Positions 1-64,000 of a stretch of DNA of 64,000 nucleotides are shown piece by piece. The stretch is from Mycolicibacterium sp. HK-90 (GTDB lineage Bacteria > Actinomycetota > Actinomycetes > Mycobacteriales > Mycobacteriaceae): NCBI RefSeq assembly GCF_030486405.1, contig NZ_CP129613.1:1798001-1862000 (forward strand), written 5' to 3'. A program made the translations under genes and the position numbers. Positions within the stretch are counted from its first letter, which is position 1. Every line of letters starts with the position of its first letter. The notes beneath the pieces were generated by a model. It was not told where the DNA came from. It saw only the letters and a list, made by a program, of their open reading frames with translations, and searched no databases.

Positions 1-2655
1 GCCCAGCAGTTCGGACAGCAGCACGGTGTCGAGGGCCAGCGCCGCGGCCCGCCGCTCGGCCAGCGGGCTGTCACCCTCGTACATGAACGCGCCCACATAG
101 CCGAACAACAGCGAGGCCGCGAACGGTGATGGCATGGCGGTTTCCACCTCGACCACCCGCAGCCGGCGTTGGGCCACCCGCCGCATCAGCTCGGTCAGGG
201 CCGGGACGTCGTAGACGTCCTGCAGGCATTCGCGCACCGTCTCCAGAATGATCGGGAAGTCCGGGTACTTGCGGGCGATGTCGAGCAGTTGCGCGGCGCG
301 TTGCCGTTGATGCCACAACGGGGACCGTTTGCCCGGATGCCGGCGTGGCAGCAGCAGGGCACGCGCGGCGCATTCACGGAATCGGGACGCGAACAACGCC
401 GACCCGCCCACCTCCGCGGTCACGATCGGTTCGATCTCGTCGGCGTCGAACACGAACAGGTCTGCGCCCGGCGGGGCTTCACCACTGTCGGGCAACCGGA
501 CGATGATGCCGTCGTCGGAGGGCGTGGGCTTCTCGTCGATGCCGTAGCGTTCCCGCAACCGGCGGCCCACGGCCAGCGCCAGTGGTCCGTGCACCCGCAG
601 CCCGTACGGCGAGTGCAGGATCACCCGCCAGTCGCCCAGCTCGTCGCGGAAGCGCTCCACCACGAAGGTGCTGTCGCTGGGGACCACGCCGGTGGCCTCC
701 CGCTGATCGTGCAGCAGCTGGTACAGGTTGTCGGTGGCGAATCCGGCGAAACCCATTGCCTGGCAACGCTCATCGAACTCCGCGCGACCGAGTGCGGCCA
801 GTTCCCCGGTGAACGCCCCGACCGCCGCCCCCAACTCCGCGGGCCTGCCCACACTGTCACCACGCCAGAACGGCAGCCGGGCGGGTTGCCCCGGGGCCGG
901 GATGACGAGCACCCGGTCGTGGGTGATCTCGGTGATCCGCCAGCTGGTGGCGCCCAGCGAGATGACATCGCCGGGACGGGATTCGTAGACCATCTCCTCG
1001 TCGAGTTCGCCTACCCGCGATGGCTTTTCGGAATCGGTGGCCAGGTAGACGGTGAACAGGCCGCGGTCCGGGATGGCCCCGCCGGAGGTGACGGCCAGGC
1101 GCTGGGCGCCGGGGCGCGCGGTCAGTGTTCCGTGGTCGCGGTCGTACACGAGCCGCGGCCGGAGTTCGGCGAACTCGGTGGACGGGTACTTGCCCGACAG
1201 CAGGTCCAGGGTGGCCTCGAACGCGCTGCGCGGCAGGGTGGCGAACGGGGCGCTGCGTCGCACCGCGTCGAACCAGGCGTCGGCATCGACGGGTTCGAGC
1301 GCGGCGACCGCCACGGTGTGTTGGGCCAGCACGTCGAGTGGGTTGGCCGGCACGTGCATGGTCTCGATGTCACCGGAGCGCATGCGCTGCACCGTCACCG
1401 CGCAGCCGATCAGGTCGGTCCGGTGCTTGGGGAACAGCACGCCCTGGGAGATCTCGCCGACCTGATGGCCGGCCCGCCCGATGCGCTGCAGCCCGCTGGC
1501 CACCGACGGCGGTGACTCGACCTGGATCACCAGGTCGACCGCCCCCATGTCGATGCCGAGCTCCAGGCTGGAGGTGGCGACGACGGCGCGCAACCGCCCG
1601 CTCTTGAGGTCGTCCTCGACCTGGGCGCGTTGCTCCTTGCTGACCGAACCGTGGTGGGCCCGGGCCAGCAGTGTCGGCGCGCCATTGGCCTGACCGCTGG
1701 CCATGAGTTGGGCCGGTGCACCACCCCCGACCTGCGGGTTGTGGTCGAGCGACAGCTCGATGCCGGAACGCTCGGCATGGATCTCGTTGAGCCGGGAGGT
1801 CAGCCGCTCGGCGAGCCGACGGGAATTGGCGAACACGATCGAGGACCGGTGCGCCTCGATCAGGTCGACGATGCGTTCCTCGACATCGGGCCAGATGCTG
1901 TTGTTGTCGAGGTTGGCCATGTCGGGCACCGGAACCTGGACCGACAGGTCGAAGGTCTTGGCCGCAGGCGGGGACACGATGGTGGTGGGGGCCTGCCCGG
2001 ACAGGAACCGCGCCACCTCCTCGGGCGGGCGCACCGTGGCCGACAGCCCGATCCGCTGGGCCGGCCGGTCGAGGAGCTGGTCGAGCCGTTCGAGCGAGAG
2101 TGCCAGGTGCGCACCACGTTTGGTGGCGGCCACGGCGTGAACCTCGTCGACGATCACCGTCCGGACCGTGGCCAGTGTCTCGCGGGCCGCCGAGGTCAGC
2201 ATCAAGAACAGCGACTCCGGTGTGGTGATCAGGATGTCGGGCGGGTTGCTCAGCATCGCGCGACGCTGGCTGGGCGGGGTGTCGCCGGAGCGCACCCCGA
2301 CGCTGATCGACGGGGCGGGCACCCCATGCCGCTCGGCCACCCGGGTGATCCCGGTCAGCGGGGTACGCAGGTTGCGTTCGACGTCGACGGCCAGTGCTTT
2401 GAGCGGTGACACGTAGAGCACCGTGGTGCCCGGCCGGGGGTCGGGTGGCAACTGGGCGAGTTCATCGATGGCCCACAGGAACGCGGCCAGTGTCTTGCCC
2501 GACCCGGTGGGCGCGATGACCAGGGTGTTGTGCCCCTCGGCGATGGCGGACCAGGCCTGGGCCTGCGCGGCTGTCGGCGCCGGGAAGGCAGCCGTGAACC
2601 ACTCCCGGGTCAGCGCACTGAACCGGGCCAGCGGATCGGCCGGCGTGGTGGTCAT
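1..2655 (-). CDS. lhr: Lhr-type ATP-dependent helicase, 5' part (runs off left edge)
   Basis: Large superfamily 2 helicase of the Lhr family, linked to DNA repair in mycobacteria. The window holds the first 885 codons; full-length mycobacterial Lhr is about 1,500 residues, so the C-terminal domain lies outside. From the ATG at 2655 the core shows Walker A APTGSGKT (residues 48-55), a DEVH box (170-173), SATV, and QRIGRAGH of motif VI, followed by the winged-helix and Lhr-specific regions. A TetR gene lies 45 bp upstream on the same strand, as in the Rv3295-Rv3296 pair of M. tuberculosis. No stop or frameshift is seen in the visible part. Confidence 0.95.
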   Translation of the reverse strand, partial: MTTTPADPLARFSALTREWFTAAFPAPTAAQAQAWSAIAEGHNTLVIAPTGSGKTLAAFLWAIDELAQLPPDPRPGTTVLYVSPLKALAVDVERNLRTPLTGITRVAERHGVPAPSISVGVRSGDTPPSQRRAMLSNPPDILITTPESLFLMLTSAARETLATVRTVIVDEVHAVAATKRGAHLALSLERLDQLLDRPAQRIGLSATVRPPEEVARFLSGQAPTTIVSPPAAKTFDLSVQVPVPDMANLDNNSIWPDVEERIVDLIEAHRSSIVFANSRRLAERLTSRLNEIHAERSGIELSLDHNPQVGGGAPAQLMASGQANGAPTLLARAHHGSVSKEQRAQVEDDLKSGRLRAVVATSSLELGIDMGAVDLVIQVESPPSVASGLQRIGRAGHQVGEISQGVLFPKHRTDLIGCAVTVQRMRSGDIETMHVPANPLDVLAQHTVAVAALEPVDADAWFDAVRRSAPFATLPRSAFEATLDLLSGKYPSTEFAELRPRLVYDRDHGTLTARPGAQRLAVTSGGAIPDRGLFTVYLATDSEKPSRVGELDEEMVYESRPGDVISLGATSWRITEITHDRVLVIPAPGQPARLPFWRGDSVGRPAELGAAVGAFTGELAALGRAEFDERCQAMGFAGFATDNLYQLLHDQREATGVVPSDSTFVVERFRDELGDWRVILHSPYGLRVHGPLALAVGRRLRERYGIDEKPTPSDDGIIVRLPDSGEAPPGADLFVFDADEIEPIVTAEVGGSALFASRFRECAARALLLPRRHPGKRSPLWHQRQRAAQLLDIARKYPDFPIILETVRECLQDVYDVPALTELMRRVAQRRLRVVEVETAMPSPFAASLLFGYVGAFMYEGDSPLAERRAAALALDTVLLSELLG

Positions 2656-2700
2656 CTAGCCATACTGCCGCGCGGCACCGACAAGCTGACGATGTGCGCG

Positions 2701-3354
2701 CTACCGGGACTCCGCCGCGGCCGCACACACCAGCTCGGAAGGCAGCCCGGGCACCCGGCCGACGGCGTCGAGCAGGGCATGTGCGCACGAGTCGGCGACG
2801 AACCCCGCATCGATGGACGGATCCTTGAGCCGCTGCCGGCACATCTCGAAGGTCAGGGCCAGCCAGCCGTAGACGGTGGCCCGCAGATCGCGCTCGACCT
2901 TCGCGTCCAGCGGCCCGGACACCGCCTCGGCGATCCGGCTCATGATCCGGTCGGCCTGGCGGTCGTTGTCGATGTCGTCGACCCCGCGCAGTACCGGATC
3001 GGTGCGGCCCATCCCCATGTATGCCGCCCACGCACCGTGCGGGTGTTCTTCGTCGTAGCGCAGGTAGGCCAGCACCCCGGCGCGTAGTTGTCCGAACAGG
3101 CTCTGACCCGGTTCGGGAGGGGTACTGGTGGCCTCGAACAGACGCTCGCCCTCGGCGCGGACCACGGCGGCGAAGAAGGCTCGCTTGTCGGGGAAGTAGT
3201 GGTACATCAGGGCCCGCGAGACCCCGGCGCGTTCGGCGATCTCGTCGATGCGGACCTCGTCGTACGGGCGTTGGCCGAACACCTCGGCTCCCAGCGCCAG
3301 CAGCTCGTTGCGTCTGTCGGCGGGGGAGAGCCGGCGTCTGGACTCGGCACCCAC
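2701..3354 (-). CDS. TetR family transcriptional regulator
   Basis: A 217-residue one-component repressor. The N-terminal helix-turn-helix reads VRIDEIAERAGVSRALMYHY (about residues 34-53), the usual TetR DNA-binding module, followed by a variable helical ligand-binding domain. Start is a GTG at 3354. It faces away from the P450 gene at 3458 across a 103-bp gap, so that gene is a plausible target. It also precedes lhr on the same strand, matching the position of Rv3295 in M. tuberculosis. The ligand cannot be inferred. Confidence 0.88.
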   Translation of the reverse strand: MGAESRRRLSPADRRNELLALGAEVFGQRPYDEVRIDEIAERAGVSRALMYHYFPDKRAFFAAVVRAEGERLFEATSTPPEPGQSLFGQLRAGVLAYLRYDEEHPHGAWAAYMGMGRTDPVLRGVDDIDNDRQADRIMSRIAEAVSGPLDAKVERDLRATVYGWLALTFEMCRQRLKDPSIDAGFVADSCAHALLDAVGRVPGLPSELVCAAAAESR

Positions 3355-3457
3355 GCCTGCAGCCTAACGTGGCGGATCGTGATCCCGGCGATGCCGGGCG
3401 GCGCCGTCTCCGCACTCTTACTTGACACATGTATAACAGTGCCGGAATCCTGGTCGC

Positions 3458-4843
3458 ATGACCGTCGTGGGCGCACGGACCTCAGGTGGGCAGTATCCGA
3501 AACTGCCCCACCCGCCACGCCGCGTGCCGTTGCTCGGGGATGTCCTCAGCCTGCAGCCGGACTCCTCGATGCAGAACGCGATGGGCATGGCCGAGTTGGG
3601 GCCGATCTGCGAGTTCCGGTTTCTGGGTGCCCGGTACGTGGTGGCCGCCGGGGCCGACGCGGTCGCCGACCTCAACGACGAATCCCGATTCTGCAAACAT
3701 GTCGGCCCCGACATCGAGGCGCTGCGGATCGTCGGCGGTGACGGGCTGTTCACGGCCTACAACGACGAACCGAACTGGCTCAAGGCCCATGAGTTGCTCA
3801 TGCCCGCGTTCAGCCAGGCCGCGATGCGGCGCTACCACGCGGTGATGTTCGACGTCGCCGGTGAGCTGACCGACCGCTGGGATCAGTGTGCCGAGGACGG
3901 CGAGGCCGTCGATGTCTCGGCCGACGCCACCAGGGTCACCCTCGAGACCATCGGGCGGTGCGCGGCCGGATACTCGTTCGGGTGCTTCCAGCGCGACGCA
4001 CTGCATCCGTTCGTCGCGCACATGGTGTCCGCGCTCCTGGCGTCCGACCGCCTCGGGGTGCTGCGCGAAACCTTCCTGCCCGCCTTCGTCTACCGGCGGT
4101 TCGAGCGCCGGGTCCGCCGCGACGCGCGGTATCTGCACGCGCTGGCCGACGACATCGTCTCGATGCGGCGTGAACGGCAATCGGGCAGCCACGACGACCT
4201 GCTGCAGATCATGCTGGAGTCCGATCTCGATGCTGCCAACATCCGCTACCAGCTGATCAACTTCCTGATCGCCGGCCATGAAACCACCTCTGGTGCATTG
4301 TCATTCGCGCTGTACTTCCTGTCACGGCATCCCGACGTGTTCGCCCGTGCGCGCGACGAGGTGGATGCGGTGTGGGGCGACGAAACCCGGCCCGAGTTCG
4401 AGAAGATCGCCAAACTGCGCTATGTCCGGCGGGTTCTCGACGAGTCGCTGCGGTTGCAGCCGACGGTGCCCGCCTACTACCGCGCCGCTCGGGAGGACAC
4501 CGTGCTGGCCGGAATTCATCCGATGCGCAAGGGCGACTGGGCGCTGGCGTTGACCTCGACGCTGCACCGCGACCCGCGCTGGGGGGCCGACCCGGAGGCA
4601 TTCGACCCGGACCGGTTCACCCCGGAGCAGATGCGGGCCCGCCCCGGCGGCCTGTACAAGCCATTCGGCACTGGCGAAAGGTCATGCATCGGTAGGCAGT
4701 TCGCGCTGCACGAGGCAGTGTTGATGTTGGCGGTGCTGATCCGGCGCTACGACCTGATCGCCGATCCGGACTACCGGCTGCAGATCCAGGAGCGCTTGAC
4801 CATGATGCCGTCCGGGTTCCGACTGACCCTGCGGCGACGCTAG
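3458..4843 (+). CDS. Cytochrome P450, CYP102-like haem domain without reductase
   Basis: Haem-thiolate monooxygenase of 461 residues. Visible motifs are the I-helix oxygen-activation segment AGHETTS (272-278), the ExxR pair E329/R332 in ESLR, and the haem loop FGTGERSCIG (403-412) with Cys410 as iron ligand. Stretches such as GDGLFTAYNDEPNWLKAHE (94-112) and FLIAGHETTSG closely follow the haem domain of the Bacillus fatty-acid hydroxylase P450 BM3, including the Phe that corresponds to BM3 Phe87. BM3 is fused to a flavoprotein reductase; here the protein ends after the haem domain and no ferredoxin or reductase is adjacent. A fatty acid or similar lipid substrate is an inference. A TATAAC box at 3432-3437 could serve as -10. 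Accessory relative to M. tuberculosis. Confidence 0.92.
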   Translation: MTVVGARTSGGQYPKLPHPPRRVPLLGDVLSLQPDSSMQNAMGMAELGPICEFRFLGARYVVAAGADAVADLNDESRFCKHVGPDIEALRIVGGDGLFTAYNDEPNWLKAHELLMPAFSQAAMRRYHAVMFDVAGELTDRWDQCAEDGEAVDVSADATRVTLETIGRCAAGYSFGCFQRDALHPFVAHMVSALLASDRLGVLRETFLPAFVYRRFERRVRRDARYLHALADDIVSMRRERQSGSHDDLLQIMLESDLDAANIRYQLINFLIAGHETTSGALSFALYFLSRHPDVFARARDEVDAVWGDETRPEFEKIAKLRYVRRVLDESLRLQPTVPAYYRAAREDTVLAGIHPMRKGDWALALTSTLHRDPRWGADPEAFDPDRFTPEQMRARPGGLYKPFGTGERSCIGRQFALHEAVLMLAVLIRRYDLIADPDYRLQIQERLTMMPSGFRLTLRRR

Positions 4844-4919
4844 GCGCATACCGGGCGTGAGAAGCCCCGATTCGGGGTACCGTCATCGTGGATAGACCCG
4901 CATCGTTCGAGGTCCGGCC

Positions 4920-6371
4920 ATGGAATGGTTCATCGCACCCGAATATTGGTTGGCCAGACAGGTGTTGCAGCGGGGGACCGCCGCGATCTACCTGATCGCC
5001 TTCATCACCGCGGCGCGTCAGTTCCGCGGCCTCCTCGGTGCGCGCGGACTGCTCCCGATACCACGATTTCTGGCGGCCAACTCGTTCCGCAGCGCCCCGA
5101 GCCTGTTCCAGTTCCACTATTCGGATCGGTTCTTCGCCGGGGTGTGTATCACCGGAGCGCTGCTCTCGGCGGCCCTGCTCGCGGGATTCGGGGATCGGGT
5201 GCCGTTGTGGGCCACAATGCTGACCTGGCTGCTGGTGTGGGTGCTGTACCTGTCGATCGTCAACGTCGGGCAGACGTGGTACTCGTTCGGCTGGGAATCG
5301 CTGTTGCTGGAAGCCGGGTTCCTGATGGTGTTCCTGGGCAACGACGACGTCGGCCCTCCGCTGCTGGTGCTGTGGCTGGCCCGCTGGCTGGTGTTCCGCG
5401 TCGAGTTCGGCGCCGGGCTGATCAAGCTGCGCGGCGACCCGTGCTGGCGCAATCTCACCTGCCTGTACTACCACCACGAGACCCAGCCCATGCCCGGGCC
5501 GCTGAGCTGGTTCTTCCATCACCTGCCCAAGCCGTTGCACCGAATCGAGGTGGCGGGCAACCACTTCGCCCAACTCATCGTGCCGTTCGCGCTGTTCGCC
5601 CCGCAGCCGGTGGCCGGCGGGGCGGCGGTGATCGTGATCGTCACCCAGCTCTGGCTGGTGGCCTCAGGCAACTTCGCCTGGCTCAACTGGATCACGATCG
5701 TGCTGGCCTTCAGCGCGGTGCCGGATTCCGCGGCAGCTGTGGTGATCCCGCTACCGCAACATCAATTCGGCCACACCCCAACGTGGTTCGTGGTCGTGGT
5801 GATCGGGTTCGCCGTCGCGGTGGCGGTCATGAGTTACTGGCCGGCGCGCAATCTGTTCTCCAAGCGGCAGCGGATGAACGCCTCCTACAACCGCTACCAC
5901 CTGGTGAACTCCTACGGTGCGTTCGGCACCGTCGGTCGCACCCGTGACGAGGTGGTGCTGGAAGGTACCTCGGACGCCAGCCTGGGCGAGCACACGGTGT
6001 GGAAGGAATACGAGTTCAAGGGCAAGCCCGGCGATGTGCGGCGGTGGCCACGGCAGTTCGCGCCATACCACCTCCGGTTGGACTGGCTGATGTGGTTCGC
6101 GGCCATCTCTCCGGCGTACGCCCACGGCTGGCTGCGCATGTTGCTGACCCGGCTGCTGGAGAACGACCGAGCCACACTGAAGCTACTGCGGCACAATCCA
6201 TTCCCCGACGATCCGCCACGTTACGTGCGGGCCACGCTGTATCGGTACGAGTTCAGCACCTGGGCCGAGCTGCGCCGCGAACATGTCTGGTGGCACCGGA
6301 TCTCATTGGGCGTGTACGTCCCGCCGCAGACGCTGCCGTCGGCCGGACGGTCATCGGCCGGCGCGCAGTGA
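4920..6371 (+). CDS. Lipase maturation factor family membrane protein
   Basis: A 483-residue polytopic membrane protein. It matches the lipase-maturation-factor (LMF1-like) family in overall pattern: several hydrophobic segments in the first ~330 residues, the internal motif around YSFGWESLLLEAGF (about residues 120-133), RVEFGAGLIKLRGDPCWR (about 160-177), and a soluble C-terminal part with the WKEYEFKGKPGD motif (about 360-371). In animals the family helps lipases fold in the ER; the bacterial role is not established. It follows the P450 gene by 76 bp on the same strand. Its 3' end overlaps the convergent SDR gene by 21 bp. Confidence 0.82.
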   Translation: MEWFIAPEYWLARQVLQRGTAAIYLIAFITAARQFRGLLGARGLLPIPRFLAANSFRSAPSLFQFHYSDRFFAGVCITGALLSAALLAGFGDRVPLWATMLTWLLVWVLYLSIVNVGQTWYSFGWESLLLEAGFLMVFLGNDDVGPPLLVLWLARWLVFRVEFGAGLIKLRGDPCWRNLTCLYYHHETQPMPGPLSWFFHHLPKPLHRIEVAGNHFAQLIVPFALFAPQPVAGGAAVIVIVTQLWLVASGNFAWLNWITIVLAFSAVPDSAAAVVIPLPQHQFGHTPTWFVVVVIGFAVAVAVMSYWPARNLFSKRQRMNASYNRYHLVNSYGAFGTVGRTRDEVVLEGTSDASLGEHTVWKEYEFKGKPGDVRRWPRQFAPYHLRLDWLMWFAAISPAYAHGWLRMLLTRLLENDRATLKLLRHNPFPDDPPRYVRATLYRYEFSTWAELRREHVWWHRISLGVYVPPQTLPSAGRSSAGAQ

Positions 6372-7154
6372 CCGCTGGTAGCGGCGCATCCCGGCGATCC
6401 ACCGGTCGTAATCGGAGCCCTTGTGCCGGTACATGTCGAGGACCTGCGGATGCGGTAGCACGAGAAACCGATCCGACTGCACGGCCTCCACGGTCGCGGC
6501 GGCCACCTGTGCGGCGCTGATCACCTCGCCGGACTGCACGATCGACGCTGCGCCTGCCGCGGAATCCGGGTCGGTCGAAGAACGCACCGCCTCGAGTAAC
6601 GGGGTGTCCACGCCCAACGGGCACACGCAGCTGACCCCGATGCCATCGTCGCCGTACGTGATGGCCAGCCACTCGGCGAACCCGACCGCGGCGTGCTTGG
6701 TGACGGCGTACCCGGCCGCACCGATCTGGGACAGCAGGCCGGCCGCCGAGGCGACCGAGACGAAGTAGCCCCGACCCTGCGACAACCAATGCGGGACAAG
6801 CGCCTGCGCTGCCCGGATGTGCGCCCGCAGATTGACATCGAGAATGCTCTCCCACGTCTCGTCAGTGCCCATCCCCGGCGCCCCGATGATGCCCGCGTTG
6901 GCGACATAGATGTCGACCGAACCGAACTCGGTGGTGGTCAGCGCCTCGATGTCGGCGCTCGAAGACGCGTCGGCGCGGGCTCCGAGTGCCTGTCCACCGC
7001 CCGAACGGATGTGCGCGGCAGTCTGTTCGGCGGATTCCGGGTCCAGGTCGGCGGCCACCACCCGGGCACCCGCCGCGGCGAACGATTCGGCGAGTGCCCG
7101 GCCGATGCCCGATCCGGCTCCGGTGACGACCGCAACCGCGTTCTCAATCTGCAT
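6351..7154 (-). CDS. Short-chain dehydrogenase/reductase (SDR)
   Basis: Classical NAD(P)-dependent SDR of 267 residues. The nucleotide-binding motif TGAGSGIG is at residues 11-18, NAG at 86-88, and the catalytic residues are Ser136 and Tyr149-x3-Lys153 (YAVTK). An Asp soon after the second beta strand (AADLDPE) suggests preference for NAD(H). The substrate cannot be told from sequence. The stop codon lies inside the 3' end of the convergent lipase-maturation-factor gene. Part of the accessory block between the TetR gene and the lysine-catabolism genes. Confidence 0.88.
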   Translation of the reverse strand: MQIENAVAVVTGAGSGIGRALAESFAAAGARVVAADLDPESAEQTAAHIRSGGGQALGARADASSSADIEALTTTEFGSVDIYVANAGIIGAPGMGTDETWESILDVNLRAHIRAAQALVPHWLSQGRGYFVSVASAAGLLSQIGAAGYAVTKHAAVGFAEWLAITYGDDGIGVSCVCPLGVDTPLLEAVRSSTDPDSAAGAASIVQSGEVISAAQVAAATVEAVQSDRFLVLPHPQVLDMYRHKGSDYDRWIAGMRRYQRSLRAGR

Positions 7155-7189
7155 GCGTCATGCTTACCCTGCGCCCGATCCCGGCGCGA

Positions 7190-8740
7190 CTACCCGAAAT
7201 GCACGCCCTGAGCCAGGGGCAGTTCCGACGAGTAGTTGACCGTGTTGGTGGCGCGGCGCATGTAGGCCTTCCAGGCGTCCGAGCCGGACTCGCGGCCTCC
7301 ACCGGTGTGCTTCTCCCCGCCGAACGCGCCACCGATCTCGGCGCCGGACGTCCCGATGTTGACGTTGGCGATACCGCAGTCGGATCCGTCGGCGGCCATG
7401 AATCGCTCGGCCTCACGGACGTCGGTGGTGAAGATCGCCGACGAAAGACCCTGCGGTACCGCGTTGTTCAGGGCGATCGCGTGGTCGAGCTCGTCGTAGG
7501 TCATGACGTAGAGGATCGGGGCGAAGGTCTCGGTGTGCACCACCGTGGTCTGTTCCGGCATACGTACCACCGCGGGAGCGACATAGAACGCACCCTCGTC
7601 ACCCAGGTCGTGACGCTCACCGCCGAAGACCTCGCCGCCGTCGGCGCGGGCCTGCTCCAGGGCCCCGACCATGTCGCGGTAGGCACGGGTGTGGATCAGA
7701 GGGCCGACCAGGGTCCCGTCCACGCTCGGATCACCGACGGGCAGGCTCTGATAGGCCGAGACGATGCGGGACACGACCTCATCTGCGATCGACGAGTGCA
7801 CGATCAACCGCCGCAGCGTGGTGCAGCGTTGCCCGGCGGTACCCGCCGCCGAGAACACGATGGCCCGCACCGCCAGGTCCAGGTCGGCCGACGGTGTCAC
7901 GATCGCGGCATTGTTCCCGCCCAGCTCGAGCAGCACCTTGCCGAACCGCGCGGCCACCCGCGGGCCCACCTCCCGGCCCATCCGCACCGAACCGGTGGCG
8001 CTGACCAGCGTCACCCGCGGGTCGTCGACCAGCCGTTCACCCAGTTCGCGTCCACCCAGGATGAGCCGCGCCACGGACGCCGGCGCACCGACGTCGGTTG
8101 CGGCACGTTCGATCAGCGCCTGGCAGGCGATCGCGGTGAGGGGGGTGAGCTCGGAGGGTTTCCACACCACGGTGTCGCCGCACACCAGGGCGATCGCGGT
8201 GTTCCACGACCACACGGCCACCGGGAAGTTGAACGCAGTGATCACCCCGACCACGCCCAGCGGGTGCCACGTCTCCATCAGCCGGTGTGCGGGCCGCTCC
8301 GAGGCGATGGTGCGGCCGTACAACTGGCGCGAGAGCCCGACGGCGAACTGGCAGATGTCGATCATCTCCTGCACCTCGCCCAGCGCCTCGGAGGTGATCT
8401 TGCCCGCCTCCACCGTCACCAGGGTTGCCAAATCTGCCTTGTGTTCGACGAGCAACTCGCCCAGGCGCGCCACCAGGGCCCCGCGCACGGGTGCCGGGGT
8501 GGTGCGCCACGTCGAGAATGCTTGTGCGGCATCGGCGATCGCGGCGTCGGCCTGATCGGCACTGTGCTCAGCCAGGGTGAACAGGACGTCCCCGCTGATG
8601 GGGGTGCTGGCGTGCAGGCCGCTGCCCGGAGCGGTCGGCTCGCCGAGCTCGACGCCGGCACCGATGGTCTTCAGGGCATTCCGCACCCGTCGGCGCAGCT
8701 CCTCGCCGGTGGGGAGTTCGGTGCTTTCGGTGGTGGTCAT
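7190..8740 (-). CDS. pcd: L-2-aminoadipate-6-semialdehyde dehydrogenase (ALDH7-like)
   Basis: Aldehyde dehydrogenase of 516 residues, antiquitin-like. It should oxidise 2-aminoadipate 6-semialdehyde (in equilibrium with piperideine-6-carboxylate) to 2-aminoadipate, the step after lysine 6-transaminase. Catalytic residues are Glu272 in LELGG and Cys306 in GQRC; the NAD-binding segment includes FNFPVAVWSWN (170-180). It is divergent from lrpA, 56 bp away, with lat beyond it, which reproduces the M. tuberculosis pcd (Rv3293)-lrpA-lat neighbourhood. The short gap means LrpA probably controls both directions, which is inference from layout. Confidence 0.9.
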   Translation of the reverse strand: MTTTESTELPTGEELRRRVRNALKTIGAGVELGEPTAPGSGLHASTPISGDVLFTLAEHSADQADAAIADAAQAFSTWRTTPAPVRGALVARLGELLVEHKADLATLVTVEAGKITSEALGEVQEMIDICQFAVGLSRQLYGRTIASERPAHRLMETWHPLGVVGVITAFNFPVAVWSWNTAIALVCGDTVVWKPSELTPLTAIACQALIERAATDVGAPASVARLILGGRELGERLVDDPRVTLVSATGSVRMGREVGPRVAARFGKVLLELGGNNAAIVTPSADLDLAVRAIVFSAAGTAGQRCTTLRRLIVHSSIADEVVSRIVSAYQSLPVGDPSVDGTLVGPLIHTRAYRDMVGALEQARADGGEVFGGERHDLGDEGAFYVAPAVVRMPEQTTVVHTETFAPILYVMTYDELDHAIALNNAVPQGLSSAIFTTDVREAERFMAADGSDCGIANVNIGTSGAEIGGAFGGEKHTGGGRESGSDAWKAYMRRATNTVNYSSELPLAQGVHFG

Positions 8741-8796
8741 CGTGCGCCTTTCTGGTTGGCTACCTGCCGGATCGGCTGGGGATTACAGTGCGGGCC

Positions 8797-9261
8797 ATGG
8801 GTGAAGCCGACGAGTACGTGCTGGACGACACCGACCGGATCCTGGTCCGCGCGCTGGCCGCCGACGGCCGGGCCACGTTGGCACATCTCGCGGCGGCGGC
8901 CGGACTGTCGGTGTCGGCCGTGCAGGCGCGGGTGCGCCGGCTGGAGTCGCGGGGCGTGGTGACCGGATACGCGGCGCGGCTGAATCCCGAGGCGCTGGGC
9001 AACATGCTCTCGGCGTTCGTCGCCATCACTCCTCTCGATCCGTCCCAACCCGATGATGCACCCGCTCGGCTGCAGCACATCCCCGAAATCGAATCGTGCC
9101 ACTCGGTGGCGGGCGAGGAGAGCTACGTCCTGCTGGTCCGGGTTGCCTCGGCCCGGGCGCTGGAGGACCTGCTCCAGCGGATCAGGACCGCCGCCGACGT
9201 CCGGACACGCAGCACCATTATTTTGCAAACATTTTACAGCGGGAGAGACTATATCCCGTAA
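8797..9261 (+). CDS. lrpA: Lrp/AsnC family regulator LrpA
   Basis: Feast/famine transcription regulator of 154 residues. The N-terminal helix-turn-helix covers LAHLAAAAGLSVSAVQARVR (about residues 27-46) and the C-terminal effector-binding RAM domain includes SAFVAITPLDPSQPDDAPAR and SYVLLVRVASA. It strongly resembles M. tuberculosis LrpA (Rv3291c), which neighbours and regulates lat. The ATG at 8797 was chosen; an in-frame GTG at 8788 would add three residues. The last twelve codons are unusually AT-rich (ATT ATT TTG CAA ACA TTT), unlike the rest of the gene, which may reflect an operator or promoter for lat inside the coding sequence. Confidence 0.95.
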   Translation: MGEADEYVLDDTDRILVRALAADGRATLAHLAAAAGLSVSAVQARVRRLESRGVVTGYAARLNPEALGNMLSAFVAITPLDPSQPDDAPARLQHIPEIESCHSVAGEESYVLLVRVASARALEDLLQRIRTAADVRTRSTIILQTFYSGRDYIP

Positions 9262-9301
9262 CAGTTGCGGCCATGGGCGACATCAACCGTAAAAATTCCG
9301 T

Positions 9302-9307
9302 TAGTAT
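9302..9307 (+). promoter_or_regulatory. Candidate -10 box (TAGTAT) for a leaderless lat transcript
   Basis: TAGTAT fits the mycobacterial TANNNT -10 consensus and ends six bases before the lat start codon, which would place the transcript start on or next to the ATG. No good -35 is seen. The upstream AT-rich stretches at 9217-9245 and 9291-9297 are candidate LrpA contacts. Inference from sequence only. Confidence 0.45.
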
Positions 9308-9313
9308 GGCGTC

Positions 9314-10642
9314 ATGACCGCAGTGCTGACGACCACGCCGCACGTAACGCCTGACCGGGTACGAGCGGTCCTGGCGCGCAGCATCCTGACCGACGGCTTC
9401 GACTTCGTCCTGGATCTGGACCGCTCCAGGGGGTCCTATCTGGTGGATGCGCGCACCGGCGAACGCTTCCTGGACATGTTCACGTTCTTCGCGTCGTCCG
9501 CGCTCGGGATGAACCACCCGGCGCTGGCCGACGACGCGGACTTTCGTGATGAACTCACCCAGGCCGCCGTCAACAAGCCGAGCAATTCCGACGTCTACAG
9601 CGTGCCGCTGGCCCGATTCGTCGACACCTTCCGGCGCGTGCTCGGCGACCCGGCCCTGCCGCATCTGTTCTTCGTCGACGGCGGCGCACTGGCGGTGGAG
9701 AACGCGCTCAAGGTGGCATTCGACTGGAAGAGCCGACACAACGAGGCCCGCGGGATCGACCCGGCGCTGGGCACCAAGGTGCTCCACCTCCGTGGGGCAT
9801 TCCACGGCCGCAGCGGATACACGTTGTCGCTGACCAACACCGATCCGATCAAGGTGGCGCGCTTCCCGAAGTTCGACTGGCCGCGCATCGACACGCCCTA
9901 CCTGCGCCCCGGCGCGGACATCGCTGCGCTCGAAGCCGATTCGCTGCGCGCGGCCCGGGCGGCGTTCGAGGCCAACCCGCACGACATCGCCTGCTTCATC
10001 GCCGAACCGATCCAGGGCGAGGGCGGCGACCGGCACCTGCGGCCCGAGTTCCTCGCGGCGATGCGTGACCTGTGCGACGAGTACGACGCGCTGTTGATCT
10101 TCGACGAGGTGCAGACCGGGTGCGGGATCACCGGAACCGCCTGGGCCTACCAGCAATTGGGGGTCACCCCGGATGTGGTCGCGTTCGGGAAGAAGACGCA
10201 GGTGTGCGGGGTGATGGCGGGCCGTCGCGTAGACGACCTCGCCGACAACGTCTTCACCGTGAGCTCGCGGATCAACTCCACCTGGGGAGGCAACCTGGTG
10301 GACATGGTGCGCTCGCGACGCATCCTGGAGGTCATCGAGGTCGACGGGCTGTTCCGCAATGCCGAGCTCTCGGGTGACTACCTGCTTCGCCAGTTGCAAA
10401 GATTGGCAGTGGATTTCGCCGGAACCGTAATCGACCCGCGGGGCCGCGGCCTGATGTGTGCGTTCAGCCTCCCGACGACTGCCGCCCGCGACGACCTGGT
10501 CCGGCGGCTGTGGGACCGGCGCGTCATCATGTTGCCGAGCGGAACAGACTCGGTGCGGTTCCGGCCGGCGCTCACCGTGGCGCGCGAGGAGATCGACGCC
10601 TGCCTCGACGCCCTCCGGGACGCGTTGCGATCAGCGGGCTAA
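9314..10642 (+). CDS. lat: L-lysine 6-transaminase
   Basis: PLP-dependent class III aminotransferase of 442 residues. It transfers the epsilon-amino group of lysine to 2-oxoglutarate, giving aminoadipate semialdehyde and glutamate, the substrate of the dehydrogenase at 7190-8740. The cofactor region shows IFDEVQTG (262-269) and the lysine that forms the internal aldimine in FGKKTQ (291-296). It follows lrpA by 52 bp on the same strand. In M. tuberculosis lat is strongly induced in starvation and persistence. The stop overlaps the convergent Mrr-like gene by 4 bp. Confidence 0.95.
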   Translation: MTAVLTTTPHVTPDRVRAVLARSILTDGFDFVLDLDRSRGSYLVDARTGERFLDMFTFFASSALGMNHPALADDADFRDELTQAAVNKPSNSDVYSVPLARFVDTFRRVLGDPALPHLFFVDGGALAVENALKVAFDWKSRHNEARGIDPALGTKVLHLRGAFHGRSGYTLSLTNTDPIKVARFPKFDWPRIDTPYLRPGADIAALEADSLRAARAAFEANPHDIACFIAEPIQGEGGDRHLRPEFLAAMRDLCDEYDALLIFDEVQTGCGITGTAWAYQQLGVTPDVVAFGKKTQVCGVMAGRRVDDLADNVFTVSSRINSTWGGNLVDMVRSRRILEVIEVDGLFRNAELSGDYLLRQLQRLAVDFAGTVIDPRGRGLMCAFSLPTTAARDDLVRRLWDRRVIMLPSGTDSVRFRPALTVAREEIDACLDALRDALRSAG

Positions 10643-11190
10643 GGCGACGCGACCCGGCTCAGGATCGACCTGAGCCTGGGCAGGTCTGCGCCACCCACCA
10701 ATTCGCATCCGTGAAGCTCGGCGAGTTTACGTGCGGCCGGGGTGAATTCGTTGTTGGTGACCACCATGGTCCTGGCGCAGTCCTGCATCGGGGCACCCGC
10801 GACCACCTCCTGCACGGCGCCGGCGCCGACCGGACGCGACAAGCGTTTGCATTGCACGGCAATGCGGTTCGGCCGGTGTCCGACGATCAGGTCCACGCCC
10901 CAGTCGCCGGTGAGCGGAGTCATGATCACCGGCAATCCGCACGTGCGGGCCACCCGGGCCACGTGGTCCTCGAACTCCAGCCCGGTCATCACCGTGGCGG
11001 CCTGCTCACGGGCGCTGGGGGTGCCGGCACCCCGGACCGCGCCCAGCAGAAAACGCGGAGTCACCGCAAACGCCAGTGGCAGCGCGCCGCCGATCACCAG
11101 GCTCCACACCGGCTCGACCCCGGCCAGGTGCGCTGCGACCGTCGCCGCCACACCGGCCGCGACGTACAGCCTGATCCGAAGCCGTCTCAC
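10639..11190 (-). CDS. Membrane-anchored Mrr-like restriction endonuclease domain protein
   Basis: About 183 residues from the GTG at 11190. Two hydrophobic segments (about residues 6-22 and 28-48) precede a cytosolic Mrr_cat-type nuclease fold: a conserved GLEFE helix, then TGDWGVDLIV and AVQCKR, which supply the Asp and the QxK of a PD-(D/E)xK nuclease, followed by VGAGAVQEVVAG and TMVVTNNEFT. Mrr nucleases cut modified DNA, but many solitary homologues have unknown roles. No methyltransferase or specificity gene is adjacent. A longer upstream reading to 11643 exists but runs antisense through the next gene and lacks family similarity. Confidence 0.8.
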   Translation of the reverse strand: MRRLRIRLYVAAGVAATVAAHLAGVEPVWSLVIGGALPLAFAVTPRFLLGAVRGAGTPSAREQAATVMTGLEFEDHVARVARTCGLPVIMTPLTGDWGVDLIVGHRPNRIAVQCKRLSRPVGAGAVQEVVAGAPMQDCARTMVVTNNEFTPAARKLAELHGCELVGGADLPRLRSILSRVASP

Positions 11191-11212
11191 GGCCCCGAAT
11201 GCTAGAGGCCGG

Positions 11213-11240
11213 TTGTGACAAATCCGTTGTGACGAATCCG
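11213..11240. repeat. Tandem 14-bp repeat in the divergent Mrr-like/PAS-ANTAR gap
   Basis: TTGTGACAAATCCG is followed at once by TTGTGACGAATCCG (13 of 14 identical). The shorter core GTGACGAATCCG recurs at 13629-13640 between the divergent csbD and methyltransferase genes. Both sit in divergent regulatory gaps, so a binding site is possible but unproven. Confidence 0.6.
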
Positions 11241-11277
11241 CAGCGCCGCTGCCAGGCAAGGGAGCTAGGCTCAAGCA

Positions 11278-11964
11278 GTGACGACTGAACCCGCCGCGGA
11301 CCTCACCGAATCGCCGATCGAGCATGCGCTTGCCGGCGGGGAGCCGCAGCGCGTCGGTTGGTTCCGGTTCTACTTCGCCGACGAGCGCTGGGAATGGTCG
11401 CCTCAGGTGGAGCGGATGCACGGATACGAGCCGGGCACCGCAGATCCGACGACCGAACTCGTCTTGTCCCACAAGCATCCTGAGGATTACGGGCAGGTGG
11501 CCGCCACCCTCGAGGAGATCCGGCGGACCTCGGGCGCGTTCAGCACCCGGCACCGCATCATCGACACGTCGGGCGACGTTCACCACGTCGTCGTGGTCGG
11601 GGATCAGCTGTTCGACGAGACCGGTGCTGTCATCGGAACGCACGGTTTCTACGTCGATGTCTCACCCTCGATTGCGCAGGTGCACGAGCAGACGGTCACC
11701 GAGGCGGTGGCCGAGATCGCCGAGGCGCGCGGCGCGATCGAACAGGCCAAGGGCATGCTGATGCTGATCTACCGGATCAAGGCGGACGCCGCGTTCGAAC
11801 TGCTGAAATGGCGGTCGCAGGAAACCAACACCAAGCTGCGCCTGCTGGCCGAGCAGGTGGCGAACGATTTCCTCGAACTCGACTACACCGAGACCCTGCC
11901 CAACCGCGTGGTGTTCGACCGGTTGTTGCTGACCGCCCACCTGCGGGTCGGCGCGGAGGTTTAG
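11278..11964 (+). CDS. PAS-ANTAR RNA-binding regulator
   Basis: A 228-residue protein with an N-terminal PAS_3-type sensor (about residues 20-130; WEWSPQVERMHGYEPG and the HPED/YGQV region) and a C-terminal ANTAR domain (about 147-200; ARGAIEQAKGMLMLIYRI, then AAFELLKWRSQETN). ANTAR domains bind hairpin RNA and act as antiterminators in signalling pathways. Start is a GTG at 11278. What the PAS domain senses is unknown. A hairpin that covers the ribosome-binding site of the next gene lies 20-54 bases after its stop. It opens the accessory stress region. Confidence 0.9.
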   Translation: MTTEPAADLTESPIEHALAGGEPQRVGWFRFYFADERWEWSPQVERMHGYEPGTADPTTELVLSHKHPEDYGQVAATLEEIRRTSGAFSTRHRIIDTSGDVHHVVVVGDQLFDETGAVIGTHGFYVDVSPSIAQVHEQTVTEAVAEIAEARGAIEQAKGMLMLIYRIKADAAFELLKWRSQETNTKLRLLAEQVANDFLELDYTETLPNRVVFDRLLLTAHLRVGAEV

Positions 11965-11983
11965 CCCGAGCCCATCCAGGGAA

Positions 11984-12018
11984 AACTCCCGGCGCTGATC
12001 CAAGGCGAACTGGGAGTT
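11984..12018 (+). promoter_or_regulatory. Hairpin covering the ribosome-binding site of the gene at 12024
   Basis: AACTCCC (11984-11990) pairs perfectly with GGGAGTT (12012-12018) across a 21-base loop. The right arm contains GGGAG, the only good Shine-Dalgarno sequence for the ATG at 12024, so folding would hide it. It follows the ANTAR gene directly. It lacks the paired hexanucleotide loops of classical ANTAR targets, so a link is speculative. Confidence 0.45.
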
Positions 12019-12023
12019 GGGCA

Positions 12024-12266
12024 ATGGCGACGTGTGCCACGTGCGGGAATGACTACGACAAGGCATTCACGGTGAGCTGGGATGGGCATACCGAGACGTT
12101 CGACAGCGTGGAATGTGCGGCCGTCCGGATCGCCCCCGAGTGCGCTCACTGCGGGTGCCGGATCCTCGGTCACGGGGTTGAGGCGGCAGAGACGATGTAC
12201 TGCTGCGCGCACTGCGCCCGCGAGTCAGGACACCCCGAACTGGTCGATCGCCAGCGTGCCGGCTGA
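12024..12266 (+). CDS. Small cysteine-rich zinc-ribbon-like protein
   Basis: 80 residues with CATCGND at the N-terminus, an SVECA motif, CAHCGCRI, and CCAHCARE, giving two or more CxxC knuckles suited to binding zinc. Short proteins of this pattern are common and uncharacterised in mycobacteria. The GGGAG ribosome-binding site lies 7 bases before the ATG and is part of the hairpin at 11984-12018. The flavodoxin-fold gene follows 14 bp later, suggesting co-transcription. Confidence 0.75.
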   Translation: MATCATCGNDYDKAFTVSWDGHTETFDSVECAAVRIAPECAHCGCRILGHGVEAAETMYCCAHCARESGHPELVDRQRAG

Positions 12267-12280
12267 GCGGGGCCGGGCCG

Positions 12281-12898
12281 ATGACCGCTCCGACCCTGAC
12301 GGCGCTGGCGCTGGTCTGCAGTCTGAAACGCACGCCGGCCAAGTCCAGCAGCGAGTTGATCGCCGACCAGGTCCGCGAGAATCTCCATGTGCTCGGCGTC
12401 GGCACCGAGTCGCTGCGGTGCGCTGATTTCGTCATCGAACCCGGCGTCGAGGTCGACATGGGCGGAGACGACCAGTGGCCCGAGATCCGGAGAAAAGTTC
12501 TCGACGCCGACATCCTGCTGATGTCGACGCCGGTATGGCTCGGTCACCCATCGAGCATCGCGCAACGAGTGCTGGAGCGGCTCGACGCCGAGCTGTCGAA
12601 CACCGACGACGCCGGTCGCCCGATAGTGGCCGGCAAGGTGGCGCTGGTTTCGGTGGTCGGTAACGAGGACGGTGCGCACAAGACGGTCGCCGATATCTTC
12701 CAGGCGCTCAACGACATCGGCTACACCATTCCGGCCCAAGGGTGCACGTATTGGAACGGTGAGGCCATGCACGGCACCGATTATCAGGACCTGGATGCGG
12801 TGCCGGATCCGGTCGCCGAGGCCACCGCCGCGGCGGCCCGCAATGCGGCGCACCTGGCCGGGCTGCTCAAGGTCGGTCAATACCCGCGTTACGAGTGA
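12281..12898 (+). CDS. Flavodoxin-fold NAD(P)H-dependent oxidoreductase
   Basis: 205 residues of the NADPH-dependent FMN reductase/flavodoxin-like family. The N-terminal CSLKRTPAKSSS loop matches the FMN phosphate-binding site, and STPVWLGHPSS (about residues 86-96) and VVGNEDGAHK (about 124-133) match the flavin-contact loops. It probably reduces quinones or other acceptors with a bound FMN. usfY follows 9 bp downstream, so the two are likely one transcript with the zinc-ribbon gene ahead. Confidence 0.83.
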   Translation: MTAPTLTALALVCSLKRTPAKSSSELIADQVRENLHVLGVGTESLRCADFVIEPGVEVDMGGDDQWPEIRRKVLDADILLMSTPVWLGHPSSIAQRVLERLDAELSNTDDAGRPIVAGKVALVSVVGNEDGAHKTVADIFQALNDIGYTIPAQGCTYWNGEAMHGTDYQDLDAVPDPVAEATAAAARNAAHLAGLLKVGQYPRYE

Positions 12899-12907
12899 AA
12901 GGAAGTA

Positions 12908-13219
12908 GTGATGAAGGGACCTGAGGATCCTGTCGACCACACCAGGACCACCCGGCCACATGCCGGCGAGACCATGAAGGACAACCGCAACATGCCCGCC
13001 CTGGCCTTGATCGGCGTGGGCGTGGTGTTGTTCGTGGCCTGCCTGTTCGCGTTCGCCACGGGTAACGCGGGCGTCGGGGTGTTGCTCGCCATTCTGGCGG
13101 CCGTCGGGATACTGGGCGGGGGACTGTGGCTGGCCATCGCGCACCTGCGGGTGCGCAAACTCGAAGAACGTTGGTATGCAGAACATCCCGACGTGATCAG
13201 GCAAACGCCCAACAGCTGA
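12908..13219 (+). CDS. usfY: UsfY-like membrane protein, copy 1
   Basis: 103 residues. A hydrophilic start with DPVDHTRTTRPHAGETMKD (residues 7-25) is followed by two membrane segments (about 30-51 and 54-78) and a tail with LRVRKLEERWYAEHPDV. This is the pattern of UsfY, encoded beside rsbW-sigF in M. tuberculosis; function unknown. A second copy sits at 23434-23742 with the same conserved motifs. This one lies 12 kb from sigF, downstream of the flavodoxin-fold gene, and ends at a strong terminator. Confidence 0.85.
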   Translation: MMKGPEDPVDHTRTTRPHAGETMKDNRNMPALALIGVGVVLFVACLFAFATGNAGVGVLLAILAAVGILGGGLWLAIAHLRVRKLEERWYAEHPDVIRQTPNS

Positions 13220-13230
13220 CCCACGGACGC

Positions 13231-13264
13231 GAGATGGCCCAGCCACCGTGGACTGGGCCATCTC
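13231..13264. terminator. Bidirectional intrinsic terminator between usfY copy 1 and csbD
   Basis: GAGATGGCCCAG (13231-13242) and CTGGGCCATCTC (13253-13264) form a perfect 12-bp stem with a 10-base loop. It lies between two convergent genes and could end both transcripts. Confidence 0.8.
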
Positions 13265-13291
13265 TTCAATCAGGTCCGGACTGGGTGCCGG

Positions 13292-13534
13292 CTACGGTCG
13301 CTGGTGCGCCTGCTCACGCTGCTCAGCGGCCTTGGCTCCCGCCCGGGCCGATTCGGCTTCGGCCTCCTTCTTGGCGGCGTCCTGCTGGGCGTCGGCCTTG
13401 TCCTGCTGGGCTTTGCCCTCGCGTACGAGATCGTCGCGGCCGGTCACGGTGCCGACGGCTTCCTTGGCTTTGCCCTTGACGTCCTCGACGACGCCCTTGA
13501 TGGCTTCTTCAGGTCCTGAGTTCTTCTCGGTCAT
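13292..13534 (-). CDS. CsbD family stress-response protein
   Basis: 80 residues starting at the ATG at 13534. The N-terminal half carries the CsbD signature EAIKGVVEDVKGKAKEAVG (about residues 9-27) and GRDDLVREGKAQQDKADAQQ; the rest is a charged Ala/Lys/Glu-rich helix. CsbD proteins are small, highly induced general-stress proteins under sigma-B type control in other bacteria; the biochemical role is unknown. A SigF-like promoter lies at 13600-13623. Divergent from the methyltransferase gene. Confidence 0.88.
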   Translation of the reverse strand: MTEKNSGPEEAIKGVVEDVKGKAKEAVGTVTGRDDLVREGKAQQDKADAQQDAAKKEAEAESARAGAKAAEQREQAHQRP

Positions 13535-13599
13535 GCTTACCTTTCCGCTACTGGAGTGGATTGGTTGTTCTGCGCGGCTTCTCCACGCATCCCGGGGAT

Positions 13600-13623
13600 T
13601 TCCCCGATTCGCCGGTACTAAAC
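13600..13623 (-). promoter_or_regulatory. SigF-like promoter for csbD
   Basis: On the minus strand: GTTT, 15 bases, GGGAA. One mismatch from the mycobacterial SigF consensus GTTT-N15-17-GGGTA. It lies 65 bp upstream of the csbD start. Confidence 0.5.
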
Positions 13624-13657
13624 GTGACGTGACGAATCCGGCGGCAAGGCCGAACAA

Positions 13658-13681
13658 GTTTGCGGAGCGCCCCGATGGGTA
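13658..13681 (+). promoter_or_regulatory. SigF promoter for the methyltransferase/CDGSH pair
   Basis: GTTT (13658-13661), 15 bases, GGGTA (13677-13681): an exact match to the SigF consensus, 32 bp before the ATG at 13714. A second GGGTA at 13690 has no matching GTTT. Confidence 0.7.
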
Positions 13682-13713
13682 CCGAATAGGGGTACTTTCC
13701 GGAAGGGAGCGAG

Positions 13714-14391
13714 ATGGCTGTCGAGACCATTGCCGTTGGTGCCGAGGGTGTCTACCGGCCGCAGCACGATTCGTGGCTGCTGATCGACGCACTTGTGCGC
13801 AGCGAGGTGGTGGCCGGGCGCCAGGTGGTCGACCTGTGTGCCGGCAGTGGCGTCGTCGCCGTCGCCGCTGCCCATTTGGGCGCGAGTTCGGTGCTGGCGC
13901 TGGATATTTCACCCAATGCCGTGCGCTGCACGCAAGCCAACGCGATCGCCGCGCAGGTGGAGGTCGAGGCCAGGCTCGGTTCCTGGGTGCAAGCGCTCGA
14001 ACGTGATCCGTTCGACATCGTGGTCTGCAACCCGCCCTACGTCCCGGTCGGACCGGACACCGAGGCCGGCTCGATCCCGTCGGCCGGTCCGATGGCCTCA
14101 TGGGACGGTGGGCCGGACGGCCGACTGGTCCTCGACCCGCTGTGCGCGTCGGCCGGCACCCTCCTGGCCGACGGGGGCTGCCTTTTCCTCGTGCAGTCCG
14201 AGTTCGCCGACATCGAGCGATCGCTGACGATGCTGCGCGACGGGGGCCTCGATGCAGGCATCTGCGCCGGCCAACGGATTCCGTTCGGCCCGGTGCTGCG
14301 CTCGCAGGCTGGTTGGCTGCGGCACGCCGGGCTGCTGGAGGCCGGCCGGACCGACGAGGAGATCGTGGTCATCCGGGCGGACCGGCGATGA
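13714..14391 (+). CDS. HemK-like class I SAM-dependent methyltransferase
   Basis: 225 residues with a class I Rossmann methyltransferase fold: the SAM-binding loop VVDLCAGSGVVAVAAA (38-53), an acidic end of strand 2 (LALDIS), and the catalytic NPPY tetrad (106-109), which is typical of N5-glutamine and adenine-N6 methyltransferases. It resembles the HemK/PrmC and Mtq2 group; the target is unknown and it is distinct from the prmC paired with prfA. The start is preceded by GGGAGCGAG. Its stop overlaps the CDGSH start (ATGA), so the two are translationally coupled under the SigF promoter upstream. Confidence 0.87.
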   Translation: MAVETIAVGAEGVYRPQHDSWLLIDALVRSEVVAGRQVVDLCAGSGVVAVAAAHLGASSVLALDISPNAVRCTQANAIAAQVEVEARLGSWVQALERDPFDIVVCNPPYVPVGPDTEAGSIPSAGPMASWDGGPDGRLVLDPLCASAGTLLADGGCLFLVQSEFADIERSLTMLRDGGLDAGICAGQRIPFGPVLRSQAGWLRHAGLLEAGRTDEEIVVIRADRR

Positions 14392-14582
14392 CCGAGCAGC
14401 GGGCGGTCCGGGTGGTCGAGAACGGGCCGATCCTGATCGAGGGTCCGGTCCGGATCGAGCTTCCCGACGGGACCATCGTGGAATCGGACCGGTTCATGGT
14501 GGCGATCTGCACGTGCCGTCGGTCCAAGACGTACCCGTTGTGCGACACCAGTCACCGACGGTCACGGAAGCGGTCGGCATAG
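14388..14582 (+). CDS. CDGSH iron-sulfur protein
   Basis: 64 residues with one CDGSH motif, CTCRRSKTYPLCDTSH (41-56). The three Cys (41, 43, 52) and His56 are the ligands of a redox-active 2Fe-2S cluster; the usual DG of CDGSH is DT here. Single-CDGSH proteins act as redox or iron-sulfur transfer proteins. The start overlaps the methyltransferase stop by 4 bp, and its 3' end overlaps the convergent iron-enzyme gene by 21 bp. Confidence 0.88.
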   Translation: MTEQRAVRVVENGPILIEGPVRIELPDGTIVESDRFMVAICTCRRSKTYPLCDTSHRRSRKRSA

Positions 14583-15581
14583 CGAACTCTGTTGGCTCAG
14601 CCAGCATTCCATCAGGTGATCGGCCAACCTGTCCTCCATCGCGCAGAACGCCCGCATCCCGAACACCAGATCGGGTTCCAGGTCCGGCTCGCGCCTGATC
14701 AGATCACCGACCACGTCGTGGCGCACCACCTGTTCGTGCACCGCGTCGGCCTCGACATGCTCACGGTAGAACCGGACACAGGCCTCGGGTGCCCCCAGCC
14801 GCTGCAATGCGGTCACCATGCGTTGAGAGCCCGGGGAAGAGGTGATCTCGGTGGCCGCGAAGTGACCCGCCGCCGCCCCGCGCAGCCGGCGGTGCAGGCC
14901 GAACATCGACATCAGGTTCACCATCGCCAGGGTCTCGGCCGGCACGTTGCCGAGGTAGCCCAGATAGCTGTTGTCCAGGCCGGCTGCCGACATCAGATCG
15001 GCGAAGAGCTGCTGGTGGACCTGAGCCGCCCGCCCGGCCCCGTACTCGTCGAACTCGACCGCCACGAACGAGGCTTTCGCCTGACCGCCCAGCCGGGGAA
15101 TCAGCCAGGCGTGGGGATCGCCTTCCTTGAGGTGGTAGAGCGAGCGGTGGACGAAGTACTCCTGCATCTGGGGCCAGGTGCCCTCGTCCCGCAGGTGGTG
15201 GGACGGGCCGGTCCCGTCGACCGGATCGACCGATAGTCGCGCCATCTCGCGCTCCGCGGTGTCATCCGGGTCGATGGGGCCCACGTCGCGGCGGACCGCG
15301 GCCAGAAAGATCCGTTCGAACTGTGAACGCAGATGCAGCAGGCCCGCGTTCCATTCCCAGTCCTGATCGACCCCGGCGAATCCGCGGTAGTGCAGTTCGT
15401 AGCAGATGTACAGGGCGAGTTGGACATCCAGGCCGAGCGGGTCGGCATCGCGCAGCGGCACCCAGACGGGTTCCAGATGGTTGTGCGGGGCGCGGTCACC
15501 GAGCCGCTCGATGACCGCCGCCGAGATGGGCCCCTGTGCGTGCGGGAGCCCTGGCTGGGTGATGGGTGGGACGGCGGTCAT
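14562..15581 (-). CDS. Iron-containing redox enzyme, haem-oxygenase-like fold
   Basis: About 339 residues from the ATG at 15581. It belongs to the haem-oxygenase-like diiron oxidase/oxygenase group (iron-containing redox enzyme family): helices carry candidate metal ligands in ICYELHYRGF, FVHRSLYHLKEGDPHAW, FVAVEFDEYGAG and YREHVEADAVHEQVV. The reaction is unknown; relatives cleave C-C or oxidise amines. A SigF-like promoter lies twelve bases upstream of the start. Longer upstream readings lack family similarity. Confidence 0.82.
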   Translation of the reverse strand: MTAVPPITQPGLPHAQGPISAAVIERLGDRAPHNHLEPVWVPLRDADPLGLDVQLALYICYELHYRGFAGVDQDWEWNAGLLHLRSQFERIFLAAVRRDVGPIDPDDTAEREMARLSVDPVDGTGPSHHLRDEGTWPQMQEYFVHRSLYHLKEGDPHAWLIPRLGGQAKASFVAVEFDEYGAGRAAQVHQQLFADLMSAAGLDNSYLGYLGNVPAETLAMVNLMSMFGLHRRLRGAAAGHFAATEITSSPGSQRMVTALQRLGAPEACVRFYREHVEADAVHEQVVRHDVVGDLIRREPDLEPDLVFGMRAFCAMEDRLADHLMECWLSQQSSLCRPLP

Positions 15582-15593
15582 TGCCGACCGGTA

Positions 15594-15618
15594 TTCCCAT
15601 CCTGGGCGTTTGTGAAAC
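15594..15618 (-). promoter_or_regulatory. SigF-like promoter for the iron-containing redox enzyme
   Basis: Minus strand: GTTT (15618 to 15615), 16 bases, GGGAA (15598 to 15594), twelve bases before the start codon. The -10 differs from GGGTA at one base, as in the csbD promoter. Confidence 0.55.
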
Positions 15619-15650
15619 CGCCTGGCGCAGTGCGATTGCGGGAGCAACCA

Positions 15651-16142
15651 CTACTCGATGGTGCCGGGCGCGCCGGTGCCTGCGCCGTGCGAGGCAGTCG
15701 CCGTCTTGCCCAACAACAGACCCAGCGCGACCATGAGCACGCCCAGGGCGAAATGGAGCCAGTTGTCCGCGGTGTTCACCGGGATGAAGTTGGCCGGGCT
15801 CTCCCGGTCGATCACCAGCCCATAGAGCCACAGGACACCGTAGATCAGACCACCGCCGATCAGGAAGGCCCGAGCCGAGCCGAACTGGCGGGCCATCAGC
15901 AGACCGACCGCGCCGAACGCCAGGTGCACCAGGTTGTGGAGCACCGACACGTTGAACAGGCCGAGCAACATGGCACCGGAATGGTGTCCGGCCCAGGTCA
16001 GCTCGTCATAATTGCTGGTGATGCCGGGGATGAAGCCCAAGACGCCGACGATCAGGAACAGACTCGCGACGACCATGGCGCTGACCTGTAGCGGCGTCCA
16101 CTGCACGAGGCGGCCGGGGCTTCGTGGATTCGGTGTGCCCAT
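15651..16142 (-). CDS. DUF4383 membrane protein
   Basis: 163 residues with four hydrophobic segments (about residues 18-40, 57-80, 85-106, 127-147). The sequence GFIPGITSNYDELTWAGHHS and the LGLFNVSVLHNLVHLAFG helix are characteristic of DUF4383, an uncharacterised actinobacterial membrane family often found with stress genes. The start at 16142 is preceded by GAGAAAGGG. The next gene on the strand (iron-containing redox enzyme) begins 69 bp downstream and has its own promoter. Confidence 0.82.
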   Translation of the reverse strand: MGTPNPRSPGRLVQWTPLQVSAMVVASLFLIVGVLGFIPGITSNYDELTWAGHHSGAMLLGLFNVSVLHNLVHLAFGAVGLLMARQFGSARAFLIGGGLIYGVLWLYGLVIDRESPANFIPVNTADNWLHFALGVLMVALGLLLGKTATASHGAGTGAPGTIE

Positions 16143-16230
16143 GGGACAACCCTTTCTCTGCAAGCCGCGGCGCGCCGGACGGCCGATCGGCATGCCTCCG
16201 GATTCCCGCCCGCGGCCGATCCCACACGTC

Positions 16231-16255
16231 GTTTGCGCTGGGGCTTTCCGGGGTA
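16231..16255 (+). promoter_or_regulatory. SigF promoter for the small gene at 16289
   Basis: GTTT (16231-16234), 16 bases, GGGTA (16251-16255). Exact consensus; 33 bp before the ATG, leaving room for the GAGGTGAAG ribosome-binding site. Confidence 0.7.
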
Positions 16256-16288
16256 GCCAGATGCTGTCTCGGACACCGAGGTGAAGCC

Positions 16289-16483
16289 ATGACAACAACA
16301 TCTGCACCGACCGGCGGGCCCGAAGGCGTCTTCGGCCGGGTCGCCGAGATGATCCAGACGCAGCGCAGACGCGCGCTTGTCGAGCAGGCGGTCGCCGAAC
16401 TGGTATGGCACCTCGCGGGCGAGGATTACGTCACCGAGTGCGCAGAGCCGCCGACTGCCGACGGTAACCGGACCGCAGCGTGA
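16289..16483 (+). CDS. Small hypothetical protein, SigF-dependent
   Basis: 64 residues, not recognised. The middle (VFGRVAEMIQTQRRRALVEQ) looks like an amphipathic helix and the C-terminal third is polar. It has a clear ribosome-binding site and an exact SigF-type promoter. The last 53 bp overlap the convergent PRC-barrel gene, so the two messages are antisense at their ends. Confidence 0.6.
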   Translation: MTTTSAPTGGPEGVFGRVAEMIQTQRRRALVEQAVAELVWHLAGEDYVTECAEPPTADGNRTAA

Positions 16484-16769
16484 CGTGGTCTGAACTGATC
16501 CTGGCCACATCGTCCCAGCCGGCGAGGAACGTACCTCGATGCCGCCACCTGGCGACGGCGGCGATGACAGCAGGGGCGTTGATGCCGGTGCGTTCGAAGC
16601 CGAGGTAGGACGAACGGGTCCGCGGACTGACCACAAGGCCGACCAGCTCGGGCGCCCGTGGATGATCGGTGCGGTCGCCGGTCATCTCCAGCCGCACGTC
16701 CACCACGGTTCCGACCGGGTGATGACCGGCATCCAGGACGCGCAGCCCGAGAAGATTACTCAGCTGCAT
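16431..16769 (-). CDS. PRC-barrel-like protein 1
   Basis: 112 residues beginning MQLSNLLGLRVLDAGHHPVG, the usual opening of PRC-barrel domains (a small beta-barrel that binds protein or RNA). The following VVDVRLEMTGD and ELVGLVVSPRT fit the barrel strands. It is the last gene of a six-gene minus-strand run led by the SigF promoter at 19910-19933 and overlaps the second PRC-barrel gene by 14 bp. In other actinobacteria, PRC-barrel proteins accompany Mg/Nramp transporters, which supports a role with the transporter upstream. Confidence 0.75.
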   Translation of the reverse strand: MQLSNLLGLRVLDAGHHPVGTVVDVRLEMTGDRTDHPRAPELVGLVVSPRTRSSYLGFERTGINAPAVIAAVARWRHRGTFLAGWDDVARISSDHVTLRSGYRRQSAALRTR

Positions 16770-17121
16770 GGCGGCCTCCCGGGATGCGCGCGACGACGTG
16801 ATCGCGCAACCAGTGCTCCATCCAGTCAGCGTCAGAGGGAATACGGGACGCGGTCAGCCGTACCGTGACGCCCACCGAAGACACCAACTTCCACGGGATC
16901 TCGTGCAACATCGACCGTGGCGGCGCCCCACCGAGGATGCGGGTGATCATGACCTGCCCGGAGAGCACCGAAGTGACGCGGGGTCGCGGGCTGCCCGGTG
17001 TGATGTCGACGTCGGTGTCGACACCGTCAAGTTCGAGGTCGTCGACGATGCCGACCGGGGCGCCCTCGTGGTCGAGCAGTTGGCGGTCCAGCAGATGCAG
17101 GCGTGCGTCGATGATGGTCAT
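16756..17121 (-). CDS. PRC-barrel-like protein 2
   Basis: 121 residues, from the ATG at 17121 that overlaps the transporter stop (ATGA). LHLLDRQLLDHEGAPVGIVD (8-27) has the PRC-barrel pattern of a hydrophobic strand, polar turn and Gly-Val strand. It is followed by a longer insert and MLHEIPWKLVSSVG. Overlap with both neighbours implies coupled translation with the Nramp-related transporter and PRC-barrel protein 1. Confidence 0.75.
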   Translation of the reverse strand: MTIIDARLHLLDRQLLDHEGAPVGIVDDLELDGVDTDVDITPGSPRPRVTSVLSGQVMITRILGGAPPRSMLHEIPWKLVSSVGVTVRLTASRIPSDADWMEHWLRDHVVARIPGGRHAAE

Positions 17122-18347
17122 TGGCCTGCCCCGGTCACGATCATGAGCGGTATGGCTGCCAGTGAGGCAGCCAGGATGATCACCAGGTACACCGAACTGA
17201 ACAGGTTGAGCACCCTTCCGTTCGTCTTGTCTCCCATGTATTCCGGATCGTTGGCCACGATGAGGATCGGCAGGTAGGTGAGGGGTAGGGCGATGGCGGA
17301 GAACACCACCGAGTACTCCGTCACCATCACCGGGTCGATGCCGGTGAACAGGATGGCGGCGCCGACGACGATGCTCACGAACATCGCCACGTGGAAGCGC
17401 GATGCCTCGGCCGGGCGCCGGAACTTTCCCCATGGCCACCCGAAGAACTGGGCCAGGGTGTAGCCACTGGACAGCGTGGTCTCCAGCGCCGCACCGAAGG
17501 TGGCCGCCACGATGCCGACGATCGCGAACGCCAGGGCCAGCTTGCCGCCGGCCTCGGCGGCGGGCATCACCACGTGTGACAGCGATGTCACCTCGATCTG
17601 GCCGGGGAGCAGGACCAGCGTCGCGCACGCCGCGATGGCGACCGACAGGAAGCCGCCGAGCGGGAAGCCGATCAGCACGTTGAGTCGCGACACACCGAGA
17701 TCTTTTGTCTTCCAGTGCTCTTCCACGGCACCAGAGGAGAAGAAGAACACCTCGTACGGGGTCATGGCGGCGCCGAACAGGGCGATCGCGTAGTACCAGT
17801 AGGTCGCCGACGATTCGGTCTCCGGTATCACCGGCTGCGCGGCCTGATGGGCCAGTCCGCCCCAATCTGGTTGCAGCGCAAAGACTGCGACGGCGAACAC
17901 GATCAGGCACAGCCCCGCGAGCCCGGCGGTGTTCTCCATGACCGAGAACTTGACCCGCCAGATCACCAGCCACACCGCGACCGCCGCCACGGGGATCCAC
18001 ATCATCCGGCCGACGTCGGTGGCCAGTTGCAGAGCAAGTGCCACACCACCGATCTCGGCGGTCAGCGTCATCAGGTTGATCAGAAACGAGGCAGTCAGGT
18101 TTGCCGCCGCCGTGCGCGGTCCCAACCGTTCCCGGATGATCTCGAAGGTGGCGCGACCGCTGACGGCCGCCACCCGTCCTGCCATCTGGGCGAACAGGCA
18201 GATGCCGATCACGCCGACCACCACCACCCAGGCCAGCGCCAAACCGAACCGGGAGCCGACGACGGCATTGGTGACGAGATCACCGATGTCGAGGAATCCG
18301 CCTATGGCGGTCAGGATCCCCAGTGCTACCGCGAAGAACTTCTTCAT
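17118..18347 (-). CDS. Nramp-related divalent metal transporter with altered metal site
   Basis: 409-residue inner-membrane transporter of the LeuT-fold Nramp family, about eleven membrane segments. The family metal site is changed. TM1 normally has DPGN; here residues 20-23 read DIGD. TM6 normally has MPH; here 196-198 read TPY within AAMTPYEVFFFSSG, so the manganese-coordinating Met is Thr. Loss of that Met is known in Nramp-related magnesium transporters, so Mg2+ or another hard cation is more likely than Mn2+/Fe2+; this is inference. The start overlaps the upstream gene by 1 bp and the stop overlaps PRC-barrel 2. Confidence 0.85.
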   Translation of the reverse strand: MKKFFAVALGILTAIGGFLDIGDLVTNAVVGSRFGLALAWVVVVGVIGICLFAQMAGRVAAVSGRATFEIIRERLGPRTAAANLTASFLINLMTLTAEIGGVALALQLATDVGRMMWIPVAAVAVWLVIWRVKFSVMENTAGLAGLCLIVFAVAVFALQPDWGGLAHQAAQPVIPETESSATYWYYAIALFGAAMTPYEVFFFSSGAVEEHWKTKDLGVSRLNVLIGFPLGGFLSVAIAACATLVLLPGQIEVTSLSHVVMPAAEAGGKLALAFAIVGIVAATFGAALETTLSSGYTLAQFFGWPWGKFRRPAEASRFHVAMFVSIVVGAAILFTGIDPVMVTEYSVVFSAIALPLTYLPILIVANDPEYMGDKTNGRVLNLFSSVYLVIILAASLAAIPLMIVTGAGQ

Positions 18348-18826
18348 CAGCGGTAACCGGCTTCCAGTTCATCTGCCGAGGCCCTGAGTTGATCGCGCAG
18401 CGCGGCCAGGTCAGGTTCGGCGGTGATCTCGCGGACCCGGGCCGAGGCGCTGCCGAGTTGGCCGATCACCGTTGTCATGACCTCGGTCAGCATCCGCTGG
18501 CGATCCAGATCGACCGGATCGTCGGCCTTCAGATCGGCAATTCCCTCGTAGGCCTTGACCACTTCCTCACGCGCATCGGAGATCTGGACACTGACCACCT
18601 GTGGTGTCGTGCGGTCACGGAGCCGGAGATCGAGCGCGTAGGCGCCGCTGCGCGCGGCCGCCACTGTTTCCTCCATGGCCTTCGCGAGTTGACCGGGCGT
18701 GCCGTCACGGTTGGCCGGGCACTGGGTCAGCAACACCGCCAGCGCGGCGATCAGCAGGGCGGCAATGATTGCCACCCGTATTCGTCGCGGCCTGTCCTCG
18801 TCGCGCGCCACGGCGGTCCCCCTCAC
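18347..18826 (-). CDS. Membrane-anchored hypothetical protein
   Basis: 159 residues from a GTG at 18826 that overlaps the SDR stop (GTGA). An arginine-rich start is followed by one membrane segment (about residues 17-35), then a helical extracytoplasmic domain rich in Ala, Asp and Glu. The sequence around Cys36 (LLTQC) is not a good lipobox. No family recognised. Placed between the stress SDR and the Nramp-related gene in the same overlapping operon. Confidence 0.72.
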   Translation of the reverse strand: MRGTAVARDEDRPRRIRVAIIAALLIAALAVLLTQCPANRDGTPGQLAKAMEETVAAARSGAYALDLRLRDRTTPQVVSVQISDAREEVVKAYEGIADLKADDPVDLDRQRMLTEVMTTVIGQLGSASARVREITAEPDLAALRDQLRASADELEAGYR

Positions 18827-19671
18827 CCGGGCAGTGTTTCGCCGCCCAACGGAGCCAGGACCTCACCGCTGTAGTACGACGAGAGCTGGTTGGCGGCGAA
18901 GAACACGTACGAGGGGGCGATCTCGTCGGGTTGCGCGGCGCGACCGAAAGGCGTGTGTTCGCCGAAGGATTCGACGCGTTCGGAATCCATGGTGGCGGGG
19001 ATCAGCGGGGTCCACACCGGTCCGGGGGCCACGCAGTTGACCCGGATCCGCCGGTCGGCCAGGGACTGCGCCAGCGAATAGGTGAGCGCGATGACGGCAC
19101 CTTTGGTGGCCGAATAGTCCATCAGGGTCTTGTTCCCGCGCAGGCCGTTGATCGAGGCGGTGTTGATGATGGCACCGCCGTCCGGCAGATGCGCCAGTGC
19201 CGCCTTCGTGACGTGGAAGTAACTGTCGATGTTGACGGCGAAGGTGTGTCGCCATTGTTCATCGGTGATGTCGGTGAAGCGCTCGGTCGGCGACTGATAG
19301 GCGACGTTGTTCACCAGCACGTCGATTCCGCCCAGCGCGCCGGCCGCGCGGCTGACCGCTGCGCGGCACTGCTCGGCCTCGGCCAGATCGCCGGGCAGTC
19401 GCAGGCAACGCCGACCGGCGCGCTCCACCAGCGCTGCGGTGTGGGTGGCGTCGTCGTGCTCCTCGAGGTAGGCGATCGCGACATCGGCGCCTTCCTTGGC
19501 GAACGCGATCGCCACCGCACGGCCGATACCCGAATCGCCGCCGGTGACCAACGCACGCTTACCGTCGAGCAACCCGCGGCCGACATATCCGGCCATCTCG
19601 TCACGCGGCGCCGCGGGCATGTCCGAGGTATGGCCGGGATAGCTGATGACCGTGTCATTTCCAGGCTGCAT
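18823..19671 (-). CDS. General-stress SDR oxidoreductase (YghA/YhdF-like)
   Basis: 282 residues. The N-terminal extension (GHTSDMPAAPRDEMAGYVGR) and the NAD(P) motif TGGDSGIGRAVA (about residues 43-54) are typical of the YghA/YhdF group of SDRs, many of which are general-stress proteins. Catalytic residues: NTASING serine region and YSATK. It follows the small acidic gene by 12 bp, and the next gene overlaps its stop. Likely expressed from the SigF promoter at 19910-19933. Confidence 0.87.
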   Translation of the reverse strand: MQPGNDTVISYPGHTSDMPAAPRDEMAGYVGRGLLDGKRALVTGGDSGIGRAVAIAFAKEGADVAIAYLEEHDDATHTAALVERAGRRCLRLPGDLAEAEQCRAAVSRAAGALGGIDVLVNNVAYQSPTERFTDITDEQWRHTFAVNIDSYFHVTKAALAHLPDGGAIINTASINGLRGNKTLMDYSATKGAVIALTYSLAQSLADRRIRVNCVAPGPVWTPLIPATMDSERVESFGEHTPFGRAAQPDEIAPSYVFFAANQLSSYYSGEVLAPLGGETLPG

Positions 19672-19683
19672 GTCGATGCGCCC

Positions 19684-19899
19684 CTAGTCTTCGCGGCCGT
19701 CGCGATCGAACTCGTCGAACCCGGAGTCGTCAGTGACCATCTCGCGTTGTTCCTGCCAGTCCGGATCGGTGGCCTCCAACGGTGGCCCGTCCAAGTCCGT
19801 GACGGGTACCTCGGCGTCGGGCACCGGTTCGCTGTGCTCACGTTGCTGCTCGAGTGCGTCAGCTACGGGCACCTCATCGGGCAGGTCTTCGCGGGTCAT
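19684..19899 (-). CDS. Small acidic hypothetical protein, first gene of a SigF operon
   Basis: 71 residues, strongly acidic, no recognised family (contains TDLDGPPLEATDPDWQEQRE). The ATG at 19899 lies exactly 10 bases after the GGGTA of an exact SigF promoter, so the transcript is probably leaderless; this fixes the start over a longer reading to 20037. It heads a run of six closely spaced or overlapping genes down to 16431. Confidence 0.68.
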   Translation of the reverse strand: MTREDLPDEVPVADALEQQREHSEPVPDAEVPVTDLDGPPLEATDPDWQEQREMVTDDSGFDEFDRDGRED

Positions 19900-19909
19900 A
19901 CTGCCGGGA

Positions 19910-19933
19910 TACCCGGTGCCCCTTCGACCAAAC
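19910..19933 (-). promoter_or_regulatory. SigF promoter of the six-gene operon 19899 to 16431
   Basis: Minus strand: GTTT (19933 to 19930), 15 bases, GGGTA (19914 to 19910), followed by TC. Exact consensus; ten bases separate GGGTA from the start codon at 19899. Confidence 0.75.
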
Positions 19934-20105
19934 TCTTCGAGCGTTGACGTGACCGTTGTCCGGATAGTTCGGCCCGCGAACTCCGCTGCGCCGCGATCAG
20001 TCCCCGCGCGGCACGGGACATCATCGACCGCCAGCATCTCCGTGGACGCAATTGCACTGGAGCCAAAGAGATTTCAGGTGATGCGAGTGTCTCCGTCCGC
20101 TGACG

Positions 20106-21119
20106 TCAGCCGCCCACCTTTCGGATCATCCGGGCGGTACTGCCCTCAAGAATCGCCTGGCGCTTGTCGCTGTTTCTGACGCGAGCCGCACGGCGCACTC
20201 CGGCGGCGATGGTCAGTCCGCCCCGGTATGCTTCGACCACCCGGGGATCGACGTAGGCACTCCGGGCGACCGCGGGGGTGTTGCCCAGCGCCTCGGCCAC
20301 CTCCCGCATCACCGCGGATTCGACCCGCTTGACCACCTTCCCGTCGACCGGGGGATCGGCGCCGACGAACGCCTCGGCGGCCAGCACGGTGCCGTGCCAG
20401 GTGCGCAGGTCTTTGACGGTGTAGTCCTCGCCGATCATCTCCTTGAACCGGAGGTTCAGATCCTCGGCATGCACCTCCGTCCATTCGTGCGCGTGGCGGT
20501 AGGCCAGAAGCCGATCACCATTGCCCCGACTCCGCTGCAGGGACCGGACCGCTCGCGTCACCGCAGGATCCTCGACCAGCAGGGTACGACGGATACCGCT
20601 CTTGGCCGGATAGTCGAACTCGACGGCCTCCGAACGCAGGGTGATGTGTTCGCGCAGCAGCGTGGCGATACCGAAAGAGTTGTTCTCCTCGGCGTACTGG
20701 TCCCCACCGGCGCGGAAGTACCCGAGGTCGAGCAGGCGCAGTCCCAGCGCCAGCACGCGGTCGCGGGTCAGGCCACGACACCGCAGATCGGCGGCGATGT
20801 CGTTGCGCCAGTCAACGAGTCCGGCCGACAACTCCAACACCCGGTCGAACTTCTCCTCACGGCGATCCTCCTGCCACTGGGCGTGGTAGAGATACTGGCG
20901 CCGGCCCGCGGCATCGGTACCTGCGGCCTGGATGTGCCCGTTCGGATACGGGCAGATCCATACCTTTTTCCACGCCGGGGGGATCACCAGACCTTCGATG
21001 CGTCGCAGCGTCTCGGGGTCGGAGACCGTGGCCCCGCTGTCGTCGCGGTAACCGAACCCGCGACCACGCCGGATCCGCTGCAGACCCGGCCCCCCGACGG
21101 AGCTGTGGCGCAGTCTCAT
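20106..21119 (-). CDS. Type IB DNA topoisomerase (poxvirus-like)
   Basis: 337-residue topoisomerase that relaxes supercoils by transient single-strand cleavage. The catalytic Tyr is Tyr289 in NTPAVARSAYVDP; Arg239 and His242 in DLRTWHGT are active-site residues, with further Arg/Lys in SGIRRTLLVED. Length and motif order match bacterial homologues of the vaccinia enzyme. Start ATG at 21119 lies 52 bp from the divergent RsbW-like gene. Its place inside a SigF-controlled island suggests a role in stressed cells, which is inference. Confidence 0.9.
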   Translation of the reverse strand: MRLRHSSVGGPGLQRIRRGRGFGYRDDSGATVSDPETLRRIEGLVIPPAWKKVWICPYPNGHIQAAGTDAAGRRQYLYHAQWQEDRREEKFDRVLELSAGLVDWRNDIAADLRCRGLTRDRVLALGLRLLDLGYFRAGGDQYAEENNSFGIATLLREHITLRSEAVEFDYPAKSGIRRTLLVEDPAVTRAVRSLQRSRGNGDRLLAYRHAHEWTEVHAEDLNLRFKEMIGEDYTVKDLRTWHGTVLAAEAFVGADPPVDGKVVKRVESAVMREVAEALGNTPAVARSAYVDPRVVEAYRGGLTIAAGVRRAARVRNSDKRQAILEGSTARMIRKVGG

Positions 21120-21135
21120 CGGAACCGTCGTCCTG

Positions 21136-21161
21136 GTTTAGCCACCGGACGAGGATGGGTA
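21136..21161 (+). promoter_or_regulatory. SigF promoter for the extra RsbW-like gene
   Basis: GTTT (21136-21139), 17 bases, GGGTA (21157-21161). Ten bases separate GGGTA from the ATG at 21172. Confidence 0.65.
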
Positions 21162-21171
21162 CGAGGCAAAC

Positions 21172-21771
21172 ATGGCATTGTCAGGGCATTCCGGTAGCGG
21201 AGAGGAGAATGTCTGCCGGCCAAGTTCCGGTGGCAAACCTGATGACCGCGGGCCCAGTCGTAGACCGGGCCCGTCGTTGACTGTGTTGCACGGGCGGCGA
21301 ATACCCCGCTGGGGCGCAGGTCACACGCGCGGACCCCGAGCTGTCGAACTACGGGTGCCGGCCCGCGCCGACGCGCTGGCCGTGGTGCGAGCGATGACGG
21401 GCACCTTGGCCAGCTATGAGGAGCTGGATCGGGAAACGGCTGCCGACCTGGCATTGGCGGTGGATGAGGCCTGCACGGTGCTGATCGGTATGGCCGCTGC
21501 CGACGCCCCATTGGTGCTTGTCGAAGATCCACGCGCCCGCGAGGTGAACGTGCGGGTTTCGACGATCTGCGAGGGAGCCGAGCCCGAAGGTGTCGAGCCC
21601 GGCTCCGCCGGATTCACGCTGAGCGGCTTCAGCCGCCGGGTCCTGGAGGCGCTGACGGACAAGGTTCGGACCTTCGCCGACGACATCGACTCCGAGGAAA
21701 CCGGCAGCCGCAGCCCGGCGTTCGGTATCTCGCTGACCATCCGGCGGCGATGGGCGCCGGCCCGCGTTTAG
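21172..21771 (+). CDS. RsbW-like anti-sigma factor, second copy without a sigma gene
   Basis: 199 residues. From about residue 57 it aligns with the SigF anti-sigma RsbW (UsfX) encoded at 26025: VELRVPARADALAVVRAMTG, DLALAVDEACTVLI (N-box region of the GHKL ATPase fold), and FGISLTIRRRW at the end. The first ~55 residues are extra and unconserved. The ATG at 21172 is preferred because it lies ten bases after a SigF promoter, but an internal GTG near 21279 would remove most of the extension. The STAS gene is convergent and overlaps by 4 bp, so this copy has a cognate antagonist nearby but no sigma factor. The partner is unknown. Confidence 0.78.
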   Translation: MALSGHSGSGEENVCRPSSGGKPDDRGPSRRPGPSLTVLHGRRIPRWGAGHTRGPRAVELRVPARADALAVVRAMTGTLASYEELDRETAADLALAVDEACTVLIGMAAADAPLVLVEDPRAREVNVRVSTICEGAEPEGVEPGSAGFTLSGFSRRVLEALTDKVRTFADDIDSEETGSRSPAFGISLTIRRRWAPARV

Positions 21772-22205
21772 CGCCGGCCGCGGTCCAGGTCCACCAACTG
21801 AAGTTGCCTCGGCTGGTTACGCAGCTTCGCGAGCGCCGACGGCAGACCGGTGGAGGTCGGCAAGGCCCGCTCCGGGTCGCAGATTCGCAGCACTCTGGAC
21901 ACCGCGGGGCTGGGGATCAGGACCCAATCGATGTTCGCGCCGGCACATTGCACGTTGAGAGTGTGTAGGCAGGCGAAGCAGCAGGCGCCGAAGAACTCGA
22001 CGGCACGCATGTCCAGCACGAGCTGGCCGCTCGGCCTGGTGTTCCGGAGGCTGCATTCGGTCAGCTCGGCGGCGTTTGACGCGTCCAACTCACCACGGAC
22101 GCTGATGACTTCCGTGGCAGGCCACAGCCACCTGGTGCCGAACTGCGCGTGGGTGTGGTCGCCGAGAGGCGGTGAGGTCGATCTCGCGACACTTATTGTC
22201 TGCAC
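21768..22205 (-). CDS. STAS-domain anti-sigma antagonist, copy 1 (degenerate phosphosite)
   Basis: 145 residues from a GTG at 22205. STAS fold with VISVRGELDASNAAEL and the DMRAVEFFGACCFACL helix. The position that carries the phosphorylated Ser in SpoIIAA/RsbV (DSSG) reads GACC, so RsbW-type phosphorylation is unlikely; four Cys cluster in and after this helix. It shares the C-terminal block IDWVLIPSPAVSRVLRICDP with the STAS protein at 27179. Mycobacterial RsfA is a redox-controlled SigF antagonist, so thiol control is a reasonable guess. Convergent with the RsbW-like gene; shares an upstream 20-bp element and a similar leader with the other STAS gene. Confidence 0.8.
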   Translation of the reverse strand: MQTISVARSTSPPLGDHTHAQFGTRWLWPATEVISVRGELDASNAAELTECSLRNTRPSGQLVLDMRAVEFFGACCFACLHTLNVQCAGANIDWVLIPSPAVSRVLRICDPERALPTSTGLPSALAKLRNQPRQLQLVDLDRGRR

Positions 22206-22272
22206 TTTGTGACTCCCTCAGTAGAAATACTGCGGTCCCGTCACGCTCAGGTTCTGTGGGCTCAAACCCCTA

Positions 22273-22300
22273 GGTGCAGGGAGTCTCACGACCCTGCACC
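22273..22300. promoter_or_regulatory. Perfect 9-bp inverted repeat upstream of STAS copy 1
   Basis: GGTGCAGGG (22273-22281) and CCCTGCACC (22292-22300) with a 10-base spacer, 68-95 bp before the STAS start on the minus strand. It could be an operator, or a leader hairpin if transcription starts farther upstream. The equivalent position of STAS copy 2 lacks it. Confidence 0.55.
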
Positions 22301-22316
22301 CGTTGACGATTCCGGG

Positions 22317-22336
22317 GCGGCTGTGAACTCAACCTG
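22317..22336. repeat. 20-bp element upstream of STAS genes, copy 1
   Basis: GCGGCTGTGAACTCAACCTG, identical to 27699-27718. Here it ends about 110 bp before the start of STAS copy 1 (minus strand). Confidence 0.75.
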
Positions 22337-22497
22337 CATTGGACTCTACGCCGGACGATGAGCACGAACAATGATCATGGACACCGGCATCACCACTCCT
22401 GCCCCGTCAGCCCCAGCAGTTCCGCTGGAAACGCAGGGAAACAGGTACCGCTGACGGCTCAATTCCTTTGGCGGACAAGCTGTGCGGTTGGCGGCGG

Positions 22498-22522
22498 GTT
22501 TGACCTGCACTTCGGCCGGGTA
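22498..22522 (+). promoter_or_regulatory. SigF promoter for the small membrane gene at 22533
   Basis: GTTT (22498-22501), 16 bases, GGGTA (22518-22522) then T. Ten bases separate GGGTA from the ATG at 22533. Confidence 0.75.
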
Positions 22523-22532
22523 TTCGCCCGCC

Positions 22533-22766
22533 ATGAGACTCGGTGGATTGTTCGGAACGCTTGTGCTCATCTGGCTGCTGATCGGCGTCGTGGCCGCCTG
22601 GCAGCGCGACTATTTCCAGGGCGGATCAACCAACTGCGCGACCGCCGGCGCCATAGCGCTGACGGTTCTCGCCGGACCGCTGAACTATGCGGGCGTCAAT
22701 CCGAAGGTAGACGAGTGCCGTTTGCCGCAACCCAGTGCGATGGACTCCATCGCCGTCGTGAAATGA
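22533..22766 (+). CDS. Small membrane protein, SigF-dependent
   Basis: 77 residues. One membrane segment near the start (LFGTLVLIWLLIGVVAAW, about residues 6-23), then QRDYFQGGSTNCATAGAIAL and a second weaker hydrophobic stretch, with a polar tail. Family not recognised; small proteins of this type accompany stress genes in fast-growing mycobacteria. The start follows an exact SigF promoter at the leaderless distance. The DUF6131 gene follows 7 bp later. Confidence 0.72.
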   Translation: MRLGGLFGTLVLIWLLIGVVAAWQRDYFQGGSTNCATAGAIALTVLAGPLNYAGVNPKVDECRLPQPSAMDSIAVVK

Positions 22767-22773
22767 GGTCGTC

Positions 22774-22929
22774 ATGATTCTGCTCGGCGCGATCCTGCTC
22801 ATCCTGGGCTTGGTCCTGGACGTCTACCTGCTCTGGGTGGTCGGCGTGATCCTGCTGGTGATCGGTGCGGTCTTCTGGCTGCTCGGCGCCATCGGGCGCC
22901 CGGTGGCCGGCCGGCGGAGCTGGTACTGA
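22774..22929 (+). CDS. DUF6131 small membrane protein
   Basis: 51 residues, nearly all membrane: MILLGAILLILGLVLDVYLL, a second segment with VVGVILLVIGAVFWLLGAIG, then the conserved tail RPVAGRRSWY. The pattern is that of DUF6131, short two-helix proteins widespread in actinobacteria and of unknown role. It lies 7 bp after the SigF-controlled small membrane gene, so it is probably in the same transcript. Confidence 0.78.
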   Translation: MILLGAILLILGLVLDVYLLWVVGVILLVIGAVFWLLGAIGRPVAGRRSWY

Positions 22930-22978
22930 CGCGGACCATCGACCACAACACCCACATCACTGACACGGGAGGTGCATG

Positions 22979-23236
22979 ATGCCGAATCCTTCGATCAAAG
23001 ACGAGAAGCTCTATGAGGAGTTGCGCGAAGAAGGAAATTCCAAGGAGAAGGCCGCGCGGATCTCCAACGCCGCTGCCGCCAAGGGGCGTTCGAGCGTCGG
23101 GCGTTCCGGCGGAGAGTCCGGTTCGTATGACGACTGGACTGTCGATCATCTGCGCAGCCGGGCGAAAGAGCTTGGCATCAAAGGGTATTCCGACAAGAAC
23201 AAGCGCGAGCTGATCGGCATGCTACGACATCATTGA
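22979..23236 (+). CDS. DUF7218/Rho-N-like small protein
   Basis: 85 residues. The N-terminal half (KLYEELREEGNSKEKAARIS NAAA, split here for length) resembles DUF7218, and the C-terminal DDWTVDHLRSRAKELGIKG YSDKNKRELI region is a SAP/Rho-termination-factor N-terminal fold that can bind nucleic acid. Two ATG codons are adjacent (22976, 22979); the second is better placed after GGGAGG. It lies 49 bp after the DUF6131 gene and ends at a strong terminator. Specific function unknown. Confidence 0.78.
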   Translation: MPNPSIKDEKLYEELREEGNSKEKAARISNAAAAKGRSSVGRSGGESGSYDDWTVDHLRSRAKELGIKGYSDKNKRELIGMLRHH

Positions 23237-23273
23237 CCGGAAACCACTGACCGCCGAAGGGCAGATGACCCTG

Positions 23274-23305
23274 GAATGGCCCCGCGACCGCCAGCGGGGC
23301 CATTC
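23274..23305. terminator. Intrinsic terminator after the DUF7218-like gene
   Basis: GAATGGCCCCGC (23274-23285) pairs perfectly with GCGGGGCCATTC (23294-23305) across an 8-base loop. It separates the small SigF gene cluster from usfY copy 2. Confidence 0.78.
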
Positions 23306-23433
23306 TCTGCGTAGCCGTCGACTGTCCGGAGCGGTAGGCGATCTGGTGGTTTCCTCGCCAGAGCCGTCTCGGAGATCTACCGTGGAAGAAGCCCATAAGG
23401 CAATGGGGCGAGAAGTGGCGGGAAGGAGCAGCC

Positions 23434-23742
23434 ATGCACGGCCCAAAAGATCCAGTTGACCATGCCCGGACGACACGGCCGCATGCCGGCGAGTCCATGA
23501 AAGACAACGTCATCATGCCCGCGATCGTCTTGATCCTCGTGTCGGTGGTGCTTTTCGTCGGCACCTTGGCCGCGTTCGCAACCGGCCACCCCGATGTCGG
23601 GTTGACCGTGGGTGCGCTGTCGGCGGCCGGCTTCCTCATCGGGGCGATGTGGCTCGCGCTCGAGCACCTGCGGGTACGCCGCATCGAGGACCGCTGGTAC
23701 TCGGATCATCCCGGAGTGCTCAAGCAGCGGCCCAGCAGCTGA
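23434..23742 (+). CDS. usfY: UsfY-like membrane protein, copy 2
   Basis: 102 residues, clearly paralogous to the protein at 12908: DPVDHARTTRPHAGESMKD (residues 6-24), two membrane segments (about 29-50 and 56-77), and LRVRRIEDRWYSDHPGVLK at the end. This copy is closer to rsbW-sigF, but the 23819-25722 genes intervene. A GGAAGGAG ribosome-binding site precedes the ATG. Function unknown; the conserved polar N-terminus suggests a binding surface. Confidence 0.87.
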   Translation: MHGPKDPVDHARTTRPHAGESMKDNVIMPAIVLILVSVVLFVGTLAAFATGHPDVGLTVGALSAAGFLIGAMWLALEHLRVRRIEDRWYSDHPGVLKQRPSS

Positions 23743-23757
23743 GCCCTCCCGCGCACG

Positions 23758-23780
23758 ACCCGGCCGCCATGCGGCCGGGT
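23758..23780. terminator. Bidirectional terminator after usfY copy 2
   Basis: ACCCGGCCGC (23758-23767) pairs perfectly with GCGGCCGGGT (23771-23780) across a 3-base loop, between convergent genes. Confidence 0.72.
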
Positions 23781-23818
23781 TCGTCGCTTGCCGACGCCCG
23801 GGAGCGGGGTTCCAGGAC

Positions 23819-24163
23819 TCAGAACGTCAGGGCCAGGATCGCGAAATCGATTGCCAGCAGTGCTAATCCGACCAGGGGGACCAGTATTCCCCAGCGCAGC
23901 CGCGAGGTGAAGATCGACAGGGCGAGGGTCACCACGGGCACCACGGGCGCACCATAGAACAGAATCCCGAACCAGAATTCCCCCGGCCCCTTGTCGGCGC
24001 AGGCCTGCCCGGTGCAACCGGCCATGCCCATCACCACGCCCATGCCGTACAGGAATACCAGAATGGCCGCGGGCACCGTCAGAATGGCAAGCACCCACGT
24101 CAGGGACATCCGCATCCGTCCGTCGGCATTGCGCTCGGTCTGCACAGTCTGTGATTCGGTCAT
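23819..24163 (-). CDS. Three-helix membrane protein, possibly SigF-dependent
   Basis: 114 residues with about three membrane segments (residues 21-44, 66-86, 90-112) and a Cys-containing loop MAGCTGQACADKGPGEFW. Family not recognised. On its own strand GGGTA (24178 to 24174) lies ten bases before the ATG, the same geometry as the leaderless SigF genes here, but no GTTT is found at 15-17 bases. Divergent from the F420-dependent oxidoreductase. Confidence 0.75.
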   Translation of the reverse strand: MTESQTVQTERNADGRMRMSLTWVLAILTVPAAILVFLYGMGVVMGMAGCTGQACADKGPGEFWFGILFYGAPVVPVVTLALSIFTSRLRWGILVPLVGLALLAIDFAILALTF

Positions 24164-24179
24164 TGCCTTCGCATACCCA

Positions 24180-24203
24180 GTTTCGTGGCCTTATGCACGG
24201 GTA
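24180..24203 (+). promoter_or_regulatory. SigF promoter for the F420-dependent oxidoreductase
   Basis: GTTT (24180-24183), 15 bases, GGGTA (24199-24203) then T. Ten bases separate GGGTA from the ATG at 24214. Confidence 0.75.
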
Positions 24204-24213
24204 TTCCAGCGGC

Positions 24214-25200
24214 ATGGCCAGATTCGGATACACCCTGATGACCGAGCAGAGCGGTCCGCGTGAGCTGGTCGGCTACGCGGTGTCCGCGGAGCAGGTGGGC
24301 TTCGACTTCGAGGTGTGCAGTGATCACTACAGTCCGTGGCTGGCCAGCCAGGGCCACGCCCCCAACGCCTGGCCGGTGCTCGGAGCGGTGGCCCATGCCA
24401 CCGACACCGTGCAGCTGTACTCCTACGTCACCTGCCCGACCATCAGGTATCACCCCGCGATCGTCGCCCAGCAGGCCGCCACCGTTCAGATCCTGGCCGA
24501 CGGCCGGTTCACCCTCGGCCTGGGAAGCGGTGAGAACCTCAATGAACACGTCGTCGGCCGCGGCTGGCCCACGGTCGAGCGACGCCTGGACATGCTGGCC
24601 GAGGCGGTCAAGCTGATCCGGGAACTGCTCTCCGGTGACCTGATCGACTTCCGTGGCGAGTTCTACGAGGTGGACTCGGCGCGTATCTGGGATGTGCCCG
24701 ACGATCCGGTGACCATCGGGGTCTCGATCACTGGCGAGAAGGCCGTCGAGAAGCTGGCCGTGGCCGCCGATCACCTGATCAACGTCGCGCCCGACCGGGC
24801 CATCGTCGACCATTGGCGGGACCGCCGTCACGCGACCGGAGGGCTGCCCGAAGGACGGGTGATCGGACAGGTACCGGTGTGCTGGGACCCCGACCGGGAT
24901 GCCGCGGTGGAGCGGGCGCACGACCAGTTCCGCTGGTTCGGCGGGGGCTGGGCGGTCAACGCCGACCTGCCCACTCCCGCTGGATTCGCCGCGGCGACGC
25001 GGTTCGTGCGGCGTGAGGACGTGGCCGAGGCCATCCCGTGTGGGCCCGACCTGGACGCCATCGTCGCGGCGGTGGCGCCCTACCGGGACGCGGGATTCAC
25101 CGACATCGCCCTGGTGCAGATCGGTGACGAGGGGCAGCAGCGGTTCCTCGACGAGGCGGCAAAGCCGCTACTCGCTGCGCTGCGGGCCGAGCTGGACTGA
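24214..25200 (+). CDS. F420-dependent LLM-class oxidoreductase (FGD-like)
   Basis: 328-residue luciferase-like (TIM barrel) enzyme of the group near F420-dependent glucose-6-phosphate dehydrogenase. Typical features: FEVCSDHYSPWL near residue 35, TIRYHPAIVAQQAATVQIL, RFTLGLGSGENLNEHV (about 105-120) and the SITGEKAVEKLA segment, which line the F420 and substrate pocket. It should transfer hydride to or from F420; the substrate is unknown. The ATG at 24214 is chosen because it sits ten bases after a SigF promoter; an in-frame upstream ATG would lie before the predicted transcript start. F420 itself is made by fbiA and fbiB further along the window. Confidence 0.87.
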   Translation: MARFGYTLMTEQSGPRELVGYAVSAEQVGFDFEVCSDHYSPWLASQGHAPNAWPVLGAVAHATDTVQLYSYVTCPTIRYHPAIVAQQAATVQILADGRFTLGLGSGENLNEHVVGRGWPTVERRLDMLAEAVKLIRELLSGDLIDFRGEFYEVDSARIWDVPDDPVTIGVSITGEKAVEKLAVAADHLINVAPDRAIVDHWRDRRHATGGLPEGRVIGQVPVCWDPDRDAAVERAHDQFRWFGGGWAVNADLPTPAGFAAATRFVRREDVAEAIPCGPDLDAIVAAVAPYRDAGFTDIALVQIGDEGQQRFLDEAAKPLLAALRAELD

Positions 25201-25722
25201 AGAACCGGCCGACATCGGATGGCCGAGACGCATCGCCAACGGCAGCACCAACCACATCCCGACAAAGGTGATCAGGGCCACCAGGCCGGCGATCACGCCG
25301 GCCTCGTGTCCGGCAACAGTGTCGAAGATCAGCATGACCACGCCGGCCATCGCGATCCCCAGCAGCAGCAATCCGATGAACGCGCACCGGTGCGCGGCGG
25401 AGACCAGCAGGTTCAACCGGTGGCGGCGGAACAGGATGCGGTGCATGGCGACCGGGGCCACCAGCAGCGCGGTGGCGCCGGCCGAACATGCCACCGTCAC
25501 CAGATAGACGATCCGCATCCGCGCATCGAGTATCGAAAACCGTTCCTGGAACGGCAGGGTGAGCAGGAGTCCGGTGAGCAGTTGGACGCCGGTCTGTACC
25601 ACGCGCAATTCCTGCAGCAGGCTGGCCCAGTTGCGGTCCAGCCGTTCGGCTTCCGTTTCGTGGCGGGCGGCCTGGTCCCAGGGCTGATCCAGCTCGGGAC
25701 GGTCCGGATCCATGCCCACCAT
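25168..25722 (-). CDS. DUF6328 membrane protein
   Basis: About 184 residues from the ATG at 25722 (another ATG three codons later is possible). A polar start is followed by LDRNWASLLQELRVVQTGVQ, the DUF6328 opening, and four membrane segments (about residues 44-62, 73-97, 113-133, 139-163). The family is uncharacterised and common in actinobacteria. Its 3' end overlaps the convergent F420-dependent oxidoreductase gene by 33 bp. Confidence 0.8.
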   Translation of the reverse strand: MVGMDPDRPELDQPWDQAARHETEAERLDRNWASLLQELRVVQTGVQLLTGLLLTLPFQERFSILDARMRIVYLVTVACSAGATALLVAPVAMHRILFRRHRLNLLVSAAHRCAFIGLLLLGIAMAGVVMLIFDTVAGHEAGVIAGLVALITFVGMWLVLPLAMRLGHPMSAGSSVQLGPQRSE

Positions 25723-26024
25723 GATCCCACGTGCGATCGAGGTTTCCCGTAGCGACGGGATGGGCATCCCTGGCGGGGCGGCCGCGGTGGAGAACCCGGC
25801 CCGGACGAGGAACAGGAGCGCAGTGTCGAAGTCGAGTCACCCGAACAAGTTCAGCGCGCATCTGGCGGAAAACTCCGGACGGGTTGGTCGTCAAAGATCG
25901 CGACTCGCCACGGTCGATGCGGCGCGATCGGCATGATCGAGCAAATGGGGGCGGCGCGCAGTGAGGCGGCGTGAGCCGATCGTCCAACCTGGGATACTGT
26001 CGGTCCGAGACGCCGGGAGGTGAG
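25723..26024. other. Gap upstream of rsbW-sigF
   Basis: About 300 bp with no supported gene. A weak SigF-like site (GTTT 25742-25745, 16 bases, GGGCA 25762-25766) points toward rsbW about 260 bp away. Nearer the gene, TACTGT at 25995-26000 could be a -10 box. The 58-codon frame from the ATG at 25760 lacks a ribosome-binding site and similarity. Confidence 0.5.
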
Positions 26025-26459
26025 ATGGCCGAGGAGCAGGCTCAACCCGAGTCGCCGGTCCGCGCGGAGCGGTCGGTGGAGATTCGGGTCGCTGCCAGAC
26101 TTGAGAATCTGGCTGTGCTGCGCACGCTGGTGGCCGCGGTGGCGACCTTCGAAGATCTTGATTTCGACGTCGTGGCCGACCTCCGGCTGGCCGTCGACGA
26201 GGCCTGCACCGCCTTGATCCGGGCTGCCGTACCGGAATCGACCCTGAAGCTGGTCGTCGATCCGCGTCACGACAGCGTGGTGATCACCGCCTCCGCCCTC
26301 TGCGCGGAGGCCGCGGCGGTTACTCCCGGCAGCTTCAGCTGGCACGTGCTCAGTTCTCTGACCGACGAGGTCGCCACGTTCACCGACGGTGACGGCCCCG
26401 ACGCCGGCGAGGTATTCGGCATCACCCTGACGACGAGGCGAGCGAGCTTGCTGCGGTGA
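26025..26459 (+). CDS. rsbW: SigF anti-sigma factor RsbW (UsfX)
   Basis: 144-residue GHKL-fold anti-sigma factor that binds SigF and keeps it inactive until a STAS antagonist displaces it. It follows M. tuberculosis UsfX closely: VEIRVAARLENLAVLRTLVA, FEDLDFDVVADLRLAVDEAC (N-box region) and VFGITLTTRRASL. The ATG at 26025 follows GGGAGGTGAG. The stop overlaps the sigF start (GTGA), so the two are translationally coupled. Confidence 0.94.
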   Translation: MAEEQAQPESPVRAERSVEIRVAARLENLAVLRTLVAAVATFEDLDFDVVADLRLAVDEACTALIRAAVPESTLKLVVDPRHDSVVITASALCAEAAAVTPGSFSWHVLSSLTDEVATFTDGDGPDAGEVFGITLTTRRASLLR

Positions 26460-27208
26460 CGTCGGAATATGCAGACGTTCGCGACATGTTTCGCGAACTC
26501 AGCGGATTGTCCGAAGGCTCGTCGGCCTATGAACGCCAACGGGAGCGGATCGTCGAGCGCTGCCTGCCTCTCGCCGATCACATCGCGCGGCGTTTCGACG
26601 GCCGCGGCGAGCCGCGCGAGGACCTGGTCCAGGTTGCGCGGGTAGGCCTGGTCAACGCGGTGAACCGGTTCGATGTGGAGGCCGGCTCCGACTTCGTCTC
26701 GTTCGCCGTGCCGACGATCATGGGCGAGGTCCGCCGGCACTTCCGGGACAACAGCTGGTCGGTGAAGGTGCCGAGACGGCTCAAAGAACTGCACCTGCGG
26801 CTGGGTGCGGCAACCGCCGAGTTGTCCCAGCGGTTAGGCCGCGCGCCGACGGCCTCAGAGCTCGCCGGCGAACTCGACATGGACCGTGAAGAGGTGATCG
26901 AAGGGCTGGTCGCCGGCAGCTCGTACAACACCCTGTCGATCGACAGCGGCGGCGGTGGCGACGAGGATGCTCCGGCGATAGTCGACACGCTCGGCGATGT
27001 GGATCTCGGCCTGGATCAAATCGACAATCGGGAAACGTTGCGGCCGTTGCTCGCTCAGTTACCTGAGCGGGAGCGCACGGTGCTGGTGTTGCGATTCTTC
27101 GAATCCATGACGCAGACGCAGATCGCCGAGCGTGTCGGTGTCTCGCAGATGCACGTTTCGAGGCTGTTGGCGAAATCGCTAGCGCGACTTCGTGACCAAC
27201 TGCAGTAG
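26456..27208 (+). CDS. sigF: RNA polymerase sigma factor SigF
   Basis: 250-residue sigma-70 family group 3 factor for general stress and stationary phase. Region 2: ADHIARRFDGRGEPREDLVQ and FVSFAVPTIMGEVRRHFRD; region 3: RLGRAPTASELAGELDMD; region 4: LPERERTVLVLRFFESMTQ and VSQMHVSRLLAKSLARL, the -35-binding helix-turn-helix. Start is the GTG at 26456, overlapping the rsbW stop. The last 30 bp overlap the convergent STAS gene. Sites fitting its known promoter consensus occur eight times in the preceding 13 kb. Confidence 0.96.
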   Translation: MTSEYADVRDMFRELSGLSEGSSAYERQRERIVERCLPLADHIARRFDGRGEPREDLVQVARVGLVNAVNRFDVEAGSDFVSFAVPTIMGEVRRHFRDNSWSVKVPRRLKELHLRLGAATAELSQRLGRAPTASELAGELDMDREEVIEGLVAGSSYNTLSIDSGGGGDEDAPAIVDTLGDVDLGLDQIDNRETLRPLLAQLPERERTVLVLRFFESMTQTQIAERVGVSQMHVSRLLAKSLARLRDQLQ

Positions 27209-27601
27209 CGGGGTCTTGCCGTTCAGCGTGGACAGAGCCGCCGCGACGCTGTAGCACGAACGCAGCTCGCCATCCGGGTCGCAGATCCGCAACAGTCGGC
27301 TGACCGACTTGCTGGGCACCAACACCCAGTCGACATTGCCTACCGCACAACGCACTTCGATGGCCTTGAGCGCGGAATACCCTGCGGTGCCGAAGAAATC
27401 GACGCCCGTGAGGTCGATGACGATGCGCTCGGCATCGGCGATGTTGCGTGCCGCGTAGTCGGCGAACTCGGTTGCGTTCACGGCGTCGACTTCGCCGTGT
27501 GCGCTGATCACCGCCGTTGAGGGCGGGAGCCAGCGGGTGGCGAACGCGGCCGGCGAATCGTCGGTACGGTCGATCAGGGCGTTCGTCGAAAAAACGGTCA
27601 T
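27179..27601 (-). CDS. STAS-domain anti-sigma antagonist, copy 2
   Basis: 140 residues from the ATG at 27601, preceded by GGAG. STAS fold with VISAHGEVDAVNATEF and IDLTGVDFFGTAGYSAL; where RsbV-type proteins carry DSSG this reads GTAG, with Thr in place of the phospho-Ser. Shared block with copy 1: VDWVLVPSKSVSRLLRICDP, and three Cys. Likely an antagonist of RsbW given that its gene converges on sigF and overlaps it by 30 bp; expression of one could interfere with the other. In M. tuberculosis sigF is followed directly by accA3, so this gene is an insertion relative to that genome. Confidence 0.82.
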   Translation of the reverse strand: MTVFSTNALIDRTDDSPAAFATRWLPPSTAVISAHGEVDAVNATEFADYAARNIADAERIVIDLTGVDFFGTAGYSALKAIEVRCAVGNVDWVLVPSKSVSRLLRICDPDGELRSCYSVAAALSTLNGKTPLLQLVTKSR

Positions 27602-27698
27602 TCTTAGCTCCATCAGTCGTAATACGTGTATTCGTACTGTGGTGCGGCGTCGATCGACTACGTACGAGTTCACGCGCGTGATGTCGATGACGCTCGCT

Positions 27699-27718
27699 GC
27701 GGCTGTGAACTCAACCTG
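27699..27718. repeat. 20-bp element upstream of STAS genes, copy 2
   Basis: GCGGCTGTGAACTCAACCTG, identical to 22317-22336. It ends about 100 bp before the start of STAS copy 2 (minus strand). Confidence 0.75.
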
Positions 27719-27795
27719 TCCAAACCTTACCGCGATCAAGGTCAGTGGACAATTTGTCTGAGTGGATTCTTATAGTCCGGGGCCAAACTGGTGGC

Positions 27796-28344
27796 ATGTC
27801 GAACGCCGCGACAGTTGCCGGTGTGGTGCTGGCCGCCGGTGCCGGTAGCCGCTTCGGAATGCCGAAAGTTCTTGCCGAAGAAGGTGCTTGGCTGAAGCGG
27901 GCGGTGACCGCGCTCGACGACGGTGGTTGTGACGAGGTGATCGTGGTGCTGGGTGCCGCCGTCGTCGACGTGCCCGCACCCGCTCGCGCGGTGGTGGCCG
28001 GACGCTGGGCCGACGGGATGAGCGCCTCGGTGCGCACGGGACTGGAAGCCGTCGACGGCACAGCCGAATGGGTCGTCCTGCACACGGTCGACACGCCGGA
28101 CATCGGTGCCGACGTGGTAGGCCGGGTGTTGCACGCGGCGCGCACGGCCGGTTCCGGCCTGGCCCGCGCCAGCTACGACGGGCGGCCCGGCCACCCCGTC
28201 GTCGTGGCCCGCAGGCACCTCGCGGCGCTGGTCGCCGCACTGCACGGCGACCAGGGGGCCCGGGCGTTCCTCGGTGCCCGTGACGACGTCGTCGGCGTCG
28301 AGTGCGGCGACCTGGCCGCGGGCCTGGACATCGACGTCCGCTGA
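27796..28344 (+). CDS. MocA/MobA-like nucleotidyltransferase
   Basis: 182 residues, NTP-transferase fold: the N-terminal VVLAAGAGSRFGMPK (10-24) binds nucleotide, VDTPDIG corresponds to the metal-binding Asp, and GHPVV follows, as in molybdenum cofactor cytidylyltransferases. Such proteins often serve molybdenum hydroxylases, but none is adjacent, so another sugar- or cofactor-nucleotidyl role is possible. ATG at 27796 chosen over a GTG at 27745 because the family N-terminus begins here. Convergent with mdh, 7 bp apart. Confidence 0.82.
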   Translation: MSNAATVAGVVLAAGAGSRFGMPKVLAEEGAWLKRAVTALDDGGCDEVIVVLGAAVVDVPAPARAVVAGRWADGMSASVRTGLEAVDGTAEWVVLHTVDTPDIGADVVGRVLHAARTAGSGLARASYDGRPGHPVVVARRHLAALVAALHGDQGARAFLGARDDVVGVECGDLAAGLDIDVR

Positions 28345-28351
28345 GTGCGGC

Positions 28352-29341
28352 CTACAGCAGGCCCAGCCGTTCGACGGCGTGGCGTTCCTCGAGCAGTTCG
28401 GCCACCGACGCATCGATACGGGCGCGGGAGAACTCGTTGATCTCCAGCCCCTCCACGATCTCCCACGCACCGTCCACCGCCCTGACAGGCAGTGAGGCGA
28501 CGACACCCTCGGGCACGCCGTAGATCCCGGGGGAGGGCAGTGCTACCGACGTCCAGTCATCCGGATCGGTGCCGTCGACCCAGTCCCGGACGTGGTCGAT
28601 GGCGGCGTTGGCCGCCGATGCCGCCGACGACGTGCCGCGAGCCTCGATGATCGCCGTGCCGCGGGTGGCGACGGTTGGGATGAAATCGTTGGTCAGCCAC
28701 TCGGTGTCGGACGCGTAATCCGCGCCGGGCCGCCCGTCGACCACGGCGTGGAAGATGTCGGGGTACATGGTCGGGGAGTGGTTGCCCCAGACGGTCACCC
28801 GGGACACGTCGGTGACGTGCACACCCGCATGCGTGGCCAGAGCGGCGACGGCCCGGTTGTGGTCGAGCCGCGTCAGGGCGGTGAACCGCTCCGGCGGGAT
28901 GTCGGGGGCGTGGGCCGAGGCCACCAGCGCGTTGGTGTTGGCCGGGTTGCCGACCACGACGACGCGCACATCGCTGTCCGCGCCGGCATTCAGTGCCTTA
29001 CCCGACTCGGCGAAGATCGCGGCGTTCGCCGCCAACAGATCGGCGCGTTCCATGCCCTTGCTGCGCGGTTTGGCCCCGACGAGCAGGGCGACGTCCACCC
29101 CGTCGAACGCCCGCACCGGGTCGTCGTGGATCTCCACGTCGACCAGCAGATCGAAGGCACTGTCGACCAGTTCCATCACCACACCTTCGGCCGCACGAAC
29201 CGCCGAGGGCAGTTCCAGCAGCCGCAGCTTGACCGGCACGTCGCGTCCCAGCAGGGCGCCGGCTCCGATGCGGAACAGGGCGGCGTAGCCGATCTGGCCT
29301 GCCGCACCGGTCACCGTGACGACCTTGGGAGCCGCGGTCAT
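28352..29341 (-). CDS. mdh: Malate dehydrogenase
   Basis: 329-residue NAD-dependent malate dehydrogenase of the cytosolic-type group, interconverting malate and oxaloacetate in the citric acid cycle. NAD loop [14 protein letters not shown] (about residues 11-24); substrate Arg region [24 protein letters not shown]; catalytic His in [12 protein letters not shown]. The ATG at 29341 overlaps the stop of the upstream small gene (ATGA). Found elsewhere in M. tuberculosis, so its position here differs. Confidence 0.95.
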
Positions 29342-29670
29342 GTGTGCACCTCCAGCCCGAGCATCTGCGTCGCGTAGCGCCGGACGGTGTCCTCCGAGAT
29401 CGCGGCGGCATCCTCGAAGCCGGGGCGGCCCCGACTGCTCAGGAACCCGGTGACGGGATCGAGGATGACCTCGGCGAGCAGTTCGCCGGTGGTCGGCTCG
29501 CACACCGCCCAGGTGTACCGGGTGTCATCGGCCCAGCCGTCCGCGGCATCGTGAACGTAATCGAGGTCGTCCTCGCCGAGGTCGGCGAGCGCGGGCCGGT
29601 CGTCGACGCGGTCGTCGGCGCGCAGGCCACGCAGATACCACTGGCCGTTGTTGATCTCCACAGGTTCCAC
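29338..29670 (-). CDS. Small protein upstream of mdh, resembles the N-terminal half of a GNAT fold
   Basis: 110 residues from the GTG at 29670, five bases after [25 protein letters not shown] and [20 protein letters not shown] resemble the first strands of RimJ/RimL-type acetyltransferases, but the acetyl-CoA-binding half is missing, so enzymatic activity is unlikely. Similarity is by eye and tentative. A longer start at 29697 falls inside the palindrome at 29691-29739 and has no ribosome-binding site. Overlap with mdh implies coupled translation. Confidence 0.6.
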
Positions 29671-29690
29671 AAAGACCTCCAAATGCCGAA

Positions 29691-29739
29691 TGGCCACCTA
29701 TGACACAAGATTCAACAGAATCCGTGCCACAAGTGGCCA
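29691..29739. repeat. GTGGCCA-type intergenic palindrome, copy A
   Basis: Left arm TGGCCACCTATGACAC (29691-29706) and right arm GTGCCACAAGTGGCCA (29724-29739) pair at 13 of 16 positions; an inner GATTC/GAATC stem lies between. It starts 17 bp after the accA3 stop. Related elements at 38243-38315 and 49183-49237. Confidence 0.7.
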
Positions 29740-29755
29740 CTCGGAGTGAAAAGAA

Positions 29756-31878
<2,123 letters not shown>

Positions 31879-32295
31879 TCACGCCGCGCGCAGTCGCCGC
31901 TTGATACGAGTCAGCATCGCCGACATCCCACGCAGCCGCAGCGGGCTGATCAACGCGCCGAGTCCCAGCGCGGTGTAGAAGTCATCGGGCACCGCCAGGA
32001 TGTCGTCGGCCGGCTGGCCGTCGAGGCCGGTCGCCAGGATCGCGGCGAAGCCACGCGTCGTCGGCGCCTCCGGGGGTGCGCTGAAGAACAACCGCACATT
32101 GCCCCGGTCCGATGCATCGACATCCAGGAACAGCGGGGACTGGCATTCCGGCACGGGCTCCATCGCCGCTTCCTCGAGATGAGTCGGCAATGGTGGCAAC
32201 TCGTTGGCGAACTCCAACAGCAGCTGCAACTTGTCCTGGCCGGCCACCTCCTGGAAGTCGGAGACGACCTCCGCCAGGGCGGCCGGCATCGTCAC
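31879..32295 (-). CDS. sufE: SufE-like sulfur acceptor
   Basis: 138 residues, SufE family; accepts persulfide sulfur on a Cys, probably that in [13 protein letters not shown], for iron-sulfur cluster assembly. The segments [12 protein letters not shown] and [19 protein letters not shown] are family landmarks. The GTG at 32295 overlaps the sseA stop (GTGA), so it is coupled to the sulfurtransferase, as in Rv3283-Rv3284. ATG at 32289 is an alternative start. Confidence 0.88.
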
Positions 32296-33179
32296 GGTGC
32301 CGAACCCGGGTCGGGGCCGACGGCGACGGGCACCCGCACGGCGTTGCCCCACTCGGTCCACGAGCCGTCGTAGTTGCGCACCCCGGGCAGCCCGAGGAGA
32401 TGGGTCAGCACGAACCAGGTATGGCTGGAGCGCTCGCCGATGCGGCAGTACACGACGGTCTTGTCCTCGGGGGTGAGGAAGCTGTAGAGCTCTTCGAGTT
32501 CGGCCCGGCTGCGGAATTGACCGCTGTCCTTGGCCGCCTTGGCCCAGGGGATCGACTTCGCTGTGGGGATGTGCCCACCGCGCAGTGCGCCTTCTTCGGG
32601 ATAGTCGGGCATGTGGGTGCGTTCGCCGGTGTACTCCTGGGGCGAGCGGACGTCGATCAACGGCTGCTTGCCGAGGATGTCGAGGACGTCGTCCTTATAG
32701 GCGCGGATCGGGGCGTCGTTGCGTTCGACGACCGGGTAGCCGCTGGACTGGCGGGTGGGCACCTCGAGTGTGGTGTCGCGGCCGTGGGAGACCCACAGAT
32801 CGCGGCCGCCGTCGAGCAGGCGCACATCGGGATGGCCGAAGAGGGTGAACACCCACAGCGCGTAGGCCGCCCACCAGTTGCTCTTGTCGCCATAGATGAC
32901 GACGGTGTCGTCGCGGCTGATGCCCTTGCAGTCCATCAGTTCGGCGAACTGCTCACCGTCGATGTAGTCACGCACATGGGGATCGTTGAGATCGAGATGC
33001 CAGTCGATCTTGACGGCACCCGGGATGTGGCCGGTGTCGTACAGCAGGACATCCTCGTCGGACTCGACGATGGCCAAGCCGGGCCGGCCCAGGTTGCTGG
33101 CCAGCCAGTCGGCGGTGACCAGGCGCTCCGGGTGGGCGTACTCGGCAAGAGTGGGGCTGGGATCAGCAGGCAGCGGCAC
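32292..33179 (-). CDS. sseA: Thiosulfate sulfurtransferase SseA
   Basis: 295-residue tandem rhodanese. The C-terminal domain holds the active Cys245 in CRIGERS; the N-terminal domain has Asp98 in YGDKSN at the equivalent position and is inactive, as usual for this family. It moves sulfane sulfur, likely to SufE encoded by the overlapping downstream gene. Start is a GTG at 33179. Confidence 0.92.
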
Positions 33180-33238
33180 ACCATGAGCGTACCGTCGGTC
33201 CGCCTATCTGCGTCGCCGCAGGGTTCACGGCGCGGGGG

Positions 33239-33466
33239 TCACGCCGTGTACGCCACCTCGTAGGCCACGGCGTACCGGCGGGCACCGTTGTTGGCGCGGA
33301 AAAGGGAGCCGCCATTCTGGGACCAGGTCACCACCCGCAGCAGTCGCTTGCCGGGCGACAGCCGCTTGGTGATGATGTCGGCGAAGGCGGCGCGCAGCCG
33401 CTCCAGATCGCATGTTTCGAAGTCGCGGGCCACGCGAACATCCCACATCGTTTCTTCGATCGGCAT
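33239..33466 (-). CDS. Small hypothetical protein
   Basis: 75 residues, not recognised. Predicted alpha/beta (WDVRVARDFETCDLERLRAA, RLLRVVTWSQNGGSLFRANN) with no membrane segment. It lies 59 bp upstream of sseA on the same strand and is not in the equivalent M. tuberculosis interval. Amino-acid composition is protein-like, but the evidence is only an open frame with a plausible ATG. Confidence 0.45.
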   Translation of the reverse strand: MPIEETMWDVRVARDFETCDLERLRAAFADIITKRLSPGKRLLRVVTWSQNGGSLFRANNGARRYAVAYEVAYTA

Positions 33467-33742
33467 CGGCCCAGTGTCAACCCGTAGTTGAGACTTTCGG
33501 GGACTTGGGCGCGGCGCGCCGCCGGCAAAAAGGTTGCAATTTGGTCACTACAACCCGGCTGGTGGCGGGGCGCTGCGCCCCGGGCTGGACCGTCGTTGCT
33601 GCGGTGTTACCGAATGGTGGTCTCGCTCAACGGGATTCGGCGTGAGTATCGATGTGCCATCGGTAGCGTCGCAAATGCGAGATCGACCGGATCGGCTGGG
33701 CGTGGGCCCGCCGCCGCAGAATCCACAACGGGAGGCTTCATC

Positions 33743-34420
33743 ATGACTGCGCGGGTAATCGCCGCTTTCTGCCGAATCGCCGCTGCCGTGACGCTGGGAT
33801 GTGCTCTGCTCGTCGCAGGCCCGGCGGGCGTCGGGCACGCGGCGCCGGATCGGGGTCCGATCGTCGTCTACATCGTCGAGCATGGCGAACCGGTCTTCAG
33901 TGACCCGGCTTTGCCATTGTCCGCCAACGGAATTCGTCACGGCAAGGCACTTCATGCGGTGCTGCGGGATGTGAAGTTCACCAACGTGTACTCATCGAGT
34001 GCCCTGCGGTCGAAGCAGACGGTTTCGTATACCGCGGATCCGCTCGGCCTGCCGATCGTGCAGCTGCCCGATGGGGATCCCGCCACCCCTACCGAAGCCG
34101 CCGTGGAGCCGATCGTGCAGGCCGTGACAAAACTGCCCGCCGGCAGCACAGCCTTGGTCGGCGGCAACACGGAGAACATCTACCGCATCATCAACAAGTT
34201 GGGAATTCCGGTCGTCCAGGGTTGCGGTCCCAACCAGCAATGCGTGCCGTGCTCGGACAAGACCTGCTTCACCGAAAATGACCTGAACAGCATCTGGCGG
34301 GTCACGATCTATCCCGCCGGCTCGGGCCTCCCACCCGGCATGAAGCTGCCCACGACCCTGGACCGCCTCCACACGGAATCGCCCAACATCATGGTTCCAC
34401 CGCGATCGTCCGCCGGGTAG
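33743..34420 (+). CDS. Secreted histidine-phosphatase-fold protein lacking key residues
   Basis: 225 residues with a Sec signal peptide (hydrophobic residues 5-30, cleavage near HAA-PD). The mature part has the phosphoglycerate-mutase/histidine-phosphatase layout: VVYIVEHGEPV, LSANGIRHGKALHAVL and SSSALRSKQTVSYTA. The catalytic RHG is EHG (Glu46-His47), and the second catalytic His, usually in a VTHG-like motif, is replaced in ALVGGNTENI. It is therefore probably not a phosphatase, perhaps a binding protein. Four Cys near residues 168-176 may form disulfides. Ribosome-binding site GGGAGG precedes the ATG. Confidence 0.8.
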   Translation: MTARVIAAFCRIAAAVTLGCALLVAGPAGVGHAAPDRGPIVVYIVEHGEPVFSDPALPLSANGIRHGKALHAVLRDVKFTNVYSSSALRSKQTVSYTADPLGLPIVQLPDGDPATPTEAAVEPIVQAVTKLPAGSTALVGGNTENIYRIINKLGIPVVQGCGPNQQCVPCSDKTCFTENDLNSIWRVTIYPAGSGLPPGMKLPTTLDRLHTESPNIMVPPRSSAG

Positions 34421-34425
34421 GTCCG

Positions 34426-35064
34426 TCAGCTCTCGGTGCCAGGTGCCCACAGCTGCGCGACTGAAACTCCGGCTGAGGCAAGCATCCGGCGCAGCAGCGG
34501 CAGGCTCAACCCGATCACGTTGGACGGGTCTCCCTCGATGCCGTCGATGAACCAGCCGCCAAGCCCGTCGAGCGTGAAACCGCCTGCGACACCGAGTGGT
34601 TCGCCGCTGCGCAGGTAGGCCTCCAGATCCGCCTCGGACGGCGAGCCGAAATGCACCGCGGTGACACCGGTATCGGCGAGGCGATGGGTGACCGCCCCGT
34701 CGCGTACGACAAGCACCGCGTGGCCCGAGTACAGCTGGGCCGTCCGGCCCGACATGCGGTGCCATTGCCGCCGCGCCGTGTCCACGTCCCCGGGCTTGCC
34801 GCACAGCTGCCCGTCGAGAAACAGCATGGAGTCACAACCGATGACGACACAGTCCGCGGCGAGCGCCGCGGGCAGGTGGGTGAGCACCTCGTCGGCCTTG
34901 GCGGTGGCCAGTCCGCTGACCACCCGCTCCGGTGGGGCGTCGGCCAGCGACGTGATGACGGCATCCTCGTCGACGCCCGAAACGACGACCAACGGATCGA
35001 GGCCGGCCTGGCGCAGAACGCCAAGCCGGCCTGTCGATGCCGAACCCAGGACGACCCTGGTCAT
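34426..35064 (-). CDS. maf: Maf family nucleotide pyrophosphatase
   Basis: 212-residue Maf/Ham1-fold enzyme that hydrolyses non-canonical or canonical NTPs to NMP and pyrophosphate, a house-cleaning and septum-related function. N-terminal [15 protein letters not shown], central [16 protein letters not shown], and [19 protein letters not shown] are family motifs. It follows accE5 by 11 bp, likely in the accD5-accE5-maf transcript, the Rv3280-Rv3282 order. Confidence 0.92.
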
Positions 35065-35075
35065 CTAGCGGCTCA

Positions 35076-36976
<1,901 letters not shown>

Positions 36977-36981
36977 TCACG

Positions 36982-37012
36982 ATGTTATCGGTAACCCTAA
37001 GACTGGTCTAAG
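36982..37012 (-). promoter_or_regulatory. Candidate accD5 promoter overlapped by an inverted repeat
   Basis: On the minus strand TTAGAC (37011 to 37006), 18 bases, TAACAT (36987 to 36982). The -35 lies in the imperfect inverted repeat CTAAGACTGGTCTAAG (36997-37012), which could bind a repressor. Confidence 0.4.
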
Positions 37013-37100
37013 AGAGGTGGCCGTGGCGCGCGTCACTCCGGTACTCGATGTGTGCTGGGCCTGACGCCCCCGACGCCCCTTGGGGCCTACTCTCTCGAAC

Positions 37101-38240
37101 ATGACCACCGGGCCGGTTCGGCTCTCCGAACTGGGCACCGATCCCGCATCGGTGCTGCGGCTCGTCGAGCAATTCGACGCGCTCGAGGAGCAGGAGCCCA
37201 ACGCCGACGCGGCAGTGCGGTTTGCCGCGCTGATCGCCGGGTGTCCGGTCGGGGTCCGCTGGCCGGGCGGCACCGTCGTCCGGTACGACGCGACCGGACG
37301 CCTCGATCCGGTGGACGACGGGCCCGTTTCCGCCGAGGAGCACGAGACGGTCGTCTGGGCGGAGCGTGCCGGCGCCGCACACCCGCTGGACGAGGTGCTG
37401 ATCGACCGGCTGCGCCGGGTCGTCGGGCGGGCCGCGGCGCGAACCGGGGTGAGTGGGACCCCGCGCCTGGGCGATCCGGCATTGCTCGAGGTCGTGCTGT
37501 CGGCCAAGGAGCATCGCGAGGACCGGGCCAGGGCCATGCGGCTGTTGGGGCTCGACGAGCTTCGGCCGACGTGCGTGCTGGCCGCGTCGGGTCATACGCC
37601 CGGCGAGACCGTCCGTCTGATCACCGGTGTGCTGCCCGAGCCGACGGTGCGGTCGGCGGTGATCGGCAACGCGACGGCCATCGTGTGCCAAGGATCGTTC
37701 GACATGCGCGAGCTCTCGGATCGCCTGGAACGGCTCATCGTCGAACGGTTTCCCGCGGTGGTGAGTACGCACACCGCCTCCGGACCGTGGATCGGAATCG
37801 GTTCGGTCGGAACCGCATTCAGTGCGTCCACGTCGTGGCATGAAGCCGTGCGGGCGCTGCGGTTCGCGTCGTCGACCGGCTTCGGCAGGCGCGTGGTGGC
37901 CTACGAACGGCTCAGCTCACTGGAGTTGCTGGCCGACCTCCCGATCGACCGGGTACGGCGAAACCGAGATGTGGCCCGTATCAACGAGATTGCGTCGACG
38001 CCGACCGGAGACCTCGATGTACAGACCACCGAGGCGTTCTTCGTCTACGGCTCACTGCGGCGCACCGCCACCGAGCTGCACGTCCACCACAGCACGGTCG
38101 CGGCCCGCCTGGCCCGGGTCCAGGCCGCCATGGGGTGGGACTTCGAGGATCCGGTGGACCGCTTCCTGGGCACGCTCGTACTCATGGTCCGGCGGATCTC
38201 GATGTCGTCGGCCGAACTCGCTGACGCGGACCTGCTGTAG
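37101..38240 (+). CDS. PucR/CdaR-type helix-turn-helix regulator
   Basis: 379 residues. The C-terminal domain is the PucR helix-turn-helix (FFVYGSLRRTATELHVHHST, about residues 315-334, then VAARLARVQAAMGWD), and the central region (VVAYERLSSLELLADLP) matches the GGDEF-like linker of the family. Such regulators respond to catabolic substrates. It lies upstream of and parallel to the SnoaL/FadD/KstD/KshA operon, 232 bp apart, so it is a likely activator of it. Absent from the matching M. tuberculosis interval. Confidence 0.84.
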   Translation: MTTGPVRLSELGTDPASVLRLVEQFDALEEQEPNADAAVRFAALIAGCPVGVRWPGGTVVRYDATGRLDPVDDGPVSAEEHETVVWAERAGAAHPLDEVLIDRLRRVVGRAAARTGVSGTPRLGDPALLEVVLSAKEHREDRARAMRLLGLDELRPTCVLAASGHTPGETVRLITGVLPEPTVRSAVIGNATAIVCQGSFDMRELSDRLERLIVERFPAVVSTHTASGPWIGIGSVGTAFSASTSWHEAVRALRFASSTGFGRRVVAYERLSSLELLADLPIDRVRRNRDVARINEIASTPTGDLDVQTTEAFFVYGSLRRTATELHVHHSTVAARLARVQAAMGWDFEDPVDRFLGTLVLMVRRISMSSAELADADLL

Positions 38241-38242
38241 GG

Positions 38243-38315
38243 GACTGGTCACCACCCGCCCGGCGGCCACTTATCGCACGCAAATCCGCGATTCGCGTGT
38301 CACAAGTGGCCAGTC
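38243..38315. repeat. GTGGCCA-type intergenic palindrome, copy B
   Basis: Left arm GACTGG (38243-38248), a 16-base interruption, then GGCCACTTATCGCACGC (38265-38281); inner AATC/GATT stem; right arm GCGTGTCACAAGTGGCC then AGTC (38295-38315). Begins 2 bp after the PucR-type gene stop. Related to copies A and C. Confidence 0.68.
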
Positions 38316-38472
38316 GACAGGACCGGGGCGAGAAGTCCGACGAGTGTCGGGCGAACCGGCCGAATCCGCCGACGTGTGGCGGGTGACGGGCATCACCGCG
38401 TTGGCCAAGATTGCGATGCAGCCCACAACGGCTGACAAACAGCCCTCACACTCGCACATCAAGGAGGCCGAC

Positions 38473-39036
38473 ATGGCCGTCATCGATCCGACCAAGACCT
38501 GGGTCCCGGTGGAAGAACGTCTTGCCGTCACCACGAACGAGCGGCACCGGCAGGTGCTCGGCGTCGTGCTCGAGCACATGAAGGCCGAGGCCGAGCCGGA
38601 CATGGACCGGCTCATGGCGACGCTGAGCCCCAACCCGGACTACCACTTCTGGTACGCCAATGCCGATATGGGCCCCAAGACGACCAAGGGTGTGCGCGCC
38701 TATTACGAGGCATTCGTGGCCAGTGGCGCCAACCATCTCGTTTTCGAGATCGATCGCCTTGCCGTCGACGATGATCTGGTGATGACCGAAGGCTGGATGA
38801 AGATGATCTATCCGGGGGCGGCCGCCCAGGCGATCGGAGTCGAGGTCGAAGACCCCGACGGCGACTATCTGTTGCTGTTCCGTCAGCTCATCAATTGGCC
38901 CGTCGACGCCGACGGCCTGATCATCGGTGAGGACGCCTACCAGACCGGTCCGGTCAGCGTGACCAAGCTGAGCCAGGAAGACCTGCCACAGGCCTACATC
39001 GACCAGAAGCGCGCCGCCGCCGAAGCCCATGCCTGA
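38473..39036 (+). CDS. SnoaL-like/NTF2-fold protein
   Basis: 187 residues, nuclear-transport-factor-2-like cone fold: LEHMKAEAEPDMDRLMATL, PDYHFWYANADMGPKTTKG (about residues 55-73), YYEAFVASGANHLVFEIDRL and VTEGWMKM-like strand 'VMTEGWMKMIYPG'. Members act as hydratases, isomerases or binding proteins in ring degradation. A strong AAGGAGG site precedes the ATG. Its last 8 bp overlap the fadD start, making it first in a four-gene overlapping operon. Confidence 0.8.
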   Translation: MAVIDPTKTWVPVEERLAVTTNERHRQVLGVVLEHMKAEAEPDMDRLMATLSPNPDYHFWYANADMGPKTTKGVRAYYEAFVASGANHLVFEIDRLAVDDDLVMTEGWMKMIYPGAAAQAIGVEVEDPDGDYLLLFRQLINWPVDADGLIIGEDAYQTGPVSVTKLSQEDLPQAYIDQKRAAAEAHA

Positions 39037-40687
39037 CGTTCGGACTGACATCGCGTCGCTCCTGCTCGACCGGGTCGGCGATCAACACCTCGGCCTGCGC
39101 ACCCGTGATCGGGACTGGACCTGGGACGAGGTGGTCGCCGAATCGGCCGCGCGCGGGGCGCTGGCGCAGGCGATGCGGGTGGAAGGCCCGCTGCACATCG
39201 GCGTGCTGCTGGAGAACGTGCCGGACTTCCTGTTCTGGCTGGGCGGCGCCGCCCTGGTCGGGGCGACCATCGTCGGGATCAACCCGACCCGGGGCGCCGC
39301 CGAGCTGGCGGCCGAAATTCGGCTTGCCGATTGCCAATTGATCGTCACCGACACCGCGGGCGCGCAGCGTCTGCGTGATCTCGACCTCGGCCTCACGCCG
39401 GAGCGGTTCCTGGTGGTCGACGGCCCGGACTACGCAGCGCAGGTCCACGCACACCGCGTCACCCCCACGGCCTCGCCGAAAGTGACCGAAGACTCGCTGA
39501 TGCTGCTGTTGTTCACCTCGGGGACGACAGGTGCCTCCAAGGCCGTCATCTGCAGCCAGGGCAGGCTGGCCCGGATCGCCTACGCGGCCGCCGAGAAGTT
39601 CGGCCACGTGCGCGAAGACGTCGAGTACTGCTGCATGCCGCTGTTCCACGGCAACGCCATCATGGCGCTGTGGGCGCCCGCGCTGTCGGTCGGCGCGACG
39701 GTGTGCCTGACGCCCTCGTTCTCGGCGTCCGGATTCCTACCCGACGTCCGGTATTTCGGTGCCACCTTCTTCACCTACGTGGGCAAGGCGCTCGGATACC
39801 TGATGGCCACCCCGGAACAGCCTGACGACGCCGACAACCCGTTGGTCCGCGGCTTCGGCACCGAGGCCTCACCGGATGACCAGAACGAGTTCAAACGCCG
39901 GTTCGGCGCCGAACTGTTCGAGGGCTACGGGTCCAGCGAGGGTGGTGGCGCGGTGGCGCTGGCGCCGGACATGCCGCCGGGGGCGCTCGGCCGGCCCGCG
40001 CACGCCGGAGTGGCCATCGTCGATCCGGAAACGCTGAACGACTGCGTACCAGCGGTTTTCGACGAGCACGGCCGGGTGCTCAACCCTGACGACGCGGTGG
40101 GGGAGATCGTCGACAAGTTCGGCACCCGCACATTCGAGGGTTACTACAAGAACGACGAAGCCAATGCCGAACGCATCCGCAACGGCTGGTATTGGACAGG
40201 GGACCTCGGCTATCTCGACGCGGACGGGTTCATCTATTTCGCCGGCCGGCGTGGCGACTGGATCCGGGTCGACGGCGAGAACACCTCGGCCCTGAACATC
40301 GAGCGGGTGCTGCGCCGCCATCCCGAGGTGGTGGCGGCCGGGGCATACGCGGTGCCTGATCCGCGGTCGGGTGACCAGGTGATGGCTGCGATCGAGGTGT
40401 CCGATCCCACCGGTTTCGACGCCGCGGCGTTCATCGCCTACCTCGCCGACCAGGACGACCTGGGCAGCAAGGGAATTCCGCGGTTCCTGCGAGTGTCGAA
40501 GAACCTGCCCGTCACCGGGTCCAACAAGGTGCTCAAACGTGAACTGCAACAGGCGCGTTGGCACACCGAAGAGGTGGTGTACCGGTGGGTGGGACGCGGC
40601 GCGCCGGTGTATGAGGCCATGGGCGACGATGACAAACAGTCGCTGGACGCCGAGTTCGCGCAGTACGGGAGGCAGCGTTATCTATGA
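39029..40687 (+). CDS. Acyl-CoA synthetase, FadD1/FadD17-like
   Basis: 552-residue ANL-superfamily ligase that activates a carboxylic acid to its CoA thioester through an acyl-AMP. P-loop LLFTSGTTGASKAVI (about residues 159-173), YGSSEGGGAV (about 293-302), and the hinge/core motif YWTGDLGYLDADGFIYFAGR (about 390-409), with the C-terminal catalytic Lys region GSNKVLKRELQ. Similar in type to FadD17/FadD1 of sterol and fatty-acid clusters. Overlaps genes on both sides. Confidence 0.88.
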   Translation: MPDVRTDIASLLLDRVGDQHLGLRTRDRDWTWDEVVAESAARGALAQAMRVEGPLHIGVLLENVPDFLFWLGGAALVGATIVGINPTRGAAELAAEIRLADCQLIVTDTAGAQRLRDLDLGLTPERFLVVDGPDYAAQVHAHRVTPTASPKVTEDSLMLLLFTSGTTGASKAVICSQGRLARIAYAAAEKFGHVREDVEYCCMPLFHGNAIMALWAPALSVGATVCLTPSFSASGFLPDVRYFGATFFTYVGKALGYLMATPEQPDDADNPLVRGFGTEASPDDQNEFKRRFGAELFEGYGSSEGGGAVALAPDMPPGALGRPAHAGVAIVDPETLNDCVPAVFDEHGRVLNPDDAVGEIVDKFGTRTFEGYYKNDEANAERIRNGWYWTGDLGYLDADGFIYFAGRRGDWIRVDGENTSALNIERVLRRHPEVVAAGAYAVPDPRSGDQVMAAIEVSDPTGFDAAAFIAYLADQDDLGSKGIPRFLRVSKNLPVTGSNKVLKRELQQARWHTEEVVYRWVGRGAPVYEAMGDDDKQSLDAEFAQYGRQRYL

Positions 40688-42228
40688 AGTGGGATGACCA
40701 GTGTGATGTGCTGATCGCCGGGTCGGGCGGTGGTGGCGTCACCGGCGCGTACACCGCGGCCCGCGAAGGTCTGTCGGTGATCCTGGCCGAGGCCAGCGAC
40801 AAATTCGGCGGCACCACAGCGTATTCCGGTGGCGGCGGGGTGTGGTTCCCGTGCAACCCGGTGCTCAAGCGGGCCGGCACCGACGACACCATCGAGGACG
40901 CGCTGGAGTACTACCATGCCGTCGTCGGCGACCGCACCCCGCGGGAACTGCAGGACACCTACGTGCGCGGCGGCGCCGGGCTGATCGAGTATCTGGAAGC
41001 CGACGACAATCTGAAGTTCGCGCCGATGCCGTGGCCCGACTACTTTGGCAAGGCACCCAAGGCCAGAACCGACGGGCAGCGCCACATCGCGGCCCGGCCG
41101 CTCAAGGTGGAGAAGGCCCCCCATCTGCGCGAGCTGGTGCGCGGGCCGCTCGACGCCGACCGGCTCGGAGCCGAGCAGCCCGACGACTACTTCATCGGTG
41201 GCCGGGCGCTGATCGCCCGGTTCCTGAAGGCCACCGAGCAGTACCCCAAGGCGTCGCTTCGCCTGAACACCCCGCTGGTCGAATTGGTCGTCGAGGACGG
41301 GACCGTGACCGGCGCGATCGTAGAAACCGACGGCGAGCGTCAAGCCATCCGGGCCCGTCGCGGCGTGCTGCTCGCGGCAGGCGGGTTCGAAGGCAACGAC
41401 GAACTGCGCCGCGAGTACGGCGTTCCCGGCGTCGCCCGCGACACGATGGGGCCACCGGCCAACCTGGGGCGGACGCACCAGGCCGCGATCGCCGTCGGCG
41501 CCGACGTCGACCTGATGGAGCAGGCCTGGTGGTCACCGGGGATGACCCATCCGGACGGGCGGTCGGCCTTCGCGCTGTGGTTCACCGGCGGCATCTTCGT
41601 GGACCAGAACGGGCAGCGGTTCGTCAACGAGTCGGCGGCCTACGACCGTATCGGCCGCGCGATCCTGCCGCGGCTGGCCGACGGTTCGATGACGTTGCCC
41701 TACTGGATGATCTACGACGATCGCGAGGGCGAGGTGCCGCCGGTCAAGGCGACCAACGTCTCGATGGTCGACACGCAGGCCTACATCGACGCGGGGTTGT
41801 GGCACACCGCCGACACGCTGGAAGAGCTGGCCGCGAAGATCGGCGTCCCCGCCGAGAACCTGACCGCCACCGTCGAGCGCTTCAACACGTTCGTCGCCGC
41901 CGGCACGGACGAGGATTTCGGCCGCGGCGACGAGGCGTATGACCGGGCCTTCTCTGGCGGCGCATCACCGCTCGTCGCGATCGAGAAGGGCCCGTTCCAT
42001 GCCGCCGCGTTCGGTATCTCCGACCTCGGCACCAAGGGCGGGCTGCGTACCGACACCGCGGCGCGGGTACTCGACGCGAGCGGTGCGGTGATCGGCGGTC
42101 TGTACGCCGCCGGCAACACCATGGCCGCCCCGAGCGGCACCGCCTATCCGGGCGGCGGAAATCCGATCGGAACGAGCATGCTGTTCAGCCACCTGGCGGT
42201 CAAAGACATGTTAGGACGAGAGGTATGA
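40684..42228 (+). CDS. FAD-dependent ketosteroid delta1-dehydrogenase-like flavoprotein
   Basis: 514 residues. FAD dinucleotide-binding loop GSGGGGVTGAYTAAREG (13-29), GGTTAYSGGGGVWFP, ARRGVLLAAGGFE and the C-terminal SGTAYPGGGNPIGTSMLFSH, a pattern shared by KstD and related fumarate-reductase-like dehydrogenases that introduce a double bond into 3-ketosteroid ring A. Substrate is not certain; related enzymes act on other cyclic ketones. Start and stop overlap neighbours by 4 bp. Confidence 0.82.
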   Translation: MKWDDQCDVLIAGSGGGGVTGAYTAAREGLSVILAEASDKFGGTTAYSGGGGVWFPCNPVLKRAGTDDTIEDALEYYHAVVGDRTPRELQDTYVRGGAGLIEYLEADDNLKFAPMPWPDYFGKAPKARTDGQRHIAARPLKVEKAPHLRELVRGPLDADRLGAEQPDDYFIGGRALIARFLKATEQYPKASLRLNTPLVELVVEDGTVTGAIVETDGERQAIRARRGVLLAAGGFEGNDELRREYGVPGVARDTMGPPANLGRTHQAAIAVGADVDLMEQAWWSPGMTHPDGRSAFALWFTGGIFVDQNGQRFVNESAAYDRIGRAILPRLADGSMTLPYWMIYDDREGEVPPVKATNVSMVDTQAYIDAGLWHTADTLEELAAKIGVPAENLTATVERFNTFVAAGTDEDFGRGDEAYDRAFSGGASPLVAIEKGPFHAAAFGISDLGTKGGLRTDTAARVLDASGAVIGGLYAAGNTMAAPSGTAYPGGGNPIGTSMLFSHLAVKDMLGREV

Positions 42229-43337
42229 GTGACATCCGGGAGATCGACGCCGGCGCGGCGATGACGCGGTTCGCGCGTGGCTGGCATTGCATCGGGCTCG
42301 CCGAATCGTTCCGCGACGGGCAGCCGCACGGCATCAACGCGTTCGGGACCAAACTCGTCGTCTATTCCGACTCGGCCGGCGCGCTGCACGTGCTGGATTC
42401 GTATTGCCGGCACATGGGCGGCGACCTGTCGATGGGTTCGGTCAAGGACGACAACCTGGCCTGCCCGTTCCATGACTGGCGTTGGGGCAGCGACGGCAAG
42501 TGCAAGCTGGTGCCGTACGCCAAGCGCACCCCGCGGCTGGCCCGCACCCGCAAATGGCCCACGACCGAGGTCAACGGCCAGCTGCTGGTCTGGCACGACC
42601 CGGAAGGGTCGGAGCCTCCCGCCGAGCTGACCCCGCCCACGATCGAGGGCTACGAGGACGGCATCTGGTCACCGTGGCAATGGAATTCGCTGCTGATCGA
42701 AGGGTCGCACTGCCGCGAGATCGTCGACAACAACGTCGACATGGCGCACTTCTTCTACATCCACCACGCCTATCCGACGTACTTCAAGAACGTCATCGAA
42801 GGCCACACCGCAAGCCAGTTCATGGAGTCCAAGCCGCGGCCCGACTACGCCACCAGGGAGCTCTGGGACGGCACCTATCTGCGTTCGGAGGCAACGTATT
42901 TCGGCCCGGCGTACATGATCAACTGGTTGCACAACGATCTCGCGCCGAATTTCACCGTCGAGATCGCCCTGATCAACTGCCACTACCCGGTGACGCACGA
43001 CTCGTTCGTGTTGCAGTGGGGAGTCGCGGTTCAGCGGAATCCCGGGTTGCCGGCGGAAAAGGCCGAGAAGCTCGCGGCGACGATGAGCCGCAGTTTCGGT
43101 GACGGCTTCATGGAGGACGTCGAGATCTGGAAACACAAGGCCCGCATCGACAACCCGCTGCTGACCGAGGAGGACGGGCCCGTCTACCACCACCGCCGGT
43201 GGTATGAGCAGTTCTATGTCGACGTCGCCGACGTCACGCCAGAGATGACCGACCGCTTCGAGCAGGAGGTCGACACCACGCACGCCAACGAGCTCTGGCA
43301 GCAGGAGGTGGCAGCCAACCTGGCGGCACCGAGATAG
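42225..43337 (+). CDS. Rieske oxygenase, 3-ketosteroid 9alpha-hydroxylase (KshA)-like
   Basis: 370-residue terminal oxygenase. The Rieske 2Fe-2S centre is bound by Cys61, His63, Cys80 and His83 (CRHMGG and CPFHDW). The mononuclear iron site is in NNVDMAHFFYIHH (169-181), with His175 and His180; a later Asp completes the facial triad. It resembles KshA, which with a KstD opens steroid ring B, and it is coupled to a KstD-like gene. No KshB-type reductase is next to it. Last gene of the operon. Confidence 0.86.
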   Translation: MSDIREIDAGAAMTRFARGWHCIGLAESFRDGQPHGINAFGTKLVVYSDSAGALHVLDSYCRHMGGDLSMGSVKDDNLACPFHDWRWGSDGKCKLVPYAKRTPRLARTRKWPTTEVNGQLLVWHDPEGSEPPAELTPPTIEGYEDGIWSPWQWNSLLIEGSHCREIVDNNVDMAHFFYIHHAYPTYFKNVIEGHTASQFMESKPRPDYATRELWDGTYLRSEATYFGPAYMINWLHNDLAPNFTVEIALINCHYPVTHDSFVLQWGVAVQRNPGLPAEKAEKLAATMSRSFGDGFMEDVEIWKHKARIDNPLLTEEDGPVYHHRRWYEQFYVDVADVTPEMTDRFEQEVDTTHANELWQQEVAANLAAPR

Positions 43338-43413
43338 TGGGGCTGGCCACCGGTGGGCCCACCGAATCCAATTGCGGTGAGTGACATTTCCTGACCCCAG
43401 TAAGCTGACCGCG

Positions 43414-44211
43414 ATGAATACGCGACTGCCGCTGGACACCGCCACACTGCGAGCCGGATTGTGCGCGCCATGGCGTCGACTCGACGTCGTGGACGAAACC
43501 GGATCCACCAACGCCGACCTGCTGGCCCGGGCCGCTGCCGGTGAGGACATCGCCGGGTCGGTGCTGATCGCCGAGCACCAGAACGCCGGGCGGGGCAGGC
43601 ACGGCCGGCAGTGGACGGCGCCGCCGCGCTCGCAGGTTGCCCTGTCGGTCGGGGTCGACGCCACCGGGGTGCCCGTCGACACCTGGGGCTGGCTGCCGTT
43701 GGCCACCGGCGTCGCCGTCGTCGACGCCGTCGCAGAAATCACCGGCGTCCGCGTCGGCCTCAAATGGCCCAACGACGTACAGGTCGGCCCGGTAGGCGGA
43801 AAACTTGCCGGCATCCTGGCCGAGGTGGCCTCACCGGCACCTGTCGTCGTGGTCGGGGTGGGCCTGAATGTGACGATGACCGCCGACGAGGCTCCCGACC
43901 CGCGCGCCACCTCGCTGACCCGGCTCGGAGCGGCCGTCGTGGACCGCGGCCCACTGGCCCAGGCAATGCTGCGACACCTGGCCGACCGTTTCGCGCGTTG
44001 GCGCGACGCCGATCCCACACTGGCGGCCGACTACCGCGAACGCAGCGTCACCATCGGCAGCCGGGTGCGGGCGATCCTGCCCGGGGACACTGCCGTGGAG
44101 GGGACGGCCACCGACGTCGACGGACTCGGGCGGCTGATCATCGACACCGGAACCGACCGGATCACGGTGTCTGCCGGCGACATCACCCACCTCCGGCCCG
44201 TGGAGTCGTAG
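43414..44211 (+). CDS. birA: Biotin-protein ligase BirA
   Basis: 265-residue ligase that makes biotinyl-5'-AMP and attaches biotin to acyl-CoA carboxylases such as AccA3. ETGSTNADLL, NAGRGRHGRQW and LKWPNDVQV are the substrate-binding motifs; a C-terminal SH3-like domain follows. No N-terminal DNA-binding domain, so it is not a repressor. ATG at 43414 chosen; an upstream GTG at 43381 would add 11 unconserved residues. Same place as Rv3279c. Confidence 0.93.
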   Translation: MNTRLPLDTATLRAGLCAPWRRLDVVDETGSTNADLLARAAAGEDIAGSVLIAEHQNAGRGRHGRQWTAPPRSQVALSVGVDATGVPVDTWGWLPLATGVAVVDAVAEITGVRVGLKWPNDVQVGPVGGKLAGILAEVASPAPVVVVGVGLNVTMTADEAPDPRATSLTRLGAAVVDRGPLAQAMLRHLADRFARWRDADPTLAADYRERSVTIGSRVRAILPGDTAVEGTATDVDGLGRLIIDTGTDRITVSAGDITHLRPVES

Positions 44212-44220
44212 AGTGCTGCC

Positions 44221-44739
44221 GTGGGGTACCCGGAGAATGTGCTGGCCAACGACGAGCAGGTGGTGCTGCACCGGCACCCGCACTGGAAGCGCCTGATCGG
44301 GGCGGTCCTCGTTTTGATCCTGGCCACCGCGGCCTCGGCGTTCGTCGCGGCCGTGGTCAACTCCATGGACTGGCAGGCCACCGCCAAGAACGTGCTGTTC
44401 ATCGTGATCGGGGTGATCTGGCTCGTCGTGGTGGGCTGGCTCGCCGTGTGGCCGTTCCTGAACTGGTGGACAACCCACTTCGTCATCACCGACCGGCGGG
44501 TGATGTTCCGGCACGGCGTGCTGACCCGCGCGGGTATCGACATCCCGCTCGCGCGCATCAACAGCGTCGAATTCCGCCACGGGCTGACCGACCGGCTGTT
44601 GCGCACCGGCACGCTGATCATCGAATCGGCGTCGCAGGATCCCCTGGAATTCCACGACATTCCGCGCGTGGAACAGGTGCACTCACTGCTGTATCACGAA
44701 GTTTTCGACACCCTGGGGTCCGAAGAGTCACCCAGCTGA
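44221..44739 (+). CDS. PH-domain membrane protein
   Basis: 172 residues from a GTG at 44221. Two membrane segments (about residues 26-46 and 57-79) precede a bacterial PH-like (bPH2) domain: THFVITDRRVMFRHGVLTRA, DIPLARINSVEFRHGL, GTLIIESASQDP. Equivalent of Rv3278c; function unknown. It lies 9 bp after birA and overlaps the convergent GtrA gene by 46 bp. Confidence 0.85.
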   Translation: MGYPENVLANDEQVVLHRHPHWKRLIGAVLVLILATAASAFVAAVVNSMDWQATAKNVLFIVIGVIWLVVVGWLAVWPFLNWWTTHFVITDRRVMFRHGVLTRAGIDIPLARINSVEFRHGLTDRLLRTGTLIIESASQDPLEFHDIPRVEQVHSLLYHEVFDTLGSEESPS

Positions 44740-45383
44740 CGCGGCTTCCCGCGGCGGCCCGGCCGGCGCAGGGTTCCGTCTGCTCCGCGCGTCCGGAGCG
44801 GCGTCACCGTGGCGGACTTCCGTTCGGCGTGATTCTCCAGCGCCTCGGCGATACCGCCACCGGTGAGCGTGGACTCCAGCGCCAGATCCGGATTGCGGCC
44901 GAACTCGTCGGGGAACACCCAGCGGCGGAACGCCCAGAACCGGAACGCCATCTGCAGCAGGTTGCCGAGGATGTAGGCCGAGATGAAGTCGGCGATATTC
45001 TCCACCGTCAGCGACACCTCGGGGACCCGGAGGCCCAGCACATAGCTGGAGAAGTACAGCGGCAGCATCGACAGCAGCACGCCCACGCCGCTGAACGCGA
45101 AGAACAGCAATGCCTCGTGGTGGCGCTCGCGGCCGCCGCGGTTCTGGAAGCTCCATTCCCGGTTCAGGATGTAGGAGGCGATGACCGCGACGATGCCGGC
45201 GATGATCTTGGCGGTGACCGGCTTGGGCTCCAGCACCGTGAGCTTGAGCGTGTAGAAGATCGCCGAATCGATGACAAACGTCGTCGCGCCGACGATCGCG
45301 AACTTGATCAGTTCGTGATGCTGCTCGGCGTAGGGACGGACGAATCGCGGCAGGCGCGCGATGGTCGCATCGGCGAAGGACAC
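44694..45383 (-). CDS. GtrA family membrane protein
   Basis: 229 residues with four membrane helices in the GtrA pattern: FAIVGATTFVIDSAIFYTL, AGIVAVIASYILNREWSFQN, the third after LLFFAFSGVG, and a fourth with ISAYILGNLLQMAFRFWAFR. GtrA proteins help flip or transfer polyprenyl-linked sugars; in mycobacteria relevance to arabinogalactan is suspected. The basic C-terminal tail is disordered. Equivalent of Rv3277. Confidence 0.88.
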   Translation of the reverse strand: MSFADATIARLPRFVRPYAEQHHELIKFAIVGATTFVIDSAIFYTLKLTVLEPKPVTAKIIAGIVAVIASYILNREWSFQNRGGRERHHEALLFFAFSGVGVLLSMLPLYFSSYVLGLRVPEVSLTVENIADFISAYILGNLLQMAFRFWAFRRWVFPDEFGRNPDLALESTLTGGGIAEALENHAERKSATVTPLRTRGADGTLRRPGRRGKPRQLGDSSDPRVSKTS

Positions 45384-45505
45384 AGCTAGGCAGTGTACGG
45401 AAATGCGCCCTTCGATGCCGCATCGCTGGGAAGCCGGGCCTTAACCGCAGGTCAATGCACCGGTCATGGAGATGACAAGAATCGGCGCATGACACCATAG
45501 AGCGC

Positions 45506-46705
45506 GTGCCGACAACTCCCAAGAACCCGCCTGTGGTGGCAATGATCGGCGGCGGCCAGCTCGCGAGGATGACCCACCAGGCCGCGATCGCCCTCGGGCA
45601 GACACTGCGGGTCCTGGCCGCCGGGCCGGACGAGTCCGCCGCGCAGGTCACTCCCGACGTCGTCATCGGCTCCCACACCGACCTCGACGCCCTGCGCCGG
45701 GCCGCCACCGGTGCGTCGGTGTTGACGTTCGACCACGAGCACGTGCCCACCGAACACCTCGATCGGCTCGTGGCCGAGGGGGTCACGGTCAGCCCGCCGC
45801 CGCAGGCCCTGGTGCACGCCCAGGACAAGCTGCTGATGCGCCGCAAGCTGCAGAGCCTCGGCGCCCCGGTGCCGCGGTTCGCCGAGATCACCTCCGTCGA
45901 GGATGTCGAGGCGTTCGTGCGGCAGATCGACGGCCCGGTGGTGATCAAGACCGTGCGCGGCGGCTACGACGGCAAGGGTGTGGTGATGGCCGACGACCTG
46001 GCCACCGCCCGCGGCGTCGTGGCCGGTTATCTGGCCGACGGGGTGGCCGTGCTGGCCGAGGAGCGCGTCGCGATGCGCCGGGAGCTTGCCGCGCTGGTGG
46101 CCCGTTCTCCGTTCGGACAGGGCGCGGCCTGGCCGGTGGTGGAAACCGTGCAGCGGGACGGCATCTGTGTCGAGGTGTACGCCCCGGCACCCGGGTTGTC
46201 CGACGAACTCGGTTCGGCCGCACAGGAACTCGGCCTGCGGGTGGCCGATGAGCTGGGCGTGGTCGGGGTGCTGGCCGTTGAGCTGTTCGAGACCGTCGAC
46301 GGCGGCCTGCTGGTCAACGAGCTGGCCATGCGCCCGCACAACTCCGGGCACTGGACCATGGACGGCGCGGTGACCAGCCAGTTCGAGCAGCACCTGCGTG
46401 CGGTACTGGACTACCCGCTCGGCGACACCTCGGCGATTGCGGCTGCTGCCGTGATGGCCAATGTGCTCGGGGCGCCGGAGACGCCGACGATGTCGATGGA
46501 CGAGCGGCTGCACCATCTGTTCGCGCGGATCCCCGACGCGAAAGTGCACCTGTACGGCAAGGGGGAGCGGCCCGGGCGCAAACTCGGGCACGTCAACATC
46601 ATCGGCACGGATATGGATGAGCTGCGCGAGCGAGCGGTGCGGGCGGCGCACTGGTTGTCACATGGTGAGTGGACCGATGGATGGGATGAACATGCCGGGA
46701 AGTAG
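45506..46705 (+). CDS. purK: N5-carboxyaminoimidazole ribonucleotide synthase PurK
   Basis: 399-residue ATP-grasp enzyme that carboxylates aminoimidazole ribonucleotide with ATP and bicarbonate in purine synthesis. [18 protein letters not shown] at the N-terminus; [18 protein letters not shown] (about residues 145-162) binds [18 protein letters not shown] near the metal site. Start is a GTG at 45506. Overlaps purE by 14 bp. Confidence 0.95.
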
Positions 46706-47207
46706 TGGTGCACGCGTCGGGCTGATCATGGGCAGCGACAGCGACTGGTCGGTGATGTCCGACGCGGCCGATGCGCTCGCCGAGTTCGAGGTGCCGTTCG
46801 AGGTCGGTGTGGTCTCGGCGCACCGCACCCCGCAGCGCATGCTCGACTACGCCAAGACAGCCGCGGACCGCGGCGTCGAGGTGATCATCGCCGGGGCGGG
46901 AGGAGCCGCGCACCTGCCCGGCATGGTGGCGTCGGCCACACCGCTTCCGGTCATCGGGGTGCCGGTGCCACTGGCCCGGTTGGACGGCATGGATTCACTG
47001 CTGTCCATCGTGCAGATGCCGGCCGGGGTGCCGGTGGCCACGGTTTCCATTGGCGGAGCACGGAATGCGGGCCTGCTGGCCGTGCGGATCCTGGGCTCCG
47101 CCGATGCCGAGCTGCGGGCTCGGATGGTGAAGTTCCAGGCCGATCTGGAAGCCATGGTGCTGGCCAAAGACGCCGCCTTGCGTGATCGCCTGCTGGGCGA
47201 CGGCTGA
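46692..47207 (+). CDS. purE: N5-carboxyaminoimidazole ribonucleotide mutase PurE
   Basis: 171-residue mutase that converts N5-CAIR made by PurK to CAIR. Class I PurE motifs: [10 protein letters not shown] (substrate loop), [10 protein letters not shown] with the catalytic His, and [17 protein letters not shown] at 46692 is preferred from family length; in-frame ATGs at 46677 and 46686 are possible. The start lies inside the purK 3' end. Confidence 0.94.
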
Positions 47208-47208
47208 C

Positions 47209-47865
47209 TCAATCGCCGATGAGCCCGCGAATGCGGGGTGCCAGCGATTCGATCGGTTCATCGGTCGACATCACCACCACCGCGGTGCGGCTGCCACCGC
47301 CCCGGTAGATCGGCCACGTCGCGGCCAGCGCCTCGGCGAGGTCCGACCGTGGGTTCGCCACGTCGCCGCGCAGCCATCGGCGCAGAACATGGTTGTGTGC
47401 CGCGACCACCGCGTTGGCGAACAGCTCGGCGCGCAGATCCGCCGTCCAGTCCCCGCTCTGCGCGGTTCGCAGGTGTCTGGTGAACAGTCGGACATACCGT
47501 GATACCACGGCCGTTTCGAAGTCGCGCAGGGCAGGTACGGAACGGGTGAGCCGATACCGCGTCCGGGCCCGCTCGCCCTCGGCGAGATAGTTCTCGAATA
47601 CCGAGGTTGTCGCCACCGCGACCACTTCGGCGGGGACCCCTTCGGCCGGCGCTGCCGACAATCTCTCGTCGGCGCGGCGCAGTAACGCCTCGTGGTCGGG
47701 AAAGATCATCGCCTCTTTCGATCCGAACTGACGAAACGCGGTGGTGCGTCCCACCTGAGCCCGTGCCGCGATGTCATCGACGCTGGTGGCCTCGTACCCA
47801 CGTTCTTCGAACAGGTCGAATGCCGCGCTGACCAGACGCTCACGGGTGCTTGGCAGGCCGGGCAT
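47209..47865 (-). CDS. TetR family regulator divergent from fadE25
   Basis: 218 residues from the ATG at 47865, after GGAGGGTGC. Helix-turn-helix: TSVDDIAARAQVGRTTAFRQ (about residues 27-46). The 15-bp palindrome at 47901-47915 in the divergent gap is a probable operator, making fadE25 and itself likely targets. Not present between purE and fadE25 in M. tuberculosis as far as I recall. Stop codon 1 bp after the purE stop. Confidence 0.86.
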   Translation of the reverse strand: MPGLPSTRERLVSAAFDLFEERGYEATSVDDIAARAQVGRTTAFRQFGSKEAMIFPDHEALLRRADERLSAAPAEGVPAEVVAVATTSVFENYLAEGERARTRYRLTRSVPALRDFETAVVSRYVRLFTRHLRTAQSGDWTADLRAELFANAVVAAHNHVLRRWLRGDVANPRSDLAEALAATWPIYRGGGSRTAVVVMSTDEPIESLAPRIRGLIGD

Positions 47866-47900
47866 GGGTGCACCCTCCTTGGGACTAAGTTCCGATGCTA

Positions 47901-47915
47901 TGGTACTGAGTACCA
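47901..47915. promoter_or_regulatory. Palindromic operator for the TetR regulator
   Basis: TGGTACTGAGTACCA is a perfect 7-1-7 palindrome, 36 bp before the TetR start and 86 bp before fadE25. Palindromes of this size are typical TetR sites. Confidence 0.65.
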
Positions 47916-48000
47916 AACGTAGCAGGGCGGTGTACTCGATGTGCGGTCCGGGCAACGATTGAAAAAAGAGAGCCAAGGGCTGAAAGCGAAGGAGAAGATC

Positions 48001-49170
48001 ATGGCTGGCTGGGCCGGTAACCCATCATTCGATCTGTTTCAGCTGCCGGAGGAGCACCAGGAGCTTCGGGCGGCGATTCGGGCGCTGGCGGAGAAGGAAA
48101 TCGCCCCGCACGCTGCCGACGTCGATGAGAATGCGCGCTTTCCGGAAGAAGCTCTGCAGGCCCTGAATGCCTCGGGTTTCAACGCGATCCACGTGCCGGA
48201 GGAATACGACGGCCAGGGTGCCGACTCGGTCGCGGCGTGCATCGTGATCGAGGAAGTGGCCCGCGTGGACTGCTCGGCCTCGCTGATCCCGGCGGTCAAC
48301 AAGCTGGGCACGATGGGCCTGATCCTGCGCGGCTCCGATGAGCTCAAGAAGCAGGTGCTGCCGTCGCTGGCCTCCGGTGAGGCGATGGCCTCCTACGCGC
48401 TGAGTGAGCGCGAGGCGGGCAGCGACGCCGCCGGGATGCGCACCCGCGCCAAGGCCGACGGCGACGACTGGATCCTGAACGGCACCAAGTGCTGGATCAC
48501 CAACGGCGGCAAGTCGACCTGGTACACCGTCATGGCGGTGACCGATCCGGACAAGGGCGCCAACGGCATCTCGGCGTTCATCGTGCACAAGGACGACGAA
48601 GGCTTCAGCGTCGGCCCCAAGGAGCGCAAGCTCGGTATCAAGGGCAGCCCGACCACCGAGCTGTACTTCGAGAACTGCCGGATCCCGGGCGACCGGATCA
48701 TCGGCGAGCCGGGAACCGGTTTCAAGACCGCACTGGCGACCTTGGACCACACCCGCCCGACGATCGGTGCGCAGGCCGTCGGTATCGCCCAGGGCGCGCT
48801 GGACGCCGCGATCGCCTACACCAAGGACCGCAAGCAATTCGGTACCGCCATCGCCGATTTCCAGGCCGTGCAGTTCATGCTGGCCGACATGGCGATGAAG
48901 CTGGAGGCGGCGCGACTGATGGTCTACCACGCCGCGGCACGTGCCGAGCGTGGTGAGACCAACCTCGGGTTCATCTCGGCGGCATCGAAGTGCTTCGCCT
49001 CCGATGTGGCCATGGAGGTCACCACCGACGCCGTGCAGCTGTTCGGCGGCGCCGGCTACACCGTGGACTTCCCGGTCGAGCGGATGATGCGCGATGCCAA
49101 GATCACCCAGATCTACGAGGGCACCAACCAGATTCAGCGCGTGGTGATGTCGCGGGCGCTCCTGAAGTAG
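48001..49170 (+). CDS. fadE25: Acyl-CoA dehydrogenase FadE25
   Basis: 389-residue flavoprotein that catalyses the first oxidation of beta-oxidation. ASYALSEREAGSDAAGMRT (about residues 122-140) and WITNGGKSTWYTV contact FAD and substrate; KDRKQFGTAIADFQAVQFML and the C-terminal RDAKITQIYEGTNQIQ segment follow, the Glu in YEGTN being the expected catalytic base. Upstream GAAGGAG ribosome-binding site. Position equals Rv3274c. Followed by palindrome copy C. Confidence 0.94.
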   Translation: MAGWAGNPSFDLFQLPEEHQELRAAIRALAEKEIAPHAADVDENARFPEEALQALNASGFNAIHVPEEYDGQGADSVAACIVIEEVARVDCSASLIPAVNKLGTMGLILRGSDELKKQVLPSLASGEAMASYALSEREAGSDAAGMRTRAKADGDDWILNGTKCWITNGGKSTWYTVMAVTDPDKGANGISAFIVHKDDEGFSVGPKERKLGIKGSPTTELYFENCRIPGDRIIGEPGTGFKTALATLDHTRPTIGAQAVGIAQGALDAAIAYTKDRKQFGTAIADFQAVQFMLADMAMKLEAARLMVYHAAARAERGETNLGFISAASKCFASDVAMEVTTDAVQLFGGAGYTVDFPVERMMRDAKITQIYEGTNQIQRVVMSRALLK

Positions 49171-49182
49171 CGTTTGCCCGCC

Positions 49183-49237
49183 GAGTGGCCAGTTCTGACA
49201 CGCGAATCGCGAAAAGCCGTGTTAGAACTGGCCACTC
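49183..49237. repeat. GTGGCCA-type intergenic palindrome, copy C
   Basis: GAGTGGCCAGTTCTGACACG (49183-49202) and CGTGTTAGAACTGGCCACTC (49218-49237) pair at 19 of 20 positions with a 15-base loop, between the convergent fadE25 and the AMP-binding-like gene. Best-preserved of three copies; could act as a bidirectional terminator. Confidence 0.78.
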
Positions 49238-49240
49238 GTG

Positions 49241-49945
49241 TCAGCCGCGGGTGACCTTCTCCGTCGTACGACGCCGGTCCATCGCGCCGGCGTCGGGATT
49301 GGTCACCTGCACCAGTGACGCGCCGGCGGCGAACACCGCCAGCAGATTCTCGACGAGCTCGTCCGGAGTGTCCCATGATGCGGTGGAGAGCACCCGGTCG
49401 GAACCGGTGAAACCCTGTGCGGCCGCGGAATTCTGGGCCTTCTGCATGACCTCGGCGACCGACTGTCCGGCCAGTGCCGGGCCGGGCACGCGCTCGGGCA
49501 CGATCTGGTCCCCGTGCACCCGCACCGCGGTCGCGTAGTCGGTGACCCCGATGGGCAGGTCTGCGGCCGGCTTGCCGAACGGGTCGAGCGACAACACCGC
49601 GACCTCACCGCCGGCGACGGCATCGTCGGCCTCGTCGAGCCGGTCCCGGGTGCACAGGGCCAGGTCGGCGTCCCCGTCCAGCACCACTTCACCACCGATC
49701 CACCAGATGCCGAACAACACCGCCGCGGTCTGCCAGTGCGCGGGCAGCAGCACCGCCACCCGGGTACCCGGGCCTGCGCCCAGCTCGTCACGCAACAGAT
49801 TGGCGGTCTTGGCGGCCCAGTTGGCCATCGTCACCGTTGACAACTCGATGCGCTCACCGGTGGCGTCGTCGTAATAGGTGATCCGTGGCCCGGCCGGATC
49901 CGCTGCCAACAACGGATCCAGCACCGCGGCGCTGACTGTGCTCAT
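49241..49945 (-). CDS. TIGR03089-type protein (truncated AMP-binding fold)
   Basis: 234 residues resembling the N-terminal part of acyl-adenylate ligases (WAAKTANLLRDELGAGPGTR, VAVLLPAHWQTAAVLFGIWW) but lacking the TSGTTGxPK loop and the C-terminal domain, so it is not a ligase by itself. The actinobacterial TIGR03089 family has this form; role unknown. Equivalent to Rv3268, next to the LCP gene as in M. tuberculosis. Confidence 0.85.
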   Translation of the reverse strand: MSTVSAAVLDPLLAADPAGPRITYYDDATGERIELSTVTMANWAAKTANLLRDELGAGPGTRVAVLLPAHWQTAAVLFGIWWIGGEVVLDGDADLALCTRDRLDEADDAVAGGEVAVLSLDPFGKPAADLPIGVTDYATAVRVHGDQIVPERVPGPALAGQSVAEVMQKAQNSAAAQGFTGSDRVLSTASWDTPDELVENLLAVFAAGASLVQVTNPDAGAMDRRRTTEKVTRG

Positions 49946-49970
49946 AACCTCTGGTTGTACTCGAGGGCGG

Positions 49971-51458
49971 TCAGTTCACGCACTTCGGATCGTCGGCACC
50001 CGCGGTGAGAATCGGCGAGGGTGGCGGTGGCGGGGTCTCCTCACCGGTGTCGCCGGACATGTCGCCGGCCGCGGCCGGATCCACGTCGCCCAGGGTCGGG
50101 TCCGTGCCGTCCAACCCGGACCCGGGCCCGACGTAGTCGGCGGCCAGCACCACCCGGACCGCACCGGCCGGCAGCGACGAATCCTCGTTGATTGGCAGGC
50201 CGCCGAGATCTTTCGAAACCGCCTGGGCGCCAAGGTCGTCGGCCTTGGCGGCCAGAACCTGGCTCGACGTCGGCGGGGCGCCCTGGTGGTTGCCGGTGGC
50301 GCCGGGCACGAATCCCTTGTTGCTCAGCACCTGCGACACCGCGGCGGCCAGCCCGTTGATGTCGGTGCCGTTGACCACCTCGACAGTGGTCTTGTCCGGG
50401 GAGTAGCTGAGCTGCTCGGTCTTGCCCTCGTCCTGGTCCTGCAGCAGGCCGGCCACCCATTGCTGGACCTCGTCCGGATCCACCCGGACCACGCTCTGCA
50501 TACCGTCGTCGCTCCAGCCGTCCTCACGCAGGATCGGAATCGTGGCGAACGCCACATTGCCCGCCGCGATCTTCTGCAGCTGTTCCGCGAAATCCATGAT
50601 GTTCCAGCCGTCGGAGATCACCACCGAACGCTGCACGGCATTCTGCAGGCGGCCGAGCGTGGCCGGGCTGGACAGCGTCTTGCTGGAGATCACCTCGTGG
50701 GCCAGCGACGCCATCACCGACTGCTGGCGCGTCACCCGGTCGAGGTCGCCGCGCGGAAGGTCGTGGCGTTGCCGGACGAAGCTCAACGCCTGTGGGCCGT
50801 CGAGCTTCTGCCAGCCGGCCGGAAAATCCGCGCCCGAGAGCGGCTCGAAGACGGCATCTTTGAGGCAGACGTTGACGCCGCCGAGGGCGTCGGTGATCAG
50901 CGCGAACCCCAGCAGGCCGATTTCGGCGTAATGGTCCACCGTGACGCCGGTCAGCCCGGCGACGGTCTGGATCAGCTCCTCGCGACCGGCCTCGGTGGCC
51001 TTGGGCTCCGCGGTCGCCGGATCTTCGCCTTCGACCTCGACGAGCTGCTTCATCCGTTCGAGCTTCACGTCCCCGAAGACGCCGTTGATCTTCATCTTTC
51101 CCCAGCCCGGCGCCTCGACGTACGAGTCGCGGGGGATCGAGATGGCGGTGGCCGACTTCCCGTTGTTGGGGATACGCACCAGGATGATGGTGTCGGTGTT
51201 GGTCGACACGTCGTCGCCCGCGCGCAGCGTCTCCAGTTCCTCGGCGGACAGCGGGTTGCCGTGGGCATCGGTGCGACTGTCCATACCGACCAGCAGGATG
51301 TCGATGGCGCCGTCCTCGCCGCCCTCGCCGAGCGCGGGTGAACTGATGTGATTGATGCCGGATTCGAACGAGCGGATCTGGGTCCAGGCCACCCCGGTTC
51401 CGAGTACCACGGCCGACGCTGCGGCGACAGCGACGGACCGAAGCAGGGGGATGGGCAC
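49971..51458 (-). CDS. LytR-CpsA-Psr (LCP) ligase with LytR_C domain
   Basis: 495-residue membrane-anchored phosphotransferase. One signal-anchor segment (about residues 7-24), then the LCP domain with GMDSRTDAHGN, ISIPRDSYVE and FVRQRHDLPRGDLDR, whose Arg and Asp residues bind the polyprenyl pyrophosphate. A C-terminal LytR_C domain (TTVEVVNGTDINGLAAAVSQ) and an acidic Pro-rich tail follow. In mycobacteria this protein (Rv3267, Lcp1) attaches arabinogalactan to peptidoglycan. The rhamnose genes it depends on are divergent next door. Confidence 0.92.
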   Translation of the reverse strand: MPIPLLRSVAVAAASAVVLGTGVAWTQIRSFESGINHISSPALGEGGEDGAIDILLVGMDSRTDAHGNPLSAEELETLRAGDDVSTNTDTIILVRIPNNGKSATAISIPRDSYVEAPGWGKMKINGVFGDVKLERMKQLVEVEGEDPATAEPKATEAGREELIQTVAGLTGVTVDHYAEIGLLGFALITDALGGVNVCLKDAVFEPLSGADFPAGWQKLDGPQALSFVRQRHDLPRGDLDRVTRQQSVMASLAHEVISSKTLSSPATLGRLQNAVQRSVVISDGWNIMDFAEQLQKIAAGNVAFATIPILREDGWSDDGMQSVVRVDPDEVQQWVAGLLQDQDEGKTEQLSYSPDKTTVEVVNGTDINGLAAAVSQVLSNKGFVPGATGNHQGAPPTSSQVLAAKADDLGAQAVSKDLGGLPINEDSSLPAGAVRVVLAADYVGPGSGLDGTDPTLGDVDPAAAGDMSGDTGEETPPPPPSPILTAGADDPKCVN

Positions 51459-51524
51459 CTGCCCAGGCTACTTGCGGCCCGGACGTGAGCCGGGTAACGC
51501 GGACCGGCGTGCCAGACTCGGCCC

Positions 51525-52421
51525 ATGGCGCAACGGATTGTGATCACCGGGGCCGGAGGCATGGTCGGCCGGGTATTGGCTGATCAGGCCCGTCGCGAGG
51601 GCCGTGAGACGCTGGCCCTGGGCTCCGCCGAATGTGATATCAGTGACGTCGACACGGTCCGGCAGGTCGTCGAGTCCGGCGACGTGGTGATCAACTGTGC
51701 GGCATACACGCAGGTGGACGCGGCCGAGACCGACCAGGACAGGGCGGTTGCCGTCAACGCCGCCGGTCCCGGAAACCTGGCCACGGTGTGTGCTCAGGCC
51801 GGCGCCGGACTCGTGCACATCTCCACCGACTACGTGTTCGGGGCGGACCGAGACCGTCGCACGCCGTACGAGATCGACGAGCTGACCGGGCCGGTCAACG
51901 TCTACGGCCACACCAAACTGGCCGGGGAGCGGGCCGTGCTGGCCGCCAAACCCGACGCACACGTCGTGCGTACCGCCTGGGTGTACCGCGGCGCCGACGG
52001 AACCGACTTCGTGGCGACCATGCGCCGACTGGCGGCGGGCGACGGAACCGTCGATGTGGTGGCCGACCAGATCGGGTCGCCGACCTACACCGGTGATCTG
52101 GTGGCCGCGTTGCTGCAGATCGCCGACGGTGGGGTCAGGCCAGGTGTGCTGCACGCCGCCAACGCCGGAGCGGCCAGCCGGTTCGAGCAGGCCCGGGCGA
52201 CCTTCGCCGCTGTCGGGGCGGATCCGCAGCGGGTCCGCCCGGTCGGCAGCGACCGCCATCCGCGCCCCGCGCCCCGGCCGGCCTACACGGTGCTCTCGGC
52301 GCTGCGGTCCGCCGAGGCCGGCCTGACGCCGCTGCGGGATTGGCGGGAGGCGCTGTCGGCCGCGGTGGGGAACACGGCTGGAAAAGACCACCCCTCCGGC
52401 CCGCTACCCTCTACGCCGTGA
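51525..52421 (+). CDS. rmlD: dTDP-4-dehydrorhamnose reductase RmlD
   Basis: 298-residue SDR-type enzyme giving dTDP-L-rhamnose, needed for the arabinogalactan linker. ITGAGGMVGRVLADQA (NADPH loop), ISTDYVFGAD and YGHTKLAGE (Tyr-x3-Lys). The stop overlaps the wbbL start (GTGA). Confidence 0.94.
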   Translation: MAQRIVITGAGGMVGRVLADQARREGRETLALGSAECDISDVDTVRQVVESGDVVINCAAYTQVDAAETDQDRAVAVNAAGPGNLATVCAQAGAGLVHISTDYVFGADRDRRTPYEIDELTGPVNVYGHTKLAGERAVLAAKPDAHVVRTAWVYRGADGTDFVATMRRLAAGDGTVDVVADQIGSPTYTGDLVAALLQIADGGVRPGVLHAANAGAASRFEQARATFAAVGADPQRVRPVGSDRHPRPAPRPAYTVLSALRSAEAGLTPLRDWREALSAAVGNTAGKDHPSGPLPSTP

Positions 52422-53308
52422 CTGAGGATGCGGCCCGCCCGCTCGTGGTGGTGACGGTGACGTACTCGCCGGGCCCACACCTTGACCGCTTCCTGGCGTC
52501 GCTGGCGCTGGCCACCGATCGGCCGGTGAAGGTCGTCATGGCCGACAACGGTTCGACCGACGGTGCGCCCGAGCAGGCGGAGAAGAATTACCCGAACGTG
52601 CACCTGCTGCGTACCGGCAGCAACCTGGGCTACGGCAGCGCGGTCAACCGCGGCGCCGCGCAGATATCGGATGCGGAGTGCTCGGAATTTTTTATCGTGG
52701 CCAACCCGGACGTGCAATGGGGGCCGCGTTCGATCGACCTGCTGCTCGATGCGGCCCGGCGGTGGCCGCAGGCCGGTGCGCTGGGGCCGCTGGTCCGCGA
52801 TCCCGACGGTTCGGTCTACCCGTCGGCGCGCCACCAGCCGAGCCTGATCCGCGGCGGCATGCATGCCGTCGTCGGCCCGTTCTGGAAGTCGAATCCGTGG
52901 ACCGCGGCCTACCGGCAGGACCGTCAGGAGCCCAGCGAACGCGAGGTCGGCTGGTTGTCCGGCTCATGCCTGCTGATGCGGCGGGCCGCCTTCGACGCCG
53001 TCGGCGGGTTCGACGAGCGCTACTTCATGTATATGGAAGACGTCGATCTCGGCGATCGGATCGCCCAGGCCGGCTGGCAGAACATCTACGTGCCGACGGC
53101 CGAGGTGCTTCACCACAAGGGCCACTCCACCGGGCGCGACCCGGCGCGCAACTTGGCCGCCCATCACCGCAGTACCTACACTTTCCTGGCTGATCGGTAC
53201 CCGGCGGCCTGGCAGGCACCGTTACGGTGGACGATTCGGGGCGCGCTGGCAGCACGTGCGGGCCTGGTGGTCGGCAGTTCTCGACGTAAGCAGGCGAAAG
53301 GGCGCTGA
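52418..53308 (+). CDS. wbbL: Rhamnosyltransferase WbbL
   Basis: 296-residue GT2-family glycosyltransferase adding rhamnose from dTDP-Rha to GlcNAc-PP-decaprenol, the second step of arabinogalactan linker synthesis. VVTVTYSPGPHLDRFLASLA, MADNGSTDGA and NPDVQWG form the nucleotide-sugar and metal site; YFMYMEDVDLGDRIAQAGW holds the likely base. GTG at 52418 chosen for the overlap with rmlD; the extra upstream residues are not family-like. Confidence 0.93.
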   Translation: MTEDAARPLVVVTVTYSPGPHLDRFLASLALATDRPVKVVMADNGSTDGAPEQAEKNYPNVHLLRTGSNLGYGSAVNRGAAQISDAECSEFFIVANPDVQWGPRSIDLLLDAARRWPQAGALGPLVRDPDGSVYPSARHQPSLIRGGMHAVVGPFWKSNPWTAAYRQDRQEPSEREVGWLSGSCLLMRRAAFDAVGGFDERYFMYMEDVDLGDRIAQAGWQNIYVPTAEVLHHKGHSTGRDPARNLAAHHRSTYTFLADRYPAAWQAPLRWTIRGALAARAGLVVGSSRRKQAKGR

Positions 53309-53309
53309 C

Positions 53310-54389
53310 GTGATCAATCCCGCAGAAGTGGACGCCGTCGTCCTCGTCGGTGGACGTGGCACCAGGCTCCGGCCCCTGACCCTCTCGGCGCCCAAGCCGA
53401 TGTTGCCCACGGCCGGTGTCCCGTTCCTGACCCATCTGCTGGCGCGGATCGCCGAAGCCGGCATCAAGCACGTGGTGATGGGCACCTCGTACAAGGCCGA
53501 GGTGTTCGAGGAGGCGTTCGGCGACGGCTCCGAACTCGGGCTCGAGATCGAATACGTCACCGAGACCGAGGCACTCGGCACCGGTGGTGCCATCGCCAAC
53601 GTGGCCGACAAGCTGCGTTACGAGACGGCCATGGTGTTCAACGGTGACGTGCTGTCGGCGGCCGACCTCAGCGCGCTGCTGGAGTCGCATGACGCCCACC
53701 AGGCCGACGTCACACTGCATCTGGTGCGGGTCAGTGATCCGCGGGCGTTCGGCTGTGTGCCCACCGATGCCGACGGCCGAGTGACGGCGTTCCTGGAGAA
53801 GACCCAGGATCCGCCCACCGATCAGATCAACGCGGGTTGTTATGTGTTCAACCGCAAGATCATCGACCAGATCCCGCGCGGTCGAGCTCTGTCGGTCGAA
53901 CGCGAGATCTTCCCCGAGGTGCTTTCCCGAGGGTTGAAGATGTGCGGGTACGTCGACGCCTCCTACTGGCGGGACATGGGCACGCCGGACGATTTCGTGC
54001 GTGGTTCGGCCGATCTGGTCCGTGGCATCGCACCGTCGCCGGCGCTCAACGGGCAGCGTGGTGAGTCCCTCGTCCATGAAGGCGCGGCGGTGGCCCCCGG
54101 TGCGCTGGTGATCGGCGGCACCGTGGTGGGCCGCGGCGCCGAGATCGGTGCCGGCGCACGGCTCGACGGCGCGGTGATCTTCGACGGGGTGCGGGTCGAG
54201 GCCGGTGCGGTGATCGAGCGCTCGATCATCGGCTTCGGGGCCCGCATCGGCCCGCGGGCTCTGATCCGTGACGGCGTGATCGGTGACGGCGCCGACATCG
54301 GTGCGCGCTGCGAACTGTTGCGCGGTGCCCGGGTGTGGCCCGGGGTGTCCATCCCCGACGGTGGCATCCGGTACTCGACCGACGTCTGA
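53310..54389 (+). CDS. Mannose-1-phosphate guanylyltransferase (formerly RmlA2)
   Basis: 359 residues. N-terminal nucleotidyltransferase domain (VLVGGRGTRLRPLTLSAPKP, VFNGDVLSAADL, GCYVFNRKII) makes GDP-mannose from mannose-1-phosphate and GTP; C-terminal left-handed beta helix is seen as hexapeptide repeats (VIGGTVVGRGAEIGAGARLD). Called manB, manC or rmlA2 in different annotations. GTG at 53310, 1 bp after wbbL. GDP-mannose links to pmm and manA later in the window. Confidence 0.92.
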   Translation: MINPAEVDAVVLVGGRGTRLRPLTLSAPKPMLPTAGVPFLTHLLARIAEAGIKHVVMGTSYKAEVFEEAFGDGSELGLEIEYVTETEALGTGGAIANVADKLRYETAMVFNGDVLSAADLSALLESHDAHQADVTLHLVRVSDPRAFGCVPTDADGRVTAFLEKTQDPPTDQINAGCYVFNRKIIDQIPRGRALSVEREIFPEVLSRGLKMCGYVDASYWRDMGTPDDFVRGSADLVRGIAPSPALNGQRGESLVHEGAAVAPGALVIGGTVVGRGAEIGAGARLDGAVIFDGVRVEAGAVIERSIIGFGARIGPRALIRDGVIGDGADIGARCELLRGARVWPGVSIPDGGIRYSTDV

Positions 54390-54402
54390 GCCGCCATACC
54401 CC

Positions 54403-54465
54403 CGCCGAGACTACGGGTTTTGACGGGTTTCGACGGGAATCGGCACAGAAACCGTAGTGTCGGCG
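54403..54465. repeat. Long inverted repeat after the guanylyltransferase gene
   Basis: CGCCGAGACTACGGGTTT (54403-54420) pairs with AAACCGTAGTGTCGGCG (54449-54465) with one mismatch and one bulge. The loop carries the near-tandem GACGGGTTTC GACGGGAATC. Different in sequence from the GTGGCCA family. Lies 13 bp after a stop codon; terminator or mobile palindrome. Confidence 0.6.
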
Positions 54466-54554
54466 ACCCTAGGGATGTAGTACGCGGCCACGCCGGAGCA
54501 GGCCGCGGTTGCGATGCGGGCGGCCCGTCGCGCGTACTGCACGCAGGCGCCCGG

Positions 54555-55097
54555 CTAGGTCGTCGCGGCGCCCGCCAGCTGTGCCAGACCGAAGTCGGTG
54601 CCCTCGGGAAGCGCATCCAGCGGCCACCAGCGCAGGTCCAAAGATTCGTCGCTGCAGGCGATCTCGGCGCCGGCCGGTGCCCGCACCACGAACTGCATGT
54701 CGAGGTGACGGGTCGGCACCCCCAGTGAACACGTCACCGGATGTACGTGCAGCGCAGCCAGTTGCGAGTCGATGGTCAGCCCGTTGATGCCGGACTCCTC
54801 GGTGGCCTCGCGCAGTGCGGCCGTCGGGATGTCGGGATCGGTTTCCTCGCAGTGCCCGCCGAGCTGCAGCCAGCGGCCGAACCGCGGGTGCAGCGTCAGC
54901 AGCGTCTGGGTCCCGGTGTGGTCGACGACCAGGGCCGAGGCGGTGATGTGGCCGGGCACGCAGGCCCGCAGGCACGCATCGGGACGGGCGGCCAGAAACG
55001 ACAACACCGCGTGGCGCAGCGTGTCCTGGCCGGGATCCGTTGTCTGCCAGCGCGTGAGCAACTCGACCGCGGAGGTGTGCAGGCTCTCGGCGCTCAT
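54555..55097 (-). CDS. Nudix hydrolase
   Basis: 180 residues with a Nudix box [20 protein letters not shown] followed by EESG (about residues 79-102), which binds metal and hydrolyses nucleoside diphosphates linked to another group. Substrate unknown. The ATG at 55097 overlaps the fbiB stop by 4 bp, so it is coupled to F420 synthesis genes; a role in F420 metabolism is possible but not shown. Confidence 0.88.
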
Positions 55098-56449
55098 CTG
55101 CGGACCAGCAGGCCGTCGGTGGGCACCGGGTCACGCGCCGGCTGTGGATCAGCGGCATGGCCGATCGCGATGGCGCCCAACGGTTCCCAGTCGGCGGGAA
55201 GATCCAGTTCGGCCCGCACCAGGTCGCCGGCGAAGATCGTCGAGCCGATCCAGCAGCTGCCCACCTCGCGCACGGCCAGTGCGACCAGCAGGGCCTGCAC
55301 CGCGGCTCCGACCGCGACGGTGAACATGGTGTGCTCGGCCTCGGTTCGGGCATCGTCGGGATAGCTGTGCGCGCCGTCGGGAACCAAGAAGGGGATCACG
55401 AGTTCCGGCGCGTCATAAAGGATCTGACCACGATTCAACCGTCGCTCGACGGACTCCGGGTCCCGGCCGTCGCCGGTCAGGTCGGTCCGCCATTTTTCCT
55501 TCATCCGGTCGAGCAGCCGGATCCGGGTGGCGCGGTCCTGGACCCAGACGAACCGCACCGGGCGGGTGTGGTGCGGGGCGGGCGCGGTGAGTGCTTCACC
55601 GACGGCGGCCTCGATCACCGCGGGGTCGACGGGATCATCGCTGAAGTGGCGCACCGACCGGCGTAGCAGTTGAGCCTGGCCGCGCCCCATCTGGATCGCC
55701 TCGGCGGTGCCCAGCCAGAACAGGTCGTCCTCACCGGAGCGCAGCAGCGTGCCCGCGTTCGAACCGTCGTCGGGCAGGTCGAGCCCGCGGACCACCGCCA
55801 CCGGGATCGCGGTGAGCTTGCCCTTCACCAGATCGGCTGCGGCGGCGATCTCGTCGGCCACGGCCACCTCGGTGACCAGCAGCTCGTTGCCGTGCCGGTC
55901 ACGCGCGCCCGCGTAGCCGTGCAGCACGGTGAGTCCGGATGCCCCGATCGCGAAGTCGGCCTGGCCGTTACGCCAGGCCCGGCCCATGGTGTCGGTGATC
56001 ACCACGGCGACGGTGACGCCCAGCTGCGCACGCAGGCCGTCGCGCAGGGCCGCCGCGCTTCCATCGGGATCGATTGGCAACAGGGCCAATTCGTTGGAGT
56101 CGACGTTGGAACCGTCGACGCCGGCCGCGGCCTGGACCAGACCGATGGCGTTCTCGGTGATCAGGGTCCGGCCCTTGCGGGCCAGCACGCGGACGGCCTC
56201 ATCGTCGATCAACTTGCGCCGCAAGGCGTCCCGCTCCTCCGGATCGGACGGCGCGGTGACGATGCGGCCTTCGCACTTGGAGACGATCTTGCTGGTGACC
56301 ACGAGTACGTCCCCGTCGCGCAGCCACGGTGCTGCCTCCGCCAGCGCGGCGGCCAGGTTGTCCCCGGGCCGGAACTCGGGAAGCCCTGGTACCGGCAGAA
56401 TCTCGACCCGGTCGGCCGAGCCGTGCTCAGTGTTCACTGCGGTGGTCAC
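55094..56449 (-). CDS. fbiB: F420 biosynthesis bifunctional protein FbiB
   Basis: 451 residues from a GTG at 56449 overlapping the fbiA stop. N-terminal CofE-like F420-0:gamma-glutamyl ligase ([38 protein letters not shown]) adds the glutamate tail; C-terminal nitroreductase-fold FMN domain ([29 protein letters not shown]) reduces dehydro-F420-0. Order fbiA-fbiB-Nudix with 4-bp overlaps suggests one polycistron. Confidence 0.95.
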
Positions 56450-57429
56450 AGTGCAACGTCCGCGAGGTCCAGTCCGGCGCGCACCATCTCGGCGGTGGTC
56501 GACGGGTCGGTCATCAACAGCGGCACGGCGCGCACCCGCACGCCCTCGATGTCGGCCTGATCGCCCTCGTGCACCAGCCAGCCGTCGAGCAGTCCGGTAC
56601 CCGACCGGGCGCCGAAGTGCTGTCCGACGGCCTGCGAGGTGGACTCCACGCCGATGATGCGCAGACACTCATCGGCCATGCCGCGCAACGGTTTTCCATC
56701 GATGATGGGGGAGTAGCCGACCACCGGTGCCTTGGTCGAGCGCAGCGCGCCGCGAATGCCGGGGATCTGCAGGATGGGCCCGATGCTCACGACGGGGTTC
56801 GACGGTGCCAGCAACACGACATCCGCGTCGGCGATGGCCTCGGTGACACCCGGGGCCGGGGTTGCCTGTTCTGCGCCGACGAACGCAAAACTGTGCGACG
56901 GCACCTGCGCCCGATAGCGCACCCACCACTCCTGGAAGTGGATCGCGTGGCGTGAGCCGTCCTCCGGGTCGGTGATCACCACGTGCGTCTCGCTTCGGTC
57001 GTCGGTGACCGGCAGCAGCCGGGCCCCCGGGGACCAGCGCTTGCACAGCGCCTCGGTGACCTGCGACAACGGGTATCCGGCTCGGAGCATCTGGGTGCGC
57101 ACCAGGTGGGTGGCCAGGTCGCGGTCGCCCAGGCCGAACCAGTCGGGTTGCACGCCGTAGGCGGCCAGTTCTTCCTTGGCGTGCCAGGTTTCGTTGCGAT
57201 GGCCCCAGCCGCGTTCCGGGTCGATGCCGCCGCCCAGGGTGTACATGCAGGTGTCGAGGTCGGGGCAGATCCGGACGCCGTGCATCCAGGCGTCGTCGCC
57301 CACGTTCACGATCGCGGTGAGTTCATGCTTGCTGTCGGTGCCACCGAATGCCCCGAGTCCCAACAGGTGCTGTACCCCCAGCAAAAAGCGGGCGCCTCCG
57401 ACGCCGCCGACCAGAACGGTGATCTTCAC
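56446..57429 (-). CDS. fbiA: F420 biosynthesis transferase FbiA
   Basis: 327 residues. Transfers the phosphoenolpyruvyl/lactyl moiety from a guanosine-activated donor to Fo, giving (dehydro-)F420-0. N-terminal [26 protein letters not shown], and [18 protein letters not shown] are CofD/FbiA signatures. GTG at 57429 is chosen since MKITVLVGG is the usual start; 17 extra residues upstream are not conserved. Supplies F420 for enzymes such as that at 24214. Confidence 0.95.
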
Positions 57430-57551
57430 AACGTCCGACCCTAGGCGTTGAGGCCGCGCGGATGGAAACGACGTCGTCACGGGCAGGACACGCCGATGTC
57501 GCGACGCGCCGATTTGACATTACGAGATGGTATGAATTCGCGCCCTGGCGC

Positions 57552-57580
57552 TTGACCCCGGCAGCTAACACGTGTGTAAT
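57552..57580 (+). promoter_or_regulatory. Candidate whiB2 promoter
   Basis: TTGACC (57552-57557), 17 bases, TGTAAT (57575-57580), about 140 bp before the whiB2 ATG. TTGACA at 57514-57519 has no -10 at suitable spacing. The -10 lies in GTGTGTAATCACAG, which partly resembles a CRP site. Confidence 0.45.
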
Positions 57581-57723
57581 CACAGATGTGTCATTTCCCG
57601 GTTGGTGACCGATTCCGGTGTCGCGGACCGAGATTCGATCAAATGTTCGAATGGGGTGACCGCAGAGAACAATGGTGGGGCTCCACTTAGGATCTACGAG
57701 ACCGAGTGAGGAGGCGGGGGATA

Positions 57724-58113
57724 ATGTCTTATGAGAGCGGCGATTTCGATCGTGTGGTCCGGTTTGACAGCCGGCTACTCGGCTCGGTAGACAACGCACC
57801 GCACATCGACGCCGGGCCGACACCGGAGGGGGCGGCCGGACGCCCTCAGCTGAGTTTGGTACCCGATCACATTGATGGTGATCCGGCAACGGAGGACGAC
57901 CAATGGCAGGAACGTGCGCTGTGCGCACAGACCGACCCGGAGGCGTTCTTCCCGGAGAAGGGCGGGTCTACCCGCGAGGCCAAGCGCATCTGCCAGGGCT
58001 GCGAAGTCAAGGATGCCTGCTTGGAGTACGCGCTCGCGCACGATGAGCGCTTCGGTATTTGGGGAGGTTTGTCAGAACGGGAGCGTCGCCGCCTCAAACG
58101 CGGCATCATCTGA
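57724..58113 (+). CDS. whiB2: WhiB2 (WhmD) transcription regulator
   Basis: 129-residue WhiB-family 4Fe-4S protein essential for septation in M. smegmatis. Four Cys: in ALCAQTDPEAFFPEKGG, ICQGCE and DACLEYALAH; then the GIWGG turn and the basic RERRRLKRG tail that contacts DNA or SigA. The long N-terminus (SYESGDFDRVVRFDSRLLG) is that of the M. smegmatis protein and longer than M. tuberculosis WhiB2, which is why the organism is placed near fast growers. ATG at 57724. Confidence 0.95.
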   Translation: MSYESGDFDRVVRFDSRLLGSVDNAPHIDAGPTPEGAAGRPQLSLVPDHIDGDPATEDDQWQERALCAQTDPEAFFPEKGGSTREAKRICQGCEVKDACLEYALAHDERFGIWGGLSERERRRLKRGII

Positions 58114-58126
58114 CGCTCACGGTTGA

Positions 58127-58142
58127 GCGCCCTTGCGGGCGC
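58127..58142. terminator. Hairpin between convergent whiB2 and metalloprotease gene
   Basis: GCGCCC (58127-58132) pairs with GGGCGC (58137-58142) across TTGC, 13 bp after the whiB2 stop. Short but perfect. Confidence 0.5.
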
Positions 58143-58148
58143 CCGACG

Positions 58149-58613
58149 TCAGTCCTCGTCGATCGTTGGGTCGATGACTGACGGTTCGACTCCCAGATAG
58201 GTGGCCACCTGGGCCACCAGGATTTCATGCAGCAAGTCGGCAAGCTCATCGGATCCTTTGACCCGGCGCTCGATGGGCTTGCGGAACAAGACAATTCGAG
58301 CCCGGGTCGAGTTTCCCCTGACGTCGACCCCGGCGGGTATCAGCCTCGCCAACGCGATCGGGCCGTCGGCGATGACCTCGGGCGGCCATTGCACACTGTC
58401 CGGATCTTTCGGGGACATCCGCGGAATCTCGTCGACGGCGACGTCGAGTTCCCGCAGTCGCGAACCCCACCGCCGTTCGATCGGCTCATACGATTCCAGC
58501 ACCGCCATGTCGAACCGTTCGGCGCGACTGCGCCAGCCGGGAACCGTTCGCGGAAGCAGCGGCCCGCGAATATCGCGGCCGCGGCGCGATCGCCATGGGT
58601 TGCGCTGGGCCAC
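58149..58613 (-). CDS. Zincin-like metallopeptidase family protein
   Basis: 154 residues related to the MpnPP/DUF1025 zincin group. The expected HExxH motif is incomplete: DLLHEILVAQVATYLG has His-Glu but Gln rather than the second His, so activity is doubtful. FRKPIERRVKGSDELADLL precedes it. Equivalent of Rv3259, convergent with whiB2. Confidence 0.78.
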   Translation of the reverse strand: MAQRNPWRSRRGRDIRGPLLPRTVPGWRSRAERFDMAVLESYEPIERRWGSRLRELDVAVDEIPRMSPKDPDSVQWPPEVIADGPIALARLIPAGVDVRGNSTRARIVLFRKPIERRVKGSDELADLLHEILVAQVATYLGVEPSVIDPTIDED

Positions 58614-58702
58614 GGCGTTGATCGTAACGGTTCGGGATCGGGGGCCCCTCCGCTGCGCGTGTCCGGCACCGCGCAGCGACGGTCCGAAGTAATCTCTGGT
58701 GC

Positions 58703-59119
58703 GTGAATGTTCCCCGTCGCTGCTGCCGGCCCGGGTGCCCGCACTATGCCGTGGCGACGTTGACTTTTGTCTACTCCGACTCCACGGCTGTGGTCGGACC
58801 TCTTGCCACGGTGTCCGAGCCCCACTCCTGGGATCTGTGCGTCGGCCACGCCGGACGCATCACGGCTCCGCGAGGCTGGGAGCTGGTCCGCCATGCCGGC
58901 CCGTTGCCCGCCCACCCCGATGAAGACGATCTGGTGGCGCTGGCCGATGCCGTCCGGGAAGGCCAGCCGGGCGCGGCCCGCGGTGGCGTCGTGGCCGGAT
59001 TCTCCGACCCGTCCACCGGTGTGGGCACCGGCGCGGTGCTGGCGCCGGCGGCGCGTCCCGCGGAGACCAACGGACGGCGTCGCGGCCACCTGCGGGTGTT
59101 GCCGGATCCCACCGATTAG
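58703..59119 (+). CDS. DUF3499 family protein
   Basis: 138 residues from a GTG at 58703. N-terminal CCRPGCPHYAVATLTFVYSD with paired Cys, and EPHSWDLCVGHAGRITAPRG WE region with Cys and His, suggest zinc binding. Widespread in actinobacteria, unknown role; equivalent of Rv3258c. Located between whiB2 and the phosphomannomutase gene, on the same strand. Confidence 0.87.
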   Translation: MNVPRRCCRPGCPHYAVATLTFVYSDSTAVVGPLATVSEPHSWDLCVGHAGRITAPRGWELVRHAGPLPAHPDEDDLVALADAVREGQPGAARGGVVAGFSDPSTGVGTGAVLAPAARPAETNGRRRGHLRVLPDPTD

Positions 59120-59205
59120 CCGTCGACCGGGCCACGAGTAGTGAACGTGTCGATGCCGCCCGACGGCTAGGCTGGCGCCAACGATCCCGTTTCACAAGGA
59201 GCTAT

Positions 59206-60594
59206 ATGTCTAGGCCAGCGACGGCTGTTCACGATGTCATCAAGGCCTATGACGTCCGCGGATTGGTCGGCTCCCAGATCGACGAGGATTTCGTTGCCGA
59301 GGTCGGGGGTGCGTTCGCTCGTCTGGTCCGCGCCGACGGTGCGAAGCAGGTCGTGATCGGCTACGACATGCGGGAGAGTTCACCGGCACTGGCCGCCGCG
59401 TTCGCCGACGGCGTCACCTCCCAGGGCCTGGACGTGGTCCGCGTCGGGCTGGCCTCCACCGATCAGCTGTACTTCGCCTCGGGCCTGCTGGACTGCCCGG
59501 GGGCGATGTTCACGGCGAGCCACAACCCGGCCGCCTACAACGGGATCAAGCTGTGCCGGGCCGGGGCCAAGCCGGTGGGCAAGGACACCGGACTGTCGGT
59601 CATCGCCGACGAGGTGATCGCCGGGGTGCCTGCGTTCGACGGCCGTGCGGGTTCGGTGTCCGACCGCGACGTGCTGGCCGACTACGGGGCCTTCCTGCGG
59701 TCGCTGGTCGATCTTTCCGAGTTGCGCCCGCTGCGGATCGCCGTCGACGCGGGGAACGGGATGGCCGGCCACACCACCCCTGCGGTGCTCGGACCGATCG
59801 CGGGTGCCACCGTCCTCCCACTGTTCTTCGAACTCGACGGAACGTTCCCGAACCACGAGGCGAACCCGCTGAATCCCGACAACCTCATCGACCTGCAGGC
59901 CCATGTGCTGGCCACCGGCGCTGACATCGGCCTGGCGTTCGACGGCGATGCCGACCGCTGCTTCGTGGTCGACGAACTCGGCCGTCCGGTGTCGCCGTCG
60001 GCGGTGACCGCCCTGGTGGCCGCCCGTGAGCTCACCCGCGAGATCGGTGCCACGGTGATCCACAACCTGATCACCTCGCGTGCCGTCCCGGAACTGGTGG
60101 TCGAGCGGGGCGGCACCCCGGTCCGGTCGCGCGTCGGCCACTCGTACATCAAGGCTCTGATGGCCGAGACCGGCGCCATCTTCGGCGGGGAGCATTCCGC
60201 GCACTACTACTTCCGTGATTTCTGGGGCGCGGATTCCGGCATGCTCGCCGCGCTGCACGTGCTGGCCGCACTCGGCGAGCAGGACCGTCCACTGTCGGAG
60301 ATCATGGCGGACTATCAGCGGTACGAGGCCTCCGGCGAGATCAATTTCACCGTCAGCGACGCGCCGGCATGTGTCGACGCCGTGCTGAAGTCCTTCGGCA
60401 GCTCGATCCACTCCATCGACCATCTCGACGGTGTCACCGTCGATCTGGGTGAGGGGAACTGGTTCAACCTGCGTACCTCCAACACCGAACCGCTCCTGCG
60501 GCTGAACGTGGAAGCACGTACGGCCGAGGACGTGGCCGCGCTCGTCGACAGAGTTTCGGCGCAGATCCGTGAAGTGAGCGAGCCGGTGCCGTGA
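59206..60594 (+). CDS. manB: Phosphomannomutase/phosphoglucomutase
   Basis: 462-residue alpha-D-phosphohexomutase that converts mannose-6-phosphate to mannose-1-phosphate for GDP-mannose and mannolipids. Phosphoserine loop MFTASHNPAAYNGIKL (about residues 101-116), metal loop AFDGDADRCFVVDE (about 245-258), sugar loop GGEHSAHYYFRD and phosphate loop RTSNTEPLLRLN. Equivalent of Rv3257c. Overlaps the next gene by 4 bp, in the order pmm-TobH-like-manA. Confidence 0.94.
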   Translation: MSRPATAVHDVIKAYDVRGLVGSQIDEDFVAEVGGAFARLVRADGAKQVVIGYDMRESSPALAAAFADGVTSQGLDVVRVGLASTDQLYFASGLLDCPGAMFTASHNPAAYNGIKLCRAGAKPVGKDTGLSVIADEVIAGVPAFDGRAGSVSDRDVLADYGAFLRSLVDLSELRPLRIAVDAGNGMAGHTTPAVLGPIAGATVLPLFFELDGTFPNHEANPLNPDNLIDLQAHVLATGADIGLAFDGDADRCFVVDELGRPVSPSAVTALVAARELTREIGATVIHNLITSRAVPELVVERGGTPVRSRVGHSYIKALMAETGAIFGGEHSAHYYFRDFWGADSGMLAALHVLAALGEQDRPLSEIMADYQRYEASGEINFTVSDAPACVDAVLKSFGSSIHSIDHLDGVTVDLGEGNWFNLRTSNTEPLLRLNVEARTAEDVAALVDRVSAQIREVSEPVP

Positions 60595-61661
60595 ACGCCG
60601 TGGACGCCACGGTTGACCTGGATGACGGTGACGGACTTCTCGCCGCCGATCGGAATGGTCTGCTGCGGGCCGCGGCGATGGCGGGAGCCCAGGTTCGGGC
60701 GACGGCCGCGGCGCTGGCCGAAGGCGTGCTCGACCCGCTGCGCGCCGATCATCCTCCGCGCACGGTGATTTGGGTCGGCGGCCGTGGCGCCGCCGAGCAT
60801 GCGGGCGCGATCCTGGCGGGTGTGCTCGGCGCGTCGATCGCGGCGCCGTTCGTGGTGGCCGGAGAAACCCCGCCGTGGCTCGGCGCGTTGGACGTGGTGA
60901 TCATCGCCGGTGACGATCCGGGTGATCCTGCCTTGGTGAACGCGGCAGCCACGGGTGTGCGTCGCGGCGCCCGCGTGCTGATCGTGGCACCGCATGAGGG
61001 GCCGCTGCGTGACGTCGCCGCCGGGCGCGCGGTCGTGTTGGCGCCGCGGCTGTGGGTGCCCGACGACTTCGGCCTGACCCGCTACCTGGCCGCCGGGCTG
61101 GCCGCGCTGCACGTGGTGGATCCGGGTACGCGCGTGGACCTGTCCGCGCTGGCCGACGAACTCGACGCGGAAGCGTTGCGCAACAGCGCCGGACGGGACC
61201 TGTTCACCAATCCCGCCAAGACCCTGGCCGAGCGGATGTCGGGCGCTGACGTGGTGCTCGCCGGCGCCAACCCCGCGACCCTCGCACTGGCCCGCCACGG
61301 CGCCACCGCGTTGCTTCGGCTGGCCGGGGAAGTCGTCGCGGCCGCGGGATTGGGCGACGTGCTGGCCGCGGCGGGCAATGGGGAACTCGGGTCACCCGCG
61401 GCCCGCTCGCTGTTCCATGACGAGGAGATCGACGGGCCGCTGCCACGGCGCACTCGGACGTTCGCGTTGATCACCGATGACGAACGACAATTGGTGGGGG
61501 CCCGGGTCGCCGGCTTCGACGACATATCGGTGGTCGGTGCCGAGGACGTACCCGAATCGGCCGGGACGGTCCTGCCGGCCGGGCGCCCCGAACAACAACT
61601 GGCGGTTCTGGCCGTACGTGTCGAGATGACGGCCGTATACTTGAAACTGGTTCGAGGATAA
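60591..61661 (+). CDS. TobH-like SIS-fold protein
   Basis: 356 residues from a GTG at 60591. Resembles the C-terminal domains of phosphoglucose/phosphomannose isomerases and the TobH group: TVIWVGGRGAAEHAGAILAG, LDVVIIAGDDPGDPALVNAA and GARVLIVAPHEGPLRDVAAG fit a sugar isomerase (SIS) fold. Catalytic residues could not be assigned. Set between phosphomannomutase and manA (Rv3256c position), so a role in mannose metabolism is likely but unproven. Confidence 0.82.
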   Translation: MNAVDATVDLDDGDGLLAADRNGLLRAAAMAGAQVRATAAALAEGVLDPLRADHPPRTVIWVGGRGAAEHAGAILAGVLGASIAAPFVVAGETPPWLGALDVVIIAGDDPGDPALVNAAATGVRRGARVLIVAPHEGPLRDVAAGRAVVLAPRLWVPDDFGLTRYLAAGLAALHVVDPGTRVDLSALADELDAEALRNSAGRDLFTNPAKTLAERMSGADVVLAGANPATLALARHGATALLRLAGEVVAAAGLGDVLAAAGNGELGSPAARSLFHDEEIDGPLPRRTRTFALITDDERQLVGARVAGFDDISVVGAEDVPESAGTVLPAGRPEQQLAVLAVRVEMTAVYLKLVRG

Positions 61662-61664
61662 GAA

Positions 61665-62891
61665 GTGCATCTGCTACGCGGAGTGGTGCGGACCTATGCC
61701 TGGGGTTCGCGGACGGCCATCGCTGATTTCACCGGAAGGCCAAGTCCCACAATCCATCCAGAGGCCGAGCTGTGGTTCGGCGCGCATCCCGGCGATCCGG
61801 CCTGGCTGCAGACCGAGCACGGCGAAGAGTCGCTGCTGCAGGCCGTCACCGATGACCCCGAGGGGCAACTGGGCAATGTGGCGATCGGCAGATTCGGCGA
61901 CACGTTGCCGTTCCTCGTCAAGGTGCTCGCCGCCGATGAACCGTTGTCCCTGCAAGCCCATCCCAGTGCAGCGCAGGCCCGGGAGGGCTTCGACCGTGAG
62001 GACCGGCTCGAGATTCCGGTGTCCTCGCCGATCCGGAATTACCGTGACCGCAGCCATAAGCCCGAATTGCTGGTTGCCCTAGGGCAATTCGATGCCCTCG
62101 CCGGATTCCGGCCCGTTGAGTACACGGTCGAGTTGATGCGTGCGCTCGCCGTCTCGGACCTGGACCCGTTCATCAACCTGCTGTCCGATCAGTCCGACGC
62201 CGACGGGTTGCGTGCCCTGTTCACCACCTGGATCACCGCGCCGCAGCCAGACCTCGATGTGCTGGTGCCGGCCGTCCTCGACGGCGCGGTCCATTACATT
62301 CGTTCGGGGGAAAAGAAATTCGCCGCCGAGGTCAAGACGGTGCTCGAACTCGGTGAGCGCTATCCCGGTGATGCCGGCGTGCTGGCCTCACTGCTGCTCA
62401 ACCGCATCAGCCTCCAGCCGGGTGAGGGCATCTACCTTCCCGCCGGCAACCTGCACGCCTATCTGCACGGCGTCGGAGTCGAGGTGATGGCCAACTCGGA
62501 CAACGTGCTGCGCGGTGGCTTGACCCCGAAGCACGTGGACGTGCCGGAACTGCTGCGGGTACTGGACTTCACCCCGACCCCGGAACATCAACTGGTCCCC
62601 GAAACCGTCACCCGCGGAGCGGAAACCATCTACCAGACGCCGGCCCAGGAGTTCGCGGTGTCGGTGCTGACGGTCGACGGCGACCGGATCGGTGACGAGA
62701 TCGACGTGCACTCCCACCACGACGGTCCGCAGCTTCTGCTGTGTACGCAGGGTGCCGCCGTCGTGTACGCCGACGACGACAAGCTGACGTTGGACCGGGG
62801 CTCTGCGGCCTGGGTGGCGGCCCAGGACGGCCCGATCCGTCTGACCGCCGGAGAGCCGACGAAACTCTTCCGCGTGACCGTTGGGATCTAG
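61665..62891 (+). CDS. manA: Mannose-6-phosphate isomerase, class I
   Basis: 408-residue zinc isomerase interconverting fructose-6-phosphate and mannose-6-phosphate. Zinc and active-site motifs: LSLQAHPSAAQA (about residues 95-106), YRDRSHKPELLVAL (about 127-140), and YLPAGNLHAYLHGVGVEVMA (about 259-278), with a C-terminal cupin. GTG at 61665, 3 bp after the TobH-like stop. Completes the manA-pmm-guanylyltransferase route to GDP-mannose within the window. Confidence 0.94.
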   Translation: MHLLRGVVRTYAWGSRTAIADFTGRPSPTIHPEAELWFGAHPGDPAWLQTEHGEESLLQAVTDDPEGQLGNVAIGRFGDTLPFLVKVLAADEPLSLQAHPSAAQAREGFDREDRLEIPVSSPIRNYRDRSHKPELLVALGQFDALAGFRPVEYTVELMRALAVSDLDPFINLLSDQSDADGLRALFTTWITAPQPDLDVLVPAVLDGAVHYIRSGEKKFAAEVKTVLELGERYPGDAGVLASLLLNRISLQPGEGIYLPAGNLHAYLHGVGVEVMANSDNVLRGGLTPKHVDVPELLRVLDFTPTPEHQLVPETVTRGAETIYQTPAQEFAVSVLTVDGDRIGDEIDVHSHHDGPQLLLCTQGAAVVYADDDKLTLDRGSAAWVAAQDGPIRLTAGEPTKLFRVTVGI

Positions 62892-62901
62892 CGGCCGCGA
62901 A

Positions 62902-64000
62902 TCACGAAGCCGTGGTGGCCATTTCCCGGCCCTCGTCGTCATGACGCCGGCGCTGGGCGAGCCACTGCTTGATGTTGTTGCGCACGGCGCGTCCGATCAG
63001 TCGCGGCGGCGGCACGAGATACAGGCTCTCGAGCAGGCTGGTCCTGCGCAGGAACCATTCGGCGAGAACGGGATCTTTCTCGGCTGCTGCGACGAATTGT
63101 TTGAACAGCTCGTACACCGGCCGGTACCACCAGACGCGGCCGCCGTGCGCCCCGTGCTCGGCATGGTCGGCCGCGGCGTTCATCAACCACACCGGGTAGA
63201 TCGTCCTGGCGGTGTTGAACGCCAGCCGCCACGTCAGGTCGTCCGTCCCGCGGGCCAGCGCGGTGCGCAGCCCGGCGGCCTGCAGCGCGGTCACCGTCAC
63301 GCCCTGCCCGAACGTGGGGTTGAGGCTCACCACCGCATCACCGAACGGCACGATTCCGTCCGGGAACCTGCCGATCCGTTCGTAGCGGCGCCACTTGCTC
63401 GTCGGGTAGCGATGAAAGTTCATGGCTCCGACGGGCGTACCTGCCCGCAACGCGGCACTGATCTCGGCCGGCAGGATCTCGTCGGCCAGAGCGCAGACGC
63501 CCGCGAAGTCACGCGGGGGTTCGGATTTGGCGACCCCGAAACTCGTCACGGTCCAGATGCCGTCCTCGTGGAACAGCATGCCCATACCCAACGGCCGGCT
63601 CCGGGTGGCGCCGACGATCACCATCTTCTGGGCGATCAGTTCCTCCGGGATCGTCACGCGCTGCGAGGCGTAGGTGACGCCGATCTGTATCGAATCCTCA
63701 CGTGGACGGTCGAATCCCCACTGCTGCAGCCACGCGGGCAGCCGGCTGCCGCGGCCCGACGCGTCGACCACCAGGTCCGCCGGCACGACGTCACCGTCGT
63801 CGAGCAACACCCCGGTCACTCGCTCTTTCGCCGCGTCGTATTGCGGCTGCGCGACCACGCGGCGGCTGATCTCGATGCCGGCCAGAGCGCTGACGCGCCT
63901 ACGGATCTGCCATTCGAGTTGGCCACGGCTCGGCACGTAGGCGACGTACTTGTCGTCCAGGCCGGTCTCCAGGACGTGGCCGGCGGCGGCGAAGTGAATC
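62902..64000 (-). CDS. FAD-dependent oxidoreductase, 3' part (5' end beyond right edge)
   Basis: 366 codons of the C-terminal part. LVVDASGRGSRLPAWLQQWG (NAD/FAD strand) and PFGDAVVSLNPTFGQGVTVT, the second FAD motif, place it in the group near geranylgeranyl reductases and flavin monooxygenases. The dinucleotide-binding N-terminus is outside the window; the reading frame stays open through the edge. Equivalent of Rv3254, convergent with manA 10 bp away. Confidence 0.85.
   Translation of the reverse strand, partial: IHFAAAGHVLETGLDDKYVAYVPSRGQLEWQIRRRVSALAGIEISRRVVAQPQYDAAKERVTGVLLDDGDVVPADLVVDASGRGSRLPAWLQQWGFDRPREDSIQIGVTYASQRVTIPEELIAQKMVIVGATRSRPLGMGMLFHEDGIWTVTSFGVAKSEPPRDFAGVCALADEILPAEISAALRAGTPVGAMNFHRYPTSKWRRYERIGRFPDGIVPFGDAVVSLNPTFGQGVTVTALQAAGLRTALARGTDDLTWRLAFNTARTIYPVWLMNAAADHAEHGAHGGRVWWYRPVYELFKQFVAAAEKDPVLAEWFLRRTSLLESLYLVPPPRLIGRAVRNNIKQWLAQRRRHDDEGREMATTAS

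Follow-up and report, generated by a model that had tools for sequence, protein, structure and literature searches.

Why should so many promoters of the SigF type be crowded beside the sigF gene itself? Such a crowd is found in Mycolicibacterium sp. HK-90, which we would place in the M. fortuitum group of Mycobacterium, within a 64-kb stretch of its DNA (the window). The preliminary description read it as a SigF regulon, locally assembled, inserted beside sigF and accompanied by a sigma factor of its own. According to our analysis the putative SigF control is well supported by enrichment, by conservation and by a microarray of a delta-sigF mutant of M. smegmatis, and this part of the description stands; the block, however, occupies the lat-sigF gap and is not a recent insert. 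We propose, with a probability of about 0.86, that it is the SigF-regulated gene set of the sigF neighbourhood, the form taken in this lineage by a gap in which such genes come and go.

The pattern searched was GTTT-N15-17-GGGTA (-35/-10), exact or with mismatches (Table 1). All eight sites of the preliminary description were found where it had placed them, with a start codon 10-65 bases downstream: six are exact (13658+, 16231+, 19910-, 21136+, 22498+, 24180+) and two are one base off with GGGAA (13600-, 15594-). By coordinate, the end of the -10 is 65, 32, 12, 33, 10, 10, 10 and 10 bases from the start codon. The bounds 13600..24203 do hold these sites and proved too narrow, since further ones lie at 11959+, 21302- and 25742+, together with a weak one at 24174-. 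The latter is among six of the twelve that end 10-12 bases ahead of a start codon, and the mRNAs from these six are therefore probably almost leaderless. We count about fifteen presumed transcription units from lat to sigF, rsbW-sigF included. The SigF-type promoter is supported for 11 of them and weak for one, and none is seen for three, namely DUF4383 (no clear own site in the window, best 7/9), rsfA (none found) and DUF6328 (none found, best 6/9). The UsfY-like gene nearer to sigF has no own site in the window either (best 6/9), and the GTGT variant is the sole SigF-like site of topoisomerase IB there.

Table 1. SigF-type sites, genes and 16-base elements of the block in window coordinates
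Feature	Position	Strand	Remark
Site GTTT-N16-GGGAA	11959..11983	+	before Cys-rich ORF, FMN reductase and UsfY-like genes
Site GTTT-N15-GGGAA	13600..13623	-	for csbD
Site GTTT-N15-GGGTA	13658..13681	+	for methyltransferase-CDGSH
Site GTTT-N16-GGGAA	15594..15618	-	for redox enzyme
Site GTTT-N16-GGGTA	16231..16255	+	for 64-aa ORF
Site GTTT-N15-GGGTA	19910..19933	-	heads presumed Nramp/dehydrogenase operon
Site GTTT-N17-GGGTA	21136..21161	+	for rsbW3
SigF-like site GTGT-N16-GGGTA	21302..21326	-	for topoisomerase IB; within rsbW3
Site GTTT-N16-GGGTA	22498..22522	+	before three small genes
Weak divergent site GTGC-N16-GGGTA	24174..24198	-	for small membrane protein
Site GTTT-N15-GGGTA	24180..24203	+	before luciferase-like oxidoreductase
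Presumed autoregulatory site GTTT-N16-GGGCA	25742..25766	+	rsbW 258 bases downstream
Cys-rich ORF, 80 aa	12024..12266	+	no Pfam family above cut-off
NADPH-dependent FMN reductase	12281..12898	+	PF03358
UsfY-like membrane protein	12908..13219	+	no Pfam family above cut-off; named from position and 'UsfY protein' entries of PMC4694148; 62% identical to paralog 23434..23742
CsbD-like protein	13292..13534	-	PF05532
Small-domain methyltransferase	13714..14391	+	PF05175
CDGSH iron-sulfur protein	14388..14582	+	PF09360
Haem-oxygenase-like iron-containing redox enzyme	14562..15581	-	PF14518; start set at ATG, Pfam run on 14562-15647
DUF4383 membrane protein	15651..16142	-	PF14325
64-aa ORF	16289..16483	+	ORF scan; no family assigned
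Presumed operon	16431..19899	-	from overlaps and orientation; last to first: 112-aa ORF, 121-aa ORF, Nramp, 159-aa, dehydrogenase, acidic 71-aa protein
Nramp transporter	17118..18347	-	PF01566
Short-chain dehydrogenase	18823..19671	-	PF13561
Acidic 71-aa protein	19684..19899	-	first gene of presumed operon
DNA topoisomerase IB	20106..21119	-	PF01028, PF21338
RsbW3-type HATPase	21172..21771	+	HATPase_c_2 E 2.3e-5, under Pfam cut-off; start codon uncertain; 45-46% identical to rsbW1
RsfA-type STAS anti-anti-sigma protein (rsfA)	21768..22205	-	PF01740
16-base element GGTTGAGTTCACAGCC	22319..22334	-	predicted 5' end of rsfA mRNA
Three small genes: 77 aa (no family), DUF6131, DUF7218	22533..23236	+	Rho_N narrowly under cut-off in DUF7218
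UsfY-like membrane protein	23434..23742	+	no Pfam family
Small membrane protein	23819..24163	-	ORF with weak divergent site
Luciferase-like oxidoreductase	24214..25200	+	PF00296; probably F420-dependent
DUF6328 membrane protein	25168..25767	-	PF19853
rsbW1, anti-sigma factor	26025..26459	+	PF13581 (run on 25971-26459)
sigF	26456..27208	+	Sigma70 r2/r3/r4
Second RsfA-type STAS protein	27179..27601	-	PF01740 (run on 27179-27739); 44% identical to first
16-base element, second copy	27701..27716	-	same as GGTTGAGTTCACAGCC; for second RsfA-type gene

The lat-sigF gap varies widely among the loci of the genus that were examined. In the 26 relatives where lat was found it spans 1.6-15.9 kb (1.6-2.7 kb in seven of these loci), with many SigF sites and variable cargo, and exact sites number 58 in 175.5 kb of interval against one in 340 kb of adjoining DNA. 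With the window included (27 loci), a site with at most one mismatch lies directly upstream of 109 of the 254 interval genes versus 17 of 348 genes outside, and an exact one upstream of 53 versus none. Nineteen complete genomes hold 50 exact sites near sigF where 1.57 are expected; p<0.01 is reached in 14, and two of the five that miss it have no exact site near sigF. The usfX-sigF locus of M. tuberculosis has lat, a UsfY-like gene, the anti-sigma factor and sigF close together and is not known to contain the large block, usfY being probably an exception to the statement of the preliminary description that none of these genes is present there; in this it resembles the short-interval loci L164, L169 and L172 of the genus.

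An ancient large SigF block of the common ancestor might also have been eroded, many lineages losing or dispersing its parts, a history we regard as possible but doubtful. It would agree with the presence of csbD in 25 of 44 intervals, and with the finding, in some outgroup loci, of relatives of csbD, duf7218, duf6131, s77 and mtase/cdgsh close to SigF-type genes. However, the 27 lat-bounded intervals contain 79 families, 37 of them in a single genome and only four in more than half, which argues for turnover and not for loss alone, and the tree (made by a quick method, with 19 of 45 inner branches open) gives no direction. A gap with gains as well as losses is preferred, and "locally assembled" can be kept only as a gradual gathering: SigF-like sites are also present at most relatives of the topoisomerase IB and methyltransferase genes that lie far from sigF, and control therefore appears to follow the gene rather than the place.

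It is very unlikely that an island was acquired horizontally, sigma factor and targets included, and inserted beside lat. The seven short gaps could be taken in its favour, as could the G+C content, about two points below the flanks (66.3% versus 68.4% and 68.1%) and still near them. Against it, Pfam recognised neither an integrase nor a transposase in the ORFs that were scanned, ARAGORN gave no tRNA in the window, and clear flanking repeats were not found, the longest direct repeat in 10500-29500 being 41 bases at 71% (the usfY duplication aside). Moreover, 58 of the 60 genus genomes have a match to sigF, whereas the methyltransferase and the 77-aa gene each occur in only 5 of 44 intervals; the gene order of close relatives is mostly that of HK-90, and other genera have similar families and site clusters near SigF-type genes. 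With a gap so variable among the genus loci examined, the notion of an inserted block that brought along its sigma factor is not supported.

The block seems to parallel MSMEG_1766-1804 of M. smegmatis, a kind of cluster already known, the match resting on gene order, product names and the type and distance of sites. This cluster too adjoins rsbW-sigF and comprises a methylase, a topoisomerase, RsbW, UsfY, dehydrogenases and conserved small proteins (PMC4694148); in HK-90 the genes with SigF sites are likewise clustered immediately upstream of rsbW-sigF, with RsfA (STAS) and RsbW3 (HATPase, match under the Pfam cut-off) adjacent among them. The published sites (PMC4694148) are alike for MSMEG_1766 (GTTT-N16-GGGAA at 32, versus 40 in HK-90), MSMEG_1771 (GTTT-N15-GGGTA at 29 versus 32), MSMEG_1773 (GTTT-GGGAA at 11 versus 12, the HK-90 spacer being one longer), MSMEG_1782 (GTTT-N15-GGGTA at 221 versus 238, to the dehydrogenase start), MSMEG_1784 (GTGT-N16-GGGTA at 183 versus 182), MSMEG_1787 (GTTT-N17-GGGTA at 56 versus 10) and sigF (GTTT-N16-GGGCA, reported for MSMEG_1802/1804). 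MSMEG_1770 differs slightly in spacer and -10, and the published sites of MSMEG_1788 and MSMEG_1794 are unlike those of HK-90 (PMC4694148). The M. smegmatis P450 (MSMEG_1775; PMC4694148) was not found among the ORFs scanned in the window, and, also unlike M. smegmatis, no ChaB-like ORF was seen after the sigF promoter by eye in the three forward frames of 25767-26030.

In the delta-sigF microarray 28 locus tags of MSMEG_1758-1804 were reduced (PMC4694148, Table 1). It is hardly probable that another sigma factor of the same preference reads the sites: motif scans cannot name a sigma factor and the genome has 28 Sigma70_r2 matches, but the sigF of the window is the sole match in its genome at E<=1e-60, and also at E<=1e-50, and the M. 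smegmatis counterparts need sigF (PMC4694148).

The sites have the form of SigF-dependent promoters, GTTT-N15-17-GGGTA(Y), six exactly and two of the listed ones with one base off, and they are conserved, the -35/-10 letters being kept among relatives and the spacers varying. The methyltransferase-CDGSH site is exact in 11 of 11 relatives, 22498+ in 16 of 16, that of the 64-aa ORF in all four detectable (L052 and L135 being one genome) and that of rsbW3, with N17, in 11 of 13. At least 8/9 is retained by the redox enzyme site in 12 of 12, by 24180+ in 14 of 14 (exact in 11), by 19910- in 13 of 14 (exact in 10) and by csbD in 35 of 41; such a site also occurs within 300 bases upstream of 50 of 55 topoisomerase IB genes and in 59 of 75 rsbW-sigF relatives. 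For the FMN reductase (13 relatives, within 400 bases) seven have it and six have none, five of the seven being GTTT-N16-GGGAA (L039, L045, L047, L135, L052; the last two from one genome). The weak 24174- site stays at 7/9 in 13 of 13, GGGTAT being retained in the nine listed, and both DUF4383 relatives have GGTT-N15-GGGTA.

All six exact sites of the window lie inside the block. The genome (6.49 Mb) has 39, the pattern read backwards 29, and twenty control stretches (400 kb) only three. The genome-wide search proposed in the preliminary description, run with the exact pattern, thus finds the block enriched (six in 13.8 kb versus 33 elsewhere, Poisson 1.6e-10), and when 39 sites were scattered at random 200,000 times, six never fell within 10.5 kb of one another. 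Enrichment above the genome background is limited to exact sites; one-mismatch sites alone show none in the block (6 seen versus 2.9 expected, p 0.07), and 13600- and 15594- therefore rest on conservation. Since exact sites beyond the block barely exceed the reversed control (33 versus 29), the motif on its own is weak evidence. Chance matches in GC-rich DNA, with which this small excess and the one-mismatch result would agree, are nevertheless rejected for the exact sites taken together by enrichment and conservation, and their probability is negligible.

In the SigB/RsbW general stress regulons of Firmicutes a sigma factor, an anti-sigma kinase and a STAS antagonist switch partners, and CsbD is a target; the targets there are generally scattered, whereas in HK-90 many adjoin the sigma gene. 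It would be logical to suggest that under stress RsbW1 is inactivated via RsfA/RsfB-type antagonists and SigF is set free. Free SigF would then transcribe the genes for CsbD, methyltransferase and CDGSH, the redox enzyme, topoisomerase IB, the small proteins and the luciferase-like enzyme, the Nramp/dehydrogenase operon, rsbW3, whose product would amplify the response, and rsbW-sigF itself (autoregulation). In M. smegmatis rsbW3 expression requires sigF and rsbW3 overexpression lifts SigF activity (PMC7693655). RsfA of M. tuberculosis is Rv1365c (PMC7693655). Its gene is therefore presumably far from sigF. For HK-90 itself we infer SigF dependence, the role of RsbW3, how far the operons extend, where precisely transcripts start and which way the gathering went.

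A 16-base element, near-invariant, is common to both RsfA-type antagonist genes, where it stands at the 5' end predicted for the mRNA; we found no description of it. We may tentatively suggest, as a conjecture rather less probable than not, that the lat-sigF gap combines a genus-wide gathering place with an undescribed RNA switch over these antagonists. Genes with SigF promoters may move in and out, the regulon being physically concentrated with its membership turning over. A putative SigA-type promoter may start each mRNA at the element, which has a possible 5-bp hairpin (GGUUG-N6-CAGCC) and possibly heads a structured leader whose last hairpin may mask the ribosome-binding site.

Replacing the inserted island by a variable gap in which SigF-regulated genes collect means that comparative tests can address why regulons gather beside a sigma gene, and the HK-90 sites make up a list of SigF promoters that can be tested, with almost leaderless starts predicted, in an organism presumably of the M. 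fortuitum group. If real, the leader that the RsfA-type genes share would give SigF activation a new control point, and the RNA switch, if true, would place a signal-sensing RNA layer atop partner switching.

All eight sites that the preliminary description had read as SigF promoters, fitting GTTT-N15-17-GGGTA exactly or with one base changed, were found as described, six of them being exact, and the 64-kb window holds no other exact ones. The host genome, a single contig of 6.49 Mb, contains 39 exact matches versus 29 with the reversed pattern, so the motif outside the block of SigF-site genes between lat and sigF is hardly above background and isolated matches elsewhere should not be trusted. 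Six of the 39 lie in the block, which has a Poisson probability of 1.6e-10 given 33 elsewhere, and none of 200,000 random scatters placed six sites within 10.5 kb. The enrichment for which the preliminary description proposed a whole-genome check is therefore real for exact sites, but is not significant for one-mismatch sites (6 versus 2.9 expected in the block, p 0.07). Four further sites, absent from the preliminary description, are added here: 11959+, 21302-, 25742+ and the weaker 24174-.

From 9314 to 27208 the genes run in the order lat (an Aminotran_3 gene at the 9314 end, which we take to be lat), a PAS-ANTAR protein, the block and rsbW1-sigF, with a second STAS gene beyond. The idea of a foreign island was rejected, and the earlier wording of an "inserted" one is not supported: the scanned ORFs include no mobility genes, there is no tRNA and the composition is not distinct. 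The nearest named relatives of the topoisomerase IB are from M. houstonense (92-93%), then, among others, from M. senegalense, M. peregrinum, M. septicum and M. porcinum (83-85%), all presumably of the M. fortuitum group.

Coordinates of the SigF sites, genes and leader elements discussed in the text
Feature	Position	Strand	Detail
lat	start of 9314-27208 stretch		Aminotran_3
SigF site GTTT-N16-GGGAA	11959	+	40 bases upstream of a Cys-rich ORF of 80 aa, followed by FMN reductase and a UsfY-like gene
UsfY-like genes	12908-13219 and 23434-23742		direct repeats 10,523 bases apart
SigF site	13600	-	
SigF site	13658	+	
SigF site	15594	-	
SigF site	16231	+	
SigF site	19910	-	
SigF site	21136	+	rsbW3
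SigF-like site GTGT-N16-GGGTA	21302	-	within rsbW3; 182 bases upstream of topoisomerase IB
SigF site	22498	+	
Weaker site GTGC-N16-GGGTA	24174	-	before small membrane gene; overlaps 24180+ site
SigF site	24180	+	luciferase-like gene
SigF site GTTT-N16-GGGCA	25742	+	before rsbW-sigF
STAS leaders	22206-22336 and 27602-27718	-	
16-base element	22319-22334 and 27701-27716	-	upstream of both STAS genes

Upstream of the relatives of these genes the -35 and -10 letters are constant and the spacer letters variable. The site is exact in 11/11 methyltransferase, 16/16 77-aa gene, 11/14 luciferase-like (14/14 with at least 8/9, that is, at most one mismatch in the nine -35/-10 letters), 10/14 acidic 71-aa gene and 11/13 rsbW3 relatives, all 11 of the latter with a 17-base spacer, as well as in four of four relatives of a 64-aa ORF, two of which are one genome. 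At least 8/9 is reached in 12/12 redox enzyme and 35/41 csbD relatives and, for the genes behind three of the sites added here, in 59/75 rsbW-sigF relatives (within 300 bases), in 50 of 55 regions upstream of topoisomerase IB (within 300 bases) and in 7/13 FMN reductase relatives, with none in the other six (within 400 bases). Only 1/21 PAS-ANTAR, 1/15 DUF6328, 0/15 rsfA, 0/21 second STAS gene and 0/13 Nramp upstream regions (the latter gene being inside its operon) reach 8/9; for rsfA this agrees with the report in PMC4694148 that the M. smegmatis gene is not SigF-dependent. Named and unnamed locus sets share genomes (e.g. L042/L136, L052/L135, L076/L137, all fetched relative loci), so that these counts and those of the 16-base element discussed below are not fully independent.

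The weaker 24174- site is kept at 7/9 in 13/13 relatives, which may stem from its overlap with the 24180+ site: the two SigF-like sites at 24174-24203 face opposite ways, and the luciferase-like gene has its -35 within the spacer of the divergent membrane-gene site. The sigF promoter is kept, and the stretch behind it, 25767-26030, shows no ChaB-like ORF; in M. smegmatis chaB is reported behind the sigF promoter. The two UsfY-like genes are 62% identical (DNA 72% and 71%).

We propose that under stress SigF would probably be freed from RsbW1 and that free SigF would then transcribe the block as well as rsbW3 and its own operon. Of the 12 listed sites six, including the weak 24174- one, end 10-12 bases before a start codon, and transcription starting 6-7 bases past the -10 would give leaders of a few bases. 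At 21136-21326 the rsbW3 (+) and topoisomerase IB (-) sites are placed for transcripts with overlapping antisense 5' ends; judging from their positions the overlap would be about 130 bases.

The gap between lat and sigF is rich in such sites in the other genus loci examined as well. A SigF match at E<=1e-60 occurs in 58 of the 60 genus genomes searched; among the 57 other than the window's own, 44 loci were fetched (one stretch of 15.5 kb and one of 5.8 kb instead of 20), 13 were left out for short contigs or a weaker match, and L177, whose SigF match is 61%, was dropped. In the remaining 43 loci the stretch from lat to sigF, or from the locus edge in the 17 where lat was not found, carries 104 exact sites in 459 kb versus 3 in 383 kb adjoining, and in the 26 loci with lat found, where the interval is 1.6 to 15.9 kb long, 58 in 175.5 kb versus 1 in 340 kb. 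With genes called by our own script in 27 loci, the window included, a site with at most one mismatch stands directly upstream of 109/254 interval genes versus 17/348 outside, and an exact one upstream of 53 versus 0. These interval genes form 79 families, 37 in a single genome and four in more than half; only 20 of 94 genes from families in at most three genomes have a site with at most one mismatch, so a large part of the rare cargo shows no visible SigF control. Nineteen complete genomes, the window's included, have 50 exact sites near sigF versus 1.57 expected from genome-wide totals and rounded genome sizes; the per-genome test gives p<0.01 in 14, and of the five that miss two have no site.

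In other genera of the family, the 20-kb stretches at the best match of 16 genomes (mostly the best-scoring, out of 39 with a SigF match) hold 27 exact sites versus 1.94 expected, with p<0.01 in seven and none in five. No lat was found beside SigF in these 16 loci, save one weak (27%) aminotransferase match. In some of them (L178-L193, e.g. L178, L185, L186, L189) relatives of csbD, DUF7218, the 77-aa gene, DUF6131 or the methyltransferase stand near SigF-type genes with exact SigF-type sites. In L177 the SigF paralog (61%) lies near methyltransferase, CDGSH, redox enzyme, topoisomerase IB and STAS/RsbW relatives, which means that this set of genes is met again beside another SigF copy.

The two STAS genes share another upstream feature, the near-invariant 16-base element GGTTGAGTTCACAGCC. 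Its only exact copies in the host genome are these two, with seven more at one or two mismatches and none for a reversed control. It is complete in 61 of 86 upstream regions of STAS genes, and 78 match it in 14 letters or more (12 at most in shuffles). Of the 60 genus genomes 38 contain an exact copy and 22 lack one; all 30 copies checked, of 45 in total, have a STAS gene 76-220 bases downstream of them. In 92 distinct leaders, chosen by a GGTTGA-N5-CAGCC core (identical leaders were dropped in the structure and promoter analyses), a TAnnnT hexamer always ends 7-11 bases before the element, at 7-8 bases in 87 versus 2.0 with shuffled letters, and in 75 TTG stands 17-18 bases upstream of the hexamer. 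These letters look like a SigA promoter, in which case the STAS mRNA would begin with the element.

The element letters permit a 5-bp hairpin, which is invariant in 54 leaders, and at the 3' end of many leaders another hairpin can form over GGAG, possibly covering the ribosome-binding site. For that 3' hairpin 76.9% of cells are paired in 53 leaders, versus 22.8-47.0% in slid versions and a shuffled mean of 75.4% (11/500 as high). In a class of 39 leaders, picked from 85 by shared letters, an uncontrolled count by our own script gives 1233/1332 cells paired and a change on both sides in 4/35 pairs. Fold z-scores average -1.35 in 40 such leaders (seven below -2) versus -0.43 in 40 other upstream stretches (three below -2; p 1e-5); for 12 leaders taken singly they lie between -1.06 and -3.13, with -1.28 and -2.89 for the window's two. 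Covariation in the 53 leaders equals that of shuffles (score 0.108, 249/500 as high; 7 pairs changing on both sides versus 6.0). RNA structure is likely rather than proved, and the element might instead act in the DNA, as an operator where transcription starts. Rfam gave nothing above gathering over the window and, at E<=1, only a chance-level microRNA match in 21700-28000. We found no mention of the element, or of a 14-letter piece of it, in a literature search covering few subscription papers, nor in the available parts of PMC9569102 and PMC10950880.

At its core the finding is already known from another species. Table 1 of PMC4694148 lists 28 locus tags from MSMEG_1758 to MSMEG_1804 reduced in delta-sigF M. 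smegmatis in both growth phases, and through this table, rather than by sequence, names, order and site types parallel the window: the unusual GTGT-N16-GGGTA stands at 183 before the topoisomerase there and at 182 here, and RsbW (MSMEG_1787) has the 17-base spacer of rsbW3. The published sites of MSMEG_1788 and 1794 are unlike those of the window. Beside the M. smegmatis regulon papers we found none that treats the genus-wide clustering of SigF promoters between lat and sigF; two works which those papers cite, Humpel 2010 and Gebhard 2008, may discuss it.

Two of the genes also occur away from sigF. Topoisomerase IB has a match in 41/60 genomes, and in 30 loci a site of 8/9 or better within 200 bases (a limit that misses the window's own, more distant site) precedes 11/14 far from sigF and 11/16 near it, versus 0/29 in a control 700 bases further upstream. 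The methyltransferase, matched in 49/60 genomes, has in 30 loci an exact site in 4/4 near sigF and one of 8/9 with GGGCA in 24/26 far from it (control 700 bases upstream, 1/30); the far ones, with an identity of only 51-62%, may be paralogs. With shuffled letters 8/9 is attained in 1-5%. Near sigF the antisense strand of these stretches scores 8/9 or better in 16/16 for topoisomerase IB and 4/4 for the methyltransferase, as expected because of the neighbours' divergent SigF sites, versus 1/14 and 2/26 far from it. A tree of near and far topoisomerases needs at least three changes, with weak branches and long outgroups, and does not give their direction. Since both genes have their sites far from sigF too, SigF control seems tied to the gene and not to the place, and the genes beside sigF would either have gathered there secondarily or be what is left of an old cluster after part of it dispersed.
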